NCBI RefSeq assembly: GCF_009905375.1
Contig: NW_027417605.1
Span: forward strand, 86,519 to 150,518
DNA: 64,000 nt
DNA from: Apium graveolens
Lineage: Eukaryota; Streptophyta; Magnoliopsida; Apiales; Apiaceae
Direction of reading: 5' to 3'
The translations under genes were made by a program, and so were the position numbers. Position 1 is the stretch's first letter; each line of letters starts with the position of its first letter. Under the pieces are notes generated by a model. That model made no database searches, had not been told where the DNA came from, and saw nothing but the letters and a program-made list of their open reading frames with translations. This document shows positions 1-64,000 of this stretch, piece by piece.

Positions 1-1205
1 GTAAGTCACTCTTCACCATATTAGAGTCACTTTGCACCCTATAAGAGTCACTTGCCACCATATATTGGTACAATTGACCTTTTAACATCATATACATTCA
101 ATTTGATATCCTTTAACCACATCTTGGTACAACTTTTATATAAGTCAATTATGGCCACATTTTGACCCTAATCAACCATGTAAGTCATTCTTCAGCATAT
201 TAAAGTCCCTTTGCACCCTATAAGAGTCACTTGCCACCATATAATGGTACAATTGCCATGTTAACATCATCTACATGCAATTTACCATCCTTAAACCACC
301 TCTTTGTACCAGTTTTATACGAGTCAATTTTGGGCAACATTTTGGATCTAATCAACCATGTAAGTCACTCTTCACCATATTAGAGTCACTTTGCACGCTA
401 TAAGAGTCTCTTGCCGCCATATATTGGTACAGTTGACCTACTAACATCATATACATGCAATTTGACATCCATTAACCACCTCTTGGTATCACTTTTATAC
501 AAGTCAATTTAGGCCCATATTTTGACTCTAATCAACCATGTAAGTCACTCTTCACCATATTAGAGTCACCTTGCACCCTATAAGAGTCACTTGCCACCAT
601 ATATTGGTACAATTGACATGTTAACATCATCTACATGCAATTTAACATCCTTTAACCACCTCTTGGTACCACTTTTATACGATTCAATTTTGGGAATCAT
701 TTTGGCCCTAATCAACCATGTAAATCACTCTTCACCATAGTCACTTTGCACCCTATAAGAGTCTCTTGCCACCATATATTGGTACAGTTGACCTACTAAC
801 ATCATATACATGCAATTTGACATCTTTTAACCACCTCTTGGTACCACTTTTATACAAGTCAATTTAGGCCTATATTTTGACTCTAATCAACCATGTAAGT
901 CACTCTTCACCATATTAGAGTCACTTTGCACCCTATAAGAGTCACTTGCCACCATATAATGGAACAATTGACATGTTAACATCATCTACACAATTTAACA
1001 TCCTTTAACCACCTCTTTGTACCAGTTTCATACGAGTCAATTTTGGGCAACATTTTGGATCTAATCAACTATGTAAGTCACTCTTCACCATATTAGAGTC
1101 GCTTTGCACCCTATAAGAGTCTCTTGCCACCATATATTGGTACAATTGATCTGTTAATATCATATACATGCAATTTGACATCCTTTAACCACCTCTTGGT
1201 ACCAG

Positions 1206-4200
1206 TTTTATACAAGTCAATTTAGGGCCATATTTTGACTATAATCAACCATGTAAGTCACTCTTCACCATATTAGAGTCACTTTGCACCCTATAAGAGT
1301 CTCTTGCCACCATATATTGGTACAATTGACCTATTAACATCATATACATGCAATTTGACATCCTTTAACCACCTCTTGGTACCACTTTTATACAAGTCAT
1401 TTTAGGCCCATATTTTGGCTCTAATCAACCATGTAAGTCACTCTTCGCCATATTAGAGTCACTTTGCACCCTATAAGAGTCACTTGCCACCATATATTGG
1501 TACAATTGACCTATTAACATCGTCTACATGCAATTTGACATCTATTAACCACCTCTTGGTACCACTTTTATATAAGTCAATTAGGGCCACATTTTGACTC
1601 TAATCAACCATGTAAGTCATTCTTCACCATATTAAAGTCCTTTTGCACCCTATAAGAGTCACTTGCCACCATATAATGGTACAATTGACATGTTAACATC
1701 ATCTACATGCAATTTAACATCCTTTAACCACCTTTTTGTACCATTTTTATATGAGTCAATTTTGGGCAACATTTTGGATCTAATCAACCATGTAAGTCAC
1801 TCTTCACCATATTAGAGTCACTTTGCACCCTATAAGAGTCACTTGCCACCATATATTGGTACAATTGACCTATTAACATCATATACATGCAATTTGACAT
1901 CCTTTAACCACCTCATGGTACCACTTTTATATAAGTCAATTAGGGCCACATTTTGACTCTAATTAACCATGTAAGTCACTCTTCACCATATTAGAGTCTC
2001 TTTGCACCCTATAAGAGTCACTTGCCACCATATATTGGTACAATTTACATGTTAACATCATCTATATGCAATTTAACATCCTTTAACCACCTCCTGTTAC
2101 CACTTTTATACGAGTCAATTTTGGGCAACATTTTAGATCTAATCAACTATGTAAGTCACTCTTCACCATATTAGAGTCACTTTGCACCCTATAAGAGTCT
2201 CTGGCCACCATATATTGGTACAATTGATCTATTACCATTATATACATGAAATTTCACATCCTTTAACCACCTTACCACTTTTATACAAGTCAATTTAGGG
2301 CCATATTTTGACTATAATCAACCATGTAAGTCATTCTTCACCATATTAAAGTCACTTTGCACCCTATAAGAGTCTCTTGCCACCATATATTGGTACAATT
2401 GACCTATTAACATCATATACATGCAATTTGACATCCTTTAACGACCTCTTGGTACCACTTTTATACAAGTCATTTTAGGCCCATATTTTGGCTCTAATCA
2501 ACCATGCAAGTCACTCTTCACCATATTAGAGTCACTTTGCACCCTATAAGAGTCACTTGCCACCATGTATTGGTACAATTGACCTTTTAACATCATATAC
2601 ATTCAATTTGATATCCTTTAACCACATCTTGGTACCACTTTTATATAAGTCAATTAGGGCCACATTTTGACTTCTTATCAACCATGTAAGTCATTCTTCA
2701 CCATATTAAAGTCCCTTTGCACCCTATAAGAGTCACTTGCCACCATATAATGGTACAATTGACATGTTAACATCATCTACATGCAATTTAACATCCTTAA
2801 ACCACCTCTTTGTACCAGTTTTATACGAGTCAATTTTGGGCAACATTTTCGATCTAATCAACCATGTAAGTCACTGTTCACCATATTAGAGTCACTTTGC
2901 ACCCTATAAGAGTCTCTGGCCACCATATATTGGTACAATTGATCTATTACCATTATATACATGAAATTTCACATCCTTTAACCACCTTACCACTTTTATA
3001 CAAGTCAATTTAGGGCCATATTTTGACTATAATCAACCATGTAAGTCACTCTTCACCATATTAGAGTCACTTTGCACCCTATAAGAGTCTCTTGCCACCA
3101 TATATTGGTACAATTGACCTATTAACATCATATACATGCAATTTGACATCCTTTAACCACCTCTTGGTACCACTTTTATACAAGTCATTTTAGGCCCATA
3201 TTTTGGCTCTAATCAACCATGTAAGTCACTCTTCGCCATATTAGAGTCACTTTGCACCCTATAAGAGTCACTTGCCACCATATATTGGTACAATTGACCT
3301 ATTAACATCGTCTACATGCAATTTGACATCTATTAACCACCTCTTGGTACCACTTTTATATAAGTCAATTAGGGCCACATTTTGACTCTAATCAACCATG
3401 TAAGTCATTCTTCACCATATTAAAGTCCTTTTGCACCCTATAAGAGTCACTTGCCACCATATAATGGTACAATTGACATGTTAACATCATCTACATGCAA
3501 TTTAACATCCTTTAACCACCTTTTTGTACCATTTTTATATGAGTCAATTTTGGGCAACATTTTGGATCTAATCAACCATGTAAGTCACTCTTCACCATAT
3601 TAGAGTCACTTTGCACCCTATAAGAGTCACTTGCCACCATATATTGGTACAATTGACCTATTAACATCATATACATGCAATTTGACATCCTTTAACCACC
3701 TCATGGTACCACTTTTATATAAGTCAATTAGGGCCACATTTTGACTCTAATTAACCATGTAAGTCACTCTTCACCATATTAGAGTCTCTTTGCACCCTAT
3801 AAGAGTCACTTGCCACCATATATTGGTACAATTTACATGTTAACATCATCTATATGCAATTTAACATCCTTTAACCACCTCCTGTTACCACTTTTATACG
3901 AGTCAATTTTGGGCAACATTTTAGATCTAATCAACTATGTAAGTCACTCTTCACCATATTAGAGTCACTTTGCACCCTATAAGAGTCTCTGGCCACCATA
4001 TATTGGTACAATTGATCTATTACCATTATATACATGAAATTTCACATCCTTTAACCACCTTACCACTTTTATACAAGTCAATTTAGGGCCATATTTTGAC
4101 TATAATCAACCATGTAAGTCATTCTTCACCATATTAAAGTCACTTTGCACCCTATAAGAGTCTCTTGCCACCATATATTGGTACAATTGACCTATTAACA

Positions 4201-4781
4201 TCATATACATGCAATTTGACATCCTTTAACGACCTCTTGGTACCACTTTTATACAAGTCATTTTAGGCCCATATTTTGGCTCTAATCAACCATGCAAGTC
4301 ACTCTTCACCATATTAGAGTCACTTTGCACCCTATAAGAGTCACTTGCCACCATGTATTGGTACAATTGACCTTTTAACATCATATACATTCAATTTGAT
4401 ATCCTTTAACCACATCTTGGTACCACTTTTATATAAGTCAATTAGGGCCACATTTTGACTTCTAATCAACCATGTAAGTCATTCTTCACCATATTAAAGT
4501 CCCTTTGCACCCTATAAGAGTCACTTGCCACCATATAATGGTACAATTGACATGTTAACATCATCTACATGCAATTTAACATCCTTAAACCACCTCTTTG
4601 TACCAGTTTTATACGAGTCAATTTTGGGCAACATTTTCGATCTAATCAACCATGTAAGTCACTGTTCACCATATTAGAGTCACTTTGCACCCTATAAGAG
4701 TCTCTGGCCACCATATATTGGTACAATTGATCTATTACCATTATATACATGAAATTTCACATCCTTTAACCACCTTACCAC
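1206..4781 (+). repeat. 1788-bp higher-order repeat, two copies
   Basis: Two adjacent copies of a ten-monomer segment, about 1206-2993 and 2994-4781. Rare variants recur at an exact offset of 1788 bp: CTTCGCCATA at 1443 and 3231, TTTTAGATCT at 2131 and 3919, and GACTTCT at about 2669 and 4457. The copies look almost identical by eye, which points to recent unequal exchange. Edges are approximate to about 20 bp. Confidence 0.85.
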
Positions 4782-7700
4782 TTTTATACAAGTCAATTTA
4801 GGGCCATATTTTGACTATAATCAACCATGTAAGTCAATCTTCACCATATTAGAGTTACTTTGCACCCTATAAGAGTCTCTTGCCACCATATATTGGTACG
4901 ATTGACCTTTTACCATCATATACATGCAATTTGACATTCTATAACCACCTCTTGGTACCACTTTTATACAAGTCAATTTAGGCCCATATTTTGGCTCTAA
5001 TCAACCATGTAAGTCACTCTTCACCATATTAGAGTCACTTTGCACCCTATAAGAGTCACTTGCCACCATATATTGGTACAATTGACCTTTTAACATCATA
5101 TACATTCAATTTGATATCCTTTAACCACATCTTGGTACCACTTTTATATAAGTCAATTATGGCCACATTTTGACTCTAATCAACCATGTAAGTCATTCTT
5201 CAGCATATTAAAGTCCCTTTGCACCCTATAAGAGTCACTTGCCACCATATAATGGTACAATTGACATGTTAACATCATCTACATGCAATTTAACATCCTT
5301 AAACCAGCTCTTTGTACCAGTTTTATACGAGTCAATTTTGGGCAACATTTTGGATCTAATCAACCATGTAAGTCACCCTTCACCATATTAGAGTCACTTT
5401 GCACCCTATAAGAGTCTCTTGCCGCCATATATTGGTACAGTTGACCTACTAACATCATATATATGCAATTTGACATCCTTTAACCACCTCTTGGTACCAC
5501 TTTTATACAAGTCAATTTAGGCCCATATTTTGACTCTAATCAACCATGTAAGTCACTCTTCACCATATTAGAGTCACCTTGCACCCTATAAGAGTCACTT
5601 GCCACCATATATTGGTACAATTGACATGTTAACATCATCTACATGCAATTTAACATCCTTTAACCACCTCTTGGTACCACTTTTATACGATTCAATTTTG
5701 GGAATCATTTTGGCCCTAATCAACCATGTAAATCACTCTTCACCATAGTCACTTTGCACCCTATAAGAGTCTCTTGCCACCATATATTGGTACAATTGAC
5801 CTTTTAACATCATATACATTCAATTTGATATCCTTTAACCACATCTTGGTACCACTTTTATATAAGTCAATTATGGCCACATTTTGACTCTAATCAACCA
5901 TGTAAGTCATTCTTCACCATATTAAAGTCCCTTTGCACCCTATAAGAGTCACTTGCCACCATATAATGGTACAATTGACATGTTAACATCATCTACATGC
6001 AATTTAACATCCTTAAACCAGCTCTTTGTACCAGTTTTATACGAGTCAATTTTGGGCAACATTTTGGATCTAATCAACCATGTAAGTCACCCTTCACCAT
6101 ATTAGAGTCACTTTGCACCCTATAAGAGTCTCTTGCCGCCATATATTGGTACAGTTGACCTACTAACATCATATACATGCAATTTGACATCCATTAACCA
6201 CCTCTTGGTATCACTTTTATATAAGTCAATTAGGGCCACATTTTGACTCTAATTAACCATGTAAGTCACTCTTCACCATATTAGAGTCTCTTTGCACCCT
6301 ATAAGAGTCACTTGCCACCATATATTGGTACAATTTACATGTTAACATCATCTACATGCAATTTAACATCCTTTAACCACCTCTTGGTACCACTTTTATA
6401 CGAGTCAATTTTGGGCAACATTTTGGATCTAATCAACTATGTAAGTCACTCTTCACCATATTAGAGTCACTTTCCACCCTATAAGAGTCTCTGGCCACCA
6501 TATATTGGTACAATTGATCTATTACCATTATATACATGAAATTTCACATCCTTTAACCACCTTACCACTTTTATACAAGTCAATTTAGGGTCATATTTTG
6601 ACTATAATCAACCATGTAAGTCAATCTTCACCATATTAAAGTCACTTTGCACCCTATAAGAGTCTCTTGCCACCATATATTGGTACAATTGACCTATTAA
6701 CATCATATACATGCAATTTGACATCCTTTAACGACCTCTTGGTACCACTTTTATACAAGTCATTTTAGGCCCTTATTTTGGCTCTAATCAACCATGCAAG
6801 TCACTCTTCACCATATTAGAGTCACTTTGCACCCTATAAGAGTCACTTGCCACCATGTATTGGTACAATTGACCTTTTAACATCATATACATTCAATTTG
6901 ATATCCTTTAACCACATCTTGGTACCACTTTTATATAAGTCAATTAGGGCCACATTTTGACTCTAATCAACCATGTAAGTCATTCTTCACCATATTAAAG
7001 TCCCTTTGCACCCTATAAGAGTCACTTGCCACCATATAATGGTACAATTGACATGTTAACATCATCTACATGCAATTTAACATCCTTAAACCACCTCTTT
7101 GTACCAGTTTTATACGAGTCAATTTTGGGCAACATTTTCGATCTAATCAACCATGTAAGTCACTGTTCACCATATTAGAGTCACTTTGCACCTTATAAGA
7201 GTCTCTGGCCACCATATATTGGTACAATTGATCTATTACCATTATATACATGAAATTTCACATCCTTTAACCACCTTACCACTTTTATACAAGTCAATTT
7301 AGGGCCATATTTTGACTATAATCAACCATGTAAGTCAATCTTCACCATATTAGAGTTACTTTGCACCCTATAAGAGTCTCTTGCCACCATATATTGGTAC
7401 GATTGACCTTTTACCATCATATACATGCAATTTGACATTCTATAACCACCTCTTGGTACCACTTTTATACAAGTCAATTTAGGCCCATATTTTGGCTCTA
7501 ATCAACCATGTAAGTCACTCTTCACCATATTAGAGTCACTTTGCACCCTATAAGAGTCACTTGCCACCATATATTGGTACAATTGACCTTTTAACATCAT
7601 ATACATTCAATTTGATATCCTTTAACCACATCTTGGTACCACTTTTATATAAGTCAATTATGGCCACATTTTGACTCTAATCAACCATGTAAGTCATTCT

Positions 7701-8722
7701 TCACCATATTAAAGTCCCTTTGCACCCTATAAGAGTCACTTGCCACCATATAATGGTACAATTGACATGTTAACATCATCTACATGCAATTTAACATCCT
7801 TAAACCAGCTCTTTGTACCAGTTTTATACGAGTCAATTTTGGGCAACATTTTGGATCTAATCAACCATGTAAGTCACCCTTCACCATATTAGAGTCACTT
7901 TGCACCCTATAAGAGTCTCTTGCCGCCATATATTGGTACAGTTGACCTACTAACATCATATATATGCAATTTGACATCCTTTAACCACCTCTTGGTACCA
8001 CTTTTATACAAGTCAATTTAGGCCCATATTTTGACTCTAATCAACCATGTAAGTCACTCTTCACCATATTAGAGTCACCTTGCACCCTATAAGAGTCACT
8101 TGCCACCATATATTGGTACAATTGACATGTTAACATCATCTACATGCAATTTAACATCCTTTAACCACCTCTTGGTACCACTTTTATACGATTCAATTTT
8201 GGGAATCATTTTGGCCCTAATCAACCATGTAAATCACTCTTCACCATAGTCACTTTGCACCCTATAAGAGTCTCTTGCCACCATATATTGGTACAATTGA
8301 CCTTTTAACATCATATACATTCAATTTGATATCCTTTAACCACATCTTGGTACCACTTTTATATAAGTCAATTATGGCCACATTTTGACTCTAATCAACC
8401 ATGTAAGTCATTCTTCACCATATTAAAGTCCCTTTGCACCCTATAAGAGTCACTTGCCACCATATAATGGTACAATTGACATGTTAACATCATCTACATG
8501 CAATTTAACATCCTTAAACCAGCTCTTTGTACCAGTTTTATACGAGTCAATTTTGGGCAACATTTTGGATCTAATCAACCATGTAAGTCACCCTTCACCA
8601 TATTAGAGTCACTTTGCACCCTATAAGAGTCTCTTGCCGCCATATATTGGTACAATTGACCTACTAACATCATATACATACAATTTGACATCCATTAACC
8701 ACCTCTTGGTATCACTTTTATA
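3721..8722 (+). repeat. 2501-bp higher-order repeat, two copies
   Basis: A fourteen-monomer segment is repeated, about 3721-6221 and 6222-8722. The offset is 2501-2502 bp for GAGTTACTT (4851 and 7352), GCCGCCATAT (5421 and 7922), CACCATAGTC (5741 and 8242) and the TTGACTCTAATTAACC variant (3741 and 6243). That last variant occurs again at 8744, so a third partial copy begins there. The unit overlaps the second copy of the 1788-bp unit, so the two duplications are nested in time. Confidence 0.82.
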
Positions 8723-8960
8723 TAAGTCAATTAGGGCCATATTTTGACTCTAATTAACCATGTAAGTCACTCTTCACCATATTAGAGTCTCTTTGCACCC
8801 TATAAGAGTCACTTGCCACCATATATTGGTACAATTTACATGTTAACATCATCTACATGCAATTTAACATCCTTTAACCACCTCTTGGTACCACTTTTAT
8901 ACGAGTCAATTTTGGGCAATATTTTGGATCTAATCAACCATGTAAATCACTCTTCACCAT

Positions 8961-11900
8961 AGTCACTTTGCACCCTATAAGAGTCTCTTGCCACCATATA
9001 TTGGTACAGTTGACCTACTAACATCATATACATGCAAGTCACTCTTCACCATATTAGAGTCTCTTTGTACCCTATAAGAGTCACTTGCCACCATATATTG
9101 GTACAATTTACATGTTAACATCATCTACATGCAATTTAACATCCTTTAACCACCTCTTGGTACCACTTTTATACGAGTCAATTTTGGGCAACATTTTGGA
9201 TCTAATCAACTATGTAAGTCACTCTTCACCATATTAGAGTCACTTTCCACCCTATAAGAGTCTCTTGCCACCATATATTGGTACAATTGATCTATTACCA
9301 TTATATACATGAAATTTCACATCCTTTAACCACCTTACCACTTTTATACAAGTCAATTTAGGGCCATATTTTGACTATAATCAACCATGTAAGTCAATCT
9401 TCACCATATTAAAGTCACTTTGCACCCTATAACAGTCTCTTGCCACCATATATTGGTACAATTGACCTATTAACATCATATACATGCATTTTGACATCCT
9501 TTAACGACCTCTTGGTACCACTTTTATACAAGTCATTTTAGGCCCATATTTTGGCTCTAATCAACCATGCAAGTCACTCTTCACCATATTAGAGTCACTT
9601 TGCACCCTATAAGAGTCACTTGCCACCATGTATTGGTACAATTGACCTTTTAACATCATATACATTCAATTTGATATCCTTTAACCACATCTTGGTACCA
9701 CTTTTATATAAGTCAATTAGGGCCACATTTTGACTCTAATCAACCATGTAAGTCATTCTTCACCATATTAAAGTCCCTTTGCACCCTATAAGAGTCACTT
9801 GCCACCATATAATGGTACAATTGACATGTTAACATCATCTACATGCAATTTAACATCCTTAAACCACCTCTTTGTACCAGTTTTATACGAGTCAATTTTG
9901 GGCAACATTTTCGATCTAATCAACCATGTAAGTCACTGTTCACCATATTAGAGTCACTTTGCACCCTATAAGAGTCTCTGGCCACCATATATTGGTACAA
10001 TTGATCTATTACCATTATATACATGAAATTTCACATCCTTTAACCACCTTACCACTTTTATACAAGTCAATTTAGGGCCATATTTTGACTATAATCAACC
10101 ATGTAAGTCAATCTTCACCATATTAGAGTTACTTTGCACCCTATAAGAGTCTCTTGCCACCATATATTGGTACGATTGACCTTTTACCATCATATACATG
10201 CAATTTGACATTCTATAACCACCTCTTGGTACCACTTTTATACAAGTCAATTTAGGACCATATTTTGGCTCTAATCAACCATGTAAGTCACTCTTCACCA
10301 TATTAGAGTCACTTTGCACCCTATAAGAGTCACTTGCCACCATATATTGGTACAATTGACCTTTTAACATCATATACATTCAATTTGATATCCTTTAACC
10401 ACATCTTGGTACCACTTTTATATAAGTCAATTATGGCCACATTTTGACTCTAATCAACCATGTAAGTCATTCTTCAGCATATTAAAGTCCCTTTGCACCC
10501 TATAAGAGTCACTTGCCACCATATAATGGTACAATTGACATGTTAACATCATCTACATGCAATTTAACATCCTTAAACCAGCTCTTTGTACCAGTTTTAT
10601 ACGAGTCAATTTTGGGCAACATTTTGGATCTAATCAACCATGTAAGTCACCCTTCACCATATTAGAGTCACTTTGCACCCTATAAGAGTCTCTTGCCGCC
10701 ATATATTGGTACAGTTGACCTACTAACATCATATATATGCAATTTGACATCCTTTAACCACCTCTTGGTACCACTTTTATACAAGTCAATTTAGGCCCAT
10801 ATTTTGACTCTAATCAACCATGTAAGTCACTCTTCACCATATTAGAGTCACCTTGCACCCTATAAGTCACTTGCCACCATATATTGCTACAATTGACATG
10901 TTAACATCATCTACATGTAATTTAACATCCTTTAACCACCTCTTGGTACCACTTTTATACGATTCAATTTTAGGAATCATTTTGGCTCTAATCAACCATG
11001 TAAGTCACTCTTCACCATATTAGAGTCACTTTGCACCCTATAAGAGTCTCTTGCCACCATATATTGGTACAATTGATCTATTAACATTATATACATGCAA
11101 TTTGACATCCTTTAACCACCTCTTGGTACCACTTTTATACAAGTCAATTTAGGGCCATATTTTGACTATAATCAACCATGTAAGTCACTCTTCACCATAT
11201 TAGAGTCAGTTTGCACCCTATAAGAGTCTCTTGCCACCATATATTGGTACAATTGACCTATTAACATCATATACTTGCAATTTGACATTCTTTAACCACC
11301 TCTTGGTACCACTTTTATATAAGTCAATTAGGGCCACATTTTGACTCTAATCAACCATGTAAGTCATTCTTCACCAAATTAAAGTCCTTTTGCACCCTAT
11401 AAGAGTCACTTGCCACCATATAATGGTACAATTGACATGTTAACACCATCTACATGCAATTTAACATCCTTTAACCACCTTTTTATACCATTTTTATACG
11501 AGTCAATTTTGGGCAACATTTTGGATCTAATCAACCATGTAAGTCACTCTTCACCATATTAGAGTCACTTTGCATCCTATAAGAGTCACTTGCCACCATA
11601 TATTGGTACAATTGACCTATTAACATCATATACATGCAATTTGACATCCTTTAACCACCTCATGGTACCACTTTTATATAAGTCAATTAGGGCCACATTT
11701 TGACTCTAATTAACCATGTAAGTCACTCTTCACCATATTAGAGTCTCTTTACACCCTATAAGAGTCACTTGCCACCATATATTGGTACAATTTACATGTT
11801 AACATCATCTACATGCAATTTAACATCCTTTAACCACCTCTTGGTACCACTTTTATACGAGTCAATTTTGGGCAACATTTTGGATCTAATCAACTATGTA

Positions 11901-14900
11901 AGTCACTCTTCACCATATTAGAGTCACTTTGCACCCTATAAGAGTCTCTGGCCACCATATATTGGTACAATTGATCTATTACCATTATATACATGAAATT
12001 TCACATCCTTTAACCACCTTACCACTTTTATACAAGTCAATTTAGGGCCATATTTTGACTATAATCAACCATGTAAGTCAATCTTCACCATATTAAAGTC
12101 ACTTTGCACCCTATAAGAGTCTCTTGCCACCATATATTGGTACAATTGACCTATTAACATCATATACATGCAATTTGACATCCTTTAACGACCTCTTGGT
12201 ACCACTTTTATACAAGTCATTTTAGGCCCATATTTTGGCTCTAATCAACCATGCAAGTCACTCTTCACCATATTAGAGTCACTTTGCACCCTATAAGAGT
12301 CACTTGCCACCATGTATTGGTACAATTGACCTTTTAACATCATATACATTCAATTTGATATCCTTTAACCACATCTTGGTACCACTTTTATATAAGTCAA
12401 TTAGGGCCACATTTTGACTCTAATCAACCATGTAAGTCATTCTTCACCATATTAAAGTCCCTTTGCACCCTATAAGAGTCACTTGCCACCATATAATGGT
12501 ACAATTGACATGTTAACATCATCTACATGCAATTTAACATCCTTAAACCACCTCTTTGTACCAGTTTTATACGAGTCAATTTTGGGCAACATTTTGGATC
12601 TAATCAACCATGTAAGTCACTCTTCACCATATTAGAGTCACTTTGCACCCTATAAGAGTCTCTGGCCACCATATATTGGTACAATTGATCTATTACCATT
12701 ATATACATGAAATTTCACATCCTTTAACCACCTTACCACTTTTATACAAGTCAATTTAGGGCCATATTTTGACTATAATCAACCATGTAAGTCAATCTTC
12801 ACCATATTAGAGTTACTTTGCACCCTATAAGAGTCTCTTGCCACCATATATTGGTACGATTGACCTTTTACCATCATATACATGCAATTTGACATTCTAT
12901 AACTCTTGGTACCACTTTTATACAAGTCAATTTAGGCCCATATTTTGGCTCTAATCAACCATGTAAGTCACTCTTCAGCATATTAGAGTCACTTTGCACC
13001 CTATAAGAGTCTCTTGCCACCATATATTGGTACAGTTGACCTACTAACATCATATACATGCAAGTCACTCTTCACCATATTAGAGTCTCTTTGTACCCTA
13101 TAAGAGTCACTTGCCACCATATATTGGTACAATTTACATGTTAACATCATCTACATGCAATTTAACATCCTTTAACCACCTCTTGGTACCACTTTTATAC
13201 GAGTCAATTTTGGGCAACATTTTGGATCTAATCAACTATGTAAGTCACTCTTCACCATATTAGAGTCACTTTCCACCCTATAAGAGTCTCTTGCCACCAT
13301 ATATTGGTACAATTGATCTATTACCATTATATACATGAAATTTCACATCCTTTAACCACCTTACCACTTTTATACAAGTCAATTTAGGGCCATATTTTGA
13401 CTATAATCAACCATGTAAGTCAATCTTCACCATATTAAAGTCACTTTGCACCCTATAACAGTCTCTTGCCACCATATATTGGTACAATTGACCTATTAAC
13501 ATCATATACATGCATTTTGACATCCTTTAACGACCTCTTGGTACCACTTTTATACAAGTCATTTTAGGCCCATATTTTGGCTCTAATCAACCATGCAAGT
13601 CACTCTTCACCATATTAGAGTCACTTTGCACCCTATAAGAGTCACTTGCCACCATGTATTGGTACAATTGACCTTTTAACATCATATACATTCAATTTGA
13701 TATCCTTTAACCACATCTTGGTACCACTTTTATATAAGTCAATTAGGGCCACATTTTGACTCTAATCAACCATGTAAGTCATTCTTCACCATATTAAAGT
13801 CCCTTTGCACCCTATAAGAGTCACTTGCCACCATATAATGGTACAATTGACATGTTAACATCATCTACATGCAATTTAACATCCTTAAACCACCTCTTTG
13901 TACCAGTTTTATACGAGTCAATTTTGGGCAACATTTTCGATCTAATCAACCATGTAAGTCACTGTTCACCATATTAGAGTCACTTTGCACCCTATAAGAG
14001 TCTCTGGCCACCATATATTGGTACAATTGATCTATTACCATTATATACATGAAATTTCACATCCTTTAACCACCTTACCACTTTTATACAAGTCAATTTA
14101 GGGCCATATTTTGACTATAATCAACCATGTAAGTCAATCTTCACCATATTAGAGTTACTTTGCACCCTATAAGAGTCTCTTGCCACCATATATTGGTACG
14201 ATTGACCTTTTACCATCATATACATGCAATTTGACATTCTATAACCACCTCTTGGTACCACTTTTATACAAGTCAATTTAGGACCATATTTTGGCTCTAA
14301 TCAACCATGTAAGTCACTCTTCACCATATTAGAGTCACTTTGCACCCTATAAGAGTCACTTGCCACCATATATTGGTACAATTGACCTTTTAACATCATA
14401 TACATTCAATTTGATATCCTTTAACCACATCTTGGTACCACTTTTATATAAGTCAATTATGGCCACATTTTGACTCTAATCAACCATGTAAGTCATTCTT
14501 CAGCATATTAAAGTCCCTTTGCACCCTATAAGAGTCACTTGCCACCATATAATGGTACAATTGACATGTTAACATCATCTACATGCAATTTAACATCCTT
14601 AAACCAGCTCTTTGTACCAGTTTTATACGAGTCAATTTTGGGCAACATTTTGGATCTAATCAACCATGTAAGTCACCCTTCACCATATTAGAGTCACTTT
14701 GCACCCTATAAGAGTCTCTTGCCGCCATATATTGGTACAGTTGACCTACTAACATCATATATATGCAATTTGACATCCTTTAACCACCTCTTGGTACCAC
14801 TTTTATACAAGTCAATTTAGGCCCATATTTTGACTCTAATCAACCATGTAAGTCACTCTTCACCATATTAGAGTCACCTTGCACCCTATAAGTCACTTGC

Positions 14901-17012
14901 CACCATATATTGCTACAATTGACATGTTAACATCATCTACATGTAATTTAACATCCTTTAACCACCTCTTGGTACCACTTTTATACGATTCAATTTTAGG
15001 AATCATTTTGGCTCTAATCAACCATGTAAGTCACTCTTCACCATATTAGAGTCACTTTGCACCCTATAAGAGTCTCTTGCCACCATATATTGGTACAATT
15101 GATCTATTAACATTATATACATGCAATTTGACATCCTTTAACCACCTCTTGGTACCACTTTTATACAAGTCAATTTAGGGCCATATTTTGACTATAATCA
15201 ACCATGTAAGTCACTCTTCACCATATTAGAGTCAGTTTGCACCCTATAAGAGTCTCTTGCCACCATATATTGGTACAATTGACCTATTAACATCATATAC
15301 TTGCAATTTGACATTCTTTAACCACCTCTTGGTACCACTTTTATATAAGTCAATTAGGGCCACATTTTGACTCTAATCAACCATGTAAGTCATTCTTCAC
15401 CAAATTAAAGTCCTTTTGCACCCTATAAGAGTCACTTGCCACCATATAATGGTACAATTGACATGTTAACACCATCTACATGCAATTTAACATCCTTTAA
15501 CCACCTTTTTGTACCATTTTTATACGAGTCAATTTTGGGCAACATTTTGGATCTAATCAACCATGTAAGTCACTCTTCACCATATTAGAGTCACTTTGCA
15601 TCCTATAAGAGTCACTTGCCACCATATATTGGTACAATTGACCTATTAACATCATATACATGCAATTTGACATCCTTTAACCACCTCATGGTACCACTTT
15701 TATATAAGTCAATTAGGGCCACATTTTGACTCTAATTAACCATGTAAGTCACTCTTCACCATATTAGAGTCTCTTTACACCCTATAAGAGTCACTTGCCA
15801 CCATATATTGGTACAATTTACATGTTAACATCATCTACATGCAATTTAACATCCTTTAACCACCTCTTGGTACCACTTTTATACGAGTCAATTTTGGGCA
15901 ACATTTTGGATCTAATCAACTATGTAAGTCACTCTTCACCATATTAGAGTCACTTTGCACCCTATAAGAGTCTCTGGCCACCATATATTGGTACAATTGA
16001 TCTATTACCATTATATACATGAAATTTCACATCCTTTAACCACCTTACCACTTTTATACAAGTCAATTTAGGGCCATATTTTGACTATAATCAACCATGT
16101 AAGTCAATCTTCACCATATTAAAGTCACTTTGCACCCTATAAGAGTCTCTTGCCACCATATATTGGTACAATTGACCTATTAACATCATATACATGCAAT
16201 TTGACATCCTTTAACGACCTCTTGGTACCACTTTTATACAAGTCATTTTAGGCCCATATTTTGGCTCTAATCAACCATGCAAGTCACTCTTCACCATATT
16301 AGAGTCACTTTGCACCCTATAAGAGTCACTTGCCACCATGTATTGGTACAATTGACCTTTTAACATCATATACATTCAATTTGATATCCTTTAACCACAT
16401 CTTGGTACCACTTTTATATAAGTCAATTAGGGCCACATTTTGACTCTAATCAACCATGTAAGTCATTCTTCACCATATTAAAGTCCCTTTGCACCCTATA
16501 AGAGTCACTTGCCACCATATAATGGTACAATTGACATGTTAACATCATCTACATGCAATTTAACATCCTTAAACCACCTCTTTGTACCAGTTTTATACGA
16601 GTCAATTTTGGGCAACATTTTGGATCTAATCAACCATGTAAGTCACTCTTCACCATATTAGAGTCACTTTGCACCCTATAAGAGTCTCTGGCCACCATAT
16701 ATTGGTACAATTGATCTATTACCATTATATACATGAAATTTCACATCCTTTAACCACCTTACCACTTTTATACAAGTCAATTTAGGGCCATATTTTGACT
16801 ATAATCAACCATGTAAGTCAATCTTCACCATATTAGAGTTACTTTGCACCCTATAAGAGTCTCTTGCCACCATATATTGGTACGATTGACCTTTTACCAT
16901 CATATACATGCAATTTGACATTCTATAACTCTTGGTACCACTTTTATACAAGTCAATTTAGGCCCATATTTTGGCTCTAATCAACAATGTAAGTCACTCT
17001 TCAGCATATTAG
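8961..17012 (+). repeat. 4026-bp higher-order tandem duplication
   Basis: Copy 1 is 8961-12986 and copy 2 is 12987-17012. The offset is exactly 4026 bp at every marker tested: the truncated monomer ATACATGCAAGTCAC (CATGCAAGTC at 9031 and 13057), the variant CCCTATAACAG (marker base 9421 and 13447), and the shortened CTATAACTCTTGG (12901 and 16927). Both copies also share the TTTTCGATC variants. I found very few differences by eye (one is TTTTTATACC against TTTTTGTACC near 11485 and 15511). The unit holds about 22 monomers plus a truncated one. Confidence 0.9.
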
Positions 17013-18412
17013 AGTCACTTTGCACCCTATAAGAGTCACTTGCCACCATATATTGGTACAATTGACCTTTTAACATCATATACATTCAATTTGATATCCT
17101 TTAACCACATCTTGGTACCACATTTATATAAGTCAATTATGGCCACATTTTGACTCTAATCAACCATGTAAGTCATTCTTCACCATATTAAAGTCCATTT
17201 GCACCCTATAAGAGTCACTTGCCACCATATAATGGTACAATTGACATGTTAACATCATCAACATGCAATTTAACATCCTTAAACCACCTCTTTGTACCAG
17301 TTTTATACGAGTCAATTTTGGGCAACATTTTGGATCTAATCAACCATGTAAGTCACTCTTCACCATATTAGAGTCACTTTGCACCCTATAAGAGTCTCTG
17401 GCCACCATATATTGGTACAATTGATCTATTACCATTATATACATGAAATTTCACATCCTTTAACCACCTTACCACTTTTATACAAGTCAATTTAGGGCCA
17501 TATTTTGACTATAATCAACCATGTAAGTCAATCTTCACCATATTAGAGTTACTTTGCACCCTATAAGAGTCTCTTGCCACCATATATTGGTACGATTGAC
17601 CTTTTACCATCATATACATGAAATTTGACATTCTATAACCACCTCTTGGTACCACTTTTATACAAGTCAATTTAGGCCCATATTTTGGCTCTAATCAACC
17701 ATGTAAGTCACTCTTCAGCATATTAGAGTCACTTTGCACCCTATAAGAGTCACTTGCCACCATATATTGGTACAATTGACCTTTTAACATCATATACATT
17801 CAATTTGATATCCTTTAACCACATCTTGGTACCACATTTATATAAGTCAATTATGGCCACATTTTGACTCTAATCAACCATGTAAGTCATTCTTCACCAT
17901 ATTAAAGTCCCTTTGCACCCTATAAGAGTCACTTGCCACCATATAATGGTACAATTGACATGTTAACATCATCAACATGCAATTTAACATCCTTAAACCA
18001 CCTCTTTGTACCAGTTTTATACGAGTCAATTTTGGGCAACATTTTGGATCTAATCAACCATGTAAGTCACTCTTCACCATATTAGAGTCACTTTGCACCC
18101 TATAAGAGTCACTTGCCACCATGTATTGGTACAATTGACCTTTTAACATCATATACATTCAATTTGATATTCTTTAACCACATCTTGGTACCACTTTTAT
18201 ATAAGTCAATTAGGGCCACATTTTGACTCTAATCAACCATGTAAGTCATTCTTCACCATATTAAAGTCCCTTTGCACCCTATAAGAGTCACTTGCCACCA
18301 TATAATGGTACAATTGACATGTTAACATCATCAACATGCAATTTAACATCCTTAAACCACCTCTTTGTACCAGTTTTATACGAGTCAATTTTGGGCAACA
18401 TTTTGGATCTAA
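16985..18412 (+). repeat. 714-bp higher-order repeat, two copies
   Basis: A four-monomer segment repeats with an offset of 714 bp. TCAGCATATT is at 17001 and 17715, and CATTTATATAAG is at 17121 and 17835. The CATCAACATGCAATT variant lies at about 17257 and 17971, and once more about 360 bp later (18331). Confidence 0.75.
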
Positions 18413-21400
18413 TCAACCATGTAAGTCACTCTTCACCATATTAGAGTCACTTTGCACCCTATAAGAGTCTCTGGCCACCATATATTGGTACAATTGATCT
18501 ATTACCATTATATACATGAAATTTCACATCCTTTAACCACCTTACCACTTTTATACAAGTCAATTTAGGGCCATATTTTGACTATAACCAACCATGTAAG
18601 TCAATCTTCACCATATTAGAGTCAGTTTGCACCCTATAAGAGTCTCTTGCCACCATATATTGGTACGATTGACCTTTTACCATCATATACATGCAATTTG
18701 ACATTCTATAACCACCTCTTGGTACCACTTTTATACAAGTCAATTTAGGCCCATATTTTGGCTATAATCAACCATGTAAGTCACTCTTCACCATATTAGA
18801 GTCACTTTGCACCCTATAAGAGTCACTTGCCACCATATATTGGTACAATTGACCTTTTAACATCATATACATTCAATTTGATATCATTTAACCACATCTT
18901 GGTACCACATTTATATAAGTCAATTATGGCCACATTTTGACTCTAATCAACCATGTAAGTCATTCTTCAGCATATTAAAGTCCCTTTCCACCCTATAAGA
19001 GTCACTTGCCACCATATAATGGTACAATTGACATGTTAACATCATCTACATGCAATTTAACATCCTTAAACCACCTCTTTGTACCAGTTTTATACGAGTC
19101 AATTTTGGGCAACATTTTGGATCTAATCAACCATGTAAGTCACTCTTCACCATATTAGAGTCACTTTGCACCCTATAAGAGTCTCTTGCCGCCATATATT
19201 GGTACAGTTGACCTACTAACATCATATACATGCAATTTGACATCCTTTAACCACCTCTTGGTACCACTTTTATACAAGTCAATTTAGGCCCATATTTTGA
19301 CTCTAATCAACCATGTAAGTCACTCTTCACCATATTAGAGTCACCTTGCACCCTATAAGTCACTTGCCACCATATATTGGTACAATTGACATGTTAACAT
19401 CATCTACATGCAATTTAACATCCTTTAACCACCTCTTGGTACCACTTTGATACGATTCAATTTTGGGAATCATTTTGGCCCTAATCAACCATGTAAGTCA
19501 CTCTTCACCATATTAGAGTCACTTTGCACCCTATAAGAGTCTCTTGCCACCATATATTGGTACAGTTAACCGACTAACATCATATACATGCAATTTGACA
19601 TCTTTTAACCACCTCTTGGTACCACTTTTATACAAGTCAATTTAGACCTATATTTTGACTCTAATCAACCATGTAAGTCACTCTTCACCATATTAGAGTC
19701 ACTTTGCACCCTATAAGAGTCACCTGCCACCATATAATGGAACAATTGACATGTTAACATCATCTACACAATTTAACATCCTTTAACCACCTCTTTGTAC
19801 CAGTTTCATACGAGTCAATTTTGGGCAACATTTTGGATCTAATCAACTATGTAAGTCACTCTTCACCATATTAGAGTCGCTTTGCACCCTATAAGAGTCT
19901 CTTACCACCATATATTGGTACAATTGATCTATTAACATCATATACATGCAATTTGACATCCTTTAACCACCTCTTGGTACCACTTTTATACAAGTCAATT
20001 TAGGGCCATATTTTGACTATAATCAACAATGTAAGTCACTCTTCACCATATTAGAGTCACTTTGCACCCTATAAGAGTCTCTTGCCACCATATATTGGTA
20101 CAATTGACCTATTAATACATGCAATTTGACATCCTTTAACCACCTCTTGGTACCACTTTTATACAAGTCATTTTAGGCCCATATTTTGGCTCTAATCAAC
20201 CATGTAACTCACTCTTCACCATATTAGAGTCACTTTGCACCCTATAAGAGTCACTTGCCACCATGTATTGGTACAATTAACCTTTTAACATCATATACAT
20301 TCAATTTGATATCCTTTAACCACATCTTGGTACCACTTTTATATAAGTCAATTATGGCCACATTTGGACTCTAATGAACCATGTAAGTCATTCTTCACCA
20401 TATTAAAGTCCCTTTGCACCCTATAAGAGTCACTTGCCACCATATAATGGTACAATTGACATTTAACATCATCTACATGCAATTTAACATCCTTTAACCA
20501 CCTCTTTGTACCAGTTTTATACGAGTCAATTTTGGGCAACATTTTGGATCTAATCAACCATGTAAGTCACTCTTCAACATATTAGAGTCACTTTGCACCC
20601 TATAAGAGTCTCTTGCCACCATATATTGGTACGGTTGACCTATTAACATCATATACATGCAATTTGACATCCTTTAACCACCTCTTGGTACCACTTTTAT
20701 ACAAGTCAATTTAGGCCCATATTTTGGCTCTAATCAACCATGTAAGACACTCTTCGCCATATTAGAGTCACTTTGCACCCTATAAGAGTCACTTACCATC
20801 ATATATTGGTACAATTGACCTTTTAACATCATATACATTCAATTTGATATCCTTTAACCACATCTTGGTACCACTTTTATATAAGTCAATTAGGGCCACA
20901 TTTTGACTATAATCAACCATGTAAGTCACTCTTCACCATATTAGAGTCACTTTGCACCCTATAAGAATCTCTTGCCACCATATATTGGTACAATTGACCT
21001 ATTAACATCATATACATGCAATTTGACATTCTTTAACCACATATATGTACCACTTTTATACAAGTCAATTGACTCTTCACCATATTATAGTCACTTTGCA
21101 CCCTATAAGAGTCACTTGCCACCATGTATTGGTACAATTGACCTTTTAACATCATATACATTCAATTTGATATCCTTTAACCACATCTTGGTACCACTTT
21201 TATACAAGTCAATTAGGGCCACATTTTGACTCTAATCAACCATGTAAGTCATTCTTCACCATATTAAAGTCCCTTTGCACCCTATAAGAGTCACTTGCCA
21301 CCATATAATGGTACAATTGACATGTTAACATCATCTACATGCAATTTAACATCCTTTAACCACCTCTTTGTACCAGTTTTATACGAGTCAATTTTTGGCA

Positions 21401-21452
21401 ACATTTTGGATCTAATCAACCATGTAAGTCACTCTTCACCATATTAGAGTCA

Positions 21453-21475
21453 ATTTTAACCAAAATGGTGAAGAG
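21453..21475. other. Hairpin-like spacer at satellite inversion point
   Basis: These 23 bp separate + satellite from - satellite. They begin with ATTTTAACCAAAAT, a 5-bp inverted stem with a four-base loop, followed by GGTGAAGAG. The arms on both sides are reverse complements: the left arm ends ...TTAGAGTCA at 21452, and the right arm starts TGACTCTTATATGG at 21476. Confidence 0.85.
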
Positions 21476-24300
21476 TGACTCTTATATGGTGAAGAGTGAC
21501 TTACATGGTTGATTAGATCCAAAATGTTGCCCAAAATTGACTCGTATAAAACTGGTACAAAGAGGTGGTTAAAGGATGTTAAATTGCATGTAGATGATGT
21601 TAACATGTCAATTGTACCATTATATGGTGGCAAGTGACTCTTATAGGGTGCAAAAGGACTTTAATATGGTGAAGAATGACTTACATGGTTGATTAGAGTC
21701 AAAATGTGGCCCTAATTGACTTATATAAAAGTGGTACCAAGATGTGGTTAAAGGATATCAAATTGAATGTATATGATGTTAAAAGGTAAATTGTACCAAT
21801 ATATGGTGGCAAGTGACTCTTATAGGGTGCAAAATGACTCTAATATGGCGAAGAGTGTCTTACATGGTTGATTAGAGCCAAAATATGGGCCTAAATTGAC
21901 TTGTATAAAAGTGGTACTAGGAGGTGGTTAAAAGATGTCAAATTGCATGTATATGATGTTAATAGGTCAACTGTACCAATATATGGTGGCAAGAGAGTCT
22001 TATAGGGTGCAAAGTGACTATAATATGGTGAAGAGTGACTTACATGGTTGATTAGATCAAAAATGTTTCCCAAAATTGACTCATATAAAACTGGTACAAA
22101 GAGGTGGTTAAAGGATGTTAAATTTCATGTAGATGATGTTAACATGTCAATTGTACCATTATATGGTGGCAAGTGACTTTTATAGGGTGCGAAGGGACTT
22201 TAATATGGTGAAGAATGACTTACATGGTTGATTAGAGTCAAAATGTGGCCCTAATTGACTTATATAAAAGTTGTACCAAGATGTGGTTAAAGGATATCAA
22301 ATTAAATGTATATGATGTTAAAAGGTCAATTGTACCAATACATGGTGGCAAGTGACTCTTATAGGGTGCAAAGTGACTCTAATATGGTGAAGAGTGACTT
22401 ACATGGTTGATTAGAGCCAAAATATGGGCCTAAAATGACTTGTATAATAGTAGTACCAAGAGGTGGTTAAAGGATGTCAAATTGCTTGTATATGATGTTA
22501 ATATGTCAATTGTACCAATATGTGGTGGAAAGAAACTCTTATAGGGTGCAAAGTAACTCTAATATGGTGAAAAAAGGCTTACATGGTTGATTATAGTCAA
22601 AATATGGCCCTAAATTGACTTTTATAAAAGTGGTACCAAGAGGTGGTTAAAGGATATCAAATTGCATGTATATGATGTTAATAGGTCAATTGTACCAATA
22701 TATGGTGGCCAGTGACTCTTATAGGGTGCAAAGTGACTCTAATATGGTGAAGAATGACTTACATGGTTGATTAGAGTCAAAATATGGGCCTAAATTGACT
22801 TGTATAATAGTGGTACCAAGAGGTGGTTAATGGATGTAAAATTACATGTATATGATGTTAGTAGGTCAACTGTACCAATATATGGTGGCAAGAGACTCTT
22901 ATAGGGTGCAAAGTGACTCTAATATGGTGAAGAGTGACTTACATGGTTGATTAGATCCAAAATGCTGCCCAAAATTGAGTCGTATAAAACTGGTACAAAG
23001 AGGTGGTTAAAGGATGTTAAATTGCAGGTAGATGATGTTAACATGTCAATTGTACGTTAAATTACATGTATATGATGTTAACATGTCAATTGTACCATTA
23101 TATGGTGGCAAGTGACTCTTATAGGGTGCAAAGGGATTTTAATATGGTGAAGAATGACTTACATGGTTGATTAGAGTCAAAATGTGGCCCTAATTGACAT
23201 ATATAAAAGTGGTACCAAGATGTGGTTAAAGGATATCAAATTGATTGTATATGATGTTAAAAGGTCAATTGTACCAATATATGGTGGCAAGTGACTCTTA
23301 TAGGGTGCAAAGTGACTGTAATATGGTGAAGAGTGACTTACATGGTTGATTAGAGCCAAAATATGGGCCTAAATTGACTTGTATAAAAATGGTACCAAGA
23401 GGTGGTTAAAGGGTGTCAAATTGCATGTATATGATGTTAAAAGGTCAATTGTACCATTATATGGTGGCAAGTGACTCTTATAGGGTGTAAAGTGACTCTA
23501 ATATGGTGAAGAGTGTCTTACATGGTTGATTAGAGCCAAAATATGGGCCTAAATTGACTTGTATAAAAGTGGTTCCAAGAGGTGGTTAAAGGATGTCAAA
23601 TAGCATGTATATGATGTTAATAGGTCAACTGTACCAATATATGGTGGCAAGAGACTCTTATAAGGTGCAAAGTGACTCTAATATGGTGAAGAGTGACTTA
23701 CATGGTTGATTAGATCCAAAATGTTGACCCAAAATTGACTCGTATAAAACTGGTACAAAGAGGTGGTTAAAGGATGTTAAATTGCATGTAGATGATGTTA
23801 ACATGTCAATTTTATGATTATATGGTGGCAAGTGACTCTTATAGGGTGCAAATGGACTTTAATATGGTGAAGAATGATTTACATGGTTGATTAGAGTCAA
23901 AATGTTGCCCTAATTGACTTATATAAAAGTGGTACCAAGATGTGGTTAAAGGATATCAAATTGAATGTATATGATGTTAAAAGGTCAATTGTACCAATAT
24001 ATGGTGGCAGACTCTTATAGGGTGCAAAGTGACTCTAATATGGTGAAGATTGACTTACATAGTTGATTAGATCCAAAATGTTGCCCAAAATTGACTCGTA
24101 TGAAACTGGTACAAAGAGGTGGTTAAAGGATGTTAAATTGCATGTAGATGATGTTAACATGTCAATTGTTCCATTATATGGTGGCAAGTGACTCTTATAG
24201 GCTGCAAAGAGACTCTAATCTGGTGAAGATTGACTTACATGGTTGATTATAGTCAAAATATGGGCCTAAATTGAGTTGTATAAAAGTGGTACCAAGAGGT
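21476..24300 (-). repeat. Satellite block II, - orientation
   Basis: About 16 monomers of the same family in reverse orientation (landmarks GGTGAAGAGTGACTTACATG and GGTTGATTAGA). The order of variants mirrors the end of block I. A type-A monomer comes first, then a type B carrying the TAAGACACTCTTCGCC marker (read on the minus strand), then C, A, B with the CATGTATTGG marker, and C with AAGTCATTTTAGG. The block ends at 24300 inside a monomer, at ACCAAGAGGT. It contains no gene. Confidence 0.95.
23016..23095 (-). repeat. Local 40-bp tandem duplication inside a monomer
   Basis: Units 23016-23055 and 23056-23095 both begin GTTAAATT and end TCAATTGTAC. They differ at a few positions. The first has type-A bases throughout (GTAGATGATG); the second is a hybrid carrying the B/C-like GTATATGATG before the type-A TTAACATGTC. 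The extra 40 bp makes this monomer longer than its neighbours. Confidence 0.85.
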
Positions 24301-25825
24301 ATAGGGGTCGAGACAACTGAAGGAATACGAGATTAGATATCCTACTCATGACCTTGAGCTCGCGGCAATAGTATTTGCCTTAAAAATTTGGAGGGACTAC
24401 TTGTATGGAGAGAAGTGCGAGATTTTCACAGACCATAAGAGCCTCAAGTACATATTTATGCAGAAAGAGCTCAACATGCGCCAGAGGAGATGGTTAGAAC
24501 TAATTAAGGACTATGATTGTGAGATTCTCTATCATCCAGGGAAAGCCAATGTGGTGGCTGATGACCTTAGTAGAAAGGAAAGACTCAGAATGATAACGAC
24601 TTCGGAAGAATTGATAAGGGATTTTGAGAGAATGGAAATAGAAGTAAAGGTAACCGGAACCGGAACTGAAAAGCTTTTTGAGATCTCAATGCAGCCAGAG
24701 TTATTGGAAAAGATCAGATTGTGCCAAGAGAAAATAATGAATGAAGGCAGAGAGTCAATGACTAGAGAGGAAATCCATACTGAGGAAGATGATAAAGGGA
24801 TAATGAGGTACTCCTACTGGATTTGGGTTCCGAATGTTCAAGAGCTTAAAAATAAGATTTTGGATGAAAGCCATAGTTCAAGGTATTCCATTCACCCGGG
24901 AAGTACCAAGATGTATAGGGATTTGAAGGAATATTACTGGTGGCCCAACATGAAGAGGGATGTAGCAGAATGGGTGAGCAAATGTTTGACTTGCCAAAGA
25001 GTAAAGGCAGAGCACCAGAGACCCAGTGGACTTTTACGACCCCTGGAGATTCCCGAATGGAAATGGGAACAGATAGCGATGGATTTTGTTGTAGGCTTGC
25101 CAAGGACGAAGGCCAATCATGACGCCATATGGGTAATTATAGACCGACCGACAAAGTCAGCTCATTTCATTCCTATCAATGAGAGATACATAGTCGATAG
25201 ACTGGTGGACATTTACCTTAAAGAAATAGTGACGCGACATGGAGTCCCAGCGTCCATTGTCTCGGACCGAGACCCCAGGTTCAACTCCAAATTTTGGAGG
25301 AGCTTTCAAGAATGTGCGGGGACCAAGTTAAATATGAGTACCGCGTACCATCCCCAGACGGATGGGCAGAGTGAAAGGACCATCCAGACACTAGAGGATA
25401 TGTTGAGAGTCTGTGCAATAGACCTTAAAGGAAGTTGGGATGACCACTTGCCGTTGATCGAGTTTTCTTATAACAATAGCTTTCATGCTAGCATCGGAAT
25501 GCCGCCTTATGAGGCCCTGTACGGAAGAAGGTGTCGATCTCCCTTATACTGGGTTGAAGTAGGAGAGCGGAAGATGCTCGGACCCGAAGTGGTCCAAAGA
25601 ACCAAAGACATAGTGGATCTTATCAGAGGACGGCTTGTAGCAGCCCAAGACAGACAGAAGAAATATGCAGACCTAGCCCGAAAGGACAAGGAATATGAAG
25701 TCGGGGACTTAGTACTGCTAAAGGTATCCCCTTGGAATGGATTAATGAGGTTCGGAAAGAAAGGAAAACTAAGCCCAAGGTACATTGGACCTTTTAAGAT
25801 ATTAAGACGGATTGGAAAGTTAGCT
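24301..25825 (+). pseudogene. Ty3/gypsy pol fragment: RNase H-integrase
   Basis: This is part of a retrotransposon polyprotein, open from about 24305 to a TAA at 25826-25828 that is supplied by the satellite. It has no start of its own; the first Met codon is at 24401. Numbering from that Met, the order is: end of RNase H (TDHKSL with D11, VVAD with D54), a linker, the integrase zinc finger H158, H165, C195, C198, the integrase core with D228, D289 and E325 (a perfect D,D35E spacing), then the C-terminal domain with GPF at 463-465. It stops at GKLA, where relatives continue into the chromodomain. Reverse transcriptase, gag, LTRs and target duplications are absent. Both ends abut satellite, in opposite orientations. 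The catalytic residues and open frame suggest recent capture, but the fragment cannot act alone. It is related to, and better preserved than, the pol remnants at 44.3-49.4 kb. Confidence 0.93.
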
Positions 25826-26325
25826 TAAGAGTCACTTGCCACCATATATTGGTACAATAACCTATTAACATCATATACATGCAATTTGACATCCTTTAAC
25901 CACCTCTTTGTACCAATTTCATACGAGTCAATTTTGGGCAACATTTTGGATGTAATCAACTATGTAAGTCACTCTTCACCATATTAGAGTCACTTTGCAC
26001 CCTATAAGAGTCACTTGCCAGCATATATTGGTACAATTGACCTATTAACATCATATACATGCAATTTGATATCTTTTAACCACCTCTTGGTACCACTTTT
26101 ATACCAGTCAATTTAGGGCCATATTTTGACTCTAATCAACCATGTAAGTCACTCTTCACCATATTAGAGTCACTTTGCACCCTATATGAGTCTCTTGCCA
26201 CCATATACTGGTACAATTGACCTATTAACATCATATACTTGTAATTTGACATCTTTTAACCACCTCTATGTACCACTTTTATACAAGTCAATTTAGGCCC
26301 ATATTTTGGCTCTAATCAACCATGT

Positions 26326-28479
26326 AAGTCATTCTTCACCATATTAGAGTCACTTTGCACCCTATAAGAGTCACTTGCCACCATATATTGGTATAATTGA
26401 CATGTTAACATCATCTACATGCAATTTAACATCCTTTAACCACCTCTTGGTACTACTCTTATACGAGTCAATTTTGGGAAACATTTTGGCTCTAATCAAC
26501 AACGTAAGTCACACTTCACCATATTAGAGTCACTTTGCACCCTATAAGAGTCACTTGCCACCATATATTAGTACAATTGACCTATTAACATCATATACAT
26601 GCAATTTGACATCTTTTAACCACCTCTTGGTACCACTTTTATATAAGTCAATTAGGGCCACATATTGACTCTAATCAACCATGTAAGTCACTCTTCACCA
26701 TATTAGAGTCACTTTGCACCCTATAAGAGTCACTTGCCACCATATATTGGAACAATTGACCTATTAACATCATATACATGCAATTTGACATCTTTTAACC
26801 ACCTCTCGGTACCACTTTTATAGAGTCAATTTTGGGAAACATTTTGGCTCTAATCAACCATTTAAATTACTCTTCACCATATTTAAGTCACTTTGCACCC
26901 TATAAGAGTCTCTTGCCACCATATATTGGTACAATTGATCTATTAACTTCGTATACATGCAATTTGACATCCTTTAACCACCTCTCTGTACCACTTTTAT
27001 ACAAGTCAATTTAGGACCATATTTGGGCTCTAATCAACCATGTAAGTCACTCTTCACCATATTAGAGTCACTTTGCACCATATAAGAGTCACTTGCCACC
27101 ATATATTGGTACAATTGACATGTTAACATCATCTACATGCAATTTAACATCCTTTAACCAACTCTTGGTACCACTTTTATACGAGTCAATTTTGGGAAAC
27201 ATTTTGGCTCTAATCAACAATGTAAGTCACTCTTCACCATATTAGAGTCCCTTTGCACCCTATAAGAGTCAGTTGCCACCATATATTGGTACAATTGACC
27301 TATTAACATCATATACATGCAATTTGACATCTTTTAACCACCTCTTGGTACCACTTTTATATAAGTCAATTAGGGCCACATTTTGATTCTAATCAACCAT
27401 GTAAGTCATTCTTCACCATATTAGAGTCACTTTGCACCCTATAAGAGTCACTTGCCACCATATATTGGTATAATTGACATGTTAACATCATCTACATGCA
27501 ATTTAACATCCTTTAACCACCTCTTGGTACTACTCTTCTACGAGTCAATTTTGGGAAACATTTTGGCTCTAATCAACAACGTAAGTCACACTTCACCATA
27601 TTAGAGTCACTTTGCACCCTATAAGAGTCACTTGCCACTATATATTAGTACAATTGACCTATTAACATCATATACATGCAATTTGACATCTTTTAACCAC
27701 CTCTTGGTACCACTTTTATATAAGTCAATTAGGGCCACATTTTGACTCTAATCAACCATGTAAGTCACTCTTCACCATATTAGAGTCACTTTGCACCCTA
27801 TAAGAGTCACTTGCCACCATATATTGGAACAATTGACCTATTAACATCATATACATGCAATTTGACATCTTTTAACCACCTCTCGGTACCACTTTTATAG
27901 AGTCAATTTTGGGAAACATTTTGGCTCTAATCAACCATTTAAATTACTCTTCACCATATTTAAGTCACTTTGCACCCTATAAGAGTCTCTTGCCACCATA
28001 TATTGGTACAATTGATCTATTAACTTCGTATACATGCAATTTGACATCCTTTAACCACCTCTCTGTACCACTTTTATACAAGTCAATTTAGGACCATATT
28101 TGGGCTCTAATCAACCATGTAAGTCACTCTTCACCATATTAGAGTCACTTTGCACCATATAAGAGTCACTTGCCACCATATATTGGTACAATTGACATGT
28201 TAACATCATCTACATGCAATTTAACATCCTTTAACCAACTCTTGGTACCACTTTTATACGAGTCAATTTTGGGAAACATTTTGGCTCTAATCAACAATGT
28301 AAGTCACTCTTCACCATATTAGAGTCCCTTTGCACCCTATAAGAGTCAGTTGCCACCATATATTGGTACAATTGACCTATTAACATCATATACATGCAAT
28401 TTGACATCTTTTAACCACCTCTTGGTACCACTTTTATATAAGTCAATTAGGGCCACATTTTGATTCTAATCAACCATGT
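26326..28479 (+). repeat. 1077-bp higher-order repeat, two copies
   Basis: Six monomers are duplicated, about 26326-27402 and 27403-28479. The offset of 1077 bp holds for GTAAGTCACACTTC (26504 and 27581) and for the short-monomer marker TTTTATAGAGTCAATTTTGG (about 26817 and 27894). The copies are close to identical. Confidence 0.85.
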
Positions 28480-29354
28480 AAGTCACTCTTCACCATATTA
28501 GAGTCACTTTGCACCCTATAAGAGTCACTTGCCACCATATATTGGTACAATTGACCTATTAACATCATATACATGCAATTTGACATCTTTTAACCACCTC
28601 TCGGTACCACTTTTATACGAGTCAATTTTGGGAAACATTTTGGCTCTAATCAACCATGTAAATCACTCTTCACCATATTTAAGTCACTTTGCACCCTATA
28701 AGAGTCACTTGCCACCATATATTGGTACAATTAACCTATTAACATCATATACATGCAATTTGACATCCTTTAACCACCTCATTGTACCAGTTTCATACGA
28801 GTCAATTTTGGGCAACATTTTGGATGTAATCAACTATGTAAGTCATTCTTCACCATATTAGAGTCACTTTGCACCCTATAAGAGTCACTTTCCAGCATAT
28901 ATTGGTACAATTGACCTATTAACATCATATACATGCAATTTGATATCTTTTAACCACCTCTTGGTACCACTTTTATACAAGTCAATTTAGGGCCATATTT
29001 TGACTCTAATCAACCATGTAACTCACTCTTCACAATATTAGAGTCACTTTGCACCCTATACGAGTCTCTTGCCACCATATATTGGTACAATTGACCTATT
29101 AACATCATATACATGTAATTTGACATCCTTTAACCACCTCTATGTACCACTTTTATACAAGTCAATTTAGGCCCATATTCTGGCTCTAATCAACCATGTA
29201 AGTCATTCTTCACCATATTAGAGTCACTTTGCACCCTATAAGAGTCACTTGCCACCATATATTGGTATAATTGACATGTTAACATCATCTACATGCAATT
29301 TAACATCCTTTAACCACCTCTTGGTACTACTTTTATACGAGTCAATTTTGGGAA

Positions 29355-32300
29355 ACATTTTGGCTCTAATCAACAACGTAAGTCACTCTTCACCATATTA
29401 GAGTCACTTTGCACCCTATAAGAGTCACTTGCCACCATATATTGGTACAATTGACCTATTAACATCATATACATGCAATTTGACATCTTTTAACCACCTC
29501 TTGGTACCACTTTTATATAAGTCAATTAGGGCCACATTTTGACTCTAATCAACCATGTAAGTCACTCTTCACCATATTAGAGTCACTTTGCACCCTATAA
29601 GAGTCACTTGCCACCATATATTGGAACAATTGACCTATTAACATCATATACATGCAATTTGACATCTTTTAACCACCTCTCGGTACCACTTTTATAGAGT
29701 CAATTTTGGGAAACATTTTGGCTCTAATCAACCATTTAAATCACTCTTCACCATATTTACGTCACTTTGCACCCTATAAGAGTCTCTTGCCACCATATAT
29801 TGGTACAATTGATCTATTAACTTCGTATACATGCAATTTGACATCCTTTAACTACCTCTCTGTACAACTTTTATACAAGTCAATTTAGGACCATATTTGG
29901 GCTCTAATCAACCATGTAAGTCACTCTTCACCATATTAGAGAAACTTTGCACCATATAAGAGTCACTTGCCACCATATATTGGTACAATTGACATGTTAA
30001 CATCATCTACATGCAATTTAACATCCTTTAACCAACTCTTGGTACCACTTTTATACGAGTCAATTTTGGGAAACATTTTGGCTCTAATCAACCATGTAAG
30101 TCACTTCACCATATTTAAGTCACTTTACTCCATATAAGAGTCACTTGCCACCATATATTGGTACAAGTAACCTATTAACATCATATACATGCAATTTGAC
30201 ATCCTTTAACCACCTCTTTGTACCAGTTTCATACGAGTCAATTTTGGGCAACATTTTGGATGTAATCAACTATGTAAGTCACTCTTCACCATATTAGAGT
30301 CACTTTGCACCCTATAAGAGTCACTTGCCACCATATATTGGTACAATTGACCTATTAACATCATATACATACAATTTGACATCTTTTAACCACCTCTTGG
30401 TACCACTTTTATATAAGTCAATTAGGGCCACATTTTGACTCTAATCAACCATGTAAGTCACTCTTCACCAAATTATAGTCACTTTGCACCCTATAAGAGT
30501 CACTTGCCACCATATATCGGTGCAATTGACCTATTAACATCATATACATGCAATTTGACATCTTTTAACCAACTCTTGTTACCACTTTTATATAAGTCAA
30601 TTAGGGCCACATTTTGACTCTAATCAACCATGTAAGTCACTCTTCACCATATTAGAGTCACTTTGCACCCTATAAGAGTCAGTTGCCACCATATATTGGT
30701 ACAATTGACCTATTAACATCATATACATGCAATTTGTCATCTTTTAACCACCTCTTGCTACCAATTTTATACGAGTCAATTTTGGGAAACATTTTGGCTC
30801 TAATCAACCATTTAAATCACTCTTCCCCATATTTAAGTCACTTTGCACCCTATAAGAGTCACTTGCAACCATATATTGGTACAATTGACCTATTAACATC
30901 ATATACATGCAATTTGACATCCTTTAACCACCTCTTGGTACCACTTTTATATAAGTCAATTAGGGCCACATTTTGACTCTAATCAACCATGTAAGTCACT
31001 CTTCACCATATTAGAGTCACTTTGCACCATATAATAGTCACTTGCCACCATATATTGGTATAATTGACATGTTAACATCATCTACATGCAATTTAACATC
31101 CTTTAACCAACTCTTGGTACCACTTTTATACGAGTCAATTTTGGGAAACATTTTGGCTCTAATCAACATTGTAAGTCACTCTTCACCATATTAGAGTCAC
31201 TTTGCACCCTATAAGAGTCAGTTGCCACCATATATTGGTACAATTGACCTATTAACATCATATACATGCAATTTGACATCTTTTAACCACCTCTTGGTAC
31301 CACTTTTATATAAGTCAATTAGGGCCACATTTTGACTCTAATCAACCATGTAAGTCACTCTTCACCATATTAGAGTCACTTTGCACCCTATAAGAGTCAC
31401 TTGCCACCATATATTGGTACAATTGACATGTTAACATCATCTACATGCAATTTAATGTCCTTTAACCACCTGTTGGTACCACTTTTATACGAGTCAATTT
31501 TGGGAAACATTTTGGCTCTAATCAACCATGTAAGTCACTCTTCACCATATTTAAGTCACTTTGCTCCATATAAGAGTCACTTGCCACCATATATTGGTAC
31601 AAGTAATCTATTAACATCATATACATGCAATTTGACATCCTTTAACCACCTCTTTGTACAAGTTTCATACGAGTCAATTTTGGGCAACATTTTGGATGTA
31701 ATCAACTATGTAAGTCACTCTTCACCATATTAGAGTCACTTTGCACCCTATAAGAGTCACTTGCCACCATATATTGGTACAATTGACCTATTAACATCAT
31801 ATACATACAATTTGACATCTTTTAACCACCTCTTGGTACCACTTTTATATAAGTCAATTAGGGCCACATTTTGACTCTAATCAATCATGTAAGTCACTCT
31901 TCACCATATTAGAGTCACTTTGCACCCTATAAGAGTCACTTGTCACCATATATTGGTGCAGTTGACTATTAACATCATATACATGCAATTTGACATCTTT
32001 CAACCAACTCTTGGTACCACTTTTATATAAGTCAATTAGGGCCACATTTTGACTCTAATCAACCATGTAAGTCACTCTTCACCATATTAGAGTCACTTTG
32101 CACCCTATAAGAGTCACTTGCCACCATATATTGGTGCAATTGACTATTAACATCATATACATGCAATTTGACATCTTTCAACCAACTCTTGGTACCACTT
32201 TTATATAAGTCAATTAGGGCCACATTTTGACTCTAATCAACCATGTAAGTCACTCTTCACCATATTAGAGTTACTTTGCACCCTATAAGAGTCACTTGCC

Positions 32301-35050
32301 ACCATATATTGGTGCAATTGACTATTAACATCATATACATGCAATTTGACATCTTTCAACCAACTCTTGGTACCACTTTTATATAAGTCAATTAGGGTCA
32401 CATTTTGACTCTAATCAACCATGTAAGTCACTCTTCACCATATTAGAGTCACTTTGCACCCTATAAGAGTCAGTTGCCACCATATATTGGTACAATTGAC
32501 ATGTTAACATCATATACATGCAATTTGAAATCTTTTAACCACCTCTTGGTACCACTTTTATATAAGTCAATTATGGCAACATTTTGGCTCTAATCAACAA
32601 CGTAAGTCACTCTTCACCATATTAGAGTCACTTTGCACCCTATAAGAGTCACTTGCCACCATATATTGGTACAATTGACCTATTAACATCATATACATGC
32701 AATTTGACATCTTTTAACCACCTCTTGGTACCACTTTTATATAAGTCAATTAGGGCCACATTTTGACTCTAATCAACCATGTAAGTCACTCTTCACCATA
32801 TTAGAGTCACTTTGCACCCTATAAGAGTCACTTGCCACCATATATTGGAACAATTGACCTATTAACATCATATACATGCAATTTGACATCTTTTAACCAC
32901 CTCTCGGTACCACTTTTATAGAGTCAATTTTGGGAAACATTTTGGCTCTAATCAACCATTTAAATCACTCTTCACCATATTTACGTCACTTTGCACCCTA
33001 TAAGAGTCTCTTGCCACCATATATTGGTACAATTGATCTATTAACTTCGTATACATGCAATTTGACATCCTTTAACTACCTCTCTGTACAACTTTTATAC
33101 AAGTCAATTTAGGACCATATTTGGGCTCTAATCAACCATGTAAGTCACTCTTCACCATATTAGAGAAACTTTGCACCATATAAGAGTCACTTGCCACCAT
33201 ATATTGGTACAATTGACATGTTAACATCATCTACATGCAATTTAACATCCTTTAACCAACTCTTGGTACCACTTTTATACGAGTCAATTTTGGGAAACAT
33301 TTTGGCTCTAATCAACCATGTAAGTCACTTCACCATATTTAAGTCAGTTTACTCCATATAAGAGTCACTTGCCACCATATATTGGTACAAGTAACCTATT
33401 AACATCATATACATGCAATTTGACATCCTTTAACCACCTCTTTGTACCAGTTTCATACGAGTCAATTTTGGGCAACATTTTGGATGTAATCAACTATGTA
33501 AGTCACTCTTCACCATATTAGAGTCACTTTGCACCCTATAAGAGTCACTTGCCACCATATATTGGTACAATTGACCTATTAACATCATATACATACAATT
33601 TGACATCTTTTAACCACCTCTTGGAACCACTTTTATATAAGTCAATTAGGGCCACATTTTGACTCTAATCAACCATGTAAGTCACTCTTCACCATATTAT
33701 AGTCACTTTGCACCCTATAAGAGTCACTTGCCACCATATATTGGTGCAATTGACCTATTAACATCATATACATGCAATTTGACATCTTTTAACCAACTCT
33801 TGTTACCACTTTTATATAAGTCAATTAGGGCCACATTTTGACTCTAATCAACCATGTAAGTCACTCTTCACCATATTAGAGTCACTTTGCACCCTATAAG
33901 AGTCAGTTGCCACCATATATTGGTACAATTGACCTATTAACATCATATACATGCAATTTGTCATCTTTTAACCACCTCTTGCTACCAATTTTATACGAGT
34001 CAATTTTGGGAAACATTTTGGCTCTAATCAACCATTTAAATCACTCTTCCCCATATTTAAGTCACTTTGCACCCTATAAGAGTCACTTGCAACCATATAT
34101 TGGTACAATTGACCTATTAACATCATATACATGCAATTTGACATCCTTTAACCACCTCTTGGTACCACTTTTATATAAGTCAATTAGGGCCACATTTTGA
34201 CTCTAATCAACCATGTAAGTCACTCTTCACCATATTAGAGTCACTTTGCACCATATAATAGTCACTTGCCACCATATATTGGTATAATTGACATGTTAAC
34301 ATCATCTACATGCAATTTAACATCCTTTAACCAACTCTTGGTACCACTTTTATACGAGTCAATTTTGGGAAACATTTTGGCTCTAATCAACATTGTAAGT
34401 CACTCTTCACCATATTAGAGTCACTTTGCACCCTATAAGAGTCAGTTGCCACCATATATTGGTACAATTGACCTATTAACATCATATACATGCAATTTGA
34501 CATCTTTTAACCACCTCTTGGTACCACTTTTATATAAGTCAATTAGGGCCACATTTTGACTCTAATCAACCATGTAAGTCACTCTTCACCATATTAGAGT
34601 CACTTTGCACCCTATAAGAGTCACTTGCCACCATATATTGGTACAATTGACATGTTAACATCATCTACATGCAATTTAATGTCCTTTAACCACCTGTTGG
34701 TACCACTTTTATACGAGTCAATTTTGGGAAACATTTTGGCTCTAATCAACCATGTAAGTCACTCTTCACCATATTTAAGTCACTTTGCTCCATATAAGAG
34801 TCACTTGCCACCATATATTGGTACAAGTAATCTATTAACATCATATACATGCAATTTGACATCCTTTAACCACCTCTTTGTACAAGTTTCATACGAGTCA
34901 ATTTTGGGCAACATTTTGGATGTAATCAACTATGTAAGTCACTCTTCACCATATTAGAGTCACTTTGCACCCTATAAGAGTCACTTGCCACCATATATTG
35001 GTACAATTGACCTATTAACATCATATACATACAATTTGACATCTTTTAAC
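29355..35050 (+). repeat. 3224-bp higher-order repeat, two copies
   Basis: An eighteen-monomer unit at about 29355-32578 is followed by a partial copy at 32579 to about 35050. The offset of 3224 bp is constant for CAACAACGTA (29371 and 32595) and for rare variants near 29706/32930, 30435/33659, 30683/33907 and 31401/34625. A further 1436-bp (eight-monomer) re-duplication starts inside it: CTTGGAACCAC is at about 33623 and 35059, and similarity runs to about 35575. Confidence 0.82.
31900..32420 (+). repeat. Homogenised triplet of 178-bp monomers
   Basis: Three consecutive, nearly identical monomers carry TTGGTGCA, TTGACTATTAACATC and CTTTCAACCAACTC. The same triplet recurs at about 36915-37430 and 39620-40140. 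The first monomer has TTGTCACC and GTGCAGTTG and the third has TAGAGTTAC, so the triplet was copied as a unit. Confidence 0.8.
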
Positions 35051-35579
35051 CACCTCTTGGAACCACTTTTATATAAGTCAATTAGGGCCACATTTTGACT
35101 CTAATCAACCATGTAAGTCACTCTTCACCATATTATAGTCACTTTGCACCCTATAAGAGTCACTTGCCACCATATATTGGTGCAATTGACCTATTAACAT
35201 CATATACATGCAATTTGACATCTTTTAACCAACTCTTGTTACCACTTTTATATAAGTCAATTAGGGCCACATTTTGACTCTAATCAACCATGTAAGTCAC
35301 TCTTCACCATATTAGAGTCACTTTGCACCCTATAAGAGTCAGTTGCCACCATATATTGGTACAATTGACCTATTAACATCATATACATGCAATTTGTCAT
35401 CTTTTAACCACCTCTTGCTACCAATTTTATACGAGTCAATTTTGGGAAACATTTTGGCTCTAATCAACCATTTAAATCACTCTTCCCCATATTTAAGTCA
35501 CTTTGCACCCTATAAGAGTCACTTGCAACCATATATTGGTACAATTGACCTATTAACATCATATACATGCAATTTGTCA

Positions 35580-38500
35580 TCTTTTAACCACCTCTTGGTA
35601 CCACTTTTATAGAGTCAATTTTGGGAAACATTTTGGCTCTAATCAACCATTTAAATCACTCTTCACCATATTTAAGTCACTTTGCACCCTATAAGAGTCT
35701 CTTGCCACCATATATTGGTACAATTGATCTATTAACTTCGTATACATGCAATTTGACATCCTTTAACTACCTCTCTGTACAACTTTTATACAAGTCAATT
35801 TAGGACCATATTTGGGCTCTAATCAACCATGTAAGTCACTCTTCACCATATTAGAGTCACTTTGCACCATATAAGAGTCACTTGCCACCATATATTGGTA
35901 CAATTGACATGTTAACATCATCTACATGCAATTTAACATCCTTTAACCAACTCTTGGTACCACTTTTATACGAGTCAATTTTGGGAAACATTTTGGCTCT
36001 AATCAACCATGTAAGTCACTTCACCATATTTAAGTCACTTTACTCCATATAAGAGTCACTTGCCACCATATATTGGTACAAGTAACCTATTAACATCATA
36101 TACATGCAATTTGACATCCTTTAACCACCTCTTTGTACCAGTTTCATACGAGTCAATTTTGGGCAACATTTTGGATGTAATCAACTATGTAAGTCACTCT
36201 TCACCATATTAGAGTCACTTTGCACCCTATAAGAGTCACTTGCCACCATATATTGGTACAATTGACCTATTAACATCATATACATACAATTTGACATCTT
36301 TTAACCACCTCTTGGTACCACTTTTATATAAGTCAATTAGGGCCACATTTTGACTCTAATCAACCATGTAAGTCACTCTTCACCATATTAGAGTCACTTT
36401 GCACCCTATAAGAGTCACTTGCCACCATATATTGGTACAATTGACATGTTAACATCATCTACATGCAATTTAATGTCCTTTAACCACCTGTTGGTACCAC
36501 TTTTATACGAGTCAATTTTGGGAAACATTTTGGCTCTAATCAACCATGTAAGTCACTCTTCACCATATTTAAGTCACTTTGCTCCATATAAGAGTCACTT
36601 GCCACCATATATTGGTACAAGTAATCTATTAACATCATATACATGCAATTTGACATCCTTTAACCACCTCTTTGTACAAGTTTCATACGAGTCAATTTTG
36701 GGCAACATTTTGGATGTAATCAACTATGTAAGTCACTCTTCACCATATTAGAGTCACTTTGCACCCTATAAGAGTCACTTGCCACCATATATTGGTACAA
36801 TTGACCTATTAACATCATATACATACAATTTGACATCTTTTAACCACCTCTTGGTACCACTTTTATATAAGTCAATTAGGGCCACATTTTGACTCTAATC
36901 AATCATGTAAGTCACTCTTCACCATATTAGAGTCACTTTGCACCCTATAAGAGTCACTTGTCACCATATATTGGTGCAGTTGACTATTAACATCATATAC
37001 ATGCAATTTGACATCTTTCAACCAACTCTTGGTACCACTTTTATATAAGTCAATTAGGGCCACATTTTGACTCTAATCAACCATGTAAGTCACTCTTCAC
37101 CATATTAGAGTCACTTTGCACCCTATAAGAGTCACTTGCCACCATATATTGGTGCAATTGACTATTAACATCATATACATGCAATTTGACATCTTTCAAC
37201 CAACTCTTGGTACCACTTTTATATAAGTCAATTAGGGCCACATTTTGACTCTAATCAACCATGTAAGTCACTCTTCACCATATTAGAGTTACTTTGCACC
37301 CTATAAGAGTCACTTGCCACCATATATTGGTGCAATTGACTATTAACATCATATACATGCAATTTGACATCTTTCAACCAACTCTTGGTACCACTTTTAT
37401 ATAAGTCAATTAGGGTCACATTTTGACTCTAATCAACCATGTAAGTCACTCTTCACCATATTAGAGTCACTTTGCACCCTATAAGAGTCAGTTGCCACCA
37501 TATATTGGTACAATTGACCTATTAACATCATATACATGCAATTTGACATCTTTTAACCACCTCTTGGTACCACTTTTATATAAGTCAATTAGGGCCACAT
37601 TTTGACTCTAATCAACCATGTAAGTCACTCTTCACCATATTAGAGTCACTTTGCACCCAATAAGAGTCACTTGCCACCATATATTGGTACAATTGACATG
37701 TTAACATCATCTACATGCAATTTAATGTCCTTTAACCACCTGTTGGTACCACTTTTATACGAGTCAATTTTGGGAAACATTTTGGCTCTAATCAACCATG
37801 TAAGTCACTCTTCACCATATTTAAGTCACTTTGCTCCATATAAGAGTCACTTGCCACCATATATTGGTACAAGTAATCTATTAACATCATATACATGCAA
37901 TTTGACATCCTTTAACCACCTCATTGTACAAGTTTCATACGAGTCAATTTTGGGCAACATTTTGGATGTAATCAACTATGTAAGTCACTCTTCACCATAT
38001 TAGAGTCACTTTGCACCCTATAAGAGTCACTTGCCACCATATATTGGTACAATTGACCTATTAACATCATATACATGCAATTTGACATCTTTTAACCACC
38101 TCTTGGTACCACTTTTATATAAGTCAATTAGGGCCACATTTTGACTCTAATCAACCATGTAAGTCACTCTTCACCATATTAGAGTCACTTTGCACCCTAT
38201 AAGAGTCACTTTGCACCCTATAAGAGTCACTTGCCACCATATATTGGAACAATTGACCTATTAACATCATATACATGCAATTTGACATCTTTTAACCACC
38301 TCTCGGTACCACTTTTATAGAGTCAATTTTGGGAAACATTTTGGCTCTAATCAACCATTTAAATCACTCTTCACCATATTTAAGTCACTTTGCACCCTAT
38401 AAGAGTCTCTTGCCACCATATATTGGTACAATTGATCTATTAACTTCGTATACATGCAATTTGACATCCTTTAACTACCTCTCTGTACAACTTTTATACA

Positions 38501-40220
38501 AGTCAATTTAGGACCATATTTGGGCTCTAATCAACCATGTAAGTCACTCTTCACCATATTAGAGTCACTTTGCACCATATAAGAGTCACTTGCCACCATA
38601 TATTGGTACAATTGACATGTTAACATCATCTACATGCAATTTAACATCCTTTAACCAACTCTTGGTACCACTTTTATACGAGTCAATTTTGGGAAACATT
38701 TTGGCTCTAATCAACCATGTAAGTCACTTCACCATATTTAAGTCACTTTACTCCATATAAGAGTCACTTGCCACCATATATTGGTACAAGTAACCTATTA
38801 ACATCATATACATGCAATTTGACATCCTTTAACCACCTCTTTGTACCAGTTTCATACGAGTCAATTTTGGGCAACATTTTGGATGTAATCAACTATGTAA
38901 GTCACTCTTCACCATATTAGAGTCACTTTGCACCCTATAAGAGTCACTTGCCACCATATATTGGTACAATTGAGCTATTAACATCATATACATACAATTT
39001 GACATCTTTTAACCACCTCTTGGTACCACTTTTATATAAGTCAATTAGGGCCACATTTTGACTCTAATCAACCATGTAAGTCACTCTTCACCATATTAGA
39101 GTCACTTTGCACCCTATAAGAGTCACTTGCCACCATATATTGGTACAATTGACATGTTAACATCATCTACATGCAATTTAATGTCCTTTAACCACCTGTT
39201 GGTACCACTTTTATACGAGTCAATTTTGGGAAACATTTTGGCTCTAATCAACCATGTAAGTCACTCTTCACCATATTTAAGTCACTTTGCTCCATATAAG
39301 AGTCACTTGCCACCATATATTGGTACAAGTAATCTATTAACATCATATACATGCAATTTGACATCCTTTAACCACCTCTTTGTACAAGTTTCATACGAGT
39401 CAATTTTGGGCAACATTTTGGATGTAATCAACTATGTAAGTCACTCTTCACCATATTAGAGTCACTTTGCACCCTATAAGAGTCACTTGCCACCATATAT
39501 TGGTATAATTGACCTATTAACATCATATACATACAATTTGACATCTTTTAACCACCTCTTGGTACCACTTTTATATAAGTCAATTAGGGCCACATTTTGA
39601 CTCTAATCAATCATGTAAGTCACTCTTCACCATATTAGAGTCACTTTGCACCCTATAAGAGTCACTTGTCACCATATATTGGTGCAGTTGACTATTAACA
39701 TCATATACATGCAATTTGACATCTTTCAACCAACTCTTGGTACCACTTTTATATAAGTCAATTAGGGCCACATTTTGACTCTAATCAACCATGTAAGTCA
39801 CTCTTCACCATATTAGAGTCACTTTGCACCCTATAAGAGTCACTTGCCACCATATATTGGTGCAATTGACTATTAACATCATATACATGCAATTTGACAT
39901 CTTTCAACCAACTCTTGGTACCACTTTTATATAAGTCAATTAGGGCCACATTTTGACTCTAATCAACCATGTAAGTCACTCTTCACCATATTAGAGTTAC
40001 TTTGCACCCTATAAGAGTCACTTGCCACCATATATTGGTGCAATTGACTATTAACATCATATACATGCAATTTGACATCTTTCAACCAACTCTTGGTACC
40101 ACTTTTATATAAGTCAATTAGGGTCACATTTTGACTCTAATCAACCATGTAAGTCACTCTTCACCATATTAGAGTCACTTTGCACCCTATAAGAGTCAGT
40201 TGCCACCATATATTGGTACA
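35580..40220 (+). repeat. 2708-bp higher-order repeat, two copies
   Basis: Copies are about 35580-38287 and 38288-40220 (second incomplete). The offset is 2708 bp for variants near 35621/38329 and 36419/39127, and for AATCATGTAA at 36901 and 39609. The first copy also contains a 21-bp sub-repeat duplication just before its end. Confidence 0.8.
38181..38222 (+). repeat. 21-bp sub-repeat duplication in one monomer
   Basis: The segment AGAGTCACTTTGCACCCTAT plus one base occurs twice in a row (38181-38201 and 38202-38222), then AGAGTCACTTGCC follows. Its copy-number change equals the internal 21-bp period of the monomer. Confidence 0.9.
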
Positions 40221-42671
40221 ATTGACATGTTAACATCATATACATGCAATTTGAAATCTTTTAACCACCTCTTGGTACCACTTTTATATAAGTCAATTAT
40301 GGCAACATTTTGACTCTAATCAACCATGTAAGTCACTCTTCACCATATTAGAGTCACTTTGCACCCTATAAGAGTCACTTGCCATCATATATTGGTACAA
40401 TTGACATGTTAACATCATCTACATGCAATTTAATGTCCTTTAACCACCTGTTGGTACCACTTTTATACGAGTCAATTTTGGGAAACATTTTGGCTCTAAT
40501 CAACCATGTAAATTACTCTTCACCATATTTAAGTCACTTTGCACCCTATAAGAGTCACTTGCAACCATATATTGGTACAATTGACCTATTAACATCATAT
40601 ACATACAATTTGACATCTTTTAACCACCTCTTGGTACCACTTTTATATAAGTCAATTAGGGCCACATTTTGACTCTAATCAACCATGTAAGTCACTCTTC
40701 ACCATATTAGAGTCACTTTGCACCCTATAAGAGTCACTTGCCATATATTGGTGCAATTGACCTATTAACATCATATACATGCAATTTGACATCTTTCACC
40801 CAACTCTTGGTATCACTTTTATATAAGTCAATTAGGGCCACATTTTGACTCTAATCAACCATGTAAGTCACTCTTCACAATATTAGAGTCACTTTGCGCC
40901 CTATAAGAGTCAGTTGCCACCATATATTGGTACAATTGACCTATTAACATCATATACATGCAATTTGAAATCTTTTAACCACCTCTTGGTACCACTTTTA
41001 TATAAGTCAATTAGGGCCACATTTTGACTCTAATCAACCATGTAAGTCACTCTTCACCATATTAAAGTCACTTTGCACCCTATAAGAGTCACTTGCCACC
41101 ATATATTGGTACAATTGACATGTTAGCATCATCTATATGCAATTTAATGTCCTTTAACCACCTGTTGTACCACTTTTATACGAGTCAATTTTGGGAAACA
41201 TTTTGGCTCTAATCAACCATGTAAATCACTCTTCACCATATTTAAGTCACTTTGCACCCTATAAGAGTCACTTGCAACCATATATTGGTACAATTGACCT
41301 ATTAGCATCTTATACATGCAATTTGACATCCTTTAACCACCTCTTGGTACCACTTTTATATAAGTCAATTAGGGCCACATTTTGACTCTAATCAACTATG
41401 TAAGTCACTCTTCACCATATTAGAGTCACTTTGCACCCTATAAGAGTCTCTTGCCACCATATATTGGTACAATTGATCTATTAACTTCATATACATGAAA
41501 TTTGACATCCTTTAACCACCTCCCTGTACCACTTTTATACAAGTCAATTTTGGACCATATTTGGGCTCTAATCAACCATGTAAGTCACTCTTCACCATAT
41601 TAGAGTCACTTTGCACCCTATAAGAGTCACTTGCCACCATATATTGGTATAATTGACATGTTAACATCATCTACATGCAATTTTACATCCTTTAACCACC
41701 TCTTGGTACCACTTTTATACGAGTCAATTTTGGGAAACATTTGGCTCTAATCAACAATGTAAGTCACTCTTCACCATATTAGAGTCACTTTGCACCCTAT
41801 AAGAGTCACTTTCCACCATATATTGGTACAATTGACCTATTAACATCATATACATGCAATTTGACAACTTTTAACCACCTCTTGGTACCACTTTTATATA
41901 AATTAGGGCCACATTTTGACTCTAATTAACCATGTAAGTCACTCTTCACCATATTAGAGTCACTTTGCACCCAATAAGAGTCACTTGCCACGATAAATTG
42001 GTACAATTGACCTATTAACATCATATAAATGCAATTTGACATCTTTTAACCACCTCTTGGTACCACTTTTATATAAGTCAATTAAGGCCACATTTTGACT
42101 CTAATCAACCATGTAAGTCACTCTTCACCATATTAGAGTAGCTTTGCACCCTATGAGAGTCACTTGCCACCATATACTGGTACAATTGACATGTTAACAT
42201 CATCTACATGCAATTTGACATCTTTTAACCACCTCTCGGTACAACTTTTATACGAGTCAATTTTGGGAAACATTTTGGCTCTAATCAACCATATAAATCA
42301 CTCTTTACCATATTTAAGTCACTTTGCACCCTATAAGAGTCACTTGCAACCATATATTGGTACAATTGACCTATTAACATGATATACATGCAATTTGACA
42401 TCCTTTAACCACTTCTTGGTACCACTTTTATATAAGTCAATTAGGGCCACATTTTGACTCTAATCAACAATGTAAGTCACTCTTCACCATATTAGAGTCA
42501 CTTTGCACCCTATAAGAGTCACTTGCCACCATATATTGGTACAATTGACCTATTAACATCATATACATGCAATTTGACATCTTTTAACCACCTCTTGGTA
42601 CCACTTTTATATAAGTCAATTAGGGCCACATTTTGACTCTAATCAACCATGTAAGTCACTCTTTAGAGTCA

Positions 42672-44292
42672 CTTTACGAGTTTTAAAGCGATTCCTTCGC
42701 GAGTGTCTTACCAACTGCCTAACACACTTACCATAAATGTTTCATACATTAATTAACCCTTTTTGGTCTTTAACCTATGTTTCAAAGTAAGGCGAGGGGT
42801 AAGGGTTCGTTCGCGAAACGTCGTTACTTAAAACGGCCGTTTCTCCTAAACCGTTCATCGGAATCGAACGAACTACATATCAAAACGAAGCTCGTAACAT
42901 GAGCTATCTAAACATGGCAGTGGTCATAATCTAGCAGGGGGTTCTCGGGTCCTAATCCTATGCACAAAAACAGTCCAAAGAAAATCGGACGTTACGACGG
43001 CTATGTTTACGCGATTTCCCAAATTTTAAACCATTCAATACCAACCACAAATCAACCCCAATCAATCATACAACCAATATCCCTCCAAACCACATCATAA
43101 CAGCCCCAACAAATCCACATTAACCATTTATACTTATTCCTCACATGAACTAAAAGCTTTACTTAGGTTCTTTAACTAATTACCAAGATTTACAACTCCA
43201 ACAATGCAACAAAACCAACTAATCTCTACAAACTCAACCAAACTTCAACCAATCAAGCATCATGCTTCACATATGCTATATCAAACACATTCAATCCTAA
43301 TTACTCAAAACTAAAGCTAGGGTTTGTAGTTTATACCTTCCTTGGAGAGGTGGGAGGAGCTAGGAAGCCTTAAGAAGCTTTGAGAAGTCTTAAGAATGCT
43401 TGGATCTTCAAGAAAACAAGAAAACTTCAAGTTAAAAAAACTTGAAAACACTATTCATAGTCTTCTTCTTTGATTAAATGAAGAAGATTGAGAAGGAATT
43501 AATGGCTTAAACTCATGATATAGTCCTAACTAAGCATGAAGATGATTAGGGAATTATCTTACCAATTTAGGAAGCTTGGATCTTGGATTTTGAATTTCTC
43601 TTGCCTTTTGAATAGTGAAAAGCCGTGAGCAATGAAGAACAAAGCCTTGGTTGATTTTGATTTTTGATGAAAATGATTTTACTTGGCTTGGTTGATTGGT
43701 TTTTGTGCTTGCTTTAGTCAATTACCTTCTTGCCCTTGGATTTGTGTGGTTACAAAGCCACCACACCTCCTTCTTTCCCATGTCATGCTTATGTCATCCT
43801 CATGATGTCATCCTCACTTCCTTGTCCTCTTTCTATTGGTTGGATGACATCATTCCCACTAATCCCTTTGATTAACTTCCTAATCGTTTGCCTAATGACC
43901 GCTGATCTGTTATACGGTTCGCTTAACTTTCGTTTTCGTTTATCGTTTGAGGGATCATACCCGGTATCTTATTACTTAGGTTCCCTCAACCTTTCTCAAT
44001 ATATTATATTCCTTTTATGATCCTCTCCTATAATCCTTTAATTTAAATCCTTTTATCCTGTTACCTTTTTCTCAATTTTTTCCGTATCTAGTGGATTTCC
44101 GGGAAAAATCCAAGTGTTCAGAATTGGATTCTGACGATCTTTACATACACTTATATACCACATAGAGTACTAATAATATCCCATAAGATCAATAACAGAA
44201 CCCCTACATAGCGTGGCATGAACAGTTTTCTCATTCAGCAAAAACACTATTCATAAGGGTTTCAAAAATTTCCAAAAATTGGGGTTATTACA
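42672..44292 (-). repeat. 3' LTR, truncated (1621 bp remain)
   Basis: This matches 52339-53960 of the 5' LTR with about 8 substitutions and one single-base indel counted by eye (about 0.5%). The interior-side end is intact: on the minus strand it starts TGTAATAACCCC after the polypurine tract. The distal 2.5 kb is missing. Its broken end joins satellite at 42672-42675, where CTTT is shared by the satellite (CACTTTGC) and the LTR (CCTTTACG). Confidence 0.93.
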
Positions 44293-44293
44293 G

Positions 44294-44305
44294 TCTCCCC
44301 TCCTT
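44294..44305 (-). other. Polypurine tract (plus-strand primer)
   Basis: On the minus strand this reads AAGGAGGGGAGA, one base before the LTR start TGTAATAACC. Its position and composition are those of the polypurine tract that primes second-strand synthesis in LTR retrotransposons. Confidence 0.88.
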
Positions 44306-44309
44306 AAAA

Positions 44310-46600
44310 GGATTCCGTCCCGGAATCAGATAGAAATAAATAGGGATACTTTCTTAGTATTGCACTTTCTAACTCTCAAGTCAATTTTCCCACATTGTGG
44401 TTCTACCATCAAACTCTTACTAGTTTGATAACCCTTCTCCTAAGCACTCGTTCCTTTTCACTCTATAACCCTTCCTGGTTGCTCCATATAGGTTACGTCT
44501 GGTTGCATGTCTATGCGCTCATATGCCCCTATTTGTCTGGCATCTGAATTACACTTCCTTAACATTAATACGTGGAACACGTTATGAACTTGCTACAGGT
44601 TCGGGGGTAGGGCTAGCTCATATGCTAACTTCCCAAACGTCTTAATATATCCAAGGGTCCAACAATTGGTGGACTTAGCTTTCCTTTCTTTCCGAATCTC
44701 ATCAATCCTTTCCAAGGGATACCTATAACATTACTAGGTCCCCTATTTCGTACTCTTTATCCTTTCGTGTCAAATCAACATACTTATCATGTCCATCTTG
44801 GGCTACTACCAGCCGTCCTCTGATTAGATCTATCATATCCTTGGTCCTTTGGACTACTGCGGGTCCGAGCATCTTGCGCTCTACAACTTCATCCTAACAT
44901 AAGGGAGATCGACATTGTCTTCCCTCAAGGATCTCATAAGGCGACATCTCGATAATGACATATGATCTTTTGTCGTAAGATAACTCAATCCGAATTAAGT
45001 GATCATTCCAAATTCTTTCAAGTCTATTATACAGACTCTCATCATAGCTTCCAATCATTAGAACTTTTGCTTCTCAATACCCATTCTTTTCCAGTTCGTA
45101 ATCGCTACTACCTTCCGTTCCTAATATTATACGGGTTATACTTTTGCTTGTTAGCGTTCTATAACCTTTTAATAACCACGTCAACCTTAGTATCACGAAT
45201 GTGTTCCCATTCCGCATACTACCACCACTTTATTACTCCTTTTTCAGTTGTTTCTATTTTCCAAAGTTTGATTAATCATATAGAAGTAAAGGAATTTGTT
45301 GAGAGATCACTATGATCATGAACACTTGTTATATCGCATAGTTAGTACAGAAGGTGGCCAGCCTTTAGTACTTGACAAGCAATTAAACAATAGCTGGTAT
45401 CCTACTCGGCTTCTATCACACAGATAGATAGTCATTCGGCAATACCTCCCCTTCTGGAAGGGTTGTTCTTCTCAGCTTATATGAAATGAAAAGAAGAGAA
45501 AAGAACAAATTGATGAGAATTGTATATATGAAAAGAAAAAAAATATATATACTGTCACCAAATATCTGGCTTGGAACCTACCTCTGAACTATAGAGGTCT
45601 GTCATAGGAGAACGAAACATATATATTTATATCAACATCAAGTGTTATAGCATCGTATTTCACATGCCTAAATATTTTTGCCATTCCGTCCATCATTCTA
45701 TGGACCCATGCTCTTCCTCGAGCTTAAACACAATCACCTTTGAAACTCCCTCGACATCGAAAATCGAATTTGGGATCTCATTCTATATATCACCGTTACT
45801 AGAATTCTATGCTTGCACCGCAACCTTCCTCATATAGTAATACGACTCTCTTTTCATAAGAAGGAATAAATATTCAATTGGTAGATACTCTACTTAATTA
45901 GTCTATCAATGATAACTTATACATTACCACGACCCGATTAGTGGTACTCAATCTCAACATCCATTCCAATACAACTCTCATGGTTGTAATCAGCTCATTA
46001 CTCACAGAATCATTGCTGCCTTACTATGGTCCACCACTGACCCACTGTAGTCATTTATTTTCCATGAAGTCTTAATAGCTAACCATACGGAGTCCATACA
46101 TCTCGTATCAAATCCTTCTAAGGAGGTAACATAATCACCATTCCTGATTCATGAAGAACACTCATGATCCTGACATACATACATGACATGAAGCAGATAA
46201 AAGTGCAGAAGAGTTTCAATCAAAGCAACGATAGCAGGTTAATACCATTCTTAATCATACGCCCTAAATAGAAGAATTAACTCAAGGGTTCATCTAGTCC
46301 TTTTTGAAACATGGTCCTGGATTATTCTCAAGATAGGACCTTCTAAGATAGATAGCCCGTTCATGGCGATTACACGAATTAAACCTTTACCAACTACTAT
46401 TACGGTTGGGTATTGCACAGTCATCAGAAGGAATGTCAATCTTCCAAACCATAATTCAACTTTCACATTTTTAACCATCATCACTGTATTCTTTTGGCAC
46501 ACGCGCCTATAATTATCCACTTACCTTTAAAGTGTCGGCCACCTCTTTGGCCTTTCCTGATAGTAAAATTTCCTTACAGTCAATGTCACATTAACTACCT
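44310..46600 (-). pseudogene. Degenerate RNase H end, integrase and chromodomain
   Basis: Read on the minus strand, in order: an RNase H tail near 46525-46581 (KAKEVAD, like the VVAD motif of the fragment at 24.3 kb); integrase core remnants near 45890-45930 (VIIDRLIK) and 45785-45820 (HRILVTVI); integrase C-terminal part near 44700-45070 (SPYEILEGRQCRSPL, ERKMLGPAVVQRTKD, RKDKEYEIGDLVML); the GKLAYELALP region near 44620; and a chromodomain-like tail near 44345-44530 (YERIDMQPDVTYMEQP). Stops and frameshifts are frequent, including a stop and a 1-base loss just after GDLVML. The zinc finger was not found. This is the normal 3' end of a chromovirus pol gene, heavily mutated. Confidence 0.82.
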
Positions 46601-47940
46601 CCAAATAAATTTCTACCTTATTTCAATCACAGCTTATGTGAAAATGCTTTCCTTAAAATCTGATGAGTAAAAAAAAATCACCATTTTTCCATAAGTTATT
46701 GCCTCAGTCTTTAGAGGCTAATCACTTGTCATGACTGACTCTCAATCATACTTAGAACATCTTTTATCTTAGGTCCTAATTGCCCTGAACAATTTCGACC
46801 TTTACTGGTTCGATCCATACTTTCTCGTGGTTTAACACGTGCCCCACTTGGCAACATTATAATTACGTCATATTTCCTTTATCAACATTTCTATTCTTGA
46901 GAATTTTGAATATTACCTTTCTCCTTGTAAAACCTCTAAGGTTATCCTTGAATCGTTCCTCCTGTATTCCCTAGATACAGGGCATATCAAAATACCATAT
47001 ACTAATACTAGAATCATTGTCTATATACTTTTGAAAGAAAAAAAAAAAATTCTCCACTGATTCTTTAAAGGTTGTTATTACCTTAATCCTTTCCAATTCA
47101 TACTGTCAAATTTCATACTATCCCTATTAAGGGTGAAATGCCAACCTTTATGCATTCCCCTAGGATTCATTTTAAGTTACCGATGTTCTATCCTTAATTC
47201 CACCTTTGAAAAGGTACATGCATCCATCCATGGATAAATAAAGTCATATATCCCTGATAAGGGTATCTTATTCAATCATTCCCACCTCGATAGTATATTC
47301 CTAATTTCACAATAACATCTGTATACAAAATGAGGTTAATCAAAATGGCCTCCAAAAGATAACAACGGTTATCCGCTTTTCTTGCCTAATCTGGTAACGA
47401 TAACATGGATGTTCTGGAAGATATTGGTCGTGTTCAACGTGAACCTCTTCTTAATAATTCCTTATTTACTTTTGTTGTTTATCTCAACAGTCATCTCAAT
47501 GTTGGGATATCTTTCATACCTGGCGTCCTCCCTTTCTGGGTATCATGCCACCGGTCTTAGACTTCACATTCTTGAAGGTCACTTCCTTCATCCAATTTTC
47601 CTAGTTTCTTACTTTCTTGTCTCCTCAGTCTATCCGCGTCTCATTATCTATCCTTCGAATTATCTCAAGGTTTCCTCGAATCTTTCCAACTTACAGGGGA
47701 TAAAATATATGTATCTCTTATACCTTCAACCATCAATTTAACTCATGGTGAATCACTCTCATCCGGACGATTACATACTTTTCTATTTCTATTTCTACGA
47801 GTCTTTAGGGTTTCCTCATACCCAACTCCCTTATCATTCCTCAAACTCTCTTGCCTTTATATTCCTTTCTCTTATCGTTATTTCATGAACCAACACAACA
47901 TAAGCATTGATTTCAAACATCCCGTCATTCTGGATTCGTG
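46600..47940. other. Unassigned interior segment of the element
   Basis: I recognise no domain here. By position it should hold the rest of gag, protease and reverse transcriptase if collinear, but no motif of these could be read on the minus strand. A run of A (T on the element strand) lies near 47036-47049. The open frame on the plus strand at 47382-47741 has no recognisable motif and runs antisense to the element. Confidence 0.5.
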
Positions 47941-47944
47941 TCTT

Positions 47945-48310
47945 CAGAATGAATCTTGATAACTTTTACAACTTAGATTTCATAATTCATCATACTCGTC
48001 TGCCTTTGTTCTGGCTCTTAAGCTTTTACACTATCTCCATAACCTTGGGAAGTACTTTCCTGAAAACAATTGACTGAACTTAAATCAGTTTATCATAACC
48101 TCTGGCTCCGTGCCTTTCTTGGTCTTTCACCAGCGGGTGGTCTCTCTCTTAGGAGGGTAAGTGACAAAACAGTCCTTTTGAGATTCGTCAATCATTTAGA
48201 ATCTCAAATAATTCCTATATTTCCTTTAGCCAGGCTCTTGCCTCGATTGGGCCAGCTTGTTCCTTGGAACTCTGAGAGCTTAGCGACTTAGAGGTCCTGA
48301 AAGAATTTCA
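47945..48310 (-). pseudogene. Degenerate gag core
   Basis: On the minus strand, GPIEARAWLKEI (about 48218-48253) is followed by a pattern like the retrotransposon gag domain (Retrotrans_gag family). A GKYFPRL stretch, a typical gag landmark, lies at about 48035-48060. Stops interrupt it (one directly after AWLKEI) and the frame shifts. The gag protein would form the particle that packages element RNA. This core lies downstream of a block carrying RNase H and integrase sequence (48600-49385), which is the wrong order for an intact element. Confidence 0.72.
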
Positions 48311-48599
48311 CACCACATTGTTTCCTCAAGGTGGTGGTTGGGGATAATAGTCTAAGTTCTGTCTAGACAGGTCCATGAATTGCCGTATAGGAGTACCGTC
48401 TCGGGTCTCCTTTCCTTACTCGACTTTCTGTTTCCTTAGTATGAAATGTTTCATCCTACTCCCCATAATTGGGGTCATCTTTTAATTTAAAATCCTCATT
48501 TTCCACTCCATTATGTTATGGGTTCCTTCTATCTTGATGGCGTCCTCCCTGACTATCACATTCAGGGTTTGCTCTAACTCTTATTCCTCAAACTAGCTT

Positions 48600-49385
48600 T
48601 CATCTAAGATTTCATCTTTACGCTCTTAAACATTTGGAACCCAAATTCTATAGGAATACCTCATTATTCCCTTATCATCTCTCTCGGTATTAATCTCATA
48701 TCTATTTGTTGGCTCTTTGCCTTCATTCATCACTTTTTCTGGCACAATATGTTCCTTTCCAATAATTCGGTCTCTATTGCAATCTCAAACAGCTTTTCGG
48801 TACCGGCTCCGGTTACCTTCACTACTATTTCCAAAACCTCTTATAAACTCTCCCAAAGACATTATCATCTTGAGTCTCTCCTTTTTACTAAGGGCATCAG
48901 CCACCACATTGGCTTTCCCCGAATGATAAAGAATCTCCCAATCATTATTCTTGATTAGCTCTAACTGCCTCCTCTGGCATATGTTGAGCTCTTTCTACGT
49001 AAAAATGTACTAGAGCACTTATGGCTTAGGTAATTCTCGCACTTCTCTCCATACAAGTAGTGCCTCCAATCTTTAGGGTAAACTATTGCCACGAGCCTAA
49101 GCTCATGAGCGGGGATATCGAATTTCATACTACCTTAATTGTCTTGACATGTACGCGATTACCTTACCGTGCTGCATAAGCACGCACCCTAAGCCCTTGT
49201 GCGAAGCGTCACTACACTTCACAAAATATCCTTTTCCATCCGGCAACGCCAGCATAGGGGCCATCACCAACCTCTGCTTCAGTTCTTGAAAGCTGTTCTC
49301 ACATTTCTCTGTCCATTCGAACTTCTCAGTCTTACGAGTAAGCCGCGTTAAAGGGGCTACTATCTTTACAAACTTGAACGAACCT
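48600..49385 (-). pseudogene. RT C-terminus, RNase H and integrase linker remnant
   Basis: An open stretch from about 49385 to 49130 encodes the end of reverse transcriptase and the start of RNase H: FVKIVAPLTRLTRK, then FEWTEKCENSFQELK and FVKCSDASHKGLGCVLMQ (with the first RNase H aspartate in SDAS) and VIAYMSRQLR. A stop follows. Reading on, broken frames give the region matching EIRYP...LEALLVWREV, KANVVADALSKK (about 48890) and the integrase linker, to about 48600, where similarity to the 24.3-kb fragment stops. The catalytic centre of reverse transcriptase (the YxDD region) is absent. On the 5' side it joins directly to gag N-terminal sequence. Confidence 0.85.
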
Positions 49386-49780
49386 CCGGTAGTCGACCTA
49401 ACCATGGTCATCAATTCATCAGTGGTCCTTTATCCAATCTTGTCAGGATCCTCCATGGGATCCTCCTCAACAACTATCCCTTCTAGGACAACATCCTCAA
49501 CCGCTACATCCTCAATATCAACATCATCTGGTCCTGCATTAGGACACTCTATCGGATCCACAATCCGATCTCCAATTAGTAATAAAACATCATCGCGCTG
49601 TTGCTCCTCAACCTCAGGGTTCGGAGTCCCGCTACTCTATACGATAACGAACTACGCTTCTATCGCTACATTTATAAGGGTTCCCATAAGGGTTTTAACT
49701 GTCAGTACTACGTTAGGTAGTCCGACTATGAACTTGGCAAGAGTTCTTATTATCTTAGTGAACTTATTATCTTAACGTCC
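49386..49780 (-). pseudogene. gag 5' region, truncated
   Basis: Between the primer-binding site and the RT remnant, a minus-strand frame is rich in Asp, Glu and Val (for example DDVDIEDVAVEDVVLEG), followed by a stop and then TTDELMTMVRSTTGGS. It then runs into reverse transcriptase sequence near 49385. The position just after the primer-binding site and the acidic, low-complexity composition suggest the gag leader and N-terminus, but no gag domain is recognisable here. The junction implies that the rest of gag, protease and most of reverse transcriptase were lost or displaced. Confidence 0.55.
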
Positions 49781-49807
49781 CATCATCTCTGAGGTTTATA
49801 ACGCTTA

Positions 49808-49819
49808 GCTCTGATACCA
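49808..49819 (-). other. Primer-binding site, initiator-Met tRNA
   Basis: The minus strand reads TGGTATCAGAGC, the complement of the plant initiator-Met tRNA 3' end, four bases inside the 5' LTR (which ends TGTTACA at 49824). It primes minus-strand DNA synthesis. Confidence 0.95.
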
Positions 49820-50082
49820 TTTCTGTAACACCCCTAGATCCGGGGTCGTCACGGTCTTTCTTTCCACAATATCACTTCACTTAATTAATAATAATAACCT
49901 TATGCTGTGACCCCACACTAACACACACCACAACCCGTTATAGTCTCAGAGATGAAATTTAAATAAGTACAAGTCTTTGAATCCACAATTTAAAAGTTAT
50001 TACAACCCAAAATGATTACTTGATAAATTTACAGTTAATTGCCATTATCTGCCACAAGTTATAATTATACATAATTTGATTC

Positions 50083-50205
50083 TCAAAAATAGAATGCCTG
50101 ATCTACCAATAGATCTACCTCTGCAGCTATAGCAGCCACAACATCATCGGGAAGACGCGGGATGCTTCCCACGCGCTTGCGCTGGGTCTGCTGGAGTCTG
50201 GCCAT
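50083..50205 (-). CDS. Small open frame within the LTR (40 aa)
   Basis: On the sense strand of the element, an ATG at 50205-50203 opens 40 codons ending in TGA (50085-50083). The product begins MARLQQTQRKRVGSIPRLPD, with a basic first half, and its second half is acidic and hydrophobic (VVAAIAAEVDLLVDQAF). The start context is favourable (A at -3, G at +4). This stretch is GC-richer than the AT-rich LTR around it. It lies about 260-380 bp upstream of the primer-binding site, so it would sit in the transcribed leader if transcription starts further upstream. I recognise no family, and it may be a chance frame or a leader ORF. The 3' LTR lacks this region, so the copies cannot be compared. Confidence 0.35.
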   Translation of the reverse strand: MARLQQTQRKRVGSIPRLPDDVVAAIAAEVDLLVDQAFYF

Positions 50206-51545
50206 CTTTCCTAACTGTTGTTGTGTGATGAAGAAATAAAGCAAGAGTGAGCCTTACAGCTCGCAAGATAATACATAGTGATAACAATAATATAAGTATC
50301 TAAATGGATACTTACTAGAATCTTTATCGTGAGTAAGGTAATTACTTACTGGATATAAGTTTTAAAAGAAGATGAAGTTACCAATTACTTCACTATACTT
50401 ATACCATTTTTAGAAATCTACTTGAACTACTACTGTTCGAAGTATAATAAGATTCACGAGGTCATCCCATAGATGAGACCACAAATAAAACTTGAAAATA
50501 TTTGATCTTTGAAATATTTTGAAAAGAGATGAAGTTACGAGATACTTCATTCAATGGATACACCAGTAAAAATGTTTGACCCTGTCAATGCTTCGGCAAC
50601 CACCCATTAGTAGCCTTTCAATCGAAATGCTACGGGTAGTGTTGCAGAATTATCCAAATGGATGATGAACTCATTATGGGAGTTTACCGCGCCAGGAAGA
50701 CCACTTACGATGATCAGTCGTAGTAGTACAACCCCACCATTTTCTACATGTAGAGGAGAACCTGTCGGATTTACTTGTCAACCAAACACTGAACTCCTAA
50801 GGAATGGACCGCCTTAGCGGAACTTCCAGGCCATTTGGGCCAATATAATAAGGCTGGGCCGGCGCTACTCGACCACTTACGCCACTCCTAGTTCAGATGA
50901 AATCCATGACTCTGAAACGTAAAGCTCGTTTCCCCCTTTCCCCAAGTAGAAACTTGTTGATACGGCTCCACCAAGAAGTCGTATCTAGTTGGAAAGGAAA
51001 ACTCACCGATATTTCCCAGGCGATGCCTGTTAATGGATTAACTTGTTCCAAGAATTTTACTTCCCGAATATTGGGTAAGTAATCAAAAACTCTTTTACCA
51101 AGACAGCAACCTTGTTGCGAATATAAAACACACCACCGAGCCGGATCCCCCATGTTTTGAGCGAGTATTTAAATCCCCTTTTTAAAAGGAAGATCTTAAA
51201 TATAAAAATAGTTTTGGGATCCGCTCTCACTTTTGAAAATCATTTTAAAGACTCGAAAACACTTTAAAGAGTGTTTGGAGTAAAACTGATTTAATGAAGT
51301 AAATCAGTCCCCAGAATATTTAGAAAATGACTGAATATTATTATTTAAATAATATTCCCATAAAAAATAATCTTTATAAAAATAATTGAAGTAGAAGTAT
51401 TAAAACTTATACTTGAAACGAGTATTAAATAACCAAAGATATACTTATATGAAAGTATTATCTTTATTTGAATAATCGAAAATAAGTTTGATTATTAACA
51501 CCTTATTCTTTAATAAAATAAAGAATATATTTCAGCAAATAATCG

Positions 51546-51761
51546 GAGTCATAGATCCTCAAATGAATATTCAAATAATATTCATTAAATAATATAAACT
51601 GAGTCATAAGCCTTCGAATGAATATTCAAATAATATTCAATAATAACATAAAGAGTCATAAGCCCTCGAATGAATATTCAAATAATATTCAGATAAATAA
51701 ATAAAAGGAGTCATACGCCCTCGAATGAATATTCAAAATAATATTCAATAATAAAATAAAG
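51546..51761 (-). repeat. Four-copy 52-55-bp tandem repeat in LTR
   Basis: Units start with GAGTCATA at 51546, 51601, 51653 and 51708 and contain CTCGAATGAATATTCAAATA or close variants. The core GAATATTC is itself palindromic. The repeat lies in the part of the LTR missing from the truncated copy. Confidence 0.88.
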
Positions 51762-51813
51762 TTAAAGCTATCGAATAAACCTTATTCGATTAATAGTTTT
51801 GAAAACTATGACC

Positions 51814-51817
51814 ATAT

Positions 51818-51849
<32 letters not shown>
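51814..51849. repeat. AT microsatellite in LTR
   Basis: An almost pure (AT)n run interrupted once by an extra A at 51831. Confidence 0.95.
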
Positions 51850-53960
51850 CCATATCCATATATACAAAATCTACTCGGGATCCTCGACTCCCGGTTTTAG
51901 AAAATATTTTCACCTTTGGGTCCCTATACTAAGGGTATATGCAAGTTACCGCTATCCTTTAGCATAGGTATTATCAACTGAACCAACAGATATATATTCC
52001 AAGAATATGAAACAGGCATGCATATATACCATATCACATGCTACAATATATCGCATCATTTGCTAATTATCCAACATGCATCTATCGCAAGATAAGGCAA
52101 ATACATATATTCATCACAACAACAGTATAACAGATAGAATACTTGCCTGAGCGACTTGGGGGTGAGAAAGGCTCGGGACGAGTCTGATAACCTATAAACA
52201 ACAAGTAAGTTGGAATTAAACCAAAATCACTTGTAAATCTATACTTTAACTAACTTAGACTCTAACGCTTGTTTTGCGCTCACTGATTTGCTTAAGTCAC
52301 TCGGGTACCCTCGGCTCCACCATTTTTAATAATTTAACCTTTACGAGTTTTAAAGCGATTCCTTCGCGAGTGTCTTACCAACTGCCTAACACACTTACCA
52401 TAAATGTTTCATACATTAATTAACCCTTTTTGGTCTTTAACCTATGTTTCAAAGTAAGGCGAGGGGTAAGGGTTCGTTCGCGAAACGTCGTTACTTAAAA
52501 CGGCCGTTTCTCCTAAACCGTTCATCGGAATCGAATGAACTACATATCAAAACGAAGCTCGTAACATGAGCTATCTAAATATGGCAGTGGTCATAATCTA
52601 GCAGGGGGTTCTCGGGTCCTAATCCTATGCACAAAAACAGTCCAAAGAAAATCGGACGTTACGACGGCTATGTTTACGCGATTTCCCAAATTTTAAACCA
52701 TTCAATACCAACCACAAATCAACCCCAAATCAATCATACAACCAATATCCCTCCAAACCACATCATAACAGCCCCAACAAATCCACATTAACCATTTATA
52801 CTTATTCCTCACATGAACTAAAAGCTTTACTTAGGTTCTTTAACTAATTACCAAGATTTACAACTCCAACAATGCAACAAAACCAACTAATCTCTACAAA
52901 CTCAACCAAACTTCAACCAATCAAGCATCATGCTTCACATATGCTATATCAAACACATTCAATCCTAATTACTCAAAACTAAAGCTAGGGTTTGTAGTTT
53001 ATACCTTCCTTGGAGAGGTGGGAGGAGCTAGGAAGCCTTAAGAAGCTTTGAGAAGTCTTAAGAATGCTTGGATCTTCAAGAAAACAAGAAAACTTCAAGT
53101 TAAAAAAACTTGAAAACACTATTCATAGTCTTCTTCTTTGATTAAATGAAGAAGATTGAGAAGGAATTAATGGCTTAAACTCATGATATAGTCCTAACTA
53201 AGCATGAAGATGATTAGGGAATTATCTTACCAATTTAGGAAGCTTGGATCTTGGATTTTGAATTTCTCTTGCCTTTTGAATAGTGAAAAGCCGTGAGCAA
53301 TGAAGAACAAAGCCTTGGTTGCTTTTGATTTTTGATGAAAATGATTTTACTTGGCTTGGTTGATTGGTTTTTGTGCTTGCTTTAGTCAATTACCTTCTTG
53401 CCCTTGGATTTGTGTGGTTACAAAGCCACCACACCTCCTTCCTTCCCATGTCATCCTTATGTCATCCTCATGATGTCATCCTCACTTCCTTGTCCTCTTT
53501 CTATTGGTTGGATGACATCATTCCCACTAATCCCTTTGATTAACTTCCTAATCGTTTGCCTAATGACCGCTGATCTGTTATACGGTTCGCTTAACTTTCG
53601 TTTTCGTTTATCGTTCGAGGGATCATACCCGGTATCTTATTACTTAGGTTCCCTCAACCTTTCTCAATATATTATATTCCTTTTATGATCCTCTCCTATA
53701 ATCCTTTAATTTAAATCCTTTTATCCTGTTACCATTTTCTCAATTCTTTCCGTATCTAGTGGATTTCCGGGAAAAATCCAAGTGTTCAGAATTGGATTCT
53801 GACGATCTTTACATACACTTATATACCACATAGAGTACTAATAATATCCCATAAGATCAATAACAGAACCCCTACATAGCGTGGCATGAACAGTTTTCTC
53901 ATTCAGCAAAAACACTATTCATAAGGGTTTCAAAAATTTCCAAAAATTGGGGTTATTACA

Positions 53961-56900
53961 AATATGGTGAAGAGTGACTTACATGGTTGATTAGAGCCAA
54001 AATGTTTCCCAAAATTGACTCGTATAAAAGTGGTACCAAGAGGTGGTTAAAGGATGTTAAATTGCATGTAGATGATGTTAACATGTCAATTGTACCAATA
54101 TATGGTGGCAAGTGACTCTTATAGGGTGCCAAGTGACTCTAATATGGTGAAGAGTGACTTACATGGTTGATTAGAGTCAAAATGTGGCCCTAATTGACAT
54201 ATATAAAACTGGTACCAAGAGGCGGTTAAGATATGTCAAATTGCATGTATATGATGTTAATAGGTCAATTGTACCAATATATGGTGGCAAGTGACTCTTA
54301 TAGGGTGCAAAGTGACTCTAATATGGTGAAGAGTGACTTAAATTGTTGATTAGAGCCAAAATGTTTCCCAAAATTGACTCGTATAAAAGTGGTACCAAGA
54401 GGTGGTTAAAGGATGTTAAATTGCTTGTAGATGATGTTAACTTGTCAATTGTACCAATATATGGTGGCAAGTGACTCTTATAGGGTGCAAAGTGACTCTA
54501 ATATGGTGAAGAGTGACTTACATGGTTGATTAGAGTCAAAATATGGGCCTAAATTGACTTGTATAAAAGTGGTACAAATAGGTAGTTAAAGGATGTAAAA
54601 TTGAATGTATATGATGTTAATAGGTCAATTGTACAAATATATGGTGGCAAATGAGTCTTATAGGGTGCAAAGTGACTCTAATATGGTGAAGAGTGACTTA
54701 CATGGTTGATTAGAGCCAAAATGTGGCCTAAAATTTACTCGTATAAAAGTGGTACAAAGAGGTGGTTAAAGGATCTTAAATTGCATGTAGATGATGTTAA
54801 CATGTCAATTGTACCAGTATATGGTGGCCAGTGACTCTTATAGGGTGCAAAGTGACTCTAATATGGTGAAGAGTGACTTACATGGTTAATTAGAGTCAAA
54901 ATGTGGCCCTAATTGACTTATATAAACGTGATACCAAGAGATGGTTAAAAGATGTCAAATTGCATGTATATGATGTTAATAGGTCAATTGTACCAATATA
55001 TTATGGCAAGTGACTCTTATAGGGTGCAAAGTGACTCTAATATGGTGAAGAGTGACTTACATGGTTGATTAGAGCCAAAATGTTGCCCAAAATTGACTCG
55101 TATAAAAGTAGTACCAAGAGGTGGTTAAAGGATGTTAAATTGCATGTAGATGATGTTAATATGTCAATTGTACGAATATTGTGTGGCAAGTGACACTTAT
55201 AGGGTACAAAGTGACTCTAATATGGTGAAGAGTGACTTACATGGTTGATTAGAGTCAAAATATGGCCCTAAATTGACTTGTGTAAAAGTGGTACAAAGAG
55301 GTAGTTAAAGGATGTAAAATTGAATGTATATGATGTTAATAGGTCAATTGTACAAATATATGGTGGCAAATTAGTCTTATAGGGTGCAAAGTGACTCTAA
55401 TATGGTGAAGAGTGACTTACATGGTTGATTAGAGTCAAAATATGGGCCTAAATTGACTTGTATAAAAGTGGTACGAAGAGGTAGTTAAAGGATGTAAAAT
55501 TGAATGTATATGATGTTAATAGGTCAATTGTACAAATATATGGTGGCAAATGAGTCTTATAGGGTGCAAAGTGACTCTAATATGGTGAAGAGTGACTTAC
55601 ATGGTTGATTAGAGCCAAAATGTGGCCCAAAATTTACTCGTACAAAAGTGGTACAAAGAGGTGGTTAAAGGATGTTAAATTGCATGTAGATGAATGATGT
55701 TAACTTGTCAATTGTACCAATATATGGTGGAAAGTGACTCTTATAGGGTGCAAAGTGACTCTAATATTGTGAAGAGTGACTTACATGGTTGATTAGAGTC
55801 AAAATATGGGCCTAAATTGACTTGTATAAAAGTGGTACAAATAGGTAGTTAAAGGATGTAAAATTGAATGTATATGATGTTAATAGGTCAATTGTACAAA
55901 TATATGGTGGCAAATGAGTCTTATAGGGTGCAAAGTGACTCTAATATGGTGAAGAGTGACTTACATGGTTGATTAGAGCCAAAATGTGGCCTAAAATTTA
56001 CTCGTATAAAAGTGGTACAAAGAGGTGGTTAAAGGATGTTAAATTGCATGTAGATGATGTTAACATGTCAATTGTACCAGTATATGGTGGCAAGTGACTC
56101 TTATAGGGTGCAAAGTGACTCTAATATGGTGAAGAGTGACTTATATGGTTAATTAGAGTCAAAATGTGGCCCTAATTGACTTATATAAAAGTGGTACCAA
56201 GAGGTGGTTAAAAGATGTCAAATTGCATGTATATGATGTTAATAGGTCAATTGTACCAATATATGGTGGCAAGTGACTCTTATAGGGTGCAAAGTGACTC
56301 TAATATGGTGAAGAGTGACTTACATGGTTGATTAGAGTCAAAATATGGGCCTAAATTGACTTGTATAAAAGTGGTACAAATAGGTAGTTAAAGGATGTAA
56401 AATTGAATGTATATGATGTTAATAGGTCAATTGTACAAATATATGGTGGCAAATGAGTCTTATAGGGTGCAAAGTGACTCTAATATGGTGAAGAGTGACT
56501 TACATGGTTGATTAGAGCCAAAATGTGGCCTAAAATTTACTCGTATAAAAGTGGTACAAAGAGGTGGTTAAAGGATGTTAAATTGCATGTAGATGATGTT
56601 AACATGTCAATTGTACCAGTATATGGTGGCAAGTGACTCTTATAGGGTGCAAAGTGACTCTAATATGGTGAAGAATGACTTATATGGTTAATTAGAGTCA
56701 AAATGTGGCCCTAATTGACTTATATAAAAGTGGTACCAAGAGGTGGTTAAAAGATGTCAAATTGCATGTATATGATGTTAATAGGTTAATTGTACCAATA
56801 TATGGTGGCAAGTGACTCTTATAGGGTGCAAAGTGACTCTAATATGGTGAAGAGTGACTTACATGATTGATTAGAGCCAAAATGTTGCCCAAAATTGACT

Positions 56901-59752
56901 CGTATAAAAGTAGTACCAAGATGTGGTTAAAGGATGTTAAATGGCATGTAGATGATGTTAATATGTCAATTGTACGAATATTGTGTGGCAAGTGACACTT
57001 ATAGGGTACAAAGTGACTCTAATATGGTGAAGAGTGACTTACATGGTTGATTAGAGTCAAAATATGGCCCTAAATTGACTTGTGTAAAAGTGGTACAAAG
57101 AGGTAGTTAAAGGATGTAAAATTGAATGTATATGATGTTAATAGGTCAATTGTACAAATATATGGTGGCAAATGAGTCTTATAGGGTGCAAAGTGACTAT
57201 AATATGGTGAAGAGTGACTTACATGGTTGATTAGAGCCAAAATGTTTCCCAAAATTGACTCGTATAAAAGTGGTACCAAGAGGTGGTTAAAGGATGTTAA
57301 ATTGCATGTAGATGATGTTAACATGTCAATTGTACCAATATATGGTGGCAAGTGACTCTTATAGGGTGCCAAGTGACTCTAATATGGTGAAGAGTGACTT
57401 ACATGGTTGATTAGAGTCAAAATGTAGCCTAATTGACTTATATAAAACTGGTACCAAGAGGCGGTTAAGATATGTCAAATTGCATGTATATGATGTTAAT
57501 TGGTCAATTGTACCAATTTATGGTGGCAAGTGACTCTTATAGGGTGCAAAGTGACTCTAATATGGTAAAGAGTGACTTACATGGTTAATTATAGTCAAAA
57601 TGTGGCCCTAATTGACTTATATAAAAGTGGTTCCAAGAGGTGGTTAAAAGATGTCAAATTGCATGTATATGATGTTAATAGGTCAATTGTACCAATATAT
57701 GGTGGCAAGTGACTCTTATAGGGTGCAAAGTGACTCTAATATGGTGAAGAGTGACTTAAATTGTTGATTAGAGCCAAAATGTTTCCCAAAATTGACTCGT
57801 ATAAAAGTGGTACCAAGAGGTGGTTAAAGGATGTTAAATTGCATGTAGATGATGTTAACATGTCAATTGTACCAATATATGGTGGCAAGTGACTCTTATA
57901 GGGTGCCAAGTGACTCTAATATGGTGAAGAGTGACTTACATGGTTGATTAGAGTCAAAATGTGGCCCTAATTGACATATATAAAACTGGTACCAAGAGGC
58001 GGTTAAGATATGTCAAATTGCATGTATATGATGTTAATAGGTCAATTGTACCAATATATGGTGGCAAGTGACTCTTATAGGGTGCAAAGTGACTCTAATA
58101 TGGTGAAGAGTGACTTAAATCGTTGATTAGAGCCAAAATGTTTCCAAAAATTGACTCGTATAAAAGTGGTACCAAGAGGTGGTTAAAGGATGTTAAATTG
58201 CTTGTAGATGATGTTAACATGTCAATTGTACCAATATATGGTGGCAAGTGACTCTTATAGGGTGCAAAGTGACTCTAATATGGTGAAGAGTGACTTACAT
58301 GGTTGATTAGAGTCAAAATATGGGCCTAAATTGACTTGTATAAAAGTGGTACAAAGAGGTAGTTAAAGGATATAAAATTGAATGTATATGATGTTAATAG
58401 GTCAATTGTACAAATATATGGTGGCAAATGAGTCTTATAGGGTGCAAAGTGACTCTAATATGGTGAAGAGTGACTTACATGGTTGATTAGAGCCAAAATG
58501 TGGCCCAAAATTTACTCGTATAAAAGTGGTACAAAGAGGTGGTTAAAGGATGTCAGATTGCATGTAGATGATGTTAACATGTCAATTGTACCAGTATATG
58601 GTGGCCAGTGACTCTTATAGGGTGCAAAGTGACTCTAATATGGTGAAGAGTGACTTACATGGTTAATTAGAGTCAAAATGTGGCCCTAATTGACTTATAT
58701 AAACGTGATACCAAGAGATGGTTAAAAGATGTCAAATTGCATGTATATGATGTTAATAGGTCAATTGTACCAATATATTATGGCAAGTGACTCTTATAGG
58801 GTGCAAAGTGACTCTAATATGGTGAAGAGTGACTTACATGGTTGATTAGAGCCAAAATGTTGCCCAAAATTGACTCGTATAAAAGTAGTACCAAGAGGTG
58901 GTTAAAGGATGTTAAATTGCATGTAGATGATGTTAATATGTCAATTGTACGAATATTGTGTGGCAAGTGACACTTATAGGGTACAAAGTGACTCTAATAT
59001 GGTGAAGAGTGACTTACATGGTTGATTAGAGTCAAAATATGGCCCTAAATTGACTTGTGTAAAAGTGGTACAAAGAGGTAGTTAAAGGATGTAAAATTGA
59101 ATGTATATGATGTTAATAGGTCAATTGTACAAATATATGGTGGCAAATGAGTCTTATAGGGTGCAAAGTGACTCTAATATGGTGAAGAGTGACTTACATG
59201 GTTGATTAGAGTCAAAATATGGGCCTAAATTGACTTGTATAAAAGTGGTACGAAGAGGTAGTTAAAGGATGTAAAATTGAATGTATATGATGTTAATAGG
59301 TCAATTGTACAAATATATGGTGGCAAATGAGTCTTATAGGGTGCAAAGTGACTCTAATATGGTGAAGAGTGACTTACATGGTTGATTAGAGCCAAAATGT
59401 GGCCCAAAATTTACTCGTACAAAAGTGGTACAAAGAGGTGGTTAAAGGATGTTAAATTGCATGTAGATGAATGATGTTAACTTGTCAATTGTACCAATAT
59501 ATGGTGGAAAGTGACTCTTATAGGGTGCAAAGTGACTCTAATATGGTGAAGAGTGACTTACATGGTTGATTAGAGTCAAAATATGGGCCTAAATTGACTT
59601 GTATAAAAGTGGTACAAATAGGTAGTTAAAGGATGTAAAATTGAATGTATATGATGTTAATAGGTCAATTGTACAAATATATGGTGGCAAATGAGTCTTA
59701 TAGGGTGCAAAGTGACTCTAATATGGTGAAGAGTGACTTACATGGTTGATTA
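53961..59752 (-). repeat. 3777-bp-offset higher-order duplication
   Basis: About 2.0 kb at 53961-55975 recurs at 57738-59752, at a constant offset of 3777 bp. Markers are AATATGGTGAAG (53961 and 57738), TATAAACGTGATACC (54921 and 58698) and TGAATGATG (55691 and 59468). Similarity breaks off near 55975/59752. The left copy begins exactly at the LTR boundary, so it may have been cut there. Confidence 0.82.
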
Positions 59753-60799
59753 GAGCCAAAATGTTTCCCAAAATTGACTCGTATAAAAGTGGTACCAAGA
59801 GGTGGTTAAAGGATGTTAAATTGCATGTAGATGAATGATGTTAACATGCCAATTGTACCAATATATGGTGGCAAGTGACTCTTATAGGGTGCAAAGTGAC
59901 TCTAATATGGTGAAGAGTGACTTACATGGTTGATTAGAGTCAAAATATGGGCCTAAATTGACTTGTATAAAAGTGGTACAAATAGGTAGTTAAAAGATGT
60001 AAAATTGAATGTATATGATGTTAATAGGTCAATTGTACAAATATATGGTGGCAAATGAGTCTTATAGGGTGCAAAGTGACTCTAATATGGTGAAGAGTGA
60101 CTTACATGGTTGATTAGAGCCAAAATGTGGCCTAAAATTTACTCGTATAAAAGTGGTACAAAGAGGTGGTTAAAGGATGTTAAATTGCATGTAGATGATG
60201 TTAACATATCAATTGTACCAGTATATGGTGGCCAGTGACTCTTATAGGGTGCAAAGTGACTCTAATATGGTGAAGAGTGACTTACATGGTTAATTAGAGT
60301 CAAAATGTGGCCCTAATTGACTTATATAAACGTGATACCAAGAGATGGTTAAAAGATGTCAAATTGCATGTATATGATGTTAATAGGTCAATTGTACCAA
60401 TATATTGTGGCAAGTGACTCTTATAGGGTGCAAAGTGACTCTAATATGGTGAAGAGTGACTTACATGGTTGATTAGAGCCAAAATGTTGCCCAAAATTGA
60501 CTCGTATAAAAGTAGTACCAAGAGGTGGTTAAAGGATGTTAAATTGCATGTAGATGATGTTAATATGTCAATTGTACGAATATTGTGTGGCAAATGACAC
60601 TTATAGGGTACAAAGTGACTCTAATATGGTGAAGAGTGACTTACATGGTTGATTAGAGTCAAAATATGGCCCTAAATTGACTTGTGTAAAAGTGGTACAA
60701 AGAGGTAGTTAAAGGATGTAAAATTGAATGTATATGATGTTAATAGGTCAATTGTACAAATATATGGTGGCAAATGAGTCTTATAGGGTGCAAAGTGAC

Positions 60800-63675
60800 T
60801 CTAATATGGTGAAGAGTGACTTACATGGTTGATTAGAGCCAAAATGTTTCCCAAAATTGACTCGTATAAAAGTGGTACCAAGAGGTGGTTAAAGGATGTT
60901 AAATTGCATGTAGATGATGTTAACATGTCAATTGTACCAATATATGGTGGCACGTGACTCTTATAGGGTGCCAAGTGACTCTAATATGGTGAAGAGTGAC
61001 TTACATGGTTGATTAGAGTCAAAATGTGGCCCTAATTGACTTATATAAAACTGGTACCAAGAGGCGGTTAAGATATGTCAAATTGCATGTATATGATTTT
61101 AATAGGTCAATTGTACCAATATATGGTGGCAAGTGACTCTTATAGGGTGCAAAGTGACTCTAATATGGTGAAGAGTGACTTAAATTGTTGATTAGAGCCA
61201 AAATGTTTCCCAAAATTGGCTCGTATAAAAGTGGTACCAAGAGGTGGTTAAAGGATGTTAAATTGCTTGTAGATGATGTTAAATTGTCAATTGTACCAAT
61301 ATATGGTGGCAAGTGACTCTTATAGGGTGCAAAGTGACTCTAATATGGTAAAGAGTGACTTACATGGTTGATTAGAGTCAAAATATGGGCCTAAATTGAC
61401 TTGTATAAAAGTGGTGTAAATAGGTAGTTAAAGGATGTAAAATTGAATGTATATGATGTTAATAGGTCAATTGTACAAATATATGGTGGCAAATGAGTCT
61501 TATAGGGTGCAAAGTGACTCTAATATGGTGAAGAGTGACTTACATGGTTGATTAGAGCCAAAATGTGGCCTAAAATTTACTCGTATAAAAGTGGTACAAA
61601 GAGGTGGTTAAAGGATGTTAAATTGCATGTAGATGATGTTAACATGTCAATTGTACCAGTATATGGTGGCCAGTGACTCTTATAGGGTGCAAAGTGACTC
61701 TAATATGGTGAAGAGTGACTTACATGGTTAATTAGAGTCAAAATGTGGCCCTAATTGACTTGTATAAACGTGATACCAAGAGATGGTTAAAAGATGTCAA
61801 ATTGCATGTATATGATGTTAATAGGTCAATTGTACCAATATATTGTGGCAAGTGACTCTTATAGGGTGCAAAGTGACTCTAATATGGTGAAGAGTGACTT
61901 ACATGGTTGATTAGAGCCAAAATGTTGCCCAAAATTGACTCGTATAAAAGTAGTACCAAGAGGTGGTTAAAGGATGTTAAATTGCATGTAGATGATGTTA
62001 ATATGTCAATTGTACAAATATTGTGTGGCAAGTGACACTTATAGGGTACAAAGTGACTCTAATATAGTGAAGAGTGACTTACATGGTTGATTAGAGTCAA
62101 AATATGGCCCTAAATTGACTTGTGTAAAAGTGGTACAAAGAGGTAGTTAAAGGATGTAAAATTGAATGTATATGATGATAATAGGTCAATTGTACAAATA
62201 TATGGTGGCAAATGAGTCTTATAGGGTGCAAAGTGACTCTAATATGGTGAAGAGTGACTTACATGGTTGATTAGAGCCAAAATGTTTCCCAAAATTGACT
62301 CGTATAAAAGTGGTACCAAGAGGTGGTTAAAGGATGTTAAATTGCATGTAGATGATGTTAACATGTCAATTGTACCAATATATGGTGGCACGTGACTCTT
62401 ATAGGGTGCCAAGTGACTCTAATATGGTGAAGAGTGACTTACATGGTTGATTAGAGTCAAAATGTGGCCCTAATTGACTTATATAAAACTGGTACCAAGA
62501 GGCGGTTAAGATATGTCAAATTGCATGTATATGATTTTAATAGGTCAATTGTACCAATATATGGTGGCAAGTGACTCTTATAGGGTGCAAAGTGACTCTA
62601 ATATGGTGAAGAGTGACTTAAATTGTTGATTAGAGCCAAAATGTTTCCCAAAATTGGCTCGTATAAAAGTGGTACCAAGAGGTGGTTAAAGGATGTTAAA
62701 TTGCTTGTAGATGATGTTAAATTGTCAATTGTACCAATATATGGTGGCAAGTGACTCTTATAGGGTGCAAAGTGACTCTAATATGGTAAAGAGTGACTTA
62801 CATGGTTGATTAGAGTCAAAATATGGGCCTAAATTGACTTGTATAAAAGTGGTGTAAATAGGTAGTTAAAGGATGTAAAATTGAATGTATATGATGTTAA
62901 TAGGTCAATTGTACAAATATATGGTGGCAAATGAGTCTTATAGGGTGCAAAGTGACTCTAATATGGTGAAGAGTGACTTACATGGTTGATTAGAGCCAAA
63001 ATGTGGCCTAAAATTTACTCGTATAAAAGTGGTACAAAGAGGTGGTTAAAGGATGTTAAATTGCATGTAGATGATGTTAACATGTCAATTGTACCAGTAT
63101 ATGGTGGCCAGTGACTCTTATAGGGTGCAAAGTGACTCTAATATGGTGAAGAGTGACTTACATGGTTAATTAGAGTCAAAATGTGGCCCTAATTGACTTG
63201 TATAAACGTGATACCAAGAGATGGTTAAAAGATGTCAAATTGCATGTATATGATGTTAATAGGTCAATTGTACCAATATATTGTGGCAAGTGACTCTTAT
63301 AGGGTGCAAAGTGACTCTAATATGGTGAAGAGTGACTTACATGGTTGATTAGAGCCAAAATGTTGCCCAAAATTGACTCGTATAAAAGTAGTACCAAGAG
63401 GTGGTTAAAGGATGTTAAATTGCATGTAGATGATGTTAATATGTCAATTGTACAAATATTGTGTGGCAAGTGACACTTATAGGGTACAAAGTGACTCTAA
63501 TATAGTGAAGAGTGACTTACATGGTTGATTAGAGTCAAAATATGGCCCTAAATTGACTTGTGTAAAAGTGGTACAAAGAGGTAGTTAAAGGATGTAAAAT
63601 TGAATGTATATGATGATAATAGGTCAATTGTACAAATATATGGTGGCAAATGAGTCTTATAGGGTGCAAAGTGAC
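60800..63675 (-). repeat. 1438-bp higher-order repeat, two copies
   Basis: Eight monomers are repeated, about 60800-62237 and 62238-63675. The offset is 1438 bp for CACGTG (60951 and 62389), GTGGTGTAAATAGG (61411 and 62849) and AATATAGTGAAG (62061 and 63499). A more diverged relative precedes it at about 59360-60799. Confidence 0.85.
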
Positions 63676-64000
63676 TCTAATATGGTGAAGAGTGACTTAC
63701 ATGGTTGATTAGAGCCAAAATGTTTCCCAAAATTGACTCGTATAAAAATGGTACCAAGAGGTGGTTAAAGGATGTTAAATTGCATGTAGATGATGTTAAC
63801 ATGTTAATTGTACCAATATATGGTGGCAAGTGACTCTTATAGGGTGCCAAGTGACTCTAATATGGTGAAGAGTGACTTACATGGTTGATTAGAGTCAAAA
63901 TGTAGCCCTAATTGACTTATTTAAAACTGGTACCAAGAGGCGGTTAAGATATGTCAAATTGCATGTATATGATGTTATTGGTCAATTGGTACCAATTTAT

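Follow-up and report, generated by a model that had tools for sequence, protein, structure and literature searches.

Inversions and palindromes within satellite arrays are already known, and the palindrome described here is a further case, found in a 64-kb window (64,000 nucleotides of Apium graveolens contig NW_027417605.1). In the reported Tribolium madens satellite, opposed subarrays with diverged subunits meet at inversion sites, and the macro-dyad symmetries there have predicted hairpin stems of 58 and 98 bp (PMC13081366). The Apium locus is similar in that opposite subarrays meet at an inversion site predicted to be able to form a long hairpin. It differs in that the Tribolium sites are described as conserved in thousands of copies, whereas here one site was seen in the 64 kb, in a plant, and the inverted arm terminates at a retroelement piece. 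Human fold-back inverted duplications, as described in PMC3907307, resemble this locus in that a spacer separates the inverted copy from the adjoining sequence it came from; short inverted matches at the turn may be a further likeness. The human work sequenced 21 spacers, of 766 to 70,466 bp, in large duplications of patients, whereas the copy here measures 2.8 kb, lies in a satellite array and is separated from its source by 23 bp, far under the human minimum of 766 bp. Changes of orientation within and around arrays have also been described from long-read assemblies of primate alpha-satellites (PMC11062924) and Salicaceae centromeres (PMC12046899); the cases reported there are large inversions, one of 3.2 Mb in an orangutan, whereas here a mirror-order junction is resolved for each monomer.

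Strand switches in satellite arrays have been reported mostly at large scale. Here the switch is legible monomer by monomer: one can follow where the array turns, how the arms mirror each other, how uniformity falls nearby and where a different satellite domain takes over. As a single locus in assembly sequence it is a good worked example rather than a discovery; if such junctions generally mark the places where homogenisation stops, they would provide a simple, testable rule for the origin of satellite domains. We propose no cellular function for the palindrome. Judged from the sequence, the locus is probably an old inverted duplication, made by fold-back or template switching at a satellite-domain boundary in an array of plant type. 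Among the 120 matches listed of 7954 in a similarity search, those named for Apium graveolens reach 81% identity with 75% query coverage and those for Tanacetum at most 64%, a weak pointer to a plant close to Apiaceae.

The satellite is in + orientation through 21452 and, after a 23-bp spacer, in − orientation from 21476. The original prediction placed the reversal at about 21464, which is the midpoint of the spacer, and described a 23-bp spacer with a 5-bp hairpin stem; both descriptions hold, with an ATTTT/AAAAT stem flanking AACC. The features of the locus are as follows.

1..21452, + strand: left satellite domain L, ~180-bp monomers of types A, B and C in higher-order order; 121 monomers of at least 90 bp.
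17881..21452, + strand: left palindrome arm, aligned outward from the centre, 2629 of 2750 aligned bases equal to the right arm; we set the limit at 17881 from the monomer path.
20742..20920, + strand: left copy of the doubly marked monomer, carrying TAAGACACTCTTCGCC.
20921..21243, + strand: two shortened extra monomers of 161 and 162 bp, unpartnered in the right arm and forming a 323-bp alignment gap.
21453..21475, no strand assigned: 23-bp spacer, ATTTT-AACC-AAAAT-GGTGAAGAG, with short satellite-like words on either strand.
21476..24300, − strand: right, inverted arm; 15 monomers of at least 90 bp, 14 of them nearest to an L monomer.
21685..21863, − strand: right copy of the doubly marked monomer, carrying TAAGACACTCTTCGCC.
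22943..23162, − strand: 220-bp right-arm monomer with a 40-bp tandem duplication inside.
24305..25821, + strand: internal Ty3/gypsy pol fragment with an uninterrupted reading frame, flanked immediately by satellite to left and right; approximate ends.
25822..42664, + strand: second + satellite domain R, higher-order make-up unlike that of L; start approximate.

The spacer sequence AACCAAAATGG occurs once in the window. Two inverted matches are present at the turn, ATTTT/AAAAT and GAGTCA/TGACTC, both read in the rearranged sequence. The central 131 nt have a predicted DNA fold of −60.8 kcal/mol, and none of 200 shuffles reached a value as low or lower.

Reading outward from the centre, the right arm consists of monomers A (21505), B (21685, with TAAGACACTCTTCGCC), C (21864), A (22044), B (22224, with CATGTATTGG) and a C-like monomer (22403, with AAGTCATTTTAGG). 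The left arm reads A (21244), two extra monomers (21082 and 20921), B (20742), C (20562), A (20383), B (20204) and C (20031). The predicted mirror order is thus present as A-B-C-A-B-C in both arms, apart from the left extras. Of the three sequences proposed as markers of the duplication, TAAGACACTCTTCGCC is indeed confined to the two arms, occurring in the window only at 20743 (+) and 21862 (−). The other two, CATGTATTGG and AAGTCATTTTAGG, are array-wide; because each occurs 10 times on the + strand, always within the left array, they are higher-order variants rather than diagnostic changes, and we rejected them as markers. Monomer comparisons covered 286 monomers, 5 of 291 having been dropped for a length below 90 bp. 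Two rare changes occur together in the monomers at 20742 and 21685 and in no other of the 286; taken singly, one is also found at 23342 and the other at 1433 and 3221. Several rare right-arm alleles also occur in L monomers other than the mirror partners.

An alignment running outward from the centre gives 95.6% identity between the arms over 2750 bases, with 121 mismatches and nine gaps. The homology predicted for 20200 to 22750 is present and can be aligned further, from ~17881 on the left to ~24239 on the right, with monomer-level support for the register weakening toward the outer half of the arms. The left arm does contain the two extra monomers that had been noticed, and a local tandem duplication of period 144 lies within them (20928-21214); the total surplus is larger, ~820 bp in three large blocks (323, 164+14 and 318 bp).

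The register anchored at the centre is favoured by a modest margin. At the level of bases, 171 registers were compared under four gap settings; the centre register came first in three and fifth in the fourth, and in the loosest gap setting the difference was small (2515 vs 2478). With all 15 right-arm monomers compared as units it stood first among 121 in six of the eight settings, and third and 66th in the two stiffest identity settings; removal of the marked monomer left it at rank 1 in both settings rerun. The best score for monomer order was 0.679, and the highest among 200 order shuffles was 0.598. In most settings, then, the arms match each other in register better than they match the array elsewhere. 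Control blocks of 15 monomers chose the centre anchor once in 200 (E 1/41, R 0/79, L 0/80). No mirror was found at the window's remaining + to − boundary (R/E, 42.7/54.0 kb), which served as a control: the last three anchors of R ranked 36 to 71 of 94 for the inner 15 monomers of E.

Many other registers come close in score because the left array consists of higher-order repeats. The centre register depends on gaps the size of a monomer, and stiff comparisons favour other registers. Taken alone, the outer eight right-arm monomers divided the eight settings evenly: four favoured 19135, which lies on the mirror path, and four favoured 7869, distant from it; the inner seven or five alone placed the centre register at rank 5 to 35 in the stiffer identity settings. 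A BLAST search with the whole right arm gave its top match at 17821-20590 (91.3%), a different register, and the mirror partner was the best or tied best of the 121 L monomers in only 5 of 15 pairs. Support is therefore weaker than the original prediction implied. The inverted copy is homologous to the adjoining sequence in mirror register, with the limit that stiff gap settings favour other registers.

These near-equal registers bear on an alternative in which a neighbouring higher-order stretch was simply inverted and the mirror order is a by-product of the repeating A-B-C pattern. Such an ordinary inversion would fit the periodicity of L, in which other in-phase registers score about as well and, in stiff settings, better, and it would fit the array-wide distribution of two of the three proposed markers. 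We consider it unlikely, since the centre register wins in most settings while control blocks almost always choose other anchors, and since only the two inner arms contain the doubly marked monomer. The abutting of two unrelated arrays was rejected on the nearest-monomer assignments of the right arm (14/15 to L) together with the fit of the register to the centre. The register, the control blocks and the missing R/E mirror agree with the earlier reading of the arms as one stretch duplicated in inverted orientation.

The right arm is closest to L, with a mean best identity of 0.968 to L, 0.937 to R and 0.933 to E; the one exceptional monomer, at 22583, is nearest to R. Right-arm monomers carry 1.40 private changes each, as compared to 0.13 in L. 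Averaged per bin, nearest-copy identity is 0.995-1.000 in L from 1433 to 18420, 0.977-0.987 from 18421 to 21243 and 0.967-0.971 in the right arm, so that near-identical copies are scarcer in the left arm from ~18421 on than elsewhere in L. A direct comparison of two L blocks separated by 4 kb gave 3744 of 3746 bases identical, and near-identical blocks extend up to 3.7 kb; a separate search of L for such blocks returned two matches longer than 1200 bp (1353 bp at 98.5%), the 3.7-kb pair not being among them. Dating the arms by a substitution rate is unreliable because of turnover and paralogy.

Joins within satellite arrays are a known assembly hazard, and the near-identical blocks of L would favour an assembly chimera in which contigs from opposite strands of one satellite were joined at 21464. 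The arms, however, meet within 23 bp, in equal monomer phase and with a private monomer in common, and we consider this explanation unlikely. A fold-back read would predict near-identical arms, against the mismatches and gaps observed. Given the agreement of the two L blocks, the differences between the arms are hardly base errors, and a fold-back sequencing read was rejected.

For the inverted duplication that we favour, template switching or fold-back repair, the origin put forward originally, is a fair inference. A broken or stalled + array end would have folded back near 21452, or copying would have switched strand there, and ~2.8 kb of the adjoining array would have been copied back in reverse. 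In that event or a subsequent one, the reversed copy would have become linked to the retroelement pol piece and another + satellite domain. It may then have escaped the turnover that keeps the remaining array uniform and gathered private changes, perhaps because so short a segment, facing the opposite way, could not exchange unequally with the sequence around it. A more doubtful extension is that the inverted segment, barred from unequal exchange with the flanking + arrays, acts as a barrier and leaves the domains on either side to homogenise separately. If so, the palindrome would have had a part in forming or maintaining the boundary that separates the L and R higher-order domains.

The inverted arm ends at ~24300 against the truncated pol piece, and a different + satellite domain resumes beyond it; to the right of the turn, the order is inverted arm, pol piece and + domain R. 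The fragment matches, in order, the end of RNase H, the integrase zinc-binding domain, the integrase core and the start of an SH3-like domain (Pfam, 24401-25825), the integrase core match being under its curated cut-off (23.1 vs 32.6 bits). Three strand switches lie within the window (21464, 24.3-25.8 kb and 42.7-54.0 kb), and the number of mirror-type sites is one. Recombination or break repair between opposed gypsy elements might have made the switches, with the arms secondary, and a gypsy element or piece does lie between the strands at the second and third of them. We regard this as very unlikely: the switch at 21464 is without any element, and the pol piece matches the element at 42.7-54.0 kb, which is called gypsy only through this match, at only 76.5% and 79.0% over two parts, too diverged for the two to be halves of one recent exchange.

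A stop codon lies at the junction (24302-24304), just before the pol open frame of 505 codons. The probability that such a frame lacks a stop is 0.22 at 2.2% random changes, one lineage's share of 4.4%, and 0.053 at 4.4%. The open frame is mildly unlikely if the pol piece is as old as the arms, which hints, weakly, that the pol piece is younger.

The window is mostly satellite, with a monomer of about 180 bp that contains 21-bp sub-repeats. We divided it into 291 monomers and compared those of 90 bp or longer, 286 in all. Satellite occurs in four stretches, whose limits we set ourselves, with a pol fragment between M and R and a retroelement (about 42672-53960) between R and E:

1-21452, + strand: satellite L
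21476-24300, − strand: satellite M, the inverted right arm of the palindrome
25822-42664, + strand: satellite R
53963-64000, − strand: satellite E

L, R and E form three satellite domains within 64 kb, of distinct higher-order make-up and each highly uniform internally.

The last bases of L are ...TTAGAGTCA, ending at 21452; the spacer at 21453-21475 is ATTTT AACC AAAAT GGTGAAGAG, and M begins at 21476 with TGACTCT.... The 23-bp spacer, 5-bp stem and midpoint described in the original prediction are all correct on the sequence. As single-stranded DNA, the 131-base centre folds at a predicted −60.8 kcal/mol versus a shuffle mean of −10.9 (0/200 shuffles as low), and the 5-bp stem is absent from this fold; such stability is a plain property of any palindrome and no evidence of function. 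The spacer is composed of short satellite-like words: TAGAGTCAATTTT has six further + sites in the window, all within R, CCAAAATG occurs often in the satellite's reverse complement, and the string AACCAAAATGG occurs once in the window. This composition would fit stepwise copying of short pieces.

Aligned outward from the centre with monomer-sized gaps permitted, the arms are identical at 2629 of 2750 aligned bases (95.6%), with blocks of 323, 164+14 and 318 bp in the left arm that M lacks. Identity peaks by the centre, where the innermost three 180-base blocks are at 0.983, 0.978 and 0.972, and is 0.939-0.972 farther out, except for one block at 0.906 and the short last block at 0.900. In the sequence as it stands, the palindrome is real. 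When the same kind of alignment was made at 171 equivalent anchors in L and R, each with 4 kb leftward, the centre came top under three of the four gap settings; under the stiffest it was fifth. At the monomer level, with all 15 M monomers and 121 anchors compared, six of the eight settings put the centre at the top, whereas the two stiffest identity settings put it third and 66th. With the inner seven M monomers alone, it led under six of these settings and had ranks 5 and 35 under the other two; with the inner five, it led under five and had ranks 7, 10 and 21 under the remaining three. With the monomer that carries two rare changes together taken out, the centre was still first in both settings rerun. 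Among control blocks of 15 monomers substituted for the right arm (41 from E, 79 from R, 80 from L), one, from E, chose the centre anchor, and shuffling the order of M monomers in 200 trials reached a maximum of 0.598 versus 0.679 observed. At the other + to − boundary, R/E, the inner monomers of E showed no preference for the end of R. A fixed-shape shift test gave the centre 0.9553 versus 0.9318, to which we attach little weight because the path was fitted to the centre.

The outer eight M monomers alone split the eight settings evenly: four favor 19135, which lies on the mirror path, and four favor 7869, which does not. BLAST, a method that does not span long gaps, has its optimum for M at 17821-20590 (91.3%). 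TAAGACACTCTTCGCC, which joins the two rare changes, occurs in the window only at 20743 (+) and 21862 (−); on its own, the first change is also in right-arm monomer 23342 and the second in monomers 1433 and 3221. Two other proposed arm markers, CATGTATTGG and AAGTCATTTTAGG, each have ten + sites and so fail to mark the arms. M carries 28 rare alleles (2-12 copies), several common to L monomers off the mirror pairing; these marker results count against a clean mirror and lower certainty, and are expected if L turned over further after duplication. The nearest relative of 14 of the 15 right-arm monomers is an L monomer, the other, 22583, being nearest to R (0.967 vs 0.961 for L), and the mirror partner is best or tied best of 121 in 5/15 mirror pairs. 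No near-perfect source of M was found in L, to which M monomers have a mean best identity of 0.968. One right-arm monomer contains a 40-bp tandem duplication (23016-23095).

We consider it fairly probable that a fold-back or template switch produced an inverted copy of the satellite, and that the arms would later have lost collinearity, partly because L gained tandem copies. Both of the left arm's additional monomers at 20921-21243 are shortened, and they overlap a local tandem duplication. Passages in PMC13081366, PMC3907307, PMC12046899 and PMC11062924 show that satellite-array inversions, strand changes, palindromes and fold-back inverted duplications are already known, and part of PMC7004042 documents the orientation of plant satellite arrays from nanopore reads. 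Literature searches, which were not aimed at single loci, turned up neither this satellite nor the junction. A simple inversion in which the periodic order of monomers resembles a mirror is an unlikely alternative. An assembly join at the centre is rather improbable. The divergence of the arms is not base error, since two blocks of L agree at 3744/3746 bases. These blocks, 9217-12962 and 13243-16988, form a direct duplication of 3746 bp that may be a sign of very recent turnover at that place.

M ends at about 24300 at a 505-codon open frame (24305-25819) that matches, in order, the end of RNase H, the integrase zinc-binding domain, the integrase core (scoring below the cut-off) and the start of an SH3-like domain. 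Because satellite adjoins this pol piece directly on the left and right, it is a fragment cut inside pol and no ordinary full insertion. A rearrangement driven by a retroelement is very unlikely as the origin of the palindrome. Under the favored fold-back or template switch, the pol piece could have arrived in the same event or afterwards, and its open frame weakly favors later arrival. Beyond it, the monomer make-up of R is unlike that of L (identity of the first eight R monomers is 0.987 to R and 0.946 to L), so the palindrome and pol piece mark the border of two satellite domains.

Mean nearest-copy identity is 0.995-1.000 in every eight-monomer bin of L from 1433 to 18420, where private changes number 0.12 per monomer in the first bin and zero in the others. 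It drops to 0.977-0.987 at 18421-21243 and is lowest of all stretches in M (0.967-0.971). M has 1.40 private changes per monomer versus 0.13 in L (0/20,000 label shuffles as extreme). Uniformity also dips away from the palindrome: in the window's first L bin (0.989), in the first eight monomers (0.987), one interior bin (0.988) and last fourteen monomers (0.976) of R, and in an interior bin of E (0.987); the first eight E monomers, adjoining the retroelement, are at 0.997. Array edges are expected on general grounds to be less uniform anyway, so a role for the palindrome as a special barrier is at most possible.

The LTR retroelement at 42672-53960 (− strand) lies where the satellite changes from + (R) to − (E), and its LTR copies are 99.4% identical over 1622 bp. 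The right LTR apparently extends to about 49830, with TG..CA ends read by eye; TGGTATCAGAGC, also read by eye, resembles a primer site. Because the right LTR seems to continue to about 49830, the left LTR looks cut at the R junction, both sides of which share CTTT. No open frame of at least 120 aa was listed on the element's own strand at 44300-49800; with the near-identical LTRs, this suggests an element that moved recently and may be unable to make its own proteins. The final R monomer before the LTR (42651-42675) is without the 8 bp CACCATAT, and the string left by this absence is unique within the window.
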